Source of the DNA: Nitrospiraceae bacterium
Lineage (GTDB): Bacteria; Nitrospirota; Thermodesulfovibrionia; UBA6902
Length of the DNA stretch: 50,528 nucleotides
NCBI GenBank assembly: GCA_003599275.1
Contig: QZJG01000011.1
Coordinates: forward strand, 1 to 50,528
Reading direction: 5' to 3'
Part shown: piece after piece, positions 1 through 50,528 of the stretch
How positions within the stretch are numbered: the stretch's first letter is position 1
Layout of the letters: the number at the start of each line of letters is the position of its first letter
Notes under the pieces: model-generated
Database searches by the model: none
What the model was told of the DNA's origin: nothing
The model's input: only the letters and a program-made list of their open reading frames with translations
Made by a program: the position numbers and the translations under genes

Positions 1-100
1 GCTGATAACGCCGATAGCGATGGAAAAGGAGTTGAGATTTGCGGTAAGGGAAGGAGGAAGGACAGTAGGTGCGGGAGTCGTTACGGAGGTAGTTGAGTAA
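1..100 (+). CDS. tuf: Elongation factor Tu, C-terminal end (partial)
   Basis: The window opens inside a gene whose last 32 codons (from base 2 to the TAA at 98-100) encode the terminal beta-barrel of EF-Tu, including the stretch [19 protein letters not shown]. This is the highly conserved C-terminal part of domain 3, which contacts aminoacyl-tRNA. EF-Tu delivers aminoacyl-tRNA to the ribosome as a GTP complex in the cytoplasm. The gene leads directly into rpmG, tRNA-Trp, secE and nusG, the usual bacterial order. The G domain lies outside the window. Confidence 0.97.
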
Positions 101-110
101 GGGACGTTAA

Positions 111-159
111 CGTGTCCGGGTAACGTGACCGTATGAAAGCGGACACGCACACGGTCACG
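111..159 (+). repeat. Two interleaved 8-bp inverted repeats between tuf and rpmG
   Basis: CGTGTCCG (111-118) is the exact reverse complement of CGGACACG (140-147). CGTGACCG (124-131) is the exact reverse complement of CGGTCACG (152-159). The arms interleave (A-B-A'-B'), the topology of an H-type pseudoknot. The four arms differ at only one position, so a nested hairpin (A with B', B with A') with one mismatch per stem is an alternative fold. The element lies in the 93-base gap before rpmG and could be an RNA structure in the transcript or a paired protein-binding site. No known family is recognised. Confidence 0.6.
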
Positions 160-193
160 GAGAACGGATAAGGATAACGGAGGACTAAATAAA

Positions 194-346
194 ATGCAGG
201 ACATAATACTTTTACAATGCACAAGCTGCAAGAACAGAAATTATTCGACCACAAAGAACAAAAAAAATACTACGGAAAAACTTAATCTCAAGAAGTACTG
301 CAAACATTGCAGAAAGCATGTTGACCATAAAGAGACAAAGGCATAG
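194..346 (+). CDS. rpmG: 50S ribosomal protein L33
   Basis: This is a 50-residue protein, the normal L33 length, too short for standard ORF calling. It carries two CxxC-type pairs (C9/C12 in CTSC and C36/C39 in CKHC), typical of the zinc-binding form of L33, and is rich in lysine. L33 is a small protein of the large ribosomal subunit near the E site. The ATG is preceded by GGAGG at 179-183, ten bases upstream. The gene lies between tuf and tRNA-Trp as in many bacteria. Unusually, its TAG stop (344-346) overlaps the first two bases of the mature tRNA-Trp, so RNase P cleavage would cut through the stop codon. Confidence 0.95.
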
Positions 347-421
347 GCCAGTAGCTCTAACGGCTAGAGCGTCGGACTCCAAATCCGAGGGTTGGGGGTT
401 CGAATCCCTCCTGGCCTGCCA
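345..421 (+). tRNA. trnW: tRNA-Trp (anticodon CCA)
   Basis: A full cloverleaf can be drawn. The 7-bp acceptor stem pairs 345-351 with 411-417; the D stem is 354-357/367-370; the anticodon stem is 372-376/384-388 with loop CTCCAAA and anticodon CCA at 379-381. The variable loop is 5 bases; the T stem is 394-398/406-410 with loop TTCGAAT. The discriminator is G418 and CCA is encoded at 419-421. It reads UGG and lies between rpmG and secE. Its 5' end overlaps the rpmG stop codon by two bases. Confidence 0.98.
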
Positions 422-451
422 CTGTAAATCCGGGTAGAAGGAAATAGACAG

Positions 452-637
452 ATGCTTGAGAAGATAAAAAATTTTTTCAGGGAAGTAAAGATCGAACTGA
501 AAAAAGTCGTTTTCCCCTCGAGGGAAGAAGTAATAGGCTCCACAAAGGTAGTGGTTGCAATGGTAATAATAATAGCGGTTTTTTTGGGACTGATTGATTT
601 GCTGCTTTCCAAATTGGTCGGCATGGTGGTGAAGTAG
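452..637 (+). CDS. secE: Preprotein translocase subunit SecE
   Basis: This 61-residue protein has the single-span bacterial SecE architecture. An amphipathic N-terminal helix (residues about 1-28, with the conserved KVVFPSREEV segment) is followed by one transmembrane helix (about 33-58). SecE clamps SecY in the inner-membrane SecYEG channel and is essential for protein export. It lies between tRNA-Trp and nusG, the almost universal bacterial arrangement, and ends 7 bases before nusG, so the two are probably co-translated. A purine-rich Shine-Dalgarno (AAGGAA) precedes the ATG. Confidence 0.96.
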   Translation: MLEKIKNFFREVKIELKKVVFPSREEVIGSTKVVVAMVIIIAVFLGLIDLLLSKLVGMVVK

Positions 638-644
638 GAGAACT

Positions 645-1169
645 ATGATAAAACAATGGTATGTAGTGCATACTTATTCAGGATTCGAGGAAAAGGTCAA
701 AACAAGTATCAGGGACAATGCTGAAAGAAGAGGGCTGGGCGAAAAGATCGGCCAGATATTAATACCCACCGAAAAAGTTGTGGAACTGAAAGCCGGGAAG
801 AAAAAAGAGACCACAAAAAAGTTCTATCCGGGATATATCCTCATCGAGATGGAGCTTGAGGACGAAACATGGCATCTTGTGAGCAGCACTCCGAGGGTAA
901 CGGGTTTTGTCGGCGGTGAAAAACCTACGCCCCTGCAGCCGGAAGAGATAGACGTTATTGTCCAGCAGATAGAAAAAGGGCCCGCCACGCAGGTAAAGAC
1001 GCAGTTTGAAAGAGGCGACGCAGTCAGGATAATGGACGGGGCCTTTGTTAATTTTAACGGATTTGTCGACGATGTGGACAATGTCCACAATAAGCTCAAA
1101 GTTATGGTAACCATATTCGGCAGGCAGACGCCGGTTGAATTAAACTTTTTACAGGTGGAAAAGACATAG
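645..1169 (+). CDS. nusG: Transcription termination/antitermination factor NusG
   Basis: The 174-residue length matches NusG. The NGN domain (about residues 1-115) includes the typical opening KQWYVVHTYSGFEEKV and the segment FYPGYILIEMELEDETW. The C-terminal KOW domain (about 120-174) contains RIMDGAFVNFNGFV and the FGRQTPVEL motif. NusG binds the RNA polymerase clamp, promotes processivity, links transcription to translation through S10 and assists Rho. It follows secE by 7 bases with AGGAG upstream of the ATG. A hairpin repeat separates it from rplK. Confidence 0.97.
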   Translation: MIKQWYVVHTYSGFEEKVKTSIRDNAERRGLGEKIGQILIPTEKVVELKAGKKKETTKKFYPGYILIEMELEDETWHLVSSTPRVTGFVGGEKPTPLQPEEIDVIVQQIEKGPATQVKTQFERGDAVRIMDGAFVNFNGFVDDVDNVHNKLKVMVTIFGRQTPVELNFLQVEKT

Positions 1170-1177
1170 TAAATTAT

Positions 1178-1249
1178 CCACAGATTTCGCAGATTGCACA
1201 GATAAAAATTATAAAAAGAAAAAATCTGTGTAATCTGTGAAATCTGCGG
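1178..1249. repeat. Hairpin repeat between nusG and rplK
   Basis: The 26 bases at 1178-1203 are an imperfect reverse complement of 1224-1249 (about 23 of 26 positions pair), separated by an A/T-rich loop. The CACAGATT-type words recur in both arms. A long hairpin like this in the RNA could attenuate or process the transcript between nusG and rplK. It belongs to a loose family of long imperfect hairpins that fill most gaps in this operon. Confidence 0.75.
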
Positions 1250-1274
1250 GCAAGAATTTTATTTGGAGGTTGAA

Positions 1275-1703
1275 ATGGCGAAGAAAGAAGTAACGGCAAT
1301 GGTAAAGCTTCAGGTCCCTGCGGGCAAGGCGAACCCGGCCCCGCCTATCGGGCCGGCGCTCGGTCCCCACGGGATTAATATAATGGATTTTTGTAAGGCG
1401 TTCAATGCGCAGACCCAGGCCCTGGGGGACACGATTATTCCGGTCGTGCTTACGGTTTATAAAGACAGGTCTTTTACGTTTATCTTGAAAACCCCGCCTG
1501 CTGCGGAATTAATAAAGAAGGCGGCCGGTATAATTAAAGGCTCAAGCACACCCAGTAAGGAAAAAGTCGGGACACTCACAATGGACCAGGTGAGGGAGAT
1601 ATCAAAGACAAAGCTGGTTGACCTTAATGCGTTTGATCTTGAGAAGGCGGTTAATACCATAAAAGGTACGGCAAGAAGTATGGGAGTTGAAGTAACAGAA
1701 TAA
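1275..1703 (+). CDS. rplK: 50S ribosomal protein L11
   Basis: A 142-residue L11. The N-terminal domain shows the signature [19 protein letters not shown] and the following [13 protein letters not shown]. The C-terminal rRNA-binding domain carries [13 protein letters not shown] and the ending [10 protein letters not shown]11 binds the GTPase-associated region of 23S rRNA and is needed for stringent-response sensing by RelA. The ATG at 1275 is preferred over an in-frame TTG at 1263 because TTGGAGG supplies the Shine-Dalgarno directly before it and family members begin MAKKE. It is followed by rplA after a repeat-filled gap of 125 bases. Confidence 0.97.
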
Positions 1704-1745
1704 CTGGTCCCCGCTTACTGACTGCCAACAGTAGGTGCTTTAGGC

Positions 1746-1800
1746 ACGGGAATGACGTCACTCCCGTAGCCTGCCTGCCAGGCGGGAACGGGAATCCAGA
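1746..1800. repeat. Palindromic intergenic repeat between rplK and rplA
   Basis: Bases 1746-1767 form a 22-bp near-perfect palindrome (ACGGGA, TGACGTCA core, TCCCGT) with one mismatched pair. It is followed by a GCCTGCCTGCCAGGCGGG hairpin and the tail ACGGGAATCCAGAA. This resembles the widespread family of GGGAATCCAGAA-type extragenic palindromes seen in many Nitrospirota and Deltaproteobacteria genomes (recalled, not searched). No gene is seen here. Confidence 0.7.
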
Positions 1801-1828
1801 ATTTTCGATATTACCGGAGGGTTACTGA

Positions 1829-2518
1829 ATGAATAAGAAACATACCAGTGCAAAAGAGAAGATAGACAAAACCAAACAGTATGACTTGAAAGAGGCTGTT
1901 GATCTTGTCAAGCAGCTTGCTCATACAAAGTTTGACGAAACAGTTGATATGGCATTGAATCTCGGGGTGGACCCGAAGAAGTCCGACCAGATGGTCAGGG
2001 GCAGCGTGGTTTTGCCTAATGGACTCGGTAAAAAGATCAGGGTGCTTGTTTTTGCAAAGGGAGAAAAAGCCCTGGAGGCAAAGAATGCCGGCGCAGATTT
2101 TATAGGCGCGGAGGATTTTGTAGAAAAAATCAACGGTGGATGGCTTGAATTTGACAAGGTTGTGGCCACCCCGGACATTATGGGACTGGTCGGCAAGCTT
2201 GGGAAGGTCCTTGGGCCAAGAGGACTTATGCCCAATCCCAAGTCCGGCACTGTTACTTTTGATGTGGGCAAGGCTGTAAAAGATATAACCGCGGGCAAGG
2301 CCGACTACAAGACCGAGAAGGCCGGGGTTATTCATGTCTCCATTGGCAAAGTTTCTTTTGAAAGCGAGAAGCTCGTGGAAAATGCCAAAGCCGTCATAAG
2401 GGCCATCGAAAAGGCAAAGCCTTCAACAAGCAAGGGCAAGTATTTAAAAAAGATGAGTGTTTCGTCTACGATGGGAGTTGGAGTTCCAATTAATGTTGCC
2501 AGTGTGGTGAATGTTTAG
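1829..2518 (+). CDS. rplA: 50S ribosomal protein L1
   Basis: A 229-residue L1 protein with the two-domain fold expected for the family. The early segment [12 protein letters not shown]-like region is followed by [19 protein letters not shown] and the signature [20 protein letters not shown]. The C-terminal [12 protein letters not shown] tail is also typical. L1 forms the mobile stalk near the ribosomal E site and in many bacteria represses its own operon by binding the mRNA. The ATG follows GGAGG at a normal distance. The L10 leader region comes next. Confidence 0.97.
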
Positions 2519-2527
2519 CTGATGTAG

Positions 2528-2548
2528 TGGCGGGTTTGAAACCCGCCA
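2528..2548. repeat. Perfect 9-bp hairpin after rplA
   Basis: TGGCGGGTT (2528-2536) pairs exactly with AACCCGCCA (2540-2548) across a three-base loop, ten bases after the rplA stop. An A-run follows, not a T-run, so it is not a clear intrinsic terminator on the plus strand. It could mark an attenuation or processing site between rplA and the L10 leader, or be one copy of a short mobile palindrome. Confidence 0.6.
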
Positions 2549-2561
2549 TGCAAAAAAATAG

Positions 2562-2722
2562 GTCAGAGACCGCAGGTAGCATCCCCTTTGGGGGATGATT
2601 TAATTGATCACTCAGCCTGCATAGACCGGAAAAAGACAGAGTAATGAGTTTAAGGTTAGAGTTAAGAAAAAAATACTTAGCTTTGACCTCATAACTCTTA
2701 ACTCTACATCTGGGGTCTCTGA
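2562..2722 (+). promoter_or_regulatory. L10 (rplJL) autoregulatory leader, enlarged by an inserted hairpin
   Basis: The region just upstream of rplJ has the hallmarks of the ribosomal L10 leader. The 5' arm TCAGAGACC (2563-2571) pairs exactly with GGTCTCTGA (2714-2722). Inside are GACCGCAGGTAGC and CCTGCATAGACC (2567-2579 and about 2617-2628), the words seen in L10-leader RNAs that bind the L10(L12)4 complex to shut off rplJ-rplL translation. Between them and the closing arm lies a long imperfect hairpin (about 2637-2705) made of GAGTTAAG/CTTAACTC-type words, resembling repeats elsewhere in the window. I read it as a repeat inserted into the regulatory RNA. The family assignment is by recall; no covariance model was run. 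Confidence 0.65.
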
Positions 2723-2745
2723 TAGAAAAAAGGGGGTGAAAAAAT

Positions 2746-3261
2746 TTGAGAAAAGATGAAAAAACCCGCGTAGTTTCAGAGCTCCAGGGTAAGTTCCAGA
2801 AGGCAAAGGGCGTTGTTTTTACCGATTACCGCGGCCTCAATGTTGAAGAGATAACAGTCTTGAGAAACAGCCTGAGATCATCCGCGCTGGAATACAAGGT
2901 TGTTAAAAACACTCTTGCCAAAAGGGCTGCCGAAGGCACACCTGTTGAAGCTGTGAAGGACCATTTTTCCGGTCCCGTCGGTATTGCAATCGGATATGAT
3001 GACCCTGTGCTTCTTGTTAAGAAGGTCCTCGAATACGGCAGGACAAACGAAAAACTCCAGATCAGGGGCGGCGTTATTGAAGGGGGGGCTTGCACTCTCC
3101 AGGCCCTGAAGACCATCTCGGAATTGCCGTCGAGAGAAGTCCAGCTGGCCATGCTTGCCGGAGTAATGCAGGCGCCTTCAAACAAGCTTGCCAGGCTGTT
3201 GAATGCAACTCTGGCGCAATTTATTTATGCGATGGAAGCATTAAAAAAGAAAAAAAGTTGA
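2746..3261 (+). CDS. rplJ: 50S ribosomal protein L10
   Basis: A 171-residue L10. The N-terminal RNA-binding domain includes KAKGVVFTDYRGLNVEEIT and EYKVVKNTLAKRA; the middle has FSGPVGIAIGYDDPV. The C-terminal helix, ending with KLARLLNATLAQFIYAMEAL, anchors L7/L12 dimers. The start is a TTG at 2746, supported by the Shine-Dalgarno AGGGGGTG at 2731-2738; no ATG fits. L10 forms the base of the ribosomal stalk and binds its own leader to control rplJ-rplL. The stop codon lies within a following hairpin. Confidence 0.95.
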   Translation: MRKDEKTRVVSELQGKFQKAKGVVFTDYRGLNVEEITVLRNSLRSSALEYKVVKNTLAKRAAEGTPVEAVKDHFSGPVGIAIGYDDPVLLVKKVLEYGRTNEKLQIRGGVIEGGACTLQALKTISELPSREVQLAMLAGVMQAPSNKLARLLNATLAQFIYAMEALKKKKS

Positions 3262-3298
3262 AAGTGAGGAGTTGAAATAATTTTGACTCTCACTTTCA
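3259..3298. repeat. Hairpin spanning the rplJ stop and the rplJ-rplL gap
   Basis: TGAAAGTGAGGAGT (3259-3272) is nearly the reverse complement of GACTCTCACTTTCA (3285-3298); all but a couple of positions pair. The stem begins on the TGA stop of rplJ. A structure here could set the higher rplL level needed for the 4:1 or 6:1 L12:L10 ratio through RNA processing. That role is inference; the hairpin itself is visible. Confidence 0.65.
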
Positions 3299-3328
3299 TT
3301 CACTTTAAAATTTAAGGAGGAACATAAG

Positions 3329-3709
3329 ATGTCAGCTACAAAAGACCAGGTTTTTGAATTTATTGATAAGATGACCATTCTCGAGATGTCGGAATTCATT
3401 AAGGAATTTGAGACCCGCTATGGTGTATCAGCGGCCGCGCCGGTTGCGGTGGCTGCAGCTGCGGGCGCCCCGGCGGCAGCCGCTGCTGTTGAGGAAAAGA
3501 CGAGTTTTGACGTTGTTCTGACCGCCGCAGGAGACAAGAAGATCCAGGTCATCAAGGTGGTAAGGGAACTTACGAGTCTGGGGCTTAAAGAGGCGAAAGA
3601 GCTCGTAGACGGTGCTCCGAAACCGGTAAAGACCGGCGTGTCCAAGGAAGAGGCGGAGGCCATCAAGGCAAAGCTCGAGGAGCAGGGAGCTACGGTAGAA
3701 TTGAAATAA
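3329..3709 (+). CDS. rplL: 50S ribosomal protein L7/L12
   Basis: A 126-residue L7/L12. The N-terminal dimerisation helices ([18 protein letters not shown]) are followed by an alanine-rich flexible hinge (about residues 35-52). The globular C-terminal domain carries [38 protein letters not shown] and the ending [10 protein letters not shown]. Multiple copies form the ribosomal stalk that recruits the translational GTPases. A strong AAGGAGG precedes the ATG. It follows rplJ after a 67-base gap containing a hairpin. Confidence 0.98.
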
Positions 3710-3713
3710 ATTA

Positions 3714-3785
3714 GAACACAGAACACAGAACACAGACAAAAGAATTCAATTTGCCTGTGTTCTGTAATCTGACATCTGTGCTCTG
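3714..3785. repeat. Hairpin repeat between rplL and rpoB
   Basis: The left arm is built from three tandem ACACAG-type words (CAGAACACAGAACACAGAC). The right arm carries GCCTGTGTTCTGTAATCTG and ATCTGTGCTCTG, giving a long imperfect hairpin around an A/T-rich centre. It occupies nearly the whole gap. In other bacteria this junction holds an attenuator or RNase III site; this hairpin may serve similarly here, but that is inference. Confidence 0.7.
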
Positions 3786-3800
3786 AACAGAAGGAGAATT

Positions 3801-6800
3801 ATGGCAGAGGTTTTAAGGGTAAGAAAAAACTTCGGTAAGATACCGGAGATGCTTGCTATCCCAAATCTTATTGAGATACAGAGGCGTTCCTTTGAACGTT
3901 TCCTGCAGGAGAATGTCCTCTCCGACAAAAGAGATGATTACGGATTACAGGCGGCTTTCAACAGCGTATTTCCCATTACCGATTACAATGAAACCGCATC
4001 CATCGAATTTATCGAATACGTAATCGGCAGGCCGAAATATGACCTAAGGGAGAGCCTTGAGAAGGGCATTAATTACGCCTCTCCTCTCAAGATAAGGGTA
4101 AAACTGAACCTGTGGGAGAAAGGCGAGCCGGGCAAAAAAAGGTTGAAGGAATCGAGGGAGCAGGAAGTCTATTTAGGAGAGCTCCCGTTGATGACCGGGA
4201 CAGGGACTTTTATTATTAACGGCGTTGAAAGAGTGGTTGTAAGCCAGCTTCACCGCTCCCCGGGCATATTCTTCAGTCATGACAAGGGCAAGTCGCCGAT
4301 CGGCAAGGTGCTTTTTTCCGCCAGGATAATCCCCGCGAGAGGGTCATGGTTTGACTTTGAATTCGACACAAAAGACACCCTCTACGTGCGTATTGACCGC
4401 AGGAAAAAACTTCATGCCACGATCATCCTCAAGGCGCTTGGATACACAGAGGAGCAAATACTGAGGACCTACTACCCGATCGAAGAGATAACAATAAAAA
4501 AAGGCGAGGCAACGCGCAGAATCAGTGATGTGCTTGCCGGGTCCAAGGCCTTTAAAAACATCCTTGACCCGAAGACACGGGAAGTCATTGTCAAGGAAGG
4601 CGGACGTATTACGAGATCAGCCCTTAAAAAAATGGAGGCTGCGGAAATAAAAGAAATCCCCATTGTGAAGGAAGAGCTTACAGGCAGGGTGACGCTGACC
4701 GATATAATCGACCCCGAGACAGGCGAAGTAATACTGGAAAGCAACGAGGAGATCAAGGAGACCGTTATGGAAAAGATAATGTCTCTGAAGATACCTTCAC
4801 TCCATTTGCTGTATATTGACGGCATACGCTATCTGTCTTCGCTCCGGGACACGCTCCTGCTTGACAAGGTAAATACTACTGATGAGGCATTGATCGAGAT
4901 TTACAAGAAGCTCAGGCCCGGGGAGCCGCCTTCGATAGCGGACGCAAGGACGCTTTTTGAGGGCCTGTTTTTTGACCCCAAGAGATACGATCTGTCCGAG
5001 GTCGGAAGACTCAAGCTAAACAAACGGCTCGGACTTGATATACCCCTTGAGACAAGGGTTTTAACGGACAAAGACATAATAGAAATTCTCAGATACCTTT
5101 TTGATCTCAGGGCCGGCAAAGGCGAGATCGACGATATCGACCACTTAGGCAACAGGAGAGTACGGGCGGTCGGGGAGCTGCTCGAAAACCAGTTCAGGAT
5201 CGGACTGGTGAGGATGGAGAGGGCCATTAAGGAAAAGATGACCCTTACCGAGCTTGAGACTGCGATGCCGCATGACCTGATTAACGCTAAACCCGTTATC
5301 GCGGTCATAAAGGAATTTTTCGGCTCAAGTCAGCTTAGCCAGTTTATGGACCAGACCAATCCGCTGTCCGAGATAACACATAAAAGAAGATTGAGCGCTC
5401 TCGGTCCCGGAGGATTAACAAGGGAAAGAGCGGGCTTTGAGGTAAGAGACGTCCACCCGACCCATTACGGACGTATCTGCCCGGTTGAGACCCCTGAAGG
5501 TCCCAACATCGGGCTCATTACCTCTCTTGCCTCTTACGCGAGGGTAAATGATTATGGCTTCATTGAATCACCATACAGAAAAGTGCAGAACGGGAGGGTC
5601 ACAAAAGAGGTTGTGTTCCTCTCCGCTATCGAGGGCGAAAAACATGTTATCGCCCAGGCGACCTCACCCCTTGATGAAAAAGGCAACCTCACCGGAGAGA
5701 CAGTATCGACAAGGATAGGCGGGGACTTCAAGCTGGTGACCACAAACGAAGTAGAATTTATGGATGTTTCTCCTAAACAGATAGTCAGTGTGTCCGCGTC
5801 GCTGATACCTTTTCTTGAAAACGACGACGCCAACAGGGCGCTGATGGGTTCCAACATGCAGCGGCAGGCCGTACCGCTGCTGCAGACGGACGCGCCCCGC
5901 GTCGGGACCGGAGTCGAGGGGGTAGCGGCGAAAGATTCGGGGGTTGTCGTGACTGCCAGGAGGGCCGGAGTAGTGGAGTCCGTCGACGCATCGAGGATCA
6001 TTGTCCGTTGTGACGACGGCGGTGCGGATGTATATAACCTGGTCAAGTTCTACAGGTCAAATCAGGCCACATGCGTAAACCAGAAACCCATTGTCAATGC
6101 TGGGATGAAGGTCAGGAAGAACCAGGTCATTGCGGACGGCCCTGCAACGGACAAAGGCGAGCTGGCCTTAGGTAAAAATGTCCTCGTTGCTTTTATGCCG
6201 TGGGGCGGTTACAACTTTGAAGACGCCATTATTTTAAGCGAGCGTCTTGTAAAGGATGACGTATTCACCTCGATACATATCGAGGAATTTATGATAGAGG
6301 CGAGAGAGACCAAGCTCGGACCGGAAGAGATAACGAGGGACATTCCCAATATCGGGGAAGAGGCGCTGAAGGACCTCGACGAAAGCGGCATTATCAGGAC
6401 CGGGGCACAGGTGAAGCCGGGCGACATTCTGGTCGGCAAGGTCACGCCCAAGAGCGAGACACAGTTGACTCCCGAAGAAAAACTGCTAAGGGCGATCTTC
6501 GGGGAAAAGGCGGAAGAGGTAAGGGAAAACTGCCTCTATGTCCCGCCGGGGATTGAAGGCACTGTCCTGGACGTTAAGGTATTTACGAGGAAAGGCTCTT
6601 CAAAGGACAAGCGCACAAAGAGCATCGAAGAAGAAAAGACGACACAGATGCAGCGGACGCTTGAAGACGAGACAAGGATACTCAAAGAGAACAGCTATAT
6701 AAAAATGCGGGAGCTGCTGCTTAACGAAAAAGCGGCGGAAGACGTGAGGATTTCAGGCGTAAAAGAAGTCCTGTGCGAAAGCGGAAAGCGGATCACCGAC

Positions 6801-7790
6801 AAGATACTCGAAAGAATACCGGACAAATCGCTCCGCAAGATAAGACTGTCGGACCCGCAAAAGCAGGAAAAGCTCAAACATGTCGATGACGATGTTGCGG
6901 GCAAGGTAAAAGAGCTCGAAACCGAGTACGAGAGAAAGATGGACCAGTTCAAGAAGGGAGACGAGCTGCCGCCCGGGGTCCTCAAGATCGTGAAAGTATA
7001 TATAGCCATGAAGAGAAAGATTCAGGTCGGCGACAAGATGGCCGGAAGGCATGGCAACAAGGGCGTCATCTCCATCGTTGTTCCGGAAGAGGACATGCCT
7101 TATCTGCCTGACGGCACCCCCGTTGACGTAATACTCAATCCTCTCGGCGTTCCTTCGCGAATGAACGTAGGCCAGGTGCTTGAGACCCATCTTGGATGGG
7201 CCGCCAGGACTCTGAACATGTATGTGGCCACACCTGTATTCGAAGGCGCATCCGAGAGCGAGATAAAGGCCCTTTTAAAGGAGGCGGGACTGCCGCCAAG
7301 CGGTCAGGTGACCCTGTATGACGGGAAGATGGGCCTGCCTTTCCAGAAGCCTATCACGGTAGGATATATGTATATAATGAAACTCCATCATCTCGTGGAG
7401 GACAAAATACATGCGCGTTCCATCGGCCCGTATTCTCTTGTAACACAGCAGCCTCTCGGAGGCAAGGCCCAATTCGGAGGACAGAGACTGGGGGAAATGG
7501 AGGTCTGGGCGCTTGAGGCTTATGGCGCTTCCTATACGCTCCAGGAATTCCTTACAGTCAAGAGCGATGATGTTGCCGGACGGGCAAGGGTGTATGAGGC
7601 CATCGTGAAAGGCGACGTCAATCTTGAACCGGGCGTGCCCGAGTCATTCCATGTTTTGATCAAGGAGCTCCAGAGCCTTGGTCTCGATGTTGACCTGCTG
7701 GAGGAAAAGGTGACGTTTGACAAAGGCGGAGACGGCGGCGGCGAGAAAGCTGAAAAGCGCAAGGCGATTGCCGGCGGGAAGAAGAAATAA
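3801..7790 (+). CDS. rpoB: DNA-directed RNA polymerase subunit beta
   Basis: At 1329 residues this is a full-length beta subunit. The N-terminus reads [17 protein letters not shown]. The rifampicin pocket (about residues 507-560) includes [31 protein letters not shown] and [20 protein letters not shown]. The residues matching E. coli D516, H526 and S531 are all wild type, suggesting rifampicin sensitivity. Later blocks include [18 protein letters not shown], the [15 protein letters not shown] lysine motif and the C-terminal [19 protein letters not shown]. With beta-prime it forms the RNA polymerase active centre. AAGGAG precedes the ATG. A large repeat lies before rpoC. Confidence 0.99.
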
Positions 7791-7817
7791 TGAAGGATAT
7801 AACAACCTGTATAACTG

Positions 7818-7903
7818 AGATTGCTTCGTCGCTGAAGCTCCTCGCAATGACGGGAACAGGCTGCCGGCGTGCAAGCTGTCATTGCGAGCGTAGCGAAGCA
7901 AAC
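7818..7903. repeat. Long inverted repeat between rpoB and rpoC
   Basis: The left arm (about 7818-7851, containing ATTGCTTCG and CTCCTCGCAATGAC) is an imperfect reverse complement of GTCATTGCGAGCGTAGCGAA (7878-7897) and the following GCAA, with a GC-rich loop. This is the well-known GCAATGACG / GTCATTGCGAG extragenic repeat of many environmental bacteria (recalled). It fills the 153-base gap between rpoB and rpoC, an unusual place for a mobile palindrome. Confidence 0.8.
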
Positions 7904-7943
7904 TCTTCAAGATTTTCGATAAACCTATAAAGGGGGAAGTAAC

Positions 7944-10900
7944 TTGGAAGATATTTATTCGATATTCGAAAAGCCTAAAAATCCTACGGAATTTGAGGCG
8001 ATAAGGATAAGGCTCGCCTCTCCTGAAAAGATAAGGGCATGGTCTTACGGAGAGGTGAAAAAGCCGGAGACCATTAATTACCGCACCTTTAAACCCGAGA
8101 GGGACGGCCTGTTCTGCGCGAAGATTTTCGGTCCGGTCAAGGACTGGGAGTGCATTTGCGGGAAATACAAGAGGATGAAACACCGGGGTGTCGTCTGCGA
8201 CAAGTGCGGAGTTGAAGTCATCCAGGCGAAGTCAAGGCGTGAAAGGCTCGGTCACATAGAGCTTGCAACACCTGTAGCGCATATATGGTTTTTAAAGGGC
8301 ATCCCGTCAAGGATAGGTACTCTCCTTGACATGACCATGCGCCAGCTCGAGAAAGTCCTGTACTTTGAAAGCTATGTGGTGGTTGACCCCGGGGACACCA
8401 AATTAAAGGACAAGGACCTGCTCAGTGATGAGGAGTACAGGAAATATGCGCAGGAGTTCGGCGACAAGTTCAAGGCGGGCATTGGAGCCGAGGCTGTCAA
8501 AGAGCTTCTCAGGAACATAAACCTCGACGAACAGTCAAAGGAGTTAAGGTTAAAGATCCATGCAACGGCGTCTCTCGGCGTCAAGAGAAAGCTGACAAAG
8601 AGGTTGAGGGTCGTAGAGGCGTTCAGGAAATCCGGCAACAAGCCTGAGTGGATGATCATGGACGTTGTCCCGGTCCTCCCCCCCGATCTGCGTCCGCTGG
8701 TCCCTCTTGAAGGCGGGAGGTTTGCGACTTCAGACCTGAATGACCTCTACCGGAGAGTTATAAACAGAAATAACAGGCTGAAGAGGCTGATGGAGCTGAA
8801 CGCGCCGAGTGTCATCATCCGCAACGAAAAAAGGATGCTGCAGGAGGCGGTCGATGCCCTCTTCGATAACGGCAGGAGAAGTCGTGTCCTGAAGGCCACA
8901 ACTAAGAGACCGCTGAAGTCCCTGAGCGACATGATAAAAGGCAAACAGGGACGCTTCAGGCAAAACCTCCTGGGAAAAAGGGTTGACTACTCGGGACGTT
9001 CCGTTGTAGTTGTAGGGCCTGAGCTTAAGTTGCACCAGTGCGGGCTGCCCAAGACGATGGCGCTTGAGCTGTTTAAACCTTATATATTCAGCAAGCTTGA
9101 AGAAAAAGGCGTTGTTACCACAATAAAGGCGGCAAAGAAGATAGTTGAAAGAGGTGAGGACATAATCTGGGATTGTCTCGACGAGGTCATTGCCGAGCAT
9201 CCTGTTCTGTTAAACAGGGCCCCGACCCTTCACAGACTCGGAATGCAGGCCTTTGATCCCGTGCTTGTAGAGGGCAAGGCCATAAGACTTCATCCCCTGG
9301 TCTGCACCGCATTCAATGCGGATTTTGACGGCGACCAGATGGCGGTGCATGTGCCGCTTTCAATGGAAGCGCAGATTGAGGCGAGGGCGCTCATGATGTC
9401 CATAAATAACATCCTCAGTCCTGCAAGCGGCAAGCCTATTGCAACCCCTACTCAGGATATGGTGTTAGGCATCTATTACCTTACCAAGGCCAAAAAAGGC
9501 GCAAAGGGGGAAGGAAGGGTCTTCTCCGGCCCCGAAGAGGTCAGGGTTGCATATGATGCCGGGATCATCGATCAGCACTCGGGCATCAAAGTGAGGATGA
9601 ACGGCTCCTTTGTCGACACTACGACGGGGCGCATCATACTTGGTGAGATAGTGCCGGAGGGCGTCACCTTTAATATGATCAACAAGGAAATGACCAAAAA
9701 GGAGGTCGGCAAGCTCGTTGAGTTCTGCTACAAAAAGCTCGGGAAAAAGCCGACGGTCATATTCTTAGACAATATCGAGAAGCTCGGCTTCCGGTATGCT
9801 TCGGTATCAGGCAGCTCGATTTGTATAGATGACATGCACATCCCGAGCAAAAAACCTGAATTGATAAAACTGGCCGAACAGGAAGTGCTCGACGTCCAGA
9901 GACAGTACGCAGACGGTCTTATCACAAACGGCGAACGGTACAACAAGGTCATAGACATATGGGCCGAGGTAACGGAAAAGATCGCCGACGAGATGATGAG
10001 GGAGCTGGGCGTTGAAAGCGACGACGAAATCAACAGGCTCTCCGAGGAGGAGCTCAGGGAGAGAAGGTCTTTCAACAGTATCTTCATGATGGCGGATTCC
10101 GGCGCAAGGGGATCTGCCGCACAGTTGAGGCAGCTTGCCGGTATGAGAGGACTCATGGCGAAGCCCTCAGGGGAAATTATAGAGACCCCTATTACGGCCA
10201 ATTTCAGGGAAGGACTGACGCCGCTCCAGTACTTCATCTCCACCCATGGCGCAAGAAAGGGTCTGGCCGATACCGCGTTAAAGACGGCAAATTCAGGATA
10301 CCTGACGAGAAGGCTTGTTGACGTTACGCAGGACGTGATAATAATGGAAGATGACTGCGGTACACATAACGGTATTCCCCTGACAAGCCTTGTGGAGGGC
10401 GGCGAGATAATCGAGCCGCTTGAAGAGAGGATATACGGCAGGACTGCTGCCGAAGATATAAAAGACGCGGACAGGGTCAAGATCGCGTCTTACAATCAGG
10501 AAATAGATGATGACCTGTCGAAGAAAATTGTGGACGCAGGAATTGACCGTGTAATGATCCGCTCGGTGCTGACATGCGAAGCCAAGCACGGCGTATGTAA
10601 AAAATGCTACGGCAGGGACCTCGGCAGGGGAGAGGTCGTGGAGACGGGCGAGGCGGTCGGTATTATTGCCGCACAGTCTATCGGTGAGCCGGGGACCCAG
10701 CTTACGATGCGGACCTTCCATATCGGCGGTACAGCCACAAGACTGGTGGAGCAGACCGTCCTGGAGGCGAAAAACAGCGGGACTGTAAAGTTTATAGACC
10801 TGGCCACGGTCAAAAACAGGGAAGGCTTCCTGGTCGTTATGAACCGTAACGGCAACATCGCGATTGTGGACTCCAAGGGCAGGGAAAGAGAAAAATACTC

Positions 10901-12023
10901 CGTCGTATACGGCGCAAAACTTAAAGTCAAGAACGGCCAGAAGGTGGATGCAGGGCAACTGCTTGTCGAATGGGACCCGTATTCAATACCGATTATCACG
11001 GAGGTCGGCGGAAGGATTGCGCTCGGAGACATTGTAGAGGGTGTATCGGTCAAGGAAGAAGTCGACGAGGTGACCGGACTCGCCCACAAGGTCATTATAG
11101 AATACCCGGCCCATATGAGACCGAGGGTTTCACTCAAGGATGAGCATGGGAAAGTCACACAGAAGATCCCGGGCACCAATAATATAGCACGGTACCTGCT
11201 GCCGTCCGGCGCCCATGTCCTTGTTGACAGGGGTTCGATCGTCCATCCCGGCGATATTATAGCAAAGATACCGAGGGAGACCACGAAGACGAAGGACATC
11301 ACGGGCGGTCTTCCCAGAGTTGCGGAACTGTTTGAGGCGAGAAAGCCCAAAGAGCAGGCGATCGTGAGCGAGATAGACGGGGTAATCGAGTTCAGGGGTT
11401 TCCATAAGGGGATGAGGGTCGTTGTTGTTAAAGGCGGAGCGGACACAAGAGAATACAACATCCCCAAGGGCAAACACCTGAGCGTGCATGAAGGCGACTG
11501 GGTAAAGGCGGGAGAGCCTTTGATGGACGGCTCCATAAACCCGCACAACATACTTGAAATACTCGGCCCCAATGAGCTCCAGAGATACCTTGTGGACGAA
11601 GTACAGAAAGTCTACAGGCTCCAGGGCGTTGCGATAAACGACAAACACATAGAGGTTGTCGTGAGGCAGATGATGAAGAAGGTCAGGATAGAAGAATCCG
11701 GCGACACATATTTCCTGACAGGCGAACAGATCGACAAGAGCATATTCGAAGAGGAAAACAGGAGGGTCCTGAAAGAGAAAGGCAAACCCGCCCAGGCAAA
11801 GCCGATACTGCTTGGTATTACCAAGGCGTCCCTGTCTACGGACAGCTTTATCTCCGCTGCGTCGTTCCAGGAGACCACGAGGGTGCTTACAGAGGCCGCT
11901 ATAAACGGGGCCATGGATGAGCTGAGAGGCCTTAAGGAAAATATCATTATGGGAAGGCTGATTCCTGCCGGCACAGGCACGGAAATGTACAAGGCCACTT
12001 TTATCGAGCCCGCCGAAAAATAG
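7944..12023 (+). CDS. rpoC: DNA-directed RNA polymerase subunit beta-prime
   Basis: A full-length 1359-residue beta-prime subunit. The N-terminal zinc site uses C70, C72, C85 and C88. The catalytic loop [12 protein letters not shown] places the three magnesium-binding aspartates at D460, D462 and D464. The second zinc site [11 protein letters not shown] lies near residue 875. The bridge/trigger region [21 protein letters not shown] is intact. The start is TTG at 7944, preceded by AAAGGGGGA; no nearby ATG fits. It is the last gene of the operon and is followed by a perfect terminator hairpin. Confidence 0.99.
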
Positions 12024-12044
12024 AAGGAAGTTTAAAAGTTGATA

Positions 12045-12081
12045 ATTAAGGAAGGGTGAAACATCCCTTCCTTAATTTTTT
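12045..12081 (+). terminator. Rho-independent terminator after rpoC
   Basis: ATTAAGGAAGGG (12045-12056) pairs perfectly over 12 bp with CCCTTCCTTAAT (12065-12076), with an 8-base loop and a run of six T (12076-12081). It lies 22 bases after the rpoC stop and ends the ribosomal/RNA polymerase operon. The right arm overlaps the last codons and stop of the convergent phosphatase gene (stop at 12072-12074). Confidence 0.92.
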
Positions 12082-12896
12082 GTCTCACCGATAAATCTTA
12101 AGACCGCCCTGGCCCAACCCTCCGGACCGGTCCCATCCTCTTTTACAAGATTCGCGATGCTGATTCTTTCATCATGTTCTCCGTCATGTTTCCGAACAAT
12201 GACCGGACAGTCAACTTTTTCAAGCATCGGTACGTCATTGAGACTGTCGCCTATGGCAAGTGTCGTGATTTCGCCTAATTCCTTTTTGTATAAATCGATA
12301 AGGACCGCTGCGGCCCTCCCTTTGTCACTGTTGCCGAGGATGTGAAGGAATCTCCCCTGCGTATGTTTGAGGCCCTTTGCCTTTACAGCTTCAAAGAGGC
12401 GGGGCAATTCATGGTTCTCCCCGTCAAAAAAGAAGGGCTCGTCAAAGTCCCTCTCCTTTGCCATAGCAGCCTCAGCAATGCTTAACCCGCTGACATCTGA
12501 AATTTCCTTCACAGTCATGTCCCCGAACCCTCTTACATTAAAGCCTTCACTTCTCAATTGCTCCATTGCTTTTCTTAAATCGTCATATCTTGCACCGAGC
12601 CTGATTACAGTATAAGTGTCTTCTTGTTCCTCTCTAAACTCTAAACTTTCAACTCTTAAATTAAAATAATTTTTCGGTATAAATATCCCCCCGCCGTTTT
12701 CGGAAATGAAAGGGTGACTGTTACCGAGCTTCTTACGGTAGTGTTCGATTTCTATCCTTGTCTTGCTTGAGCAGATGACAAGAGGAATATGTTTCTCTCT
12801 GATCAGTTGAAGGGCGGGCAGTGCCTTCTCAAAAGAATATGTATCGTAATCAAGAAGCGTACCGTCAAGGTCTGTAAAGATGATGAGGTTTTTCAT
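12072..12896 (-). CDS. mpgP: HAD-family mannosyl/glucosyl-3-phosphoglycerate phosphatase
   Basis: A 274-residue HAD phosphatase of the MpgP/GpgP family. Motif I is DLDGTLLD with nucleophile D9 and acid/base D11. Motif II is CSSKTR near residue 42. The family segment SENGGGIFIPKNYF is at about 65-78. Motif IV is GDSLNDVPML at 216-225. The enzyme removes phosphate from glucosyl- or mannosyl-3-phosphoglycerate to give the compatible solute. A matching synthase (GpgS) is 8.4 kb away, so glucosyl-3-phosphoglycerate is the likelier substrate. The start at 12896 gives the normal MKNLIIFTDLDG opening; an upstream in-frame ATG would add 14 unlikely residues. Residues about 79-92 appear to be an in-frame repeat insertion. 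Confidence 0.85.
   Translation of the reverse strand: MKNLIIFTDLDGTLLDYDTYSFEKALPALQLIREKHIPLVICSSKTRIEIEHYRKKLGNSHPFISENGGGIFIPKNYFNLRVESLEFREEQEDTYTVIRLGARYDDLRKAMEQLRSEGFNVRGFGDMTVKEISDVSGLSIAEAAMAKERDFDEPFFFDGENHELPRLFEAVKAKGLKHTQGRFLHILGNSDKGRAAAVLIDLYKKELGEITTLAIGDSLNDVPMLEKVDCPVIVRKHDGEHDERISIANLVKEDGTGPEGWARAVLRFIGETKN
12631..12660 (-). repeat. Repeat-like insertion inside the phosphatase gene
   Basis: On the minus strand this stretch consists of AGAGTTGAAAGTTTAGAG-type words, the same style as the intergenic hairpin arms near 2640-2705, 3259-3298 and 41452-41535. It encodes about residues 79-92 (LRVESLEFREEQ), a segment I do not recall in MpgP homologues, and the frame is kept on both sides. 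Reading it as a captured repeat is inference from word similarity. Confidence 0.4.
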
Positions 12897-13042
12897 TATT
12901 GAAAGTATACTACCTGAAAACCAGGGCTGATAGTCCATTTTATTTTAACCATACTGGACCACTCGGCATTTTCATAACGTCTATCCCCTTCTTTCGTGTC
13001 CGGAACATATAACTCATCTTACTTCCTTCCGAAATAAATGGT

Positions 13043-13076
13043 TCTTGTCTTTAACAGGCTTATCGTATTATCATTA
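13043..13076 (+). repeat. Copy 1 of a short element shared with 43553-43585
   Basis: The 16-mer TCTTGTCTTTAACAGG and, a few bases later, GTATTATCATTA are present here and again upstream of the ORF6N pseudogene. Both copies lie at the left edge of a region of decayed and intact defence genes. The rest of 12897-13107 shows no gene or clear signal. The element may be the end of a lost mobile element or an old promoter. Confidence 0.45.
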
Positions 13077-13107
13077 TCAAACCTTTTTGAGTGGGGGACC
13101 AGATACA

Positions 13108-13299
13108 GTGACAGCGCAAGCCGTTAATCTGATTAATTTTCTGAAGGGGCCGAAGCAGTTCATTATTCCTATCTATCAGCGGAGTATTCACGAGGCCCAA
13201 CTTTTGACCTATCTCAAGCTCTCAAGTATAAAAACAGGGTTGATCATTAATTTTCACACAGGATTTTTAAAGCATGGTATTAAAAGACTCGTCTTATAA
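13108..13299 (+). pseudogene. Fused fragments of a DUF262 (GmrSD-like) gene and a GxxExxY-family gene
   Basis: The first part encodes VNLINFLKGPKQFIIPIYQR, the hallmark N-terminal motif of DUF262 proteins (the nucleotide-handling half of GmrSD type IV restriction enzymes). Directly after it, without a stop, the frame continues as IHEAQLLTYLKLSSIKTG and ends GIKRLVL, the typical C-terminus of GxxExxY-family proteins. Neither half is complete: DUF262 proteins are several hundred residues and the nuclease-like core of GxxExxY is missing. I read it as a deletion scar joining two genes. The upstream start is unclear and function is unlikely. Confidence 0.65.
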
Positions 13300-13328
13300 C
13301 TCTGTGTCTCCGTGTCTCTGTGGTTACG

Positions 13329-13531
13329 GTCTCAGCAGGTTGAGGCTTTCTATCAATATGCGGTTCAGTGAGATAGATGATCCGAAGGGGCTTTGTAAGG
13401 ATGTTACGAATCTTGGGCGGTGGGGGAATGGGGATGTGGAAGTTGGCCTTAGTTCGGCGGGGCAGCTTGAAGATGTGATGTATCTCGTTACTCAGTCGTT
13501 TGAGAGGAATTTGGATAATGGGGGGCAGTGA
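13329..13531 (+). pseudogene. C-terminal fragment of a DUF5655-type protein
   Basis: Reading to the TGA at 13529-13531, the frame gives RLRLSINMRFSEIDDP, then GLCKDVTNLGRWGNGDVEV and LEDVMYLVTQSFERN. I recognise this as the C-terminal end of DUF5655-domain proteins, which are often linked to DUF262/DUF1524 restriction genes. The N-terminal part is absent and no ribosome-binding site fits, so this is a remnant. Together with the preceding fragment it suggests a lost GmrSD-like system. From 13532 to about 13740 no gene is seen. Confidence 0.55.
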
Positions 13532-13742
13532 GATTCTAATGAGAGGGAAATTGCTTTGCCTTTAATATGCTGGATGCAGGAAACAAAAGATGACCCCACG
13601 GGAACTGCGTTGGCGTAAAAGGCACGCTAATTGATGGCGAATCCGTGGTAACGGGCTTTATAAGATTTGATTTAGACTGTCCTCTCAGGTATCCGCATTT
13701 GTAGGCTGGTCAAGTTGTAAGTGAAAAAGCAGCACAAATAAC

Positions 13743-13791
13743 TTGACATGTCTATCAAATCATGATAGAGTTCTCTCAAAATAGGTGAGAG
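13743..13791 (+). promoter_or_regulatory. Promoter and two palindromes upstream of the HTH-methylase operon
   Basis: TTGACA (13743-13748) and TAGAGT (13766-13771) are spaced by 17 bases as a sigma70-like promoter. Between them lies the exact palindrome CTATCA-N5-TGATAG (13752-13768), placed where a bound repressor would block polymerase. A second exact inverted repeat, CTCTCA-N7-TGAGAG (13773-13791), covers the expected transcription start. Such operators are common ahead of controller-type HTH genes in restriction-modification operons. Confidence 0.6.
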
Positions 13792-13799
13792 AGGGTTGC

Positions 13800-14045
13800 T
13801 TGTACGAAAGAGGTAATAAAATAGAGGCTCGACTGAAAAGACTTATTACGTTACTGCTGGAGGGAAAATATTCCGCGATAGATCTGTCGCAAAAAATGAA
13901 TACGTCAATTGCCACAGTTTCTCGGGATATCGAGGCTCTTCGTCAAAGGGACTTTGACATTCAAGCGGTGAGAGATAAAGAAGGGTGGCGCTACAAATTG
14001 ATTGCAACTGAAAGACAACTCGAACTGGGATTAAGAGTGCCCTGA
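13800..14045 (+). CDS. Small helix-turn-helix regulator of the methylase operon
   Basis: An 81-residue protein starting with TTG at 13800, preceded by GAGAGGG; a GTG at 13785 is an alternative. The segment LKRLITLLLEGKYSAIDLSQ followed by KMNTSIATVSRDIEALRQRD is a winged-helix (HTH_11/DeoR-like) DNA-binding domain. The following FDIQAVRDKEGWRYKL fits the wing. It has no effector domain, so it is probably a dedicated local regulator, analogous to the C proteins of restriction-modification systems but of a different fold class. It precedes the 1044-aa methylase by 61 bases, and two palindromes lie in its promoter. The function is inferred from domain and context. Confidence 0.7.
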   Translation: MYERGNKIEARLKRLITLLLEGKYSAIDLSQKMNTSIATVSRDIEALRQRDFDIQAVRDKEGWRYKLIATERQLELGLRVP

Positions 14046-14106
14046 TGCTTACCTCCGTGTTCACACCTTTGCACGGAATAAAGCCTTTTTATGTGGGGAG
14101 TGAATA

Positions 14107-17100
14107 ATGATTTCTCTGGAGAACGCTCATATAGACCTACACTGGCCGCCCCCTGATGAGATTATAAATCCGTTGGGTTCTGGACCGAGCGTGTATGCGC
14201 GCCTCGCGAAAGAGAAAATAGGTCAGGCAATTAGTCGGTTGTCGGATGGCGATGGAATAAAGGTTGGAGTCTTGACAGGCGATCCTCTATCCAATACTAC
14301 CGAATCGCCGATAGCAATTGTTTGCGAGACCTCAAGAACTCTTTCTCAAAATACACTCAGGCAGATACACAAACTTGCCTGGAACTTCAGCCGCTCGCCG
14401 CTCCTAATTATTATTGAGCCCAATATCGTCAGGGCATGGACGTGCTGTGAACCCCCTCTGAGAGAAGACGCACTCGAACAAAGAGGTCCCGAAATAATGC
14501 AAGTTTCCTCGTTGACGGAACAAGCCGCGAAAGCCTTGGATTGGGTGCAGTTAGCATCAGGACAATTCTTCAAGAATCATAGCGACCGGTTTAGAAGGGA
14601 ACAATGTGCCGATTATGCACTGCTTGAGACGCTTGATTACGTTCGTCAGGAACTCATATATCATGCGAAATACAGACTCGACGAAGACATCTGCCATGAT
14701 TTATTGGCGAGGGTCATTTTCATGCAGTTCCTTTTCCATCGGAAAGATTCATCTGGATTGCCTGCACTTAATGAAAAGCGGTTGAGTCGTCTATATGATG
14801 AAGGAGTCCTTTCGGCCAAATATAACGGCCTGTCTGAAATCTTAAACAATTACGTTGACAGCTATGCTTTTTTCAGGTGGCTCAATGAAAAGTTTAACGG
14901 TGATTTGTTTCCAGGAAAGGGAGAGACAGAGGATGAGAGAGAAGCTGAGTGGCAACAAGAGATGAAGAGCGTTAAACGGGAACATTTGGAGTTGCTGTCT
15001 AATTTTGTTAGCGGCCATATGAGAAAAGGTCAGATAGCTCTCTGGCCGATGTATTCTTTTGATGCAATACCGCTTGAATTTATAAGCAACATATATGAGC
15101 AATTCGTCGGAAAAAAACCCGGGGTTGTTTATACTCGCGCTCACGTCGTTGATTTTATACTTGATGGTGTGCTCCCTTGGAACAGTAAACAATGGGATCT
15201 GAAGATTTTGGACCCCTCATGCGGATCAGGAATATTCTTGGTCAAAGCATATCAGCGGTTGATCCATCGTTGGAAGTTGGCTCATGGTGAAGAACCCAAG
15301 GTAGACGATTTGCGAGGACTGCTTGAAAATAATTTATTAGGCATCGATAATGACCAGCATGCGGTACGAGTCGCCTCATTTAGCTTATACCTGGCTATGT
15401 GCGATGAAATTGATCCGAAACATTACTGGAATAAAGTTAAGTTTCCAAGGCTTCGTCATCGAAGGATTATATGTGCTGACTTTTTCAGAGAAGATACAAA
15501 GGAATTCCGCACAGTTGACGACGCGCATACCTTTGACATAGTAGTAGGTAATCCCCCATGGGGAAGAAACAGTTGTTTGAAATCTGATCATGTACTTAAG
15601 TGGGCTGCGGGAGCACATGAAAAAGACTGTTCTAAGGAAAGGACTGGGCAATATGGGTGGGTCACTGCATATCGCGATATAGGTCCACTTTTTTTAGCAA
15701 AAGCTGCTGCTTTAACACATCCAGAGGGCCAAATTGCACTGATCCAACCTGCTATGAGCTTGATTTTTGATCGAGTTGGCACTGCATCGAAATTCCGCAA
15801 GAAGTTTTTCAATTCCTTCAAAGTAGAAGAGATAATAAACCTTTCCGCATTACGTTTTGGTCTATTCAAGAATGCCACTTCTCCTGTCTGCATAGTGACT
15901 ATGAAACCAACACCGCCCGATGGAGAACCTTTGACTTATATATGCCCAAAACCCGCCCACACAGGCGAGGATGATTATCGCATAATTATCGAGCCGCAAG
16001 ACATTAACCCTATTTATCTTCATGAAGCAGCAGAAGATCCTCTTGTCTGGACAGCACTAATGTGGGGGGGGAGGCGCGATTTTGTACTTCTTTGTCGATT
16101 AAGGCAATGTAAGAATTTGGAACAGCTTAAGGCTAAGAAAATTGCTGTAACACGACAAGGAATCGTTCGCGGAGATAGGAAAAAATTTCAGCAGTCTATA
16201 CACAGAAAGCCAATTCTAAATTCTGACGAATTTCTAAAAGAGGCTTTCATTTATCTAAACGCAAAAGCCCTGCCTGAAAATGACGACCCCTACACTCATT
16301 CCAGAGATTCAGTTAATTTTGATGCCTTTACACTGCCGCAATTAATTATAAAGCAAGCGTGGTCAAAAAACCGGGGCAGATTCCAAGCCGTTATAATCGC
16401 CTCAGATGAGACAACAGGCGGTATTGTTTGTTCTGAAAGTTACGAAAGCGTACACATTAATAAGCAGAATTACCCGATTCTGGAGACCGCTTGGCTAAGT
16501 TACAACAGCAAGCTTGCCGTCTACTCTCTGCTTCTTTCAAGCGGCAGTTTTGCAGCCTATAGACCCACTATAAATGTTGAGGATCTTTTACGAGTACCGA
16601 TTCCTGAGCCTCAAATTGGCGGATTAAATAGAATAAAACAATTGGCGGATGTTGATGAACATATTCGTAAAGCATTCTCTTTCAAGGAAAGCGAATGGAC
16701 GCTTATAGATGATCTTTTTGAATACACGCTGCCTGACTTTAAAGGCGATATCTCCTCGCCAGGAAGACAAAAGACGCGCACTTCTGACGACAAAAGTGAG
16801 CTGCACCTAAAAACTTATTGTGAGTATTTTCTGAAAGTTCTTAAAGCAGGCTTTGGAAAAAACAAGAGCGTTGGCACCACAATTCTTCAAGAAAAGAATA
16901 CATCCACCTTGCCGCTCCGCATGGTTGCGATACACCTTGACTGGCCTGAACAGAACAAAGTCCGAATTGAATCATTTGACGCCCCCGATCTGACGAAGCG
17001 CTTATTTGAGCTTAACCAAAAGTTTCTAAAAACGTCTTCCAGCGGTGGCATTTTTTACCAGCGGGTAGTCAGAGTTTATAGTTCTGTAAAGATAAACGGC

Positions 17101-17241
17101 AAGAAAATACCTACCATTTTTATAATAAAGCCGGATCAGATCCGCTACTGGACACGTTCTCTGGCTATGCGTGATGCAGACGAAGTGGCGACGGACATAA
17201 TGATGTGGAGGCAATCCACAGAAAGAGAGATGGACTCCTAA
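14107..17241 (+). CDS. N6-adenine DNA methyltransferase of a restriction-modification-like operon
   Basis: A 1044-residue protein. SAM-binding motif I is LDPSCGSG (368-375) followed by IFLVKAYQ. The catalytic motif IV is NPPW (482-485) in FDIVVGNPPWG, typical of gamma-type N6-adenine methylases of the Eco57I/type IIG kind. The 360-residue N-terminal region has strands such as PLLIIIEPNIVRAWTCCEPP, resembling the degenerate HSDR_N-like domain of restriction subunits. The C-terminal 500 residues would hold target recognition; PTINVEDLLRVPIPEPQ is typical of that part. No nuclease motif is obvious in this chain, but the next gene has one. GGGGAG precedes the ATG. The operon looks more A/T-rich than the housekeeping genes, suggesting transfer. 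Confidence 0.85.
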   Translation: MISLENAHIDLHWPPPDEIINPLGSGPSVYARLAKEKIGQAISRLSDGDGIKVGVLTGDPLSNTTESPIAIVCETSRTLSQNTLRQIHKLAWNFSRSPLLIIIEPNIVRAWTCCEPPLREDALEQRGPEIMQVSSLTEQAAKALDWVQLASGQFFKNHSDRFRREQCADYALLETLDYVRQELIYHAKYRLDEDICHDLLARVIFMQFLFHRKDSSGLPALNEKRLSRLYDEGVLSAKYNGLSEILNNYVDSYAFFRWLNEKFNGDLFPGKGETEDEREAEWQQEMKSVKREHLELLSNFVSGHMRKGQIALWPMYSFDAIPLEFISNIYEQFVGKKPGVVYTRAHVVDFILDGVLPWNSKQWDLKILDPSCGSGIFLVKAYQRLIHRWKLAHGEEPKVDDLRGLLENNLLGIDNDQHAVRVASFSLYLAMCDEIDPKHYWNKVKFPRLRHRRIICADFFREDTKEFRTVDDAHTFDIVVGNPPWGRNSCLKSDHVLKWAAGAHEKDCSKERTGQYGWVTAYRDIGPLFLAKAAALTHPEGQIALIQPAMSLIFDRVGTASKFRKKFFNSFKVEEIINLSALRFGLFKNATSPVCIVTMKPTPPDGEPLTYICPKPAHTGEDDYRIIIEPQDINPIYLHEAAEDPLVWTALMWGGRRDFVLLCRLRQCKNLEQLKAKKIAVTRQGIVRGDRKKFQQSIHRKPILNSDEFLKEAFIYLNAKALPENDDPYTHSRDSVNFDAFTLPQLIIKQAWSKNRGRFQAVIIASDETTGGIVCSESYESVHINKQNYPILETAWLSYNSKLAVYSLLLSSGSFAAYRPTINVEDLLRVPIPEPQIGGLNRIKQLADVDEHIRKAFSFKESEWTLIDDLFEYTLPDFKGDISSPGRQKTRTSDDKSELHLKTYCEYFLKVLKAGFGKNKSVGTTILQEKNTSTLPLRMVAIHLDWPEQNKVRIESFDAPDLTKRLFELNQKFLKTSSSGGIFYQRVVRVYSSVKINGKKIPTIFIIKPDQIRYWTRSLAMRDADEVATDIMMWRQSTEREMDS

Positions 17242-17910
17242 GTGGGGCGGTTAACTTTCGGAGAACTGCGTTGGCCTGACAGTGCTGACTTTGTTTCAGT
17301 CGCCAAGGAATGGCAGGCCGATGCAACAACCATCCTTTTGGGCTTTGTATGGCAGGGGTATGACTCATTTAGAAAAAATGTACTATCACAAATTGACTGC
17401 TCACAAGCTGAAGATCAACTAGAGAGAAGCATTACCCAATATCTCACTCCCGAAGTTCGTGATGCCATGACAGGTTATGAGCCATTTCATATGGAACAAG
17501 GGGTTTATGAATTCGAAACACGCGAACTTGCACCCTCACAGCCTCCGCTATATGATATAGCATTTGTCCTAAGGCAAAATCCCCGAATTATGTGGCCTTT
17601 AGAGGCTAAGGTATTGAAAACAGACGGGTCCGTCGGTGAATATGTAAAAGAAATCAATAATAATTTTCTGACCTGTCGATATGCTCCTTTCTCGAGCGAG
17701 GCCGCGATGCTTGGGTATCTATTAGCAGGGAACCCGACTACTGCTTTCAGAAATATTGCCGAAAAGGCCCCTTGTGACATGAGTGATAATGTCAATTTTA
17801 TAGAACGAAGTCATAAGATTTCAATCCATACGCGCTCTGTTCCACAGGGGAAAACATACCCTGTTAATTTTATATGTCATCATCTGATTATGAAAATGTG
17901 TCTTGTGTGA
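17242..17910 (+). CDS. Putative PD-(D/E)XK nuclease partner of the methylase
   Basis: A 222-residue protein starting with GTG on the base immediately after the methylase TAA, so the two are co-translated. The segment PLYDIAFVLRQ followed by IMWPLEAKVLK supplies D105, E121 and K123, the D...ExK pattern of the PD-(D/E)XK nuclease core. A later helix NNFLTCRYAPFSSEAAMLGY fits the fold, where a conserved R/Y/E helix often follows. I do not recognise a named family. Its position and motif make it the likely restriction subunit cutting DNA not protected by the upstream methylase; that is inference. It ends just before remnants of other restriction genes. Confidence 0.65.
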   Translation: MGRLTFGELRWPDSADFVSVAKEWQADATTILLGFVWQGYDSFRKNVLSQIDCSQAEDQLERSITQYLTPEVRDAMTGYEPFHMEQGVYEFETRELAPSQPPLYDIAFVLRQNPRIMWPLEAKVLKTDGSVGEYVKEINNNFLTCRYAPFSSEAAMLGYLLAGNPTTAFRNIAEKAPCDMSDNVNFIERSHKISIHTRSVPQGKTYPVNFICHHLIMKMCLV

Positions 17911-17995
17911 GATGTCATCGTGAAGAAAGACGAAACTGGCAACAAATGATGCGCTTGAATACAAATAGCTCATTCAGAGAAAATTCAATTAAGCC

Positions 17996-18113
17996 ATGCC
18001 ACGGTTAGACTGGATAGGACGCAAAGCCGTAGAGAACCACCACCTGCAGGTGCCGTTTCATTTGCTGAAGGAAGTCCCGGAGTTATCTGTGGGCGATCCG
18101 GGGAGCGGCAATG
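17996..18113 (+). pseudogene. N-terminal fragment of a type III Mod-like methylase
   Basis: The first 39 codons from the ATG at 17996 read MPRLDWIGRKAVENHH, then PFHLLKEVPELSVGDPGSGN. I recognise this as the N-terminal end of site-specific methylases of the type III Mod kind. After GSGN the expected NLLVQGDNLEAL continuation is lost and replaced by unrelated sequence. It is a remnant, not a gene. Confidence 0.55.
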
Positions 18114-18194
18114 CTTCAACTTCGCTCAACACAAGTCTGCTTGCGGAAGGCTACAACAGCAAGCCCTACTCCCATTCATACTTGAGTTGACCCG

Positions 18195-19647
18195 AAAACC
18201 CTGAATGATGCATATTATGACGGTGGAAGGAGATCAGGTGAGCCGAGCATCCTACGCTTTCTTGAACCGGCCGTTGGTACGGGGGTTTTCTTCTCAGCGC
18301 TCCTAAACTCTATTAACGGTCATTCAGTCAAGGAAGCCACAGGGGTTGAGCTTGATAACATTTATGCCGAAGTGGCCCGACGATTGTGGTCAGGGAAAGA
18401 GTTGACCGTGACCGTTTCCGATTATTTCGATTTTGTCCGCCGGAATGAGAACCAGTCCAGATTCAATTTGCTTTGTACCAATCCCCCGTATGTGCGGCAT
18501 CATCATATTGATCCGTCAGAAAAGCGAAAACTTCAGGGCGAGATTTTCAGTCGTCTTGGTATAACTGCAAGCGGTCTTTCCGGCCTCTATGTCTACTTTG
18601 TGCTTCTTTCACACGATATTCTGACGGACAACGCCATTGCCTCATGGTTAATTCCCAGCGAATTTTTGTTCGTTAATTACGGTAAAGCCCTTAGAGACTA
18701 TCTCTTGAACCACGTCACACTCCTGGACATTCACCAGTTCGACATCGAGGACGTTCAGTTCAATGATGCACTGGTATCGTCATGTGTCGTTACATACCGT
18801 AAGGCCAGACCGGCAAAGAACAGTCGGATCTTATACAGCTTTGGCGGGACCATGACCGAACCCCGTATGGAAAAGACCGTCGAGACCGCAGACCTTGATT
18901 CTTCCAATAAGTGGCTTTTCAGGAATGACAGCAACGGCAGCAACAGAGAGGAAAACGCAGTTCGGATCGGACAGTTGTTCGATATAAATCGCGGCCTTGC
19001 AACCGGCGCAAATTCTTTCTTTATCCTTGCTGAAGAGAAGGTCCGCGAGTACGACATCCCTCACGTCTTTCTGCGGCCGATACTGCCGAGTCCCCGCTTC
19101 CTTCGTGAAGCCATAATCACAGCGGACAAGGCCTCCTGACACTGCAAAGCGTCTTTTTCTTCTCGATTGCACTGAGGCTCCTGAAGTTGTGAAGAGTAGG
19201 TATCCCGGCCTGTGGGCATATCTTGAGTTGGGAAGGGCCCAGGGAGTAGCTGATGCGTATCTTTGCGGAAACCGGAAGGTCTGGTATTTCCAGGAGCGAC
19301 GGCAACCCGCCCTGTTCCTGGCTACATACATGGGACGGTCTGAAGGCGCAGATCGATGCCCGCTTCATTTTTACCTGAACCTTTCAAGGGCAGTGGTGTC
19401 AAATGTGTTTCTGAACCTTTATCCGAAGCCGTTTCTTGGTAAACTGCTTGAAGAGAACAATGACCGACCTGGCGAATTGTTGAAATCACTTCAGGCCATC
19501 ACCTGCACACAGGTGGTCGAGGAAGGCAGGTCCTACGGCGGAGGGCTACACAAACTTGAACCTCGTGAGATGGGAAACGTTTCCCTTCAGTCGCTCCCGG
19601 AATGGCTCGTGGTTGAGGCCGAAGAGCAATTGGCGCTGATACGATAA
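18195..19647 (+). pseudogene. Broken N6-adenine methylase (Eco57I-like)
   Basis: Bases 18195 onward encode LNDAYYDGG, then motif I as FLEPAVGTGVFFSALL, then motif IV as LLCTNPPYVRHHHID, a clear gamma-class adenine methylase. The frame ends at a TGA (about 19137) after ITADKAS. The protein sequence resumes in another frame from about 19150 (LFLLDCTEAPEVV..., LWAYLELGRAQGVADAYLC) to the stop at 19647. Thus at least one frameshift breaks the gene, and the true start is missing. The second part contains the substrate-recognition-like region. It is probably non-functional unless the break is a sequencing error. Confidence 0.75.
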
Positions 19648-19739
19648 TATATGACTTGCCGGATAGCGAAGAGAAGCGCAGACTCGGCGCATTGTGGGAG
19701 ATGCGGAGCAACGGTGAAATTAGCCATGTGACGGTGTAA
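19635..19739 (+). pseudogene. Possible C-terminal tail of a restriction or helicase gene
   Basis: The frame ending at TAA 19737-19739 reads ADTIIYDLPDSEEKRRLGAL, then WEMRSNGEISHVTV. This recalls the extreme C-termini of restriction-associated helicases, where a DLPDxEEKR..LG.LW..RSNG segment precedes the stop (from memory, weak). It overlaps the end of the broken methylase in another frame and has no start. It may be one more scar of the island; 19740-19814 shows nothing. Confidence 0.3.
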
Positions 19740-19814
19740 ATCTGAGAAGAGAATAATAATTTTGCCGGTGAAAAACGCGCAACGATAAGGCTCATTGACA
19801 GACCTTTCCCGCTT

Positions 19815-21170
19815 TCATTCTATCAGCGCAATTTGCAGATCCATCACATTTGTCCCGGTGGGACCGGTGATGAAGAGCCCGTCGATCTCTTTGAAGAAAT
19901 TATACGAATCGTTGTTGTTTAAATATTCCATTGGGGCGAGTCCGGCGGCCTTTGCCTTCCTGACCGTATCTCCATTCACGATCGCTCCTGCCGCATCTGT
20001 CGGACCGTCAGTGCCGTCGGTCCCTGCCGAGAGTAGGGTAATCCCATCAATGTCTTCAATCTCCATGGCAAACGCAAGCGCAAGCTCCATGTTCCTTCCA
20101 CCGAGACCGCTACCTTTGACTGTGACGGTAGTCTCTCCTCCTGAGAGGACACACCTTGCCCCTTTAGCTTCTTTCGCCTTTTCCGCCAGCCATTTCCCAA
20201 CCTCTCTTGCCTCTCCTGCAAGTCCGGAAGATAGTATCTCTGCGTGAAAACCAAGCTCCTCCGCCTTTCGCTTTGCCGCGTCAAGGGCGGTCCTGCTGCT
20301 GCCTATGATTATGTTTTCAACTCCCTCGAAAAGTTTATCGCCTCCCTTCGGCGTCTCCGGGACAAGACCGCTTTTTCCCTTTTGAAGGATTTCAATAATG
20401 CTGTTGGGAGATTTATCCATGAGCCCATATTTTTTCATGACCTTCAGTGCGTCGTGATAAGTGGAGGTGTCCGGCGACGTCGGGCCGGATGCGATGACGT
20501 CAAGCTTGTCTCCGATTACATCCGAGAGGACCAACGAAATTATTTTTGCGGGCCAGGCGATTTCTGCGAGCCTTCCGCCTTTGACTTTTGAGATATGTTT
20601 TCTGATGGTATTCAGTTCATAAATGTCTGCGCCCGATTTAAGAAGGAGATCTGTGATTTCCTGTTTTTCAGAGAGCGAAATGCCTTTATACGGAGAAACA
20701 AGGAGCGCCGAACCGCCTCCGGAGATAAGGCAGACGACAAGGGTATTTTCGTCCGCGTTTTCCAGAAGGTTTATTATTTCTTCCGTGCCTTTTATTCCGT
20801 TTTTATCCGGAAGGGGATGCCCCGCTTCAAATATTTTCAGTGACGGGTGACGGGTGACAAGTGACGGGTAGTTGTTGACCCCTTGACCCCTGACCCTTGA
20901 CCCTTGACCCTCACAGTGTCCATATTTCGTGATCACTGCTCCGTCATCGAGTAAATCGGACAATTCATCTTCAACTGCCTTTGCCATCGGACACGCCGCT
21001 TTTCCGAAACCGGCAACAACAAGTTTTTTAAAATTCCCTTTCTGATAAACAGACCGGATTTTGTCCGTGTGATATCTCACCGCTTCATATGGCGCCACCG
21101 CTTTCAGTGAAGAGTAAAATATTTCTTCAAGCATTTTTTTAAACGCATTGTCCGTCTTTAATGTCTTCAT
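19815..21170 (-). CDS. Glycerate 2-kinase (MOFRL/GckA family)
   Basis: A 451-residue protein of the DUF4147/MOFRL glycerate kinase family. The N-terminal domain has VVAGFGKAACPMAKAVE, then VCLISGGGSALLVSPY (nucleotide and glycerate site) and NTIRKHISKVKGGRLAE. The C-terminal MOFRL domain ends with LLSAGTDGTDGPTDAAGAIV. The enzyme phosphorylates D-glycerate to 2-phosphoglycerate. Next to a glucosylglycerate synthase it could recycle glycerate released when the solute is broken down. It is transcribed divergently from gpgS with 94 bases between them. Residues about 87-112 (GQGSRVRGQG, NNYPSLVTRHPSLK) come from an in-frame repeat and do not belong to the family core. Confidence 0.88.
   Translation of the reverse strand: MKTLKTDNAFKKMLEEIFYSSLKAVAPYEAVRYHTDKIRSVYQKGNFKKLVVAGFGKAACPMAKAVEDELSDLLDDGAVITKYGHCEGQGSRVRGQGVNNYPSLVTRHPSLKIFEAGHPLPDKNGIKGTEEIINLLENADENTLVVCLISGGGSALLVSPYKGISLSEKQEITDLLLKSGADIYELNTIRKHISKVKGGRLAEIAWPAKIISLVLSDVIGDKLDVIASGPTSPDTSTYHDALKVMKKYGLMDKSPNSIIEILQKGKSGLVPETPKGGDKLFEGVENIIIGSSRTALDAAKRKAEELGFHAEILSSGLAGEAREVGKWLAEKAKEAKGARCVLSGGETTVTVKGSGLGGRNMELALAFAMEIEDIDGITLLSAGTDGTDGPTDAAGAIVNGDTVRKAKAAGLAPMEYLNNNDSYNFFKEIDGLFITGPTGTNVMDLQIALIE
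20840..20913 (-). repeat. In-frame hairpin repeat inside the glycerate kinase gene
   Basis: On the plus strand, GTGACGGGTGACGGGTGAC and AAGTGACGGGT form a left arm that pairs imperfectly with a right arm of TTGACCC/CTGACCC repeats, around AGTTGTT. This low-complexity hairpin is typical of intergenic repeats. Here it encodes a 26-residue insert with the frame kept on both sides. It sits between the strand carrying ITKYGHCEG and IFEAGHPLPD, where a surface loop would be tolerated. Confidence 0.7.
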
Positions 21171-21264
21171 TCTTCCCTTGACCGTATAACCTGTTGCCTA
21201 TATACTGTTTAATAATATCAATATATTCTTCCCTCTACAATAAACATTTTGCAGGAGGCACGGA

Positions 21265-22473
21265 ATGTCGGACTTTTATCAGACAGGCGTAGTGGCCACT
21301 TTGCACAGACTCGGCAAACTGAACCTTGAAAAAATAGAAGCCGAATTGACATGGTACGCGCAGGAGAGGCCGATTGCGCTCGTGCTTCCGTCACTTTACA
21401 GCGAGCTTGAGGGAGATGCGTTAAAGGGCATTGTGCGTGAGCTGAAAGAGGCAAAGTATGTCAGGGAGATTGTCGTTGCTCTCGGGCCTGCGTCAGAGGA
21501 AGAATTCAAGTACGCAAAGAAGTTTTTTTCGGAGCTCCCCCAGAAGACGTCAATCATCTGGAATACCGGCGACAATATAATTTCCATATACAAAGCTATA
21601 GAAGAAGCCGGATTGCCCACAGGCGAACCGGGCAAAGGGAGGTCGGCGTGGATGGCTTACGGCTACGTACTTTCTCAGCGGGACTTCCATATGATCGCAC
21701 TTCATGACTGCGATATAATCACTTACAGCAGGGATTTGCTTGCGCGTTTGTGTTATCCGGTTTTAAACCCTAACCTCGACTATGATTTTTGCAAAGGGTT
21801 TTACAGCAGGGTCAGCGACAGGATGCACGGCAGGGTGACAAGGCTCTTCTTTACGCCCGTCATAAGGTCGCTCCAGAAGATACTCGGCCAATTGCCGATA
21901 CTGATTTTCTTCGACAGCTTCAGATATCCCCTTGCCGGCGAGTTTTCCATGGACATAGATATGGCGAGGGTCAACAGGATACCGGGTGACTGGGGCATTG
22001 AGGTCGGGCTGCTTGCCGAGGTGTACAGGAACACCTCTTTAAGGAGAATCTGCCAGGTGGACATTGCGGGCAATTATGAGCACAAACATCAGATACTGTC
22101 GCCTGAGGACCCGTCAAAGGGGCTCCATAAGATGTGCGTGGACATATGCAAATCCATCTTCAGGACCCTTGCGTCGGAGGGCATCGTATTTTCGGAAGGC
22201 TTCTTCAAGACCCTGGTCGCCACATACGTGAGCACCGCCCAGAACATGCTCAAACGATATGAGGACGATGCCGCTATAAACGGCCTTGTTTTTGACAGGC
22301 ATGAGGAGGGCCTTGCAGTGGACACTTTTACAAGCGGTATAAAAAAGGCTGCGGAGATAATCACCGAAGACCCCCTTGGCGTACCTCTTATTTCAAGTTG
22401 GGACAGGGTGACATCGGCAATTCCGGACATTCTCACAAGTATAAAAGTGGCCGTGGAAGAGGACAACAGGTGA
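21265..22473 (+). CDS. gpgS: Glucosyl-3-phosphoglycerate synthase (GT81)
   Basis: A 402-residue retaining glycosyltransferase of the GpgS type. It has a GT-A fold with the metal-binding DxD as D148-C-D150 in LHDCDIITY, the nucleotide-side PGKGRSAWMA (122-131), and YPLAGEFSMDIDMARVNRIP, a hallmark of GpgS and relatives. It transfers glucose from an NDP-glucose to 3-phosphoglycerate, the first step of glucosylglycerate synthesis. A strong AGGAGG lies before the ATG. The matching phosphatase is at 12072-12896 and a glycerate kinase is divergent next door. A mannosyl donor cannot be excluded, but the sequence style is that of bacterial GpgS. Confidence 0.9.
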   Translation: MSDFYQTGVVATLHRLGKLNLEKIEAELTWYAQERPIALVLPSLYSELEGDALKGIVRELKEAKYVREIVVALGPASEEEFKYAKKFFSELPQKTSIIWNTGDNIISIYKAIEEAGLPTGEPGKGRSAWMAYGYVLSQRDFHMIALHDCDIITYSRDLLARLCYPVLNPNLDYDFCKGFYSRVSDRMHGRVTRLFFTPVIRSLQKILGQLPILIFFDSFRYPLAGEFSMDIDMARVNRIPGDWGIEVGLLAEVYRNTSLRRICQVDIAGNYEHKHQILSPEDPSKGLHKMCVDICKSIFRTLASEGIVFSEGFFKTLVATYVSTAQNMLKRYEDDAAINGLVFDRHEEGLAVDTFTSGIKKAAEIITEDPLGVPLISSWDRVTSAIPDILTSIKVAVEEDNR

Positions 22474-22531
22474 TACAATTATCAAGGAAAGACTTTCGTC
22501 GATATTTTCAAATAAATCCCTGGAGGCGAGG

Positions 22532-23581
22532 ATGGATGCACATCTTCTGAACAAAATGCTTGTCCCGTTTATGGCCGCTTCAGTGTCGGCAGTAATACTA
22601 TTGTTCGTCAGGGCAATTGCTTTTAAGGTCCTCCATAAATGGGCTGCGGGGACAGAGACAAAGATTGACGACACTATAATCGCATCATTTAAAACCCCCT
22701 CCGTTTTCTGGTGCATTGCGATCGGTCTTTATATGGGGATTGCCGTATCGGAGCTTCCGGAACGATATGTGGTTTATCTCAGCAAGGTGATCAATATCAT
22801 CATCGTGTTCTCCATTACGATAGCCGCGGCGAACCTGGCAGGGAAAATATTTAAAGAGTATGTACGGAAAACCGGGCTGCCCATACCCACGACAGGACTC
22901 GCATACGGCATTCTGAAGGGGACGGTCTTTGCTATAGGATTCCTGATAATACTCAGTCTGATGGGTATATCCATAACCCCGCTCATTACCGCCCTCGGCA
23001 TAGGCGGTCTTGCCGTCGCTCTTGCCCTGCAGGACACCCTGGCAAACCTGTTTGCGGGCATCCATGTCCTCGTTGAGAGGTCTATCAGGGTAGGGGACTT
23101 CATAAAGCTTGAGACAGGGCAGGAAGGCTATGTTGAAGACATTACATGGAGGACGACGAGGGTCAGGATGCTGCCTAACAATATGGTCGTGATCCCCAAC
23201 AGCAAGCTTTCACAAAGCATAGTGACCAATTATTATCTGCCTGAAAAAAGGATGGCTCTTTTAATCCCGATTAGTGTAAGTTATTCATCAGACCCGGAAA
23301 GGGTTGAAAAGATACTTGTCGAAGAGGCAGAAAATGCTGTCGGCGAAGTGCCGGGACTTCTCGGCGATCCCGTGCCTTTTGTGAGATTCATTCCGGGGTT
23401 CGGGGCAAGTTCACTTGACTTCACGCTTATATGCCAGGTAGGGGAATTTGTGGACCAGTATCTTGTGCAGCATGAATTGAGAAAGAGGATTTTAAAAAGA
23501 TTCAGGGAAGAAGGGATAGAGATACCGTTCCCGCAGAGGACGCTCCATCTCAGAGAGGCGAAGGCAGAGCGAAAAGAATAA
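22532..23581 (+). CDS. mscS: MscS-family small-conductance mechanosensitive channel
   Basis: A 349-residue protein. Membrane helices are predicted at about 8-28, 56-75, 83-104, 125-147 and the pore helix at about 152-178, with the family pattern TALGIGGLAVALALQDTLAN. The MscS beta domain follows: RVGDFIKLETGQEGYVEDI, then WRTTRVRMLPNNMVVIPNSK. The C-terminal alpha/beta domain ends near FPQRTLHLRE. The channel opens under membrane tension to release solutes after osmotic downshock. It lies 58 bases after gpgS in the same direction, so the cell may co-express solute synthesis and release. Confidence 0.93.
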   Translation: MDAHLLNKMLVPFMAASVSAVILLFVRAIAFKVLHKWAAGTETKIDDTIIASFKTPSVFWCIAIGLYMGIAVSELPERYVVYLSKVINIIIVFSITIAAANLAGKIFKEYVRKTGLPIPTTGLAYGILKGTVFAIGFLIILSLMGISITPLITALGIGGLAVALALQDTLANLFAGIHVLVERSIRVGDFIKLETGQEGYVEDITWRTTRVRMLPNNMVVIPNSKLSQSIVTNYYLPEKRMALLIPISVSYSSDPERVEKILVEEAENAVGEVPGLLGDPVPFVRFIPGFGASSLDFTLICQVGEFVDQYLVQHELRKRILKRFREEGIEIPFPQRTLHLREAKAERKE

Positions 23582-23621
23582 GCGCCCGGTGTTAAAAAAA
23601 AGATAAGGAGGTGTATTCATA

Positions 23622-23882
23622 TTGGTCAGATTTGTTTTGTTGGGGATCATTGCAGGCATCGCAGGCGGCATTATAGCCTTAAGAAAGGGGCGCAGTCCGA
23701 TATGGTTTATACTATGCGCCTTTATCCCGCTGCTCATTATCGTTATTGCATCGCTTCCGCCTCTGGCTGCTAAAGGGTATACCAAAAAGTGTCCGTACTG
23801 TGCAGAGATCATTAAAGAAGATGCGATAGTCTGCAAGTATTGCGGCAGGGACCTTCCCATAGAGATGATCAGGAGGTCCTGA
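23622..23882 (+). CDS. Small membrane protein with C-terminal zinc ribbon
   Basis: An 86-residue protein starting with TTG at 23622 after a strong AAGGAGGTG (23605-23613). Two hydrophobic helices (about residues 3-19 and 27-45) are followed by a [20 protein letters not shown] zinc ribbon with C57, C60, C71 and C74. This combination is common in small bacterial proteins of unknown role; the ribbon probably faces the cytoplasm. It is in the same direction as mscS and the DUF5752 gene, 40 bases after the former. No specific function can be assigned. Confidence 0.75.
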
Positions 23883-23923
23883 TATACGACCGGCGCTACG
23901 GGCTGTTTCAGGGAGGAGAAGGA

Positions 23924-24589
23924 ATGGAAGAAATAAGGCACTTTGAATTCAGGCAATGCGCAAGCATCCTGAAATCCACGGGGAGGAAGGCCGGAAACCT
24001 TCGTGAGATGAGGGACCTGATCGCCGTGGTGAGCGATGAGTCCATATTCCACCATACGTATCAGTATTTTCTCAAGGGACATATCCTCGAATACACCAAT
24101 GATTTTGCGCAATGGGCCGGGGAAAGCCTTGAGGAGAGGGCGCTTGGCGAACGCCTTTCTGGCATCGACCTGTATGGTTTTAACAGTATCGGCGGACTGA
24201 GGGATGAACTGCTGAGGGTGACCGACGAATATCTGGAAAAATTCCCTGAGCCGAGGGACTCAATGCCCGGTGATGAATTCTTTTTCAGTGAAACGGTGAC
24301 GCTGATATTTCCCGCAGGTGTCAGGGCGCAAAACCTTGCGGAATTTCTCATAGGCATAAAGTACATTGACGCCGGATCGATTTATTATCACTTTTATGAG
24401 GCCAGGATGCGTCTCGGCAGCGGGACCGATGATTTTTCATCGTGGCTTGAAGACGCCCTGATAAAGAAAGAATTGGCCGGGAAGATAAGGTCCATAGACC
24501 CGTTCATGCACAGTGTGGAGGGGATAAGAGAGCATATCGTGGAAGCGGTTGAAAAAGAGGTAAAGAAAGATATGGAGGTAGTGCAATAA
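23924..24589 (+). CDS. DUF5752-family protein of unknown function
   Basis: A 221-residue soluble protein. The opening EIRHFEFRQCASILKSTGRKA and the repeated theme HxYxxFxxxH...NDFAxWxGESLEERxLGERLSGIDxY / YHFYEARMRLGSGTDDFSSWLEDAL mark two related halves. Each has a F/Y-x-x-W pair and an LA-x-x-IRSIDP-like turn, suggesting internal duplication. I recall this family as DUF5752, often next to TreT-type trehalose synthases, as here. The ATG at 23924 follows GGGAGGAGAAGG, and an in-frame extension overlapping the previous gene is rejected. The TAA stop overlaps the treT ATG (TAATG), indicating translational coupling. Its role, perhaps in trehalose/osmolyte control, is unknown. Confidence 0.75.
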   Translation: MEEIRHFEFRQCASILKSTGRKAGNLREMRDLIAVVSDESIFHHTYQYFLKGHILEYTNDFAQWAGESLEERALGERLSGIDLYGFNSIGGLRDELLRVTDEYLEKFPEPRDSMPGDEFFFSETVTLIFPAGVRAQNLAEFLIGIKYIDAGSIYYHFYEARMRLGSGTDDFSSWLEDALIKKELAGKIRSIDPFMHSVEGIREHIVEAVEKEVKKDMEVVQ

Positions 24590-25800
24590 TGTTGCCGCAA
24601 TACTCCGGGGTTTCGCCGAAAGGTGATTTAATACTTCTGCGGAAGCTCGGCGAAAAACTGCACGGGAAATCTTTCCTCCATGTAAACTCCACGCGGGCCG
24701 GCGGCGGGGTGGCTGAGATATTGCAGAGGATGGTACCGATACTGAAAGAACTGGGTATCGATGCAAGATGGGAAGTCATCGAAGGAGATGAAAGGTTTTT
24801 CGACATAACAAAAAAAATCCACAATGCCATCCAGGGCAGCCCTGAGATGATCACGGATGATATGTGGGGCCACCATTATGAGATCAATAAAAAAAATGCC
24901 GGGAGGCTCAACCTCGAAGCAGACGCCGTTTTAATCCACGACCCGCAGCCCGCGGCCCTTGTTGAATTCAAGGAATCGGGGAAATGGATCTGGAGATGCC
25001 ATATAGACGTATCGAACCCGGTGAAAGAGGTCTGCGATTACCTGATGCGTTATTGTTCAAAATATGACGCCGCGGTATTCTCTGTCGCCAGGTTTGCGAG
25101 GGCAATGGGGATAGACGAATTTATAATACCTCCCTCTATCGATCCTCTCAGCGAAAAGAACAGGGAACTGTCCGATGATGAGATCCGCGAGACAATGGAG
25201 AGACTGCTGGTCCCCCCGGACAAGCCGGTCATTTTACAGGTTTCAAGGTTCGACAGGTTCAAGGACCCGGTCGGCGTTATAGAGGCTTACAAGATAGTGA
25301 AGAAGTACAACGACTGCATCCTCGTCCTTGCGGGAAGTCCTGCAACCGACGATCCCGAAGGAGAAATCGTCCTGAATGAAGTGAGGGAATACGCGGCCGG
25401 TGACCCCGATATATACGTCCTCCTCCTGCCTCCTTTCAGTGATAAGGACATAAATGCCCTGCAGCGAATATCCACTGTCATTCTTCAGAAATCTCTGAAG
25501 GAGGGTTTCGGCCTTACCGTATCCGAAGGTATGTGGAAAGGGAAGCCCGTAATAGGAGGCGCGGTCGGCGGGATCCCGCTTCAGATAGTGCACGGCGTAA
25601 CAGGCTTCCTCGTCCATTCGGTGGAAGGAGCGGCCTTCAGGATAAGACAGTTCCTTAACAACCCCGATATGGCAACCCGGATGGGTGAAAGAGGCAGGGA
25701 ATATGTGAGGAACAATTTCCTCATAACGAGACAGACAAGGGATTATTTGTCCGTATGGTATTCGATTGAGAACAAGGGAAAGAGCGTTCTGGAGCTGTGA
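24589..25800 (+). CDS. treT: Trehalose synthase (TreT-like, GT4)
   Basis: A 403-residue GT-B glycosyltransferase. The N-terminal half carries HVNSTRAGGGVAEIL (31-45), the signature of TreT-type trehalose glycosyltransferring synthases, then WIWRCHIDVSNP. The C-terminal donor domain has PVILQVSRFDRFKDPVGVIE and the KEGFGLTVSEGMWKGKPVIG EX7E motif. TreT joins an NDP-glucose to glucose to give trehalose, reversibly. It starts on the stop codon of the DUF5752 gene. With GpgS nearby the locus would make two compatible solutes. A close trehalose phosphorylase activity is an alternative. Confidence 0.85.
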   Translation: MLPQYSGVSPKGDLILLRKLGEKLHGKSFLHVNSTRAGGGVAEILQRMVPILKELGIDARWEVIEGDERFFDITKKIHNAIQGSPEMITDDMWGHHYEINKKNAGRLNLEADAVLIHDPQPAALVEFKESGKWIWRCHIDVSNPVKEVCDYLMRYCSKYDAAVFSVARFARAMGIDEFIIPPSIDPLSEKNRELSDDEIRETMERLLVPPDKPVILQVSRFDRFKDPVGVIEAYKIVKKYNDCILVLAGSPATDDPEGEIVLNEVREYAAGDPDIYVLLLPPFSDKDINALQRISTVILQKSLKEGFGLTVSEGMWKGKPVIGGAVGGIPLQIVHGVTGFLVHSVEGAAFRIRQFLNNPDMATRMGERGREYVRNNFLITRQTRDYLSVWYSIENKGKSVLEL

Positions 25801-25930
25801 TGTTTTGTTGCTTGCCTGTTAAGCATTTTCGGCTTCAGGGCAATCATCTCGTTTTTCTTTTCTGAACTTTATACTCCCAAACTCTAACCTCTTTTCCAGG
25901 TGTGTCATATGAAATCCTTCAACTTTCGGG

Positions 25931-26001
25931 CTATTTTTTCTCTTCCACTTCAAGAGACTTTTAACGGACTTCACGCCCTGATCTGCCTTATTTTACCTTC
26001 T
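25931..26001 (-). pseudogene. 3' remnant of a BON-domain lipoprotein gene
   Basis: These 71 bases are about 90% identical to the 3' end of the intact BON-domain gene at 34965-35279, including the end of the reading frame and the TAG. A one-base deletion relative to the intact copy breaks the frame (around the codons for RGVKS). It abuts and slightly overlaps the stop codon of the HiPIP gene. The rest of 25801-25930 shows no gene. This is evidence of an old duplication. Confidence 0.7.
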
Positions 26002-26368
26002 AAGTCTTCCGGGCTACCCATGCGTTGCAATAGCCGTCGGGATTGATCGGTCCCCTGACGAGTGAACACGTACCGCAGGGAGTTCCCGAGCTAAAGAGAT
26101 TGCAATTGCTGCATTGCTTGCCTTCGATCGTGGATTTCCCCACATACGAGTTGGCGACACGTGTCTGCTTTTCCTGCTCAGTAAGACCGGAAATGTCCGC
26201 GCAGGGATCTCCAGCGGCAGGTCCGCCCTTCGCCATTCCTTCCGCCCCCTGTTTTTCAGCATCGGGTTTCTTTTGGCAGGATGCAAGAAAAGAAACGCCG
26301 CCAAGTGAAAGGCATCCCAGCAGTGTCAGTCCGAGGAAAGTCCTCCTTGATAATCTGTTTTCATTCAT
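26000..26368 (-). CDS. High-potential iron-sulfur protein with Tat signal
   Basis: A 122-residue exported protein. The N-terminal SRRTFLGLTLLGCLSLGG is a twin-arginine signal, so the cofactor is probably loaded before export to the periplasm. The C-terminal part contains QCSNCNLF (C86, C89), then CSLVRGPINPDGYCNAW (C101, C114), the HiPIP cluster pattern; C98 is an extra cysteine. HiPIPs carry a [4Fe-4S] cluster and act as soluble electron carriers. C31 in LASCQ might alternatively be a lipidation site. GGAGG precedes the ATG. A promoter is visible upstream (26393-26420). A fragment of a second copy lies at 36465-36535. Confidence 0.88.
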   Translation of the reverse strand: MNENRLSRRTFLGLTLLGCLSLGGVSFLASCQKKPDAEKQGAEGMAKGGPAAGDPCADISGLTEQEKQTRVANSYVGKSTIEGKQCSNCNLFSSGTPCGTCSLVRGPINPDGYCNAWVARKT

Positions 26369-26392
26369 TGTGTATCCTCCTTTTGGAAAAAA

Positions 26393-26420
26393 ATCATACC
26401 ACTAATTGTTGGCTTGTCAA
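26393..26420 (-). promoter_or_regulatory. Promoter of the HiPIP gene
   Basis: On the minus strand TTGACA (26420-26415) and TATGAT (26398-26393) are spaced by 16 bases, a near-consensus sigma70 promoter 25 bases upstream of the HiPIP start codon. Confidence 0.65.
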
Positions 26421-26444
26421 CGGTACGCGATCTCATACAATAAT

Positions 26445-26473
26445 TTGACAGCATACTTATTGGGCGATAGATA
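26445..26473 (+). promoter_or_regulatory. Promoter-like element upstream of the YihY gene
   Basis: TTGACA (26445-26450), 17 bases, TAGATA (26468-26473). The element shares most bases with the one at 35457-35485 (TTGACAGC..., CTTATTGGG, GATAG), suggesting a duplicated promoter. It faces the YihY gene, whose start lies 97 bases further on. Confidence 0.5.
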
Positions 26474-26569
26474 GAGGACATAATTCTTCTCCGGGTAGAC
26501 CTTACATGGAGGACTTCCAAAGCTTCAGGCATAGTCAGCCCCCTCCGACGGTGATAAAATGAAAAAAGG

Positions 26570-27907
26570 ATGGTCCCCGATATCAGAAAAAAGCTCAATC
26601 ATTTTTTCATGAAAGAACTGTGGGAGATGGACACCGGTTCCCTGGGGAAGTACAAATCTCTGCTCGTCAAAATCCTCAGGTTGCTCAATGTCGCCTTTCA
26701 TGAGCTTCAGAACGGGCAACTCACTCTCCGGGCAATGGGCCTCGTGTACTTCACGCTTTTCTCTATCGTGCCCGTCCTTGCGATAAGTTTTTCCGTCCTG
26801 AAGGCGTTCGGGGTCCACAACGAGGCAGAACCCTATCTGAGGGAATTCCTTGCTCCGCTTGGGAGTAAGGGAGAAGAAATAACGTCGATGATTATCGGCT
26901 TTGTGGAAAACATGAGGGCCGGAGTGCTCGGCTCAGCCGGATTTGTCGTACTTCTCTATACGGTCATCTCGGTCATTCAGAAGATAGAGGAGGCCTTCAA
27001 TTACATCTGGCGTGTGAAGCGGCCGAGGACCTTCATCAGGCAGTTCAGCGATTATATCAGTATCGCCCTCATCAGTCCTGTGCTGATGTTTTCTGCGATG
27101 GGGATCACTGTCTCTTTCATGAGTTCGACGGTCATGAAATACATCACATCTGTCGGGCCGTTCGGCTTTGCCTTTTATTACTTGTTTAAAATTCTCCCAT
27201 TTGTAATCATCTGCGGTGTTTTTACGTTTATCTATATCCTGCTGCCGAACACAAAAGTCAGATTCAGGCCGGCCATGACCGGAGGTATTATTGCGGGCAT
27301 ATTATGGGAGATTGCCGGATGGGGTTTTGCGTCATTTGTAGTCACGTCCTTAAGATATGAGGTCGTGTATTCCGGATTTGCCGTTCTGATCTTGTTTATG
27401 ATGTGGCTGTATCTAAGCTGGCTCGTCCTCCTCATAGGGGCGCAGTTGTCTTTCTATCACCAGTACCCCCATATATTTGCCGTAAAGAAGGGGACGCTTT
27501 TTCTAAGCGGCAGGCTCAGGATGAAGATCGCCTTCCTCATCATGTACTATGCCGGACATAACTTCCTCAACGGCCGGAAACCATTTACAGTCGACTCCCT
27601 TGTCGAACAACTAAACCTGCCGGTGGACGTTATTCAGGAGGTCATTATACATCTGGAACAGAATAATCTGCTCCTTGAAACAGGTGATGACCCTCCCGCA
27701 TATATCCCGGCACGCGATATAAGGAAGATCAGGCAGAAAGAAATTTTTGACGCTGCCATGACCGTGGACCGGGATGCCCTTTTTTCAATCGAACGGAAAA
27801 TGCTTCCCGTGACTGGAGTGGAGGATATTATAAACAGGCTTGAAGCAGCCAGCAACGATACCCTCGGAGAAAAGACATTGGAAGACGTGGTGACCGGGGA
27901 GAGGTAA
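26570..27907 (+). CDS. YihY/BrkB-family inner membrane protein
   Basis: A 445-residue protein. The family core spans about residues 40-310, with about six membrane helices and the conserved segments LTLRAMGLVYFTLFSIVPVL, VISVIQKIEEAFNYIWRVKR and LPNTKVRFRPAMTGGIIAG. The C-terminal 130 residues are soluble and resemble a winged helix (FTVDSLVEQLNLPVDVIQEV), as in longer YihY proteins. The family was once annotated as ribonuclease BN; its true function is unknown but it may relate to envelope homeostasis. The ATG at 26570 has a weak, close Shine-Dalgarno, and an ATG at 26609 is possible. It precedes tamA by 18 bases. Confidence 0.88.
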   Translation: MVPDIRKKLNHFFMKELWEMDTGSLGKYKSLLVKILRLLNVAFHELQNGQLTLRAMGLVYFTLFSIVPVLAISFSVLKAFGVHNEAEPYLREFLAPLGSKGEEITSMIIGFVENMRAGVLGSAGFVVLLYTVISVIQKIEEAFNYIWRVKRPRTFIRQFSDYISIALISPVLMFSAMGITVSFMSSTVMKYITSVGPFGFAFYYLFKILPFVIICGVFTFIYILLPNTKVRFRPAMTGGIIAGILWEIAGWGFASFVVTSLRYEVVYSGFAVLILFMMWLYLSWLVLLIGAQLSFYHQYPHIFAVKKGTLFLSGRLRMKIAFLIMYYAGHNFLNGRKPFTVDSLVEQLNLPVDVIQEVIIHLEQNNLLLETGDDPPAYIPARDIRKIRQKEIFDAAMTVDRDALFSIERKMLPVTGVEDIINRLEAASNDTLGEKTLEDVVTGER

Positions 27908-27925
27908 TGTTCGGAAATTGATGTC

Positions 27926-29659
27926 ATGAAAAAAAATATACGCCTTATGACGCTATGTCTCTTCATATTGCTGGTACTTATCAAAGGGTCCGGTGCAGCA
28001 TCCCGGATACAGGTCACTGTGGACGGGGTGGAAGGAGACGTCAAACAGAATGTACTGTCCTTCCTGGAAATAGAGCAGCAAAAGGACTTCGAAGGACTTT
28101 CCGATTATTTTATTCATGAATTGCACGAAAAGGCCCCGGATGAAATCAGGTCTGCATTGCAGCCGTTCGGATATTATAATCCGCATATTAAAAGCAGTCT
28201 GGAGCTTGTCGAGGGGACATGGCATGCGACATATGGAATTGATAAGGGAGAGCCGGTTGTCGTCAGAGAGTTTGACTTTCGAATAACCGGCGAGGGGACC
28301 GATGACACGATATTCAAAAAGTCCCCCCTGAAGAAGGGAGACATCTTCAGGCACGAGGCATATGAAGACGGAAAACAAAGACTGCAGCAGGCGGCACTGG
28401 TAAACGGATACTTCAATGCCGTGCTTACCGGTCACGGGGTGCGCGTTTATCCTGATGAAAATGCGGCTGATGTTATGATACACTTCGACACCGGGCCGCG
28501 ATACCTGTTTGGAGATGTAATTTTTACGCATCAGGATATTCTCAGGCCTGAATTCCTTCAGCGTTTTGTCCCTTTCAGGAAGGGCAGTCCGTATTCCACA
28601 GCATCCATTTTTCAATTACGCAACTCCCTGAGGGCCAGCGGCTATTTCAGCGAGATCGAGGTACAGGCCCTGAATAATGAAGCTGAAGGCCGCGAGATAC
28701 CGGTCAAAGTCACTCTTGTTCCCGCTAAACGCAACAGGTATAGCTTCGGCGTGGGGTACGGGACCGATACCGGGGTCCGGGGAAGCGTGGGGTGGGAGGA
28801 CCGCTATATCAACAGACAGGGCCATAAAATGAATGCGGAACTGAGACTGTCGGAGATTGAGGAAAACCTCGCAACACGTTATATCATCCCGCTCAAAAAA
28901 CCTGAAACAGAGCATCTTGACTTTACTGCGGGATGGGCCAGACATCACAGTTTAACAGTGGACAGAGAGAGCGTACTCGCCGGCGCCGGCCTCAACCATG
29001 CCTGGAAAAGCTGGACAAGAACGGTCTACCTCAATTTCCAGCACGAGAATTTCGATGTGGCCGACCAGTCAGGCCGGACTTTTCTCCTGCTGCCCGGTTT
29101 CACACTGACAAGAGTGGTGGCGGACAACCGTATTTATACAACCCGGGGAAGCCGTATCGTTCTGGACGTAAAAGGCGCTCATACCGCACTTCTGTCAGAC
29201 GTATCGTTGCTTCAGGCCGTTGTGCAGGGAAAACTCATTTATGGTATCGGAGATTCAGGAAGGTCCATATTCCGTGGCAAGGCAGGATCAACGGCCGTAA
29301 AAGGCTTCGGGGACCTTCCGGCTTCTCTCAGGTTTTTTGCCGGCGGAGACCAGAGTGTAAGGGGATACGCCTACAATACGCTCGGTCCTGTTAACGATGA
29401 CGGTGACGTCATCGGCGGCAGACATATCCTTGAGGGAAGCGCCGAATATGAGCAGAAAATAACCGGAACGTGGGGGGCCGCTGTATTTTACGATATCGGG
29501 AATGCCTTTAATACACTGACGGAACCATTTAAGCAGGGTACGGGGGTCGGGGTGAGGTGGCATTCTCCGGTAGGACTGGTCCGTCTCGATTTTGCCCATG
29601 CACTTGAAAAAACGGGAACTTCCTGGCGTATCCACATTTCGATAGGACCTGATCTATGA
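27926..29659 (+). CDS. tamA: Translocation and assembly module subunit TamA (Omp85 family)
   Basis: A 577-residue outer membrane protein. A signal peptide (residues about 1-24, ending GSGAAS) is followed by three POTRA-like domains (about 28-265), then a beta-barrel (about 270-577) with the Omp85 surface-antigen features GGDQSVRGYAYNTLGP (the VRGY/F motif) and the C-terminal strand ending RIHISIGPDL. TamA works with TamB to move lipids or proteins to the outer membrane. The last codons overlap the tamB start (ATGA), so the two are coupled. The length matches E. coli TamA (577). Confidence 0.92.
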   Translation: MKKNIRLMTLCLFILLVLIKGSGAASRIQVTVDGVEGDVKQNVLSFLEIEQQKDFEGLSDYFIHELHEKAPDEIRSALQPFGYYNPHIKSSLELVEGTWHATYGIDKGEPVVVREFDFRITGEGTDDTIFKKSPLKKGDIFRHEAYEDGKQRLQQAALVNGYFNAVLTGHGVRVYPDENAADVMIHFDTGPRYLFGDVIFTHQDILRPEFLQRFVPFRKGSPYSTASIFQLRNSLRASGYFSEIEVQALNNEAEGREIPVKVTLVPAKRNRYSFGVGYGTDTGVRGSVGWEDRYINRQGHKMNAELRLSEIEENLATRYIIPLKKPETEHLDFTAGWARHHSLTVDRESVLAGAGLNHAWKSWTRTVYLNFQHENFDVADQSGRTFLLLPGFTLTRVVADNRIYTTRGSRIVLDVKGAHTALLSDVSLLQAVVQGKLIYGIGDSGRSIFRGKAGSTAVKGFGDLPASLRFFAGGDQSVRGYAYNTLGPVNDDGDVIGGRHILEGSAEYEQKITGTWGAAVFYDIGNAFNTLTEPFKQGTGVGVRWHSPVGLVRLDFAHALEKTGTSWRIHISIGPDL

Positions 29660-32600
29660 AAAGAACTATTTTATCGATTGTGTTTATTGTACTCCTGCTG
29701 CTGTCGGCTTCCGCGGGGTTTTTGCTTAGTACAGAAAGCGGCTTGCAGTGGATTCTTGCGAGGGTCGAATATATGCTGCCGGAAGAACTCTCTGCGTCGG
29801 TCAGCGGCAGGATAATCGGTCCTATTGAAGTACGGGACCTGCACTATCGTTCCTCAGGTCTGGAACTCTCGGTGAAACGCCTGCTTTTTGACTGGCGTCC
29901 CCTCTCTTTATTTCTTCTCAGGTTTCACATTTCGACCTTTCATGCCGAACATGCAGATCTCCGCTTCTCCTCTGAAAGACCCGATGAGGTTGAAAAGGGG
30001 CACAAGCCCTTCAAAGCTCTGCTGGACATCCTTGTGGATGACGCGTCAGTTTCCGGCATCAATATCATGCAGCCTGGACCCGCGTCTCCATTCACGATCA
30101 CAAACATCCGCCTTGCGGCCCGAATGAGCGGGAAATCCATCCGCATCGACGAACTCAGGACAACCATTCCCAGGTTCGAACTCGTGATGCACGGCGCTGT
30201 CGATCTCAGTGAGGATTATCCCCTTGACGTGGAAACTCGCTGGCTCGTCCGGATTGACGGATATCCCGATATCTCCGGCAGAGGCGCGATTCGGGGTCCA
30301 CTGAAAAAACTCACTGTATCACAGGACGCAAACGCGCCTTTTCAGGCATCGCTTCATGCGTCAATATTAAACATCATGAAAAATCCGCAATGGGATGCGG
30401 ACCTGGATATCGCATCTCTTGAGACCGCAAAAATCAAGGCATCATGGCCGGATATCAGGATTAAGGGAAATATCAGGAGTTCGGGTAATAGTGACGGTTT
30501 ATTGCTCCATTCCTTACATTTGAAAGTACTTGGCGGGGAGTTGCAGGGAGTCGGGCATATGGATTGGAGCGGGCAGCCTGCATGGGGAATCAAACTTACG
30601 GGGCGCGATCTCAATCCCGGCGAGGCGTGGCCCGACTTTCCTGGAAAACTGGATTTGTCCGTCAGCGTTGGCGCGGGGGGTGAAGGAAAAGAGAGACGCA
30701 CCGGCATCAACGTGGAAATAGCGGACGGGGCCATCCGTGGCCGGGCAGTGCGTGGTAAAGGGAAATTCGAAATTGCCGATGGAGCATACCTTGTCAAAGA
30801 ACTGAAGCTCAGTTCGGGTTCTGCATATCTTCAGGCCCGGGGAATGCTTTCGGAAGTATATGATGTTCAATGGAAGCTGCAGGCCCCGGCGCTGGGTGAT
30901 CTTCTGCCTCGCGCTTCCGGAAATGTCTCAGGAAAGGGATCGCTCGTCGGGCCGCGCGGCATGCCCCGCGTAAGGGCGTCGGTTTCCGGAAGCAACATCA
31001 CGGTCTCCGGCTATAAAGCCGACAGGCTCTCTGCCGGGGTCGATATCGAACTCTCCGGAAAAGGCGATACGCAGGTTGATCTTCAGGCGAAGAACATATT
31101 GATTGATCGTGTAAGGATCGCATCATTATCAATAAAGGGGACCGGAAAGGTCACGTCGCATCAACTGACTATCGATGTAAGATCAAATACTGCCTCGGCC
31201 TTAATGACTTTCAACGGCAGACTTGAAAAAAAGGTATGGAAAGGCGTACTCGCCGGATTACGGTTGACTTCAGATACTGCCGGAATATGGACACAGAAAA
31301 AACCGATCAACCTGAGCATATCCGGAGACAGGATCATTGCCGGGCCCCTCTGTCTTGCTCAGGATGCGGCAGAGGCATGTTTCGAGAGCGAATGGAAAAA
31401 AGGTCTCACTTCACAGGGGAAGATCGTGATATCACGTTTGCCGCTGAGTTCCCTGTCCCCTTTCCTCCCCTCATACCTGAAGTCAGAGGGGACTGTCAGC
31501 GGCAGTGCGCAGGCGGTTTACAGCGCTGACCATGTAATCCGCGGCCACGTCAGTCTCGTGATGTCTCCCGGTACAATTACATTCATGACTGCGGACAGAA
31601 AAAAAATATCGTTTCCTTACGAACGCGGTGAGTTGAACGCGGCGCTTGATGAAAAAGCCCTCTTTGCGCATATTGCTCAGCCGCTGAAGGGAGGGACCAT
31701 AAACGGCAATGTGACTCTTCCCCGATTCAATCCCCTGAGCTTTGACGCATCGAAACAGCCGCTGGAAGGGGCGCTCCGCGTTGAATTGTCAAGACTGGAC
31801 TTCCTGCCGGCATTTCTCCCTGACGTCAAGGACACTGAAGGTATTTTTATTGCGGATATTACCGTTTCAGGTACACTTGCGGCTCCCCTTCTGAAGGGGA
31901 CGACCACAGTCAGCAAAGGCGCGGCCTTTGTCCCGTCACTCGGCATACGGCTTTCAAAGGTAAGTTTTTCTGCAAGGAGCGACGGAAATGAACGTATTGC
32001 ATTTCAGGCCGTCGCCGCGTCAGGCGGGGGCATGCTGCGCATCGAGGGGAACACACGCATAGCTCCAGAAGCAGGCTGGCCTTCGGAGATGCGCGTCACT
32101 GGAGAAAAATTCGAACTCGTTAATATACCTCAGGCCCGGGTCCTTGCCGATCCTGATTTAACAATTCACACGGACAAGGGCAGGATAGATGTGAAAGGTG
32201 CGGTCCATGTCCCGGAAGCTCGGCTTGAGCCCCGTGACTTTTCCGGAGCAATAAAACCCTCTCCCGATGTTGTGATCGAGGGCCGATTGGGTGGGAAGAC
32301 GGAAACAGAAGCGCTGCCGATATACAGCTCCGTGAAAATTTCTCTGGGTGAAAAAGTATCCTTCAAGGGCTTTGGACTCGAGGGCCTCATAAACGGCGCC
32401 ATAACGGTTGTCGACGAACCCGAAAGACTGACAACAGCTTCAGGGGAACTCGGGACGAGGGACAGTAAGTACAGCGCGTATGGCCAGGGCCTTGATATCG
32501 AATACGGCAGACTGTTATTTGCAGGAAACCCTATTGATAATCCCGGACTCGATATAAGGGCAGTGCGTCATATAAAAGACGTAACAGTGGGGGTTGACGT

Positions 32601-33021
32601 AAGCGGGACACTGAATACCCCGGTGCTCACGCTCTTTTCAAGACCTTCCATGGACCAGACTGATATACTGTCGTACCTGCTGATCGGCAGGCCGCTTTCA
32701 GAAGCAACCGCCTCGGAAGGCAATTTCCTGTACAATGCCGCGCTGAAAGCGGGCCTGAAAGGAGGCGGTTTGATAGCGTCGAAAATAGGCGCCAGGCTCG
32801 GGCTTGACGAATTGACAATAGAATCAGGCGCATCACCTGAAGAGTCGTCTCTCTTTTTAGGCAAGTACCTTTCTCCCCGTCTGTACGTCAGCTATGGCAT
32901 CGGACTGTTTCAGCCGACATATATCTTCCGCGTTTTGTACGAATTGAGCAAGCATTGGTCGATCAGGGCCGAGCAGGGAATAGAGACAGGAGCTGATATT
33001 TTTTACAAAATAGAAAAATAA
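29656..33021 (+). CDS. tamB: Translocation and assembly module subunit TamB
   Basis: A 1121-residue protein with an N-terminal membrane anchor (about residues 4-24) and a very long repetitive beta-rich region, the AsmA-like/repeating beta-groove fold. The C-terminal DUF490/TamB domain carries GRLLFAGNPIDNPGLDIRAV, VLTLFSRPSMDQTDILSYLL and GKYLSPRLYVSYGIGLFQP, the family hallmarks. TamB spans the periplasm and is thought to carry phospholipids to the outer membrane with TamA. It is shorter than E. coli TamB (1259). It starts within the tamA stop. Confidence 0.92.
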   Translation: MKRTILSIVFIVLLLLSASAGFLLSTESGLQWILARVEYMLPEELSASVSGRIIGPIEVRDLHYRSSGLELSVKRLLFDWRPLSLFLLRFHISTFHAEHADLRFSSERPDEVEKGHKPFKALLDILVDDASVSGINIMQPGPASPFTITNIRLAARMSGKSIRIDELRTTIPRFELVMHGAVDLSEDYPLDVETRWLVRIDGYPDISGRGAIRGPLKKLTVSQDANAPFQASLHASILNIMKNPQWDADLDIASLETAKIKASWPDIRIKGNIRSSGNSDGLLLHSLHLKVLGGELQGVGHMDWSGQPAWGIKLTGRDLNPGEAWPDFPGKLDLSVSVGAGGEGKERRTGINVEIADGAIRGRAVRGKGKFEIADGAYLVKELKLSSGSAYLQARGMLSEVYDVQWKLQAPALGDLLPRASGNVSGKGSLVGPRGMPRVRASVSGSNITVSGYKADRLSAGVDIELSGKGDTQVDLQAKNILIDRVRIASLSIKGTGKVTSHQLTIDVRSNTASALMTFNGRLEKKVWKGVLAGLRLTSDTAGIWTQKKPINLSISGDRIIAGPLCLAQDAAEACFESEWKKGLTSQGKIVISRLPLSSLSPFLPSYLKSEGTVSGSAQAVYSADHVIRGHVSLVMSPGTITFMTADRKKISFPYERGELNAALDEKALFAHIAQPLKGGTINGNVTLPRFNPLSFDASKQPLEGALRVELSRLDFLPAFLPDVKDTEGIFIADITVSGTLAAPLLKGTTTVSKGAAFVPSLGIRLSKVSFSARSDGNERIAFQAVAASGGGMLRIEGNTRIAPEAGWPSEMRVTGEKFELVNIPQARVLADPDLTIHTDKGRIDVKGAVHVPEARLEPRDFSGAIKPSPDVVIEGRLGGKTETEALPIYSSVKISLGEKVSFKGFGLEGLINGAITVVDEPERLTTASGELGTRDSKYSAYGQGLDIEYGRLLFAGNPIDNPGLDIRAVRHIKDVTVGVDVSGTLNTPVLTLFSRPSMDQTDILSYLLIGRPLSEATASEGNFLYNAALKAGLKGGGLIASKIGARLGLDELTIESGASPEESSLFLGKYLSPRLYVSYGIGLFQPTYIFRVLYELSKHWSIRAEQGIETGADIFYKIEK

Positions 33022-33125
33022 TCCCGCCATTTTATTGTATCCATTCAGTTACGGGTGTATCAGATGATTCGCCTCTTTGCCAAAGGGGGATGTGAGAAAC
33101 TTGTGGAAAAACTGTAAGGGCGGCT

Positions 33126-34778
33126 TTAGCGTACCGCTTCGCGGGCGGCTTTGTCCTCACGCAGTCGTAAGAAAACCGGCTGTCTCATGATGCCGTCTTC
33201 GGTCCATCCTGCAAAAGCGACTTCGCAGACCATATCCGGCTTCACCCACGTGGCCTCAGTATTGGTCTTCGGCTCTGTTTTAAAGGGGCATTTTTTCTGA
33301 ATTAGGGGCTGCAGTTTATCGTATATTGCTTTCAGACTCTTTTCTCCGAAACCGCCTCCTGAATGACCGATGTATACAAGCTCGTCATCTTTGTATGTTC
33401 CCAGGACAAGGGAGCCAAAATATTTTCTGCTTCCCTCCGGCTCTGTGAATCCCGCGATCACGCCTTCCTGCGTGAGCCGTGTCTTCACCTTCAGCCACTC
33501 CCGGCTCCTTTTGCCCGGCTGGTAGACGCTTTGAGAATGTTTGGCAATGACACCTTCGAGCCCCCTTTCTTTCACGACATTGAAAAACAGGACACCATCT
33601 TCTCTAACGTGGTCGCTGAATTTTATTTTTGGTGAAGACGGGAGGATTTTTTTCAGGAGTTCTTTTCTCCTGAGCAGTGGCAAGCTTGTCATATCATGTC
33701 CCCGGAAGAAGAGGAGATCAAATACGTAGTAGAGCAGATTACCGCTTTTTGATTTCCGGTAATCCTGCAGCATCTGAAAATCCGGATGCCCCTGATCATC
33801 CACGACAACAAGTTCGCCGTCGAGGACAGCCTCAACCCCGAGTTTTCGCAGCGAGTCGGCAATAGGAGGAAATTTTTGAGTAAGTGAGATTTGGTTGCGG
33901 GAATAAAGCGAAACGTCTCCGTCCCTGATCTCGGCAATGGCACGGTAGCCGTCCCATTTCATCTCAAAGATCCAGTCCGGATGATCGAAGGGTTTTTTGA
34001 CCAAAGTCGCGAGCATGGGTTTTATGTTGTGCGGCATCGGCCTGACCGGCGCATCCTTCAGGTCTTCCTCTTCCAGTGCCTCACGCAGGCGGATATGTTC
34101 CATCTTTTTTTGTTTGAACGATTTCCCCGGCCCGGCTTCGGAAACTTCCTCCAGTGTCTTTCCGGATACTACGGAACGGTTTTCTTTTAAAATGGGCTTC
34201 TCGCCTGCGTACCGGTCTTTCTTCTTAAGGAGCAGCCACGACTTCTCGTCCTTCCGCATCCTCACGAGGGCGAATTCCCCCTGAAGCTTTTCCCCATCGA
34301 GGACAAACTTCAGATCTCCCTTTTTTAATCCCTCCCGCAGAAGCTTCTCACTTCCCTTTTTGTCTTTTGCAGAAGGGTGACGATACGCGCCCCTGTCCCA
34401 GATGATGACGCTTCCGGCGCCGTAATTGCCCTCAGGGATTACGCCTTCAAAATCTTTGTAATCAAACGGATGGTCCTCAACCATCATGGCGAGCCTTTTC
34501 AGGGATGGGTCCATTGAAGGACCCTTCGGCACAGCCCAGCTCTTCAGTACCCCGTCCAGCTCGAGCCTCAGGTCATAATGCAGGTTCCGCGCCGCGTGTT
34601 TATGAATAACGAAAATGAGATCGTCCCCTGGGGACAGTCTCGATTCGGAGCCTGTCCCGTGCACCGATGCGGGAACTTCGCTTCGCTTTGTCCGTAAATC
34701 AGGGACAGTCCCCTCAACCGGTTCCGGCTCGGGGGTTTTCCCGAATTTGCGCTTGGATTTGTATTCTTTTAATTTCAT
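33126..34778 (-). CDS. ligD: LigD-type ATP-dependent DNA ligase with 3'-phosphoesterase domain
   Basis: A 550-residue protein with two domains of bacterial NHEJ ligase D. The 3'-phosphoesterase domain (about residues 55-175) has HKHAARNLHYDLRLELDG and EDHPFDYKDFEGVIPEGNYG. The ligase domain (about 250-545) has the nucleotidyl lysine K274 in FEMKWDGYRA, motif III-like YYVFDLLF, motif IV EGVIAK and motif V EWLKVK. The polymerase domain is a separate gene at 38818-39723. The ATG at 34778 begins MKLKEYKSKRKFGKTPEP as expected; a longer ORF upstream runs through repeat DNA. No good Shine-Dalgarno is seen. Residues about 19-50 are an in-frame repeat insertion. Confidence 0.92.
   Translation of the reverse strand: MKLKEYKSKRKFGKTPEPEPVEGTVPDLRTKRSEVPASVHGTGSESRLSPGDDLIFVIHKHAARNLHYDLRLELDGVLKSWAVPKGPSMDPSLKRLAMMVEDHPFDYKDFEGVIPEGNYGAGSVIIWDRGAYRHPSAKDKKGSEKLLREGLKKGDLKFVLDGEKLQGEFALVRMRKDEKSWLLLKKKDRYAGEKPILKENRSVVSGKTLEEVSEAGPGKSFKQKKMEHIRLREALEEEDLKDAPVRPMPHNIKPMLATLVKKPFDHPDWIFEMKWDGYRAIAEIRDGDVSLYSRNQISLTQKFPPIADSLRKLGVEAVLDGELVVVDDQGHPDFQMLQDYRKSKSGNLLYYVFDLLFFRGHDMTSLPLLRRKELLKKILPSSPKIKFSDHVREDGVLFFNVVKERGLEGVIAKHSQSVYQPGKRSREWLKVKTRLTQEGVIAGFTEPEGSRKYFGSLVLGTYKDDELVYIGHSGGGFGEKSLKAIYDKLQPLIQKKCPFKTEPKTNTEATWVKPDMVCEVAFAGWTEDGIMRQPVFLRLREDKAAREAVR
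34624..34720 (-). repeat. In-frame repeat insertion within ligD
   Basis: The stretch holds repeated and inverted words (GGGGACAGTC, CCTGTCCC, GGGACAGTCCCC, GGGAACTTCGCTTCG) typical of intergenic palindromes. It encodes about residues 19-50 (EPVEGTVPDLRTKRSEVPAS and following) between the family segments KRKFGKTPEP and LIFVIHKHAAR, which are normally only a few residues apart. The frame is intact. Confidence 0.65.
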
Positions 34779-34800
34779 GTCGGGCAAAACAATATAATAT

Positions 34801-34855
34801 TTCCCTCCCCTTTGACGGGGGATGGTTAGGGTGGGGGGGGTCGCCCCTACATCAA
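34801..34855. repeat. GC-rich repeat upstream of ligD
   Basis: Contains TCCCTCCCCTTTGACGGGGG and ATGGTTAGGGTGGGGGGG, a repeat phrase recalled from many environmental genomes. It fills the space between ligD and the BON-domain gene. No gene is supported in 34779-34964. Confidence 0.5.
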
Positions 34856-34964
34856 TCATACCAGACTTCAAGTCGCTGGTTAGGGGAGGAAATAGGATCT
34901 GTGGCGTTTCACCTGTTAATGTACGGAATAGGCCAAATATGAACAAGCTGCGCCTCCTCCGAAG

Positions 34965-35279
34965 CTATTTTTTCTCTTCTACCTTCAAGAGACTTTTAAC
35001 GGACTTCACGCCTCTGATCTGCTTTATTTTACCTTCTATCCGTTCCCCGGTCTCTTCGCTGTTCACAAAGCCAGTAAGTACAACATCCCCATGCGTTGTG
35101 TCCACATTGATCTTCAGAAATTGTGCGTCCGGGTCTTTTACTATTAGCGCATTGGCTTCGGAGGTAATAGTTGCGTCATCGATCTTCTCTCCCGCTGTTT
35201 GTCCCGTCATTGAGGCACACCCGGAAAACAAAGCCGCTCCGAAGATCATCAATACTGTCAACAAAACAAAGTTCTTCAT
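34965..35279 (-). CDS. BON-domain lipoprotein (osmotically inducible OsmY-like)
   Basis: A 104-residue protein. The signal peptide ends in the lipobox LFSGC, so the mature protein is probably anchored to a membrane facing the periplasm. The rest is one BON domain: DDATITSEANALIVKDPDAQ, then INVDTTHGDVVLTGFVNSEE and IRGVKSVKSLL. BON domains bind phospholipid or other hydrophobic surfaces and occur in stress-induced OsmY-like proteins. The ATG at 35279 follows GGAGGAGACAC; a longer upstream ORF is not supported. Its promoter is a duplicated 86-bp element. A damaged copy of its 3' end is at 25931-26001. Confidence 0.9.
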   Translation of the reverse strand: MKNFVLLTVLMIFGAALFSGCASMTGQTAGEKIDDATITSEANALIVKDPDAQFLKINVDTTHGDVVLTGFVNSEETGERIEGKIKQIRGVKSVKSLLKVEEKK

Positions 35280-35304
35280 GTGTCTCCTCCTTTTTGCCGG
35301 ATGC

Positions 35305-35390
35305 TTGATCATCTGCCCTCGTTGTTGAAATATCGGACGATCATCGTCTCCGGTAAACCTAATTATTGCACAAAATATCTGACTGTCAAG
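35305..35390 (-). promoter_or_regulatory. Duplicated 86-bp promoter element, copy 1 (BON gene)
   Basis: These 86 bases match 37611-37696 at 82 positions, the four differences all being transitions. On the minus strand both contain TTGACA (here 35389-35384), 16 bases, AATAAT (35367-35362), a strong sigma70-type promoter, followed by about 55 conserved bases of untranslated leader. The conservation of the leader as well as the promoter suggests shared control of the BON gene and the PA2779-like gene. Confidence 0.75.
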
Positions 35391-35456
35391 TAAGCGAATT
35401 GCCTCAAGCAAACATATGATGAAAGCATATCGTTGCCTCAAAATAATTGACAGCTC

Positions 35457-35485
35457 CCTTATTGGGTGATAGCATTTAAAAAACA
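35457..35485 (+). promoter_or_regulatory. Promoter of the small secreted protein gene
   Basis: TTGACA (35457-35462), 17 bases, TAGCAT (35480-35485) with an extended-minus-10 TG at 35477-35478. It shares the TTGACAGC and CTTATTGGG words with the element at 26445-26473. It lies 45 bases before the ATG at 35530. Confidence 0.55.
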
Positions 35486-35529
35486 TATATCGCATAAGCC
35501 ATTAGTGAAGAAGAACAGGAGAATAACAG

Positions 35530-35862
35530 ATGAGCGTATCTAAAGCTATATTTTGCGCTTTGGTGTTTATGTTATGCGCCGGGTTCCATGCAGGCGCAGT
35601 CAATCAGGCTATTTGTCGTCCTGGATCTAATGTGGAGCTTTATCCCGGCGGCTCACTTAAATCGTGCGTTCTGAATGACTATTTTCGCGTAGACGGTATC
35701 GAATGCAATAAGCAAAGCCCGATTAACTTTTACGAAGACGGCCTGATTGAATCGTGTATCCTTTCTAAAGATACATCGATAAGCGGTCAAAAGTGCAAAC
35801 AACTGGCGCCGATTTACTTCTACGCGACAGGGGAATTTAAATCATGTGTAAAACAGGAGTAA
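35530..35862 (+). CDS. Small secreted repeat protein (MORN-like, cysteine-containing)
   Basis: A 110-residue protein with a signal peptide (about 1-23, ending FHAGA). The mature part has three short repeats of the form Y/F-x-x-G-x-L/F-K/E-S-C (ELYPGGSLKSCVL, NFYEDGLIESCIL, YFYATGEFKSCVK), separated by I-x-C-N/K-x-x-x-P linkers. This looks like a MORN-type toxin-antitoxin-repeat-like beta hairpin ladder with paired cysteines. It is probably periplasmic or exported. No function can be named. An AGGAGAA-like Shine-Dalgarno precedes the ATG. It is divergent from the BON gene. Confidence 0.75.
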   Translation: MSVSKAIFCALVFMLCAGFHAGAVNQAICRPGSNVELYPGGSLKSCVLNDYFRVDGIECNKQSPINFYEDGLIESCILSKDTSISGQKCKQLAPIYFYATGEFKSCVKQE

Positions 35863-35958
35863 TAGCCCCTATATTTCTTCAAAATGTAGTTGACGTGGTG
35901 TTAACATTGTGACATACAGGTATATTAACCCTCAGCAAGAATGATGAAAGGATTAAAC

Positions 35959-36396
35959 ATGAGAAAAAACAAACACGTAATTCTTATCATAGCCTTATTG
36001 ACGGCCCTTCAGATGCTTGCAGTCACCGGCTGCTATCGCAAAACGCCGGAACAAAGGGCAGAGCATGTAGTCCGGCACCTGGTTGAAACCCTGGAACTGG
36101 ATGCCGATCAAAGGGCGAAGCTGGAAAAGATGAAGGAAACTTTTCTTGCCAAAAGATCAGACATGATGAAGATGCGGCATGAAGCCATGAATGACCTCAA
36201 TGAGATGATGTTGAGCCCTCAGCTCGATCAGGCGAGGTTAGACGCGCGCACGGAGAAAATCCAGGCGCAAACGAGCGACCTGGTCCGGTTCATTTCCACG
36301 GAGTTTACGGAGCTCCATGATATGCTGACTCCTGAGCAGAGGAGCAAGCTGGTAGAGATGATGAATAAATATGAACAACGAGCTCATAGCTGGTAA
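35959..36396 (+). CDS. Spy/CpxP-like periplasmic lipoprotein
   Basis: A 145-residue protein. The signal peptide ends in the lipobox AVTGC. The mature part is helical and charged, with two LTXXQ-type motifs (LELDADQRAKLEKMKE and LTPEQRSKLVEMMNKYEQRA). This pattern is that of Spy/CpxP-family periplasmic chaperones and of Zn-resistance proteins of similar build. It would hold unfolded proteins or sense envelope stress. The ATG at 35959 is preferred over ATGs at 35941/35944 because AAAGGA (35948-35952) is correctly spaced before it. Its end overlaps the region of a HiPIP remnant on the other strand. Confidence 0.82.
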   Translation: MRKNKHVILIIALLTALQMLAVTGCYRKTPEQRAEHVVRHLVETLELDADQRAKLEKMKETFLAKRSDMMKMRHEAMNDLNEMMLSPQLDQARLDARTEKIQAQTSDLVRFISTEFTELHDMLTPEQRSKLVEMMNKYEQRAHSW

Positions 36397-36464
36397 GCTC
36401 CGTATCGGTATTCAAGCTGTCCCGACCGAGCACTGCTTCTATACCTGCCGGACCATACACGAAC

Positions 36465-36535
36465 GAGGCAACATGTGTCTGCCTTTCCTGCTCAGTAAGT
36501 CCGGGAGCATCGGTGCATGGATCTCCGGCGGCAGG
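36465..36535 (-). pseudogene. Remnant of a second HiPIP gene
   Basis: On the minus strand this stretch reads PAAGDPCTDAPGLTEQERQT, then HVAS, closely matching the linker of the intact HiPIP (PAAGDPCADISGLTEQEKQT). The DNA at 36465-36535 aligns with 26149-26221. The signal peptide and cluster-binding cysteines are lost. The remaining 36397-36629 shows no gene. Confidence 0.7.
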
Positions 36536-36629
36536 GGAGGAAGGGAGAATACTGCATGGGTATCTTGTTTGCGCAGCTATTCTCCTTTGCTCCTGATTAC
36601 CGCAGCCATCCGGGCTTCCCGGTCACTGT

Positions 36630-37148
36630 CTACCATTTAAATCCTATCCCGAGGTTGTAAATGAAACGTCCGTCATCAAAAGCCTCGTCAGCCTCCTCGG
36701 CCTTGTCAAAGAGGAAATCGTAACCGACAGAAATAAGGATGAACGTTGTATCATTTACGAAGGCCTTTATCCCGGCCTCCGGACCGGCAATAAAAGACTC
36801 CTCGACACTTTCTCCATACAGATAGCCGACAGTTACCCCAAGAAACGGTCGCCAGTTCTCAAGGTCGATGTTGAAGTCTGCGCCCACGCGGGTGGAGCCG
36901 TTCCAGTCGCTACCGCCCGGTATATCGACTACGGCAACGTTTTGACGGAAGACACCCTCCAGATATTTACTGTAAAAATAGCCCAGCCCGATATCTGCGG
37001 AAAAGATCGTATTGTCGAAACTGTTGTCACTCGTGCCCGATCCGCTTAGTGTAAATTCCATGTCGCCCGTTTTATATTCAGCGGAAGCGGCGGTGAAAGG
37101 AACAATGATTAAACATAGAATTGTCAAAATAAAAATTTTTCGGTACAT
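36630..37148 (-). CDS. Outer-membrane beta-barrel protein (OmpW/porin-like, small)
   Basis: A 172-residue protein. A signal peptide (about 1-23, ending AASA) precedes alternating hydrophobic strands such as FSADIGLGYFYSKYLEGVFR, RPFLGVTVGYLYGESV and FILISVGYDFLF. It ends in the aromatic terminal strand FIYNLGIGFKW, whose last residue W is typical of outer-membrane barrels recognised by BamA. About eight strands are likely. The ATG at 37148 follows AAAAGGAGAC; an upstream in-frame ATG at 37193 is rejected. The substrate is unknown. Confidence 0.8.
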   Translation of the reverse strand: MYRKIFILTILCLIIVPFTAASAEYKTGDMEFTLSGSGTSDNSFDNTIFSADIGLGYFYSKYLEGVFRQNVAVVDIPGGSDWNGSTRVGADFNIDLENWRPFLGVTVGYLYGESVEESFIAGPEAGIKAFVNDTTFILISVGYDFLFDKAEEADEAFDDGRFIYNLGIGFKW

Positions 37149-37266
37149 AACTGTCTCCTTTTGTAATTTAAAGTTGTTAATAAGCGGTCCCATTGTTTAT
37201 TTTCATATCATCAAACCTCCTTTCAAAAGCCCTGCAATAAATATCACAGTGTTAGAGCCATGTCCC

Positions 37267-37611
37267 TCAGTGAACCAGCCCAAGAATACCGGCAACCTCG
37301 ACATTCCCACCGACCTTCAATTCGTCAAGCTGTACAGCAAGGTCATGAAGCTGATCGTCGCTGAGACCGGCCGGTTTCCCCTTGACCTCTTCGGCTGTAA
37401 AACCTAACTGCGTCAATCTTTCGCCTACCATTTTTGACTCGATAACACTCTGGATCTTCCGAAGGTCTTCTGTCCGATGACCGCCTTCAGGACCTATCCT
37501 GGATGGCGCAAATCCGGCACACACGTTTTGGGCAGAGCCGATTATTAATATTGCCATAGCCAGATAGATAGCCAGCCATTTTGTCGTCTTTAGCTTCATA
37601 ATGTCTTTCAT
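37267..37611 (-). CDS. PA2779-family small exported protein
   Basis: A 114-residue protein with a signal or membrane helix (about 12-32, ending NVCAG). The C-terminal part IQSVIESKMVGERLTQLGFT, then EEVKGKPAGLSDDQLHDLAVQ and ELKVGGN fits the PA2779 family, which is usually a short envelope protein of unknown role. The ATG at 37611 or the internal ATG at 37599 could start it. It is transcribed from copy 2 of the 86-bp duplicated promoter element directly upstream. Confidence 0.72.
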   Translation of the reverse strand: MKDIMKLKTTKWLAIYLAMAILIIGSAQNVCAGFAPSRIGPEGGHRTEDLRKIQSVIESKMVGERLTQLGFTAEEVKGKPAGLSDDQLHDLAVQLDELKVGGNVEVAGILGLVH

Positions 37612-37696
37612 TGATCATCTGCCCTCGTTGTTGAAATATCGGACGATCACCGTTCCCGGTAAACTTAATTATTGCACAAAATATCTGACTGTCAAG
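37611..37696 (-). promoter_or_regulatory. Duplicated 86-bp promoter element, copy 2 (PA2779-like gene)
   Basis: TTGACA (37695-37690), 16 bases, AATAAT (37673-37668) on the minus strand. The whole block from 37611 to 37696 matches 35305-35390 at 82 of 86 positions. It reaches the start codon of the PA2779-like gene, so copy 2 carries promoter plus the complete leader. Confidence 0.75.
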
Positions 37697-37782
37697 GCGG
37701 GGTACCCTTTTCCCTCATGTTCAAGACCTTGCCGGGATGATTATCTATTTAAGAAAAAGACGGAAATCTTGGACCTCCAAAG

Positions 37783-38391
37783 CTATGCGGGATAGTATCC
37801 GGAAGTATCGTTTTTTTTACCGGAGGCAGCCTGTATGCCTGATTCCGGTCTCTCGCTCAGTAATTCCTTCAGCAGCACGATACTTCTTGCGAAGATGCCT
37901 GTCTTGTGGTTCGAGATGAGCTCAAAGATATTTTCTTCCACAATCGGCCGGTCGGGATCAAGGGCCGTGTCTTTCGGCCCCAAGTCTTTGGGCCCCTTAT
38001 TTTTATCGGTGAATTCATATTGACGCAGCCGCGTTTTCCTGTCCCCGGCAAGGCCGTCCAGAAAATCTACGAGTCCGTCTGTCGATTCAACGCTCTTGCG
38101 GTCATAAGTCCCGGTCATCCCGATATGCTCTTCAAGCAGACTGACACGCACAGATCGAATTGCCCCGGCCAGCTCTTCATCGGAGGCTTCCTCCCCGGCC
38201 TCCCAGGCCCCCCGAAGGAGCTTGACCGTACTGTCGAATTGCCAACCCGCGATCAGGATGAAATGCCGGGCCTTTTGGGCGGCCCGGTAGAACTCACGAT
38301 AGTAATTTCGTCCGTCTATAAGAAGGCCGGTTTTGCGGACGCTGAACAGGTCCATGCAGTTGTGCCCGGCTTTCAATATCCTTTTCAACAT
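37783..38391 (-). pseudogene. N-terminal piece of a phospholipase D-like (PLD-VTT) gene
   Basis: The 202-codon frame begins MLKRILKAGHNCMDLFSVRK, then TGLLIDGRNYYREFYRAAQK and FILIAGWQFDSTVKLLRG. This is the N-terminal part of phospholipase D-family proteins that often carry a C-terminal VTT membrane domain. No HxKxxxxD catalytic motif is present, and after about residue 125 the sequence becomes repeat-like (KGPKDLGPKDTA). A VTT fragment lies head-to-head on the other strand at 38462-38800. I read the locus as a gene broken by inversion and deletion. 37697-37782 shows nothing. Confidence 0.6.
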
Positions 38392-38461
38392 CGGTCGCCT
38401 CGCATATTTGTAGAAACTTAATATTTGAGCAGCTTTTGCTCCCGATCCATTCGGGGCCGAG

Positions 38462-38800
38462 GATGGCGTTTACCTGGGACAGGCGTTCTCCGCTGCCTGG
38501 TCTACCGATCCGCTGCGGGCAAGGTCGATATTCAGGATCGTTCCTCTCCTGCCTTTTTTCGTCGTTAATTATCTTTCCGGCATCGCGCGCATCTCGACAT
38601 GGACATTTATCTGGACGACATTCCTGGGAATGCTGCCGGGGACCCTTGTGTGCACCTTTGCGGGGCGTCAACTCAGCGTAATAACGACTCCTGACGAAAT
38701 ATTCTCCGTAAAAGTCGTCATGTCGCTCATCCTGCTGGCACTGCTGATACTCCTTCCTCCTGCAGCTTATCATATAAAAAATTTGAGGAATTCCCTTTGA
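38462..38800 (+). pseudogene. VTT (TVP38/TMEM64) domain fragment
   Basis: The open frame from 38462 to TGA 38798-38800 reads FRIVPLLPFFVVNYLSGIAR, then ISTWTFIWTTFLGMLPGTLV and CTFAGRQLS, the C-terminal half of a VTT/SNARE-associated membrane domain. It has no start codon or ribosome-binding site of its own. It points away from the phospholipase D N-terminal piece on the minus strand. Confidence 0.65.
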
Positions 38801-38817
38801 TTGCTTAAAACTTCACC

Positions 38818-39723
38818 TTATAAATAATGCGGCATCTTCTGTTCTTTTGTGAGTACCTCTTGAAAAAGGTCTCCATTTTTCCCGACCCTGCTCACGGCTT
38901 CCGAATGCATGATCAGCAGTTTTTCGGGATCGCGCTGCCTTGTCAAAATTTCCAGCTCTTCCCATTCAAGAGGGAATGATACAGTCGGTTTCTCCCGTGC
39001 GCGCAGGGAGTAGATGCAGATCATTGTCTTTGCGGAGTCGTTTTGGGACCAGTTGATGAAGACCTTTTTAATCCGTGATTCCTTCGCCATTTTTGCAGTG
39101 ACGATTTCAGGATAGTTGCGCTGAAGGACCTCTGCCACGGCCTTTGAAAATCTTTTTGTGTCCTCAAAGGTCGCCTCTTTACGGTTCAAAGGGACATATA
39201 CATGCAGTCCTTTTTTTCCAGAAGTTTTCGCATAACTTTCAAGCTGCATTTGTAAAAGCAGGTCCCTAAGGATCAGGGCCACCTTTGCGCAATCCAGGAT
39301 GTTTGCCTTATCACCGGGATCAAGATCGAAGACAATGGAATCGGGCGTCTCAGGAGAACCGGCCTTGGCCAATGGCACATGCAATTCAAGAGACGCAAGG
39401 TTCTCCACCCATATGAGCGTCTCCAGATCATTGACAAGGCAGACCGTCATTGGTCCTTCATTATGGATCACCTTCGCTGTTTTCACCCAGGCGGGGCGGT
39501 GCACAGGACAGCGCTTCTCGAAAAAGAAATCCTTTTCCGTTCCGTCGGGGTAGCGCTTCAAGGTCAGTGCCCGGTCTTTCAAATGCGGCAGGATGGAGTC
39601 CGCGATCCGGCGGTAATATTCAAGGACATGTGCCTTCGTGAAACCATAGGAAGGATAAAGGTCCTTATTCAGGTTTGACAAGGAAAGTCTTCTCCCGGCA
39701 GCCTCAACGATCTTTTTGCTCAC
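38818..39723 (-). CDS. Stand-alone LigD polymerase domain (NHEJ primase-polymerase)
   Basis: A 301-residue archaeo-eukaryotic primase-type polymerase (LigD PolDom). It has DLYPSYGFTKAHVLEYYRRI, RYPDGTEKDFFFEKRCP and the metal-binding pair D133 and D135 in VFDLDPGD. TSGKKGLHVYVPL carries H174. The third catalytic aspartate, expected in a VDW-type motif (as in M. tuberculosis PolDom), is Asn here: N224 in VFINWSQND. The enzyme fills gaps at double-strand breaks with ribonucleotides. It starts with GTG at 39723, overlapping the ku stop by three bases (GTGA), so it is coupled to ku. Confidence 0.9.
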   Translation of the reverse strand: MSKKIVEAAGRRLSLSNLNKDLYPSYGFTKAHVLEYYRRIADSILPHLKDRALTLKRYPDGTEKDFFFEKRCPVHRPAWVKTAKVIHNEGPMTVCLVNDLETLIWVENLASLELHVPLAKAGSPETPDSIVFDLDPGDKANILDCAKVALILRDLLLQMQLESYAKTSGKKGLHVYVPLNRKEATFEDTKRFSKAVAEVLQRNYPEIVTAKMAKESRIKKVFINWSQNDSAKTMICIYSLRAREKPTVSFPLEWEELEILTRQRDPEKLLIMHSEAVSRVGKNGDLFQEVLTKEQKMPHYL

Positions 39724-40526
39724 CGGTGCTCTTTCACCTTGCGCATGCTCTCCTCCAGCACTGCGACCAGGTCGACCACTCCTTCCTCCACTTCTTCCTC
39801 TATTTCAGGGGCCTCCACAGTACCTTTGTCCTTCGCCTTCTTCTCTAAAAGTTTCATGATCTTTTTCCGGCGTTCGTCCGCATATTTATCAGGATTAAAG
39901 TCGGCGGTCATTTCTTTAATAATTTTTTTCATGCGGCTTTTCTCTTCGGATTCAATCTTTTCTTCCCGGGAACGGGTCGTACCGACTTTCGACAAGAGGT
40001 CTTCATCGGGAAGTATTTCTCCGCTGTAGTGAAGTGTGATCAGGGACAGCGCCCCATCCGTGCTCTTGACCGCAACGAGATACTCACGCTCCCGCAGCAC
40101 GAACTTTGCGAGCCCGGCCTTGTTCGTCCGGCGCATCACCTCGACCAGCAGCCGGTAAGCCTTTTCGCCCCCTTTGGAAGGAACAAGATAATACGGGTGA
40201 TCATAATAGACAGGGGCCACATCCTTAATATCGATGAACTCAAGTATCTCAATCGTGCGGCTTCTTTCCGGAGATACGGATTCAAGTTCCTTTTCCGTTA
40301 TCACGATATATTTGTCGGGAGTGATCTCATAACCCCTGACTATCTCATCCGGCGGGACCAGCTTTTCTTCTTTCGGACAATACATCCTTCTTGCGAGGGG
40401 AGAATAATCCTTGCGGTGAAGCATTCGAAAGGATACACGCCCGGTCTCGACAGCCCTGACCAGTTTTACCGGTATTGCAACAAGACTGAAACTGACTGTC
40501 CCATTCCATATTTCCTGTAACGCCAT
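39720..40526 (-). CDS. ku: DNA end-binding protein Ku (copy 1)
   Basis: A 268-residue bacterial Ku. The opening MALQEIWNGTVSFSLVAIPVKL, then FRMLHRKDYSPLARRMYCPK and EFIDIKDVAPVYYDHPYYL follow the Ku core beta-barrel pattern. A charged C-terminal tail, rich in K and E, would recruit LigD. Ku binds broken DNA ends as a dimer. The ATG at 40526 follows GAGGAG; an upstream TTG is less likely. It is coupled to the LigD polymerase gene through a GTGA overlap. A hairpin separates it from the second ku. Confidence 0.93.
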   Translation of the reverse strand: MALQEIWNGTVSFSLVAIPVKLVRAVETGRVSFRMLHRKDYSPLARRMYCPKEEKLVPPDEIVRGYEITPDKYIVITEKELESVSPERSRTIEILEFIDIKDVAPVYYDHPYYLVPSKGGEKAYRLLVEVMRRTNKAGLAKFVLREREYLVAVKSTDGALSLITLHYSGEILPDEDLLSKVGTTRSREEKIESEEKSRMKKIIKEMTADFNPDKYADERRKKIMKLLEKKAKDKGTVEAPEIEEEVEEGVVDLVAVLEESMRKVKEHR

Positions 40527-40547
40527 CTCACTCCTCAAAAATTCTCA

Positions 40548-40625
40548 CCACAGAGGTCACAGAGTATACGGAGAAAAATAAAATATTTTAAGTCTCTCTC
40601 TGTAACCTCAGTGTTCTCTGTGGTT
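40548..40625. repeat. Hairpin repeat between the two ku genes
   Basis: CCACAGAGGTCACAGAG at the left pairs imperfectly with CTCTGTAACCTCAGTG and TTCTCTGTGG at the right, around an A/T-rich loop. It is of the same style as the hairpins in the ribosomal operon at 1178-1249 and 3714-3785. Confidence 0.7.
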
Positions 40626-40647
40626 AATTTTTCTTTCATTTTACACT

Positions 40648-41418
40648 TCACGCGACCTTCTTCATACTCGCCTCAAGAACCTCAAGAAGCTTGTCCGGCG
40701 CCGTGGGTTTCAAATGCCTGGGCCGCAGGACCGTGATTTTTTCTCCCCGTGCTTTTTTATCTATCAGGGCCTGCAGCTTTTTTTGATGTTCGTTCTCGAA
40801 TTTCTGAGGCTGGAAAGACGCTGACAACTGGCTGATCAGATCACTTGCGATCTTCAATTCTTTTTCAGACACCGGAGCTTTCTGCAGTTCGAGAGATTTT
40901 ACCGCTATCACTTCATCGGCATATCGCAGGGTGCTCAGGCAGAGGACCTTCCCGTTTATCTGCAAGGCCCCTAAATAGGACCGTCTTCTCATGGTCCAGG
41001 TGCATATCCCCGCCGTGCCGGTTTCCTTCAATGCCCCGGCAAGCGCGTTATAACCTTTCAAGGTTGTATCCGGCTCAAGGTAGTACATGCGTTCAAGGAA
41101 GATGGGATCGATCTGTGCGGTCTTGACGAATTCATGGACTTCGATCATCCGGCCATCTTCGGGTCCGGCTTGTTCGAGCTCTGCCGGATCGATGAGGATA
41201 TATTTTCTGTCCTCTAATTCAAACCCTTTGGCCCATTCCTCTGCGGGTACAGGCACTTTTTCATACGCACAGATCATCTGCTGGTGCAATTTCACGTGAT
41301 CACGCTTGTGCAAAAGGTGAAACTGGATACGGTCTTCCTTGACTGCGGTATGCAACTTCACGGGCACATTGATGTTGCCGAATTGGATATATCCTTTCCA
41401 GAGCGTCCTTCCCGACAT
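40648..41418 (-). CDS. ku: DNA end-binding protein Ku (copy 2)
   Basis: A 256-residue second Ku, diverged from copy 1. It opens MSGRTLWKGYIQFGNINVPV, followed by FHLLHKRDHVKLHQQMICAY and EFVKTAQIDPIFLERMYYLE. The central segment KETGTAGICTWTMRRRSYLG and the tail KLLEVLEASMKKVA fit the family. Two Ku paralogues could form a heterodimer, as proposed for some bacteria such as Sinorhizobium. It has its own promoter (41558-41585), while ku copy 1 and the polymerase follow in the same direction. Confidence 0.93.
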   Translation of the reverse strand: MSGRTLWKGYIQFGNINVPVKLHTAVKEDRIQFHLLHKRDHVKLHQQMICAYEKVPVPAEEWAKGFELEDRKYILIDPAELEQAGPEDGRMIEVHEFVKTAQIDPIFLERMYYLEPDTTLKGYNALAGALKETGTAGICTWTMRRRSYLGALQINGKVLCLSTLRYADEVIAVKSLELQKAPVSEKELKIASDLISQLSASFQPQKFENEHQKKLQALIDKKARGEKITVLRPRHLKPTAPDKLLEVLEASMKKVA

Positions 41419-41451
41419 TGAAATCCTCGTCTGTAAAAACCACAGGGTTTT

Positions 41452-41535
41452 TAGAGTTATGAGTCAAAAGAGTTAGGTGTAAGGTTTTTAATAGTAAGCC
41501 AGATATTTTTACTTAACTCATAACTCATAACTCTT
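41452..41535. repeat. Hairpin repeat upstream of ku copy 2
   Basis: The left arm has TTAGAGTTATGAGTCAAAAG and AGTTAGGTGTAAGG. The right arm has ACTTAACTCATAACTCATAA and CTCTTT, giving an imperfect hairpin. The same GAGTTATGAG words are found in the insertion within the L10 leader (2637-2705). It lies between the ku2 promoter and start codon, so it would be part of the ku2 mRNA leader. Confidence 0.65.
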
Positions 41536-41557
41536 TGCTGTCCTTTCCTATAAGAGA

Positions 41558-41585
41558 AATATAGCACACAATGTTCCGATGTCAA
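41558..41585 (-). promoter_or_regulatory. Promoter of ku copy 2, within a duplicated element
   Basis: On the minus strand TTGACA (41585-41580), 16 bases, TATATT (41563-41558). The surrounding 70 bases (about 41548-41617) match those around the promoter of the VOC gene at 43469-43537, including a conserved stretch upstream of the minus-35 box. Between here and 41740 no gene is seen. Confidence 0.7.
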
Positions 41586-41767
41586 AATTAGGGGGCCGGA
41601 GACACTTTTGTCCCGGCGCCGATGCACAACAGGCTTGCCTTAACTATGCATGAAGACGCAGGTCCTATGCCGCCTGCTATCATACTGGCAGCATCATGCC
41701 GGTGTGGTACAATTAAGGTATCATAGAGGTCAAACCATAAACCATGGCAAAGGAATGAGGAGACATA

Positions 41768-41950
41768 GTGGGCATTCTTCCTGAGGGTGAACAACTGAGA
41801 AGCGCCATCAAATGGATATCGGATAAGCGTGCAGAGACCCCCGGAGCCGGCCTGTTGAAGTTGATTGAAGATGCCTGCCTGAAATTTGATTTGCCACCAA
41901 AAGACGCAGAATTTCTCGTGCGTTTTTTTACTGAAAAAAAGTCCGGGTGA
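41768..41950 (+). CDS. Small conserved protein of unknown function
   Basis: A 60-residue helical protein starting with GTG at 41768 after GAGGAG. It reads MGILPEGEQLRSAIKWISDK, then ETPGAGLLKLIEDACLKFDL and DAEFLVRFF. I recall near-identical small proteins in Nitrospirota and Deltaproteobacteria, where the opening GILPEGE and the KFDLSPKDAEFL ending are conserved, but no function is known to me. The good ribosome-binding site and family resemblance support a real gene. Confidence 0.7.
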   Translation: MGILPEGEQLRSAIKWISDKRAETPGAGLLKLIEDACLKFDLPPKDAEFLVRFFTEKKSG

Positions 41951-42076
41951 ATCATAAATGCTATCTTTCCAGGTCAACTCTCCCGCAATTCACACGTCCG
42001 GTCCCGGTCGTCCTTTATTTCGGGCTTACGAGCTTGCGCTATCTTGTATTTTTAAATTCACAAGAAGAAAAGTGTA

Positions 42077-42331
42077 TCAGCGAAACTCTTTTAGCTGCGA
42101 TTCGGATTTACTGATCAGGTTTTCCTTTTGCATTACTGATACTGATGCCGTATAGGAAATAAGAAACAGGACGAATACATTGACCGCCACTATCAGTGCG
42201 ATAGTAAAAAACAACTTCGGCTTTCGCAGGAGCAGGAGCAATAAAATCCCTCCCAGTGCTATCGCAATATGGGTGTTGGCCTGAAAATAGCCTGAAATCT
42301 CCATGTAATATGCTTCAAAGTTCAAGCTCAT
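42077..42331 (-). CDS. Small membrane protein of unknown function
   Basis: An 84-residue protein with two hydrophobic helices (about residues 21-35 and 41-61) and short charged ends. The ATG at 42331 is preceded by GAGGTATGTGAA on the minus strand. No family is recognised. The reading frame is supported mainly by the clean membrane-protein composition and the ribosome-binding site. The flanking gaps 41951-42076 and 42332-42508 hold nothing else that I can identify. Confidence 0.5.
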   Translation of the reverse strand: MSLNFEAYYMEISGYFQANTHIAIALGGILLLLLLRKPKLFFTIALIVAVNVFVLFLISYTASVSVMQKENLISKSESQLKEFR

Positions 42332-42508
42332 TTCACATACCTCTTTAAATTCGTTATAGTCTGTGTTGTTTATAAGTTAATACTAACGACGCGGTTTTTC
42401 TGTGACGGGATTCACAATAATGAAAAGTCTGCCCAAAAGACTATAAAAAGAGGACGAGGGACGTACTAAACGTACTATTAAGATATCAGCGACGTTAGAT
42501 TCTTTTCG

Positions 42509-42537
42509 TTGACTTGTTTTAATTTTCATGATAAGTA
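42509..42537 (+). promoter_or_regulatory. Promoter-like element before the 58-residue gene
   Basis: TTGACT (42509-42514), 17 bases, TAAGTA (42532-42537), 77 bases before the ATG at 42615. The minus-10 match is moderate. Confidence 0.4.
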
Positions 42538-42614
42538 GTATTTAAGAACAAGGCAAGGAGTATATTAAATCAGCTCATTGGGAAATGTTGTGTTTTTTAA
42601 TAAGGAGGGTAGTC

Positions 42615-42791
42615 ATGAACCTGGAACTGACAGATAAACAAAGAGACATGCTTGCCGGAGTACTTAAAGACTATATCCCGGAGCTCAGGGGTGAGATTGC
42701 TTCGGGCGTTAAACATGATTTTAAACTGGAATTGAAGGAGGAAGAGGCGGTATTAAAAGAAATACTGGAGAAATTGGTGGTACTGAAATAA
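42615..42791 (+). CDS. Small acidic helical protein of unknown function
   Basis: A 58-residue protein MNLELTDKQRDMLAGVLKDY, then IPELRGEIASGV and LKEEEAVLKEILEKL. The ATG at 42615 has an excellent AAGGAGGG ahead of it; an ORF extension to 42585 is rejected. I recall similar 55-65 residue proteins (LELTDEEREELREVLEEYLSDL-type) in many bacteria with unknown role. It stands alone. The downstream gap 42792-43024 contains a short frame reading GHSLALDPTHKQA, perhaps a TPR remnant, but no supportable gene. Confidence 0.65.
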   Translation: MNLELTDKQRDMLAGVLKDYIPELRGEIASGVKHDFKLELKEEEAVLKEILEKLVVLK

Positions 42792-43024
42792 GGATGTGCC
42801 GGATACTGGTTCGGTCACAGTCTTGCACTGGACCCAACCCACAAACAGGCTTTTACCCTGGAAGGGCTAAGGAGCTTTGCCGGGCAGTTTGATAATGTAT
42901 CGGTCCTGGCATCTGGACAGGCAGTCCCCTGCTGGAGCATCTACTGCATTCCTGAATAAAAGCACAAATCGTAAGCTGGCCCGCTGCCCCTCAGTTTTTT
43001 CTTCGGTGAAAAATTCTTTCGGGA

Positions 43025-43447
43025 CTAATCCTCAACCTGCAGTTCCGGATTCCAAACCACCTCCCACAAGTGACCATCCGGGTCCTGGAAGTAACCTCCA
43101 TAGCCGCCCCAAAAAGTATCTCCGGCGGATTTTACTATCTTTGCACCAGCTTCTTCTGCCTGCTTCATAACCGCGTCAACTTCTTCTTTGCTGTTTACGT
43201 TATGCCCGATAGTAATTTCGGTACTGCTCGGTGGCTGAAGGGGAATAGTTGAGTCATGAGCAAGACTCTTTCGCGGCCAGAGAGCCAACATCACGCCATT
43301 TTGTAAATTAAAGAACGCGACAGCGCCATATTCAAATTCCTTACCGATAATCCCCTCTGTCGGCAGGCCGAGTCCGTCACGATAGAATTTGAGCGATCTT
43401 TCCAAATCGTCAACACCTAATGTAATTACCGTAATTCGGGGTTTCAT
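43025..43447 (-). CDS. VOC-superfamily (glyoxalase/bleomycin resistance-like) protein
   Basis: A 140-residue protein with the paired beta-alpha-beta-beta-beta modules of the VOC fold. The first module is ITVITLGVDDLERSLKFYRD GLGLP; the second has EVDAVMKQAEEAGAKIVKSA and ends YGGYFQDPDGHLWEVVWNPE, where the glutamate of WEVVW is a typical metal ligand. The substrate is unknown; the family includes metal-dependent isomerases, dioxygenases and resistance proteins. GGAGG precedes the ATG. Its promoter (43478-43505) belongs to an element shared with ku copy 2. Confidence 0.85.
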   Translation of the reverse strand: MKPRITVITLGVDDLERSLKFYRDGLGLPTEGIIGKEFEYGAVAFFNLQNGVMLALWPRKSLAHDSTIPLQPPSSTEITIGHNVNSKEEVDAVMKQAEEAGAKIVKSAGDTFWGGYGGYFQDPDGHLWEVVWNPELQVED

Positions 43448-43477
43448 AGATCGCCTCCTGCTATCAGTCTATAAAAA

Positions 43478-43505
43478 AATATAGCACATAATTTCCTGAT
43501 GTCAA
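43478..43505 (-). promoter_or_regulatory. Promoter of the VOC gene, second copy of the ku2 promoter element
   Basis: On the minus strand TTGACA (43505-43500), 16 bases, TATATT (43483-43478). The surrounding bases 43469-43537 match 41548-41617 at roughly 80% of positions. Confidence 0.7.
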
Positions 43506-43552
43506 AATGAGGGATCCTGAGACACTTTCGTCTTGGCACAGAAGCAAATTAC

Positions 43553-43585
43553 TCTTGTCTTTAACAGGTATAAGTATTATCATTA
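43553..43585 (+). repeat. Copy 2 of the short element shared with 13043-13076
   Basis: TCTTGTCTTTAACAGG followed by GTATTATCATTA, as at 13043-13076. It lies 29 bases before the ORF6N pseudogene and could carry its old promoter. Confidence 0.45.
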
Positions 43586-43613
43586 ATAAAATTTTATTCG
43601 GGACGTGGGCGCA

Positions 43614-44133
43614 ATGAAAGAAATAATTCCTGTTGAAATTATAGATCGAAAAATATATCTGATACGCGGTCATAAAGTCATGCTTAGCTCTGACCTTGCA
43701 GAGTTATTACGGTGTTGTGCCAAAAGTTCTGACACAGGCAGTTAAGAGAAACATCGAACGGTTTCCCGCAGATTTCATGTTTCAGCTTTCAAATTAAGAG
43801 TTTGTCAACTTGAAGTCACAAATTGTGACTTCAAGTTGGGGTGGTATTCGACGTGCTACTCCATATGCCTTCACTGAACAAGGGGTGGCGATGCTCTCAA
43901 GTGTTTTACGCAGCAAGCAAGCTGTTCAAGTGAATATTTCCATAATGCGGGCATTCGTCAATTTAAGGGAATTGCTTTCTACCAATAAGGAACTGGCACG
44001 TAAACTTGAGACTCTTGAAAAGAAATATGACACTCAATTTAAAATTGTCTTCGACGCGATACGGCAATTAATGACGCCGCCGGAGCCGAAGAAGAAGGCG
44101 CCGATAGGATTTAGAAGGGGAAAGGATGTTTAG
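43614..44133 (+). pseudogene. ORF6N-domain protein, inactivated
   Basis: The first frame from ATG 43614 reads [20 protein letters not shown], then [11 protein letters not shown]. One extra T near 43707 shifts the frame; the protein then continues as [20 protein letters not shown] and DFMFQLSN. An in-frame TAA (43795-43797) interrupts before [16 protein letters not shown], and the final part reads [19 protein letters not shown] to the end. This is an ORF6N (KilA-N-like) protein, a family found in phages and accessory islands with a presumed DNA-binding role. Two lesions make it a pseudogene. A TTG at 43810 could start a 107-residue C-terminal product. Confidence 0.82.
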
Positions 44134-44287
44134 CGAATTTGCCTGTGTGCGGACAGTCGTCTACCTAATAGACTGTGTAATTGGTTGTCGGAAGGATATG
44201 GATGATTAGGGCAAAAAAACGAAGACGCAATAGCGGAGGTGCCGATATGCTATTAAGGAATACAGGAGCAACGAGTATATACACTTA

Positions 44288-44342
44288 AATAATATACTTT
44301 AAATATATTATTATTGACATATGACTTAAATTCTTATAACAT
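44288..44342 (+). promoter_or_regulatory. Promoter with 9-bp palindrome for the zinc-ribbon/methylase/PIN operon
   Basis: AATAATATA (44288-44296) and TATATTATT (44304-44312) form an exact 9-bp inverted repeat with a 7-base centre, directly before TTGACA (44314-44319). TAACAT (44337-44342) follows at 17 bases, or TATAAC (44335-44340) at 15. The predicted transcription start falls within a few bases of the ATG at 44349, so the first mRNA may be leaderless. The stretch 44134-44287 holds only a possible 28-codon ORF (from 44202), which I do not support. Confidence 0.55.
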
Positions 44343-44348
44343 GAGAGC

Positions 44349-44531
44349 ATGCCGATTGTTACATTGCAAGGGTTCAAATGCTACCGGTGCGATTACGAGT
44401 GGTTGCCGAGGAAGGGAACGAAGAACAGGGAGAAAACGAAGGTGTGCCCGAACTGCAAGAGCCCTTATTGGGATGTGCCGAGAAGGCGGCAAAGGCCAGA
44501 TGTAAAGGATAGCAGAGGCAAATCGCAATGA
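44349..44531 (+). CDS. Small zinc-ribbon protein, first gene of a methylase-PIN operon
   Basis: A 60-residue protein with CYRC (C11, C14) and CPNC (C33, C36), separated by the basic segment DYEWLPRKGTKNREKTK, and followed by KSPYWDVPRRRQR. This CxxCxxxW-x-PR ... CPxCxSPYWDxPR pattern is found in small zinc-ribbon proteins of unknown role. The basic composition suggests nucleic-acid binding. There is no good Shine-Dalgarno and the promoter ends 7 bases upstream, so leaderless translation is likely. Its TGA overlaps the methylase ATG (ATGA, 44528-44531). It may be the regulator, or an antitoxin for the PIN protein; both are inference. Confidence 0.75.
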   Translation: MPIVTLQGFKCYRCDYEWLPRKGTKNREKTKVCPNCKSPYWDVPRRRQRPDVKDSRGKSQ

Positions 44532-47062
44532 ATGTAAAAACATTGAGCAGAGCGAGACAAGAGGTGATGACTAAAAGGGTGCTCGCCAATATTGAAGGTG
44601 CATTTATAGATATAGGCTACAAACGTCATCTTATCAGGAAAGACTATCAGTATGCAGATTTGTTCTCGAATGGCGGTTCAGGTGTACCACTTCGCACCGT
44701 CGGGCGTGCCGTTTTTGGACAAGAGCCTATCGATTATCGTTCAGCCTGTTTCGGTATCCAATTGGCTGAATCTGGGAGGCCGTCCGACTTAGTTGTCAAG
44801 GAATTAAGAGCCTTTGGCGCACCAATGATATTCATCATCAACAACGGAGTTACTGAACGTTGGACCGTCACCGAGAAAGAGCCGCTACTTCAAGACAAAT
44901 ACAAAACTGCTACTTTGCATAATGTCATTATTAAGAACAAAAGCACGTGGAAGCCACAGGCCATAATAAGGGCAAAAACCGGTTTCGCAAAGCCCGATCC
45001 TGTGCAATTGGATTTCGTCGATATTGGGCTACTTCCCGCTTTGGAGCATGAAGCTGCAAAAAAAATAGATAGTTTATTCGGTGTCCTCCTTTACCACGCC
45101 GAGGAAGAATTCAAGAAACGCAATTTAACGTTTGATGCCTCAATTATTTTCAGGGTTGTATTTAGTCTGTTAGCTGCCAAGTTGCTCAAAGACCGGAATA
45201 TCTTAGGTTCAGGGGCCATTGACTTCTCAAATCCTCAGTCTGCATTGGAGGCTGTGAGAAATCATTATGGCCCTTCACTATTGGCCACAGTCTCAAAATT
45301 ACCGATACCGACTCTAAATTCCATATCGCAAGAAATCGGGAAAAGCTTCTCTTTAAGAAATATCTCAGTTGATACTCTAACGTACATATATGAAAATACG
45401 TTTGTTTCGCGCAAAAGCCGCAAAGAGCTGGGCATACATAGCACACCAGCGTATGTTGCTGACTACCTTCTTTCTCAAGTACCGTTGGAGGATCTGCCAC
45501 GAACTCAATGGCAGACCCTCGATCCTATGTGCGGCCACGGGATTCTACTTATAGCCGCCATGCGAAGGATGAGAGATTTGTTGCCGCAAAGTTTCGGAGG
45601 GCGCCAGCGTCATGAATTCTTTATGAAAAATCTACGCGGTATAGAGATTGAACCATTTTCGATTGAAGTTGCCCGCATGTGTCTGATGTTGGCCGATTTC
45701 CCAGAGTCTAACGGGTGGTCGATCACCCAAGATGATGCCTTTGCTGACAAGGTCATTGAAAACGCTTCGAAGAAATCTATGATTCTGATTGCAAATCCGC
45801 CCTTTGAAAAAATTAAGATTAATGATAAGGCTGTTCCCAAACCACTGGAGTTCTTAAGAAGATCCCTCCCGAATTTGCCGGAAGGGGCACTAATTGGCTT
45901 AGTCTTGCCACGCTCCTTTTTGGACAGCACTGCTTACAAAGAAGAAAGGAAATTTCTTCTGAACAACTTTGAAATAAATGCCATTACAACATTGCCTGAC
46001 AAGATATTTCTTTACTCGGAGGCCGAAACCGCAATCGTCAGCGCACGAAAAAGGGAACCGCAAAAGTCAAGGAATTTCCCTTATACAGAAGTCCGGAGTG
46101 AGCACAGGGAGGCTTTCAAGACGAAATCCGCTTTTACATGGCGCGATAAAGCACCTCAATCCTATTTCTACGGAACCAAAGAAAACAGACTGATAGTTCC
46201 CTTCTTGAAGGAGGTGTGGGATCGTATAGGGAGCTATCCTATCCTGCGCGAAGTAGCACTGATCAAAACAGGTATCAGGTATAAAAGCAATGTTCCAGAG
46301 AATCTGCTCGTGCAGGATTCCGAATTTCCCGATTCAAGAAGAGGAATCCTCAATGTGACGCCTGGCTTTTACCAATATATAGCCATCGACACAGTTTATA
46401 TGTCCACCAAGAAGGAACATATGCAAAGCACCGCCATAAAATGTCCATGGGATATTTCTAAGGTAATATTGCCTGCTGCGCGCATGTCGAGAGGCCGTTG
46501 GCGCTTCGCTGGAGCTATTGACACACAGAAAAGGGTATTCAGCAGAAGGTTCTACGGAGCCTGGCCTAAGTCTTCAATCAGTGTTTACACGCTGGCCGCA
46601 ATATTGAATTCACCAGTCGCGCAGGCTTTCATTTATTGCAATGTTTCAGAAAAAGATATTCTGATCAAGACGTACGAGGACATTCCCGTTCCCAAGATAG
46701 AAGATCTTCAGAAAAATGAGGCGATCATTGCCAATCGAGTAAGACGATATTTAGCGGAATTAAAGAGCGCACCTCGACAAGCATACAAAACGCTTTTGGA
46801 AATCGATGCCGAGATTTTGAAGCTTTATCATTTGCCGCCGAAGCTCGAACGGCAACTATTGGACATCTTCTGGGGTCAAATGCGACGTGTCCCGTTTGAG
46901 TTTAAAGGGTATATACCTCCTGAAATGGCCTCTTGGATTCCTCTGCATATCTATTTGTCTAATGCTTTTCGGGAGGGAACGGTCGAAAAAATCCTGGAGC
47001 GCATTCCTGTCATAAAAGATAAGAAATTCGTGGACTACCTGAAAGGCTTAGGTACGGAATAA
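44528..47062 (+). CDS. N6-adenine DNA methyltransferase linked to a PIN nuclease
   Basis: An 844-residue protein. Motif I is LDPMCGHG (331-338), an unusual variant with M and H in the glycine loop. Motif IV is NPPF (423-426) in ILIANPPFEKIK. The helix IEIEPFSIEVARMCLMLADF (about 375-395) holds the SAM ribose-binding acid. The N-terminal 250 residues include FGIQLAESGRPSDLVVKELR and IFIINNGVTERWTVTEKEPL, similar in layout to HSDR_N-like domains and to the N-terminal part of the methylase at 14107-17241. The C-terminal part (about 560-844) is probably target recognition. It begins inside the zinc-ribbon stop codon and ends one base before the PIN gene. No nuclease motif is visible in this chain. 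Confidence 0.85.
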   Translation: MNVKTLSRARQEVMTKRVLANIEGAFIDIGYKRHLIRKDYQYADLFSNGGSGVPLRTVGRAVFGQEPIDYRSACFGIQLAESGRPSDLVVKELRAFGAPMIFIINNGVTERWTVTEKEPLLQDKYKTATLHNVIIKNKSTWKPQAIIRAKTGFAKPDPVQLDFVDIGLLPALEHEAAKKIDSLFGVLLYHAEEEFKKRNLTFDASIIFRVVFSLLAAKLLKDRNILGSGAIDFSNPQSALEAVRNHYGPSLLATVSKLPIPTLNSISQEIGKSFSLRNISVDTLTYIYENTFVSRKSRKELGIHSTPAYVADYLLSQVPLEDLPRTQWQTLDPMCGHGILLIAAMRRMRDLLPQSFGGRQRHEFFMKNLRGIEIEPFSIEVARMCLMLADFPESNGWSITQDDAFADKVIENASKKSMILIANPPFEKIKINDKAVPKPLEFLRRSLPNLPEGALIGLVLPRSFLDSTAYKEERKFLLNNFEINAITTLPDKIFLYSEAETAIVSARKREPQKSRNFPYTEVRSEHREAFKTKSAFTWRDKAPQSYFYGTKENRLIVPFLKEVWDRIGSYPILREVALIKTGIRYKSNVPENLLVQDSEFPDSRRGILNVTPGFYQYIAIDTVYMSTKKEHMQSTAIKCPWDISKVILPAARMSRGRWRFAGAIDTQKRVFSRRFYGAWPKSSISVYTLAAILNSPVAQAFIYCNVSEKDILIKTYEDIPVPKIEDLQKNEAIIANRVRRYLAELKSAPRQAYKTLLEIDAEILKLYHLPPKLERQLLDIFWGQMRRVPFEFKGYIPPEMASWIPLHIYLSNAFREGTVEKILERIPVIKDKKFVDYLKGLGTE

Positions 47063-47063
47063 G

Positions 47064-47588
47064 ATGGAGGGGAAATGTTATCTGTTAGACACTAATGTGC
47101 TCGGATATCTCGTGGAGTTAAAATCGGGCTCCCACACTCCTGAAGGCAAAGCTTTGGAGAAGCGGCTCGAAGAGATCAAAGGTAAAAATATCTTCATCTG
47201 TTGCATCACAATTGGCGAGATCGAATACGGGCTCAAAATCGCTCCTGACAAGGATTCTACAAAGCAAGGTTTGGCAAAACGGTTGATTGAAGAGTTTTAT
47301 AGTTATCCCGTTGATAACGATATCGCTCGTGATCAGTACGCGACTCTTCGAGCAAAACTTTTTCAACGGTATGCACCAAGAGATAAACGCCACAGGAACA
47401 GTGATAAGAAAAGAGTAGAAGAATGGATAGATCCCACAACATCGAAGGAACTGCAGGTACAGGAAAACGATATCTGGATTGCCGCTGTAGCGATGGCATA
47501 CAATTTTGTGTTAGTGACGCATGATAAAATGAATGCTATAAAGTCAGTTGTGGGTGAAGACCTGACAATCGTAGATTGGGCAAAGTAG
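47064..47588 (+). CDS. PIN-domain nuclease (VapC/FitB-like) in the methylase operon
   Basis: A 174-residue PIN protein with all expected acidic residues: D9 in YLLDTNVLGYL, E52 in ITIGEIEYGL, D136 in ENDIWIAAVA and D154 in VLVTHDKMN. These form the metal site of VapC-type ribonucleases. It is longer than usual VapC (about 130) because of an insertion of about 25-30 residues (residues 102-130: RYAPRDKRHRNSDKK and following). The ATG is one base after the methylase stop, so synthesis is coupled. No classic VapB antitoxin (AbrB, RHH or Phd) is adjacent. The zinc-ribbon protein, or methylation by the middle protein, may be the control. Confidence 0.88.
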   Translation: MEGKCYLLDTNVLGYLVELKSGSHTPEGKALEKRLEEIKGKNIFICCITIGEIEYGLKIAPDKDSTKQGLAKRLIEEFYSYPVDNDIARDQYATLRAKLFQRYAPRDKRHRNSDKKRVEEWIDPTTSKELQVQENDIWIAAVAMAYNFVLVTHDKMNAIKSVVGEDLTIVDWAK

Positions 47589-47631
47589 TTTACATGGTTG
47601 AACGTTCATAGACAGACTGCCAGCCCGTTAA

Positions 47632-48123
47632 TTATTTGTGCTCATAGGCTTTCTTCAAACCTGCTATATCAATTTTTTTCATTTGAAGCATAACCTTCAT
47701 AACTCTTTGCGACTTAACAGGATCAGGATCGTTCAACATCTCGCTCAAAACAGTAGGTACAATTTGCCACGACAATCCAAACTTGTCTTTAAGCCAGCCG
47801 CATTGCTGCGCATCCTTATCCCCGCCTTCGGAGAGCTTCTGCCACAGATCGTCTACTTCTGCCTGTGTCTCGCAGTTCACGACAAACGATACGGCCTCTG
47901 TGAACTTGAATATGGGGCCGCCGTTTAATGCGACGAATTCCTGTCCATAGAGTTGAAATGCAATGGTCATTACCGATCCCTTTGGCCTTCCGGAGACCGC
48001 TGCCCCTGCTTCGTCATAGCGGGTAACGCTAATGATCTTTGAATTCTTAAAAATAGAGATATAAAAATTCACTGCCTCTTCGGCTTGATTGTCGAACCAT
48101 AAGAACGGAGTAATTTTTTGCAT
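47632..48123 (-). CDS. PhnB-like VOC-family protein
   Basis: A 163-residue protein of the PhnB/3-demethylubiquinone-methyltransferase-like VOC subgroup. Signatures are [59 protein letters not shown] and [20 protein letters not shown]. The precise reaction is unknown, and the methyltransferase name in databases is unreliable. GGAGG lies before the ATG. It ends 43 bases from the PIN gene, converging on it, with no terminator seen. It heads a set with DUF1428 and a DHFR-like gene that commonly travel together. Confidence 0.87.
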
Positions 48124-48215
48124 GGTAGCCTCCTTACAGTTATTGTTTATTTAAATCCATCCTATTCCGTGACTTCCCACAGGTGGACGTTTGTCACCAC
48201 GTTTTCCATTGACCG

Positions 48216-48569
48216 CTATGCTTCTACTATTACCTTGAAACCGCCGTATACCATGCGTTTCATGTCGAAAGGCATCTCCTTCATGCCGCCCATCTTTTCC
48301 ATCTCTTTCATCACCTTTGCGTTGACGCGATCGCGGTGTGCACGCGACTTAAATACGATCCATGAGAATACCACCGTCTCGTCCGGCTTCAACTTTATCA
48401 TCTTTGAAAAAGGCATACCCCACTTGGGCTTTAAGTCCTCGCCGACACACTCCTTATAATCGAGAGCGCCGTGTTTAAGCCACATCTTTGCTCCCATCTT
48501 GGCCATGCGGGCATAGGTGTTCAGGTTTTTCTTCGGGACAGGTAAAACATATCCATCGACGTAATGCAT
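48216..48569 (-). CDS. DUF1428-family protein
   Basis: A 117-residue protein that opens MHYVDGYVLPVPKKNLNTYA and contains HGALDYKECVGEDLKPKWGM, then ETVVFSWIVFKSRAHRDRVN and MPFDMKRMVYGGFKVIVEA. These are the hallmarks of DUF1428, small dimeric alpha/beta-barrel proteins of unknown function. AAGGAGG precedes the ATG. It is transcribed in the same direction as the neighbouring VOC and DHFR-like genes, with about 90 and 45 bases between. Confidence 0.9.
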   Translation of the reverse strand: MHYVDGYVLPVPKKNLNTYARMAKMGAKMWLKHGALDYKECVGEDLKPKWGMPFSKMIKLKPDETVVFSWIVFKSRAHRDRVNAKVMKEMEKMGGMKEMPFDMKRMVYGGFKVIVEA

Positions 48570-48614
48570 AAGGACCTCCTTTTGGGTTAATATTGACGAT
48601 TATTTTTTCTCATA

Positions 48615-49283
48615 TTATTTTCCTTCTGTAAGCCGCTTGCGACGAGCAAGTTCGGCCTCAGTGGGGACCTCAAGAGCGAACGATCCTGTCTTGACTTCTC
48701 CTGCGCGCGCGTACGTGGCAACGACGACTCCATTTGGTGAAATCTCGCTTTTAAGCAATTTAAATCCAACGGGAATTGCGCCTTCGGCAAACAAGCGCTT
48801 ACCCCTGCCGAGAGTGATAGGGAATGTTTTTAGCCGAAGTTCGTCAACCAGATCGTTCTTCAGAAGTGTTTGAATGAGATTGCCGCTGCCATGAACCTGT
48901 ATTTCGGGCCCGTCCTGCTCCTTTAGTTTTTTAACTTCTTTCGCGACATCTCCCTTGATGAGTTCGGAATTGCTCCAGTCAAGCTTCGTCACCGTCTTTG
49001 AAGCTACATATTTTCTCGCGTTATTAATTCCGGTTGCAATGGGATCTTCAGTGGTCTGCACGTACGGCCAGTGCGCTGCGAATATCTCATACGTCTTTCT
49101 GCCAAGCAATAAATCAAAGGGTTTACTCATCTGCCCGACCATCACTTTGCCAAGGAAGTCATCAAAGTAACCAGCAACCCACCCGCCGTGTTTGAACCCG
49201 CCGGTGGGATCTTCTTCGGGTCCGCCTGGGGCCTGCATGACTCCATCAAGCGATACAAACGTTAATACGATAAGTTTTCTCAT
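48615..49283 (-). CDS. Dihydrofolate reductase-like (RibD C-terminal domain) protein
   Basis: A 222-residue protein of the DHFR/RibD-C superfamily. It starts MRKLIVLTFVSLDGVMQAPG, then LLLGRKTYEIFAAHWPYVQT, EIQVHGSGNLIQTLLKNDLV and ELRLKTFPITLGRGKRLF, the nucleotide-binding layout of the YyaP/YwjB-like group. It probably binds NADPH, and the substrate is unknown. The ATG at 49283 follows GGAGAAG; an upstream in-frame ATG is rejected. The C-terminal extension (about 190-222) is longer than usual. The gap 49284-49381 holds no gene. Confidence 0.9.
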   Translation of the reverse strand: MRKLIVLTFVSLDGVMQAPGGPEEDPTGGFKHGGWVAGYFDDFLGKVMVGQMSKPFDLLLGRKTYEIFAAHWPYVQTTEDPIATGINNARKYVASKTVTKLDWSNSELIKGDVAKEVKKLKEQDGPEIQVHGSGNLIQTLLKNDLVDELRLKTFPITLGRGKRLFAEGAIPVGFKLLKSEISPNGVVVATYARAGEVKTGSFALEVPTEAELARRKRLTEGK

Positions 49284-49381
49284 GTCTTCTCCTTCGTAAT
49301 GCCCGCTTAAGAGTTTTAATGTCAAACGTTTTCATTGTCTTCTCATTTAATGATATTGTTTCCCTCTTGCGCGATATCAGG

Positions 49382-50528
49382 TCATTCGAGATTGCCCAGC
49401 GTTTCAGGTATCAGATTTGAGAGTGCCGGGAATATGTGCATACACCCTGTAATTGACCTTATATCTTTTTTGTTGATCACGGCATTCACGACTTCCTGGA
49501 TGAGCATTGCGGCATGAGGCCCGATGATATGAAAGCCCAGGATCCTGCCGGAATTCTTTTCAACGACTGCCTTTGCAAAACCTTCCTGCTCCATCATGGC
49601 CTCTCCCATCACTGTATCTGAATATTTCGCCCTGCCTACCAGTACATCGTGAGACTTCCTTGCCTTCTCCTCCGTCAGTCCAATGGAGGCGATTTGGGGA
49701 TGCGTGAATATCGCGTGGGGAACGGATTGGAAATCCATCCTGATCTTTTTCCTGTGAGTCGCGTTGTGCCAGGCTATCTCCGCCTGTTTATCTCCTGCAT
49801 GAGTGAACATGGCCATTCCGTTGGCGTCACCCACGGCCCATATGTGTTTCCTGCTGGCCTGAAGATGCCCATCAACCTTTATGAAATTATTTTTGTCGGT
49901 CTCAATGCCTGCATTCTCTATTTTCAGAAGGTCTGCATTAGACTTTCTGCCGGTCGCCACCATCACCGCCTCCGCAGAAATCTTCTTTGTCTGGCCGGTG
50001 CCGGCACCCCTTACGAGAACAACGTAACCGCCGTCAAACTGTTTCACTTCTTCTGTTGTCCCAGTGCGTATCTCTACCCGCTTGCCGAGCTCATTCTTTA
50101 AGAGTTCCGATATCTCCGGTTCTTCTGACGGGAGGAGTCTTGCGCTTCTTGTGATCATGATTACCTTCGTATCGAGAGCTGAAAAGAAGTGCGCGTATTC
50201 AAGCCCTATGTATCCGCCGCCGATGATGATCATCTTCTCCGGCTTTTTTTCGAGCCCGAGCACGCTCTCGTTGGTCAGATACGGGACATTTTCCAGTCCC
50301 TTCAGCGGAGGTATCACTGGACGGGCGCCTGAAGCGATAAATATTTTCTTTCCCCTGATCTTTTTGTCACCTGCTTCAAAGGTATGGTCATCGACAAAAT
50401 GGCATTGCTTGTTGTAGAAATCTATATTCTCTGTCTCTTCAATCGCCGTCTTTATCCTGTCTCTTCCGCTGCTGACGGCGTTCTTCATCCGGTCCATGAC
50501 CGCCCTGAAATCAACGCGGGTTATTTCC
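49382..50528 (-). CDS. FAD-dependent pyridine nucleotide-disulfide oxidoreductase (partial)
   Basis: The gene runs off the right edge: the reading frame stays open to 50528, so the N-terminal FAD-binding and redox-cysteine part is missing. The visible 382 codons include the second nucleotide site IIGGGYIGLEYAHFFSALDT, the FAD-side IWAVGDANGMAMFTHAGDKQ and the interface domain HAIFTHPQIASIGLTEEKA. It ends IGPHAAMLIQEVVNAV, then MHIFPALSNLIPETL. It belongs to the dihydrolipoamide dehydrogenase/mercuric reductase/mycothione reductase group. The exact substrate cannot be told without the N-terminus. The stop is at 49382-49384. Confidence 0.9.
   Translation of the reverse strand, partial: EITRVDFRAVMDRMKNAVSSGRDRIKTAIEETENIDFYNKQCHFVDDHTFEAGDKKIRGKKIFIASGARPVIPPLKGLENVPYLTNESVLGLEKKPEKMIIIGGGYIGLEYAHFFSALDTKVIMITRSARLLPSEEPEISELLKNELGKRVEIRTGTTEEVKQFDGGYVVLVRGAGTGQTKKISAEAVMVATGRKSNADLLKIENAGIETDKNNFIKVDGHLQASRKHIWAVGDANGMAMFTHAGDKQAEIAWHNATHRKKIRMDFQSVPHAIFTHPQIASIGLTEEKARKSHDVLVGRAKYSDTVMGEAMMEQEGFAKAVVEKNSGRILGFHIIGPHAAMLIQEVVNAVINKKDIRSITGCMHIFPALSNLIPETLGNLE

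Follow-up and report, generated by a model that had tools for sequence, protein, structure and literature searches.

A DNA adenine methylase and a PIN nuclease in a Nitrospiraceae bacterium form a candidate methylation-coupled toxin-antitoxin-like module

Introduction

RNase toxins associated with DNA modification have a described precedent in PrrC/EcoprrI, in which the toxin is encoded with, and silenced by, a DNA modification system (PMC3710099, PMC3506569, and PMC12707154). Makarova et al. (2012) describe immunity systems that are coupled to toxins without apparent typical antitoxins and propose immune components as the inhibitors (PMC3506569). Anantharaman et al. (2013) report that the HEPN toxins of restriction-modification (RM) loci occur as fusions with nucleases, helicases, and further ATPases, but not with methylases (PMC3710099). 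A further precedent is Panacea (PanAT), in which an antitoxin protein has swapped toxins during evolution (PMC10440598).

Here we analyze an operon within a 50,528-nucleotide stretch of DNA from a Nitrospiraceae bacterium (contig QZJG01000011.1; "the window" hereafter). Like PrrC/EcoprrI, the operon and its relatives place a putative RNase toxin beside a DNA modification system. However, PrrC belongs to the ABC-HEPN proteins and is kept silent by HsdMSR, a type Ic RM system, whereas the loci described here combine PIN, RES, or HNH proteins with a single-chain methylase that has no recognizable nuclease signature, and in the RES version the methylase tail is itself the antitoxin domain. Toxin swapping by an antitoxin is shared with PanAT, although the scaffold there is the Panacea domain and here a DNA methylase. 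As in Xre-RES, MbcTA, and ParST, a RES toxin lies directly 3' of an Xre-MbcA-ParS-type antitoxin domain, but this domain forms the C terminus of a 924- to 947-aa adenine methylase. As in VapBC, the putative PIN toxin has four catalytic acidic residues; its partner, in contrast, is the methylase, with no separate VapB-type antitoxin gene. Finally, type IIG/IIL RM enzymes (DrdV, MmeI, BpuSI) share the single-chain layout, in which an alpha/beta domain at the N terminus is followed by a helical linker, the adenine methylase, and the recognition part, whereas the methylase studied here lacks a recognizable PD-(D/E)xK motif in its N-terminal domain and adds an extra tail and a separate toxin gene. 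Among the literature entries listed, judged by titles and abstract openings, none described a methylase-antitoxin fusion, and no existing name was found for the methylase-PIN pair; the original prediction had put forward the three-gene operon as a candidate undescribed module.

Results

The window encodes, in one tight operon on the forward strand (as are all features below), a 60-aa zinc ribbon protein (44349..44531), an 844-aa N6-adenine DNA methylase with a recognition part and a C-terminal tail (44528..47062), and a 174-aa PIN-domain nuclease, the proposed toxin (47064..47588). The first two reading frames overlap by ATGA, and a single base (47063), with no gene between, separates the methylase from the PIN gene. 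These junctions, the methylase motifs LDPMCGHG and NPPF, and PIN residues D9, E52, D136, and D154 were as described in the original prediction. No hsdS or hsdR ORF was found in the operon. The methylase scored far under the cut-offs for BREX PglX (34.7 versus 400 bits for NF033451 and 13.4 versus 500 bits for NF033452) and MADS MAD2 (32 versus 720 bits for NF047738), and no other BREX or MADS parts were detected among the operon's ORFs. The proposal that the layout falls outside standard RM, BREX, and DISARM systems agrees with what we found, a conserved methylase-toxin module for which a role in addiction or abortive infection is plausible. Adjoining the operon, outside the module, is a broken ORF6N-domain gene (43615..44133; ORF and Pfam).

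The methylase matched N6_Mtase (7.1e-14) and MmeI_Mtase (7.8e-9) in Pfam. Together with the structure model and its alignment with DrdV, these matches indicate that methylase and recognition domain share one chain, as in type IIG/IIL enzymes; DrdV aligned over residues 3..768 of the model. The structure alignment used 57 chosen sequences. Pfam, the DrdV alignment, and conservation place the catalytic domain at aa 281-545 (45368..46162), where G336, N423, P424, and P425 were invariant among the 68 methylases examined, of 74. The predicted target-recognition part follows at aa 546-777 (46163..46858), on the basis of a sub-cut-off TaqI_C match in Pfam and comparatively fast divergence: in all six of the window comparisons listed, it was the least conserved of four methylase regions. 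At the N terminus, modeled secondary structure, the DrdV alignment, and a motif count define an alpha/beta domain (aa 29-126; 44612..44905) that is placed like a type IIG nuclease domain and has no recognizable PD-(D/E)xK signature. A motif search found no conserved (D/E)xK in this domain, with any [DE]xK within alignment columns 60-117 occurring in 7 of 68 methylases. D44 and, further along, K150 were conserved in the 68 sequences, and an atypical nuclease site is thus possible.

The PIN protein matched the Pfam PIN family (5.4e-12) and, at 49 bits against a cut-off of 140, an NCBIfam VapC family (E of 7e-13). Proteins of this long type span ∼165 to 197 aa in complete loci, and the four acidic residues were invariant in 55 of 55 aligned. 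We scanned the proteins encoded in the partner position with Pfam in 68 of 75 loci; the contigs in G009, G062, and G299, apparently the same as those of L025, L083, and L022 because their lengths are equal, were counted once. Left out were loci with a broken PIN (L023, L040), a contig ending in the methylase (L030, L035, L074, L087), or a methylase fragment (L090), and two partial PINs were kept (L034, cut by a contig end; L072, the first ORF of a broken gene). Fifty-eight partners were PIN proteins, six were RES, and three were HNH, with a single partner giving no PIN, RES, or HNH match at an E value of 0.001. In a phylogenetic tree with partner labels assigned from downstream ORFs, built without L090 and without L030 and L087, whose cores were too short, partner type and methylase tail type changed together in four clades.

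Genes adjoining stand-alone RES toxins were Xre-MbcA-ParS antitoxins by Pfam. When two of these antitoxins were used as queries, the six RES-type methylases ranked 1 to 6 among 74, with a best E value of 1e-21. These methylases are 924 to 947 aa long, apart from 1053 aa in L069, which has an over-long start. One RES-type tail of the six (L084, from Shinella; 181 aa) passed the Pfam cut-off, and a profile built from three such tails matched no sequence in the PDB. On this homology, the methylase C terminus is identified as the RES antitoxin where the partner is RES. Tails of the short-PIN class showed weaker likeness to stand-alone antitoxin genes (E of 0.004 to 0.02; three of four plasmid matches of the stand-alone short PIN examined), suggesting an antitoxin role there as well. 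For one HNH-type tail, no stand-alone homologues were found in plasmids.

In the window itself, tail swaps in relatives, the structure model, and covariation led us to propose the C-terminal tail (aa 779-844; 46862..47059) as the antitoxin of the PIN protein. The model shows a loose stretch followed by four short helices, and the Pfam scan gave this tail no family match of its own. Tail and PIN covaried with a partial correlation of 0.40 across 55 of 59 PIN-labelled loci (L023, L034, L040, and L072 left out). From its position and this covariation, we infer that the tail neutralizes the adjacent PIN. When plasmids were searched for long-type PINs that stand alone beside a small antitoxin, 12 weak cyanobacterial VapC-like matches emerged, and the gene preceding one of these (L099) matched no window-type tail. 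The original prediction was correct that no separate VapB-type gene is present, but it did not mention the partner-specific C-terminal tail of the methylase; a complete lack of an antitoxin is therefore probably the wrong reading.

The architecture of the methylase and its comparatively fast-diverging recognition part would also fit restriction-modification, with the PIN protein acting as the restriction nuclease on unmethylated DNA and the methylase protecting the host; the HNH-domain proteins in the same slot of three relatives point the same way. However, that slot holds RES enzymes in six loci, with antitoxin-type tails, and the PIN protein resembles VapC-type RNases. RES enzymes are not known to be DNA nucleases. 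We regard restriction as unlikely.

The zinc ribbon protein has paired cysteines (C11-x2-C14 and C33-x2-C36) and matched Pfam only below cut-off (Zn_ribbon_8, E of 0.013). Among the 75 loci, its gene was present in eight, all from the window's clade (the window, L021, L022, L024, L025, L026, L031, and G062), and the genome held two other weak matches (E of 0.06 and 0.39). A small helix-turn-helix-like gene replaces it in 45 of 74 relatives. Considering the ORF, the Pfam match, and the same gene in relatives, the protein is probably the operon's regulator. Comparison of the zinc-ribbon loci also revealed an AT-rich inverted repeat, TAATATA-N7-TATATTA (44290..44310), as a candidate operator, and TTGACA (44314..44319), whose position is kept in most of these loci, as a candidate -35 box. 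In six of the eight (the window, L021, L022, L025, L026, and L031), TTGACA was located at -205 to -214 relative to the methylase start. The repeat occurred in its exact form in the window, L022, and L025, each time 24 nt 5' of TTGACA; L026 carried a different perfect repeat and the remaining four loci none. Perfect 7-7-7 repeats arose in 37 of 2,000 shuffles of the window's 420-bp stretch. Because the exact repeat is found in just three of eight loci, it points only weakly to an operator.

The antitoxin of a PIN toxin could instead be the zinc ribbon, replaced in relatives by the small helix-turn-helix-like protein, leaving the methylase as passenger or regulator. The first place in the operon is typical of many antitoxins, and the ribbon gene recurs in those eight loci. 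Nevertheless, within the window's own clade the PIN is intact where the ribbon was not found (L020, L028, L029) or is eroded (L027), an unrelated gene occupies that place elsewhere, and toxin type is tracked by the tail, not by the first gene. This arrangement is therefore improbable, and the zinc ribbon, suggested as antitoxin in the original prediction, was set aside in that role. Of the predicted trio, the methylase-PIN pair is conserved, but the full set with the zinc ribbon is restricted to this clade.

The distribution of the pair is patchy. Among 101 near relatives, the window's own genome included, a full-length gene was present in two, and in one more the gene was split. In the window's phylum, a PIN match (E of 1e-5) was detected in 9 of 295 genomes and lay directly 3' of this methylase in 7, two of these on contigs that show no more of the methylase than its final 155 and 261 aa. 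A search with five aligned relatives recovered 71 loci in the genome_contigs collection and none in viral_contigs; single-protein scans of both confirmed no close relatives. Three relatives covering over 80% of the query were found on plasmids, and four phage records held partial methylase matches only. Other defense-type genes were seen near three members (L014, L016, L017; no systematic count).

The methylase remains open despite a broken PIN in L023, L040, and L072, as might be expected if the pair had no toxin function and tuned gene expression, with the methylase marking DNA and the PIN processing a specific RNA. Exchange of the partner for RES and HNH argues against such tuning, as do the patchy distribution and the three plasmid-borne members, and we consider it quite improbable. 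Chance neighbors, or hitchhiking within a defense island as the three members near defense-type genes might suggest, are contradicted by the near-constant methylase-PIN spacing, the pairing kept across many phyla, and the pairing counts, and can be dismissed with little hesitation. The window's genome (88.6% complete) has nine PIN matches in 3.05 Mb, against PIN in 58 of 68 partners, which indicates that the pairing is not due to chance. The methylase-PIN pair is conserved and widespread.

Discussion

We favor, with reasonable but not high confidence, a toxin-antitoxin-like module in which the tail of a site-specific methylase is the antitoxin and a VapC-like PIN RNase the toxin, freed when the methylase fails. 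Its support at the sequence level comprises the conserved pairing, the intact active-site residues of the PIN proteins, the partner swaps with matching tail swaps, and the homology of the RES-type tails to stand-alone RES antitoxins. Under this model, the first gene would encode a small regulator, a zinc ribbon here and, in many relatives, a protein resembling MerR or another helix-turn-helix type; the second, an N6-adenine methylase that is site-specific and built like type IIG/IIL enzymes, its N terminus without a recognizable nuclease signature and its tail acting as antitoxin; and the third, the matching toxin, in the window a VapC-like PIN RNase. The methylase tail would keep the PIN nuclease inactive until the methylase was inhibited, depleted, lost, or occupied by unmethylated invading DNA. 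Once freed, the PIN would probably cut tRNA or another RNA, and growth would stop. This RNA target and trigger are our suppositions; firing upon inhibition or loss of the methylase would perhaps parallel PrrC, and gating of the nuclease by methylation, as originally suggested, is possible.

More tentatively, and with the balance of our judgment slightly against it, such loci may represent widespread, unnamed methylation-coupled suicide modules, in which a type IIG-like methylase minus its nuclease serves as a chassis with an exchangeable C-terminal antitoxin that matches a PIN, a RES, or possibly an HNH effector, and viral inhibition or loss of the methylase arms the toxin. In the RES version, the methylase chain itself carries a recognizable antitoxin domain, and a change of partner goes with a change of tail, which makes the idea of immunity-suicide coupling directly testable. 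If this reading is true, DNA marking would be tied to a programmed arrest of growth that needs no restriction nuclease, and the module may guard cells against viruses.

Conservation of the methylase-partner pair

Conservation of the methylase-partner pair extends well outside the window. An ORF check bore out the three ORFs of the original prediction exactly as described: a 60-aa protein (44349-44531) with four cysteines arranged as a CxxC...CxxC ribbon, whose Pfam matches were all sub-threshold; an 844-aa N6-adenine methylase (Pfam; 44528-47062); and a 174-aa PIN-domain protein (Pfam; 47064-47588). For the methylase, PADLOC ranked mad2 and its generic type I/II methylase models highest; it returned zero matches for the zinc ribbon and PIN proteins. 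Because the best NCBIfam match of the PIN protein, a VapC family whose entry names tRNA(fMet) as its target (E 7e-13), scored 49 bits versus a cut-off of 140, the identity of the RNA target would be a guess. Directly 5' of the operon lies a broken ORF6N-domain gene (43615-44133; by eye, frame lost near 43715 and stop near 43796), the open C-terminal part of which matches the PADLOC candidate PDC-S05 (E 3e-26).

A full-length methylase gene was detected in 2 of 101 relatives searched, counting the window's own genome (G000 and G009); a third carrier, G062, has it divided between the ends of two contigs. Searching plasmids added three relatives at 30-32% identity, from Agrobacterium and Sinorhizobium (annotated methylase, then PIN protein) and Rhizobium (945-aa methylase, then RES-domain protein). 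A search of genome_contigs with an alignment of five relatives yielded 71 loci, many of them metagenome bins; phylum labels in the tree listing were Nitrospirota, Nitrospinota, Planctomycetota, Thermodesulfobacteriota, Myxococcota, Pseudomonadota, Acidobacteriota, Verrucomicrobiota, and Binatota. Adding the window and the three plasmid loci gave a set of 75. The partner scan left out five of these (contig end inside the methylase, or methylase fragment only) and two more, L023 and L040, for a broken PIN gene. The 68 partner proteins scanned comprised 58 PIN (partial in L034, cut by a contig end, and L072, broken), 6 RES, and 3 HNH proteins, and one protein that matched nothing at E 0.001. Searching from the PIN side, we examined 295 genomes belonging to the window's phylum and detected matches at E 1e-5 in nine. 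In seven (G000, G009, G062, G129, G158, G251, and G299) the PIN gene lies directly behind the methylase, of which the contig holds only the end in G129 and G158; the other two matches were weak (E 6e-10 and 7e-6), with different upstream genes.

The Agrobacterium copy (L014, 2523-9978) has a DEAD/DEAH helicase on one side and, on the other, a gene with the annotation Shedu SduA-domain protein. Adjoining the G009 copy (L017, 6637-9130) are a reverse transcriptase, a SLATT_5 protein (Pfam), and, by eye, an exonuclease-like ORF, possibly a reverse-transcriptase defence system.

The first gene is variable

Conservation of the whole trio, on which the original prediction hinged, held for the widespread methylase-PIN pair but not, outside the window's clade, for the zinc ribbon. 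The ribbon is present in the window, L021, L022, L024, L025, L026, L031, and G062. L027 has an eroded copy, and none was found in L020, L023, L028, L029, or L030. In 45 of 74 relatives, its position is taken by a small gene whose product is similar to one of a set of eight seeds, and 32 of these 45 share the four-base overlap seen in the window. Neither gene was found in the first position in 23 loci, three of which have too little upstream sequence. Among the seeds, Pfam MerR_1 matched above cut-off in L043, L059, and L076 and just below it in L015, and was unmatched in L014, L016, L039, and L073, so "MerR-like" is valid for only part of them. The simplest reading is that the first gene encodes a regulator.

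Tail type follows partner type

The methylase C-terminus after residue 778 (the tail) differs in length among partner classes with zero overlap: 63-79 aa in 59 PIN loci, 94-105 aa in three HNH loci, 118 aa in the two loci whose PIN protein is shorter, and either 158 or 177-181 aa in six RES loci. When 72 methylase cores, tails excluded, were placed in a tree, each of the four minority classes formed one group (support, 97 to 100). The tree has long branches, with L086 the greatest concern and unsure in placement. Five changes of the PIN label were counted, one of them at L035, whose contig stops before the partner, leaving four partner changes. PIN was probably the ancestral partner. The HNH proteins in the toxin position (L059, 8640-9269; L062, 4104-4718; L086, 8625-9236) accompany methylases with their own tail type; these loci may represent either a genuine restriction form of the module or a third class of effector.

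The methylases of the two short-PIN loci, L079 and L089, retain the PIN-type tail pattern plus about 45 extra residues. Of four plasmid matches to the short PIN, three were fetched (L096, L097, and L098). The gene 5' of the short PIN in L098, which lacks a Pfam match, matched L079 and L089 among 74 methylases (E 0.004 and 0.022; E 9e-5 and 0.002 against their tails alone), the next best standing at E 10; for the corresponding genes of L096 and L097, none of the 74 fell below E 0.5. These matches are only suggestive of a relationship between the short-PIN tail and the gene preceding the stand-alone short PIN.

The window's own tail (residues 779-844) had no family match. In the AF2 model, which has a mean pLDDT of 88.5 and a pTM of 0.83, it begins as a loose stretch and continues as four short helices. 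Across 55 PIN-type loci, tail distance correlated with PIN distance (partial r 0.40, a value reached by 0 of 2000 permutations) after removal of the other three methylase regions, a procedure that does not fully remove shared ancestry; values were 0.37 for the N-terminal domain (0 of 2000 permutations), 0.10 for the recognition part, and -0.05 for the catalytic part. We therefore draw on the matching of tails to partners, plus the RES-type and short-PIN tails, to propose that the window's tail neutralises the PIN protein.

Broken genes bear on this antitoxin role in both directions. In three loci the PIN gene is broken and the adjoining methylase gene open, which is compatible with an antitoxin role but also with simple decay. 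In G062 the methylase is interrupted and the PIN gene intact, which counts against the antitoxin reading, though the C-terminal 718 aa of the methylase remain open. The break, at about residue 102, falls over two contig ends (L019, 3778-4141; L018 end), each of which carries unrelated sequence past it, the pattern expected from an inserted element.

The methylase body resembles single-chain restriction-modification enzymes

Fold matches of the methylase included CamA, BrxX, M.BseCI, type I methylase subunits, and type IIG/IIL enzymes. DrdV aligned across residues 3-768 of the model; the N-terminal domain therefore occupies the position of the nuclease domain in such enzymes. No PD-(D/E)xK signature was recognisable in this domain, but an unusual active site is possible because D44 and K150 are conserved. 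The recognition part was the least conserved of four methylase regions in all six window comparisons printed, as expected with changing DNA specificity. The family may descend from a single-chain restriction-modification enzyme that lost its nuclease.

Two other loci of the window were noted. At 14107-19139, a second, unrelated N6 methylase (1044 aa; PADLOC type IIG, E 8e-55) is followed by a 222-aa protein, for which Pfam gave nothing at E 1e-5, and by a partial type II methylase ORF of 255 aa, possibly a decayed restriction-modification locus. At 33126-41418, a LigD-type ligase (Pfam) neighbours two ORFs that, by eye, we take to be Ku-like; together they may form a bacterial end-joining cluster in which the Ku gene is duplicated.

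A proposed mechanism

We propose that the antitoxin-bearing methylase and the toxin would act like a type II toxin-antitoxin pair in which the methylase serves as sensor. By analogy with PrrC/EcoprrI (PMC3710099, PMC3506569, PMC12707154), candidate triggers may include anti-restriction proteins, operon loss, or unmethylated DNA. Among the matches listed by a full-text literature search, with subscription papers mostly outside its scope, no description of such a methylase-toxin module was found. Read as a hybrid of toxin-antitoxin system and restriction-modification guard, the module has a fair chance of meriting a class of its own.
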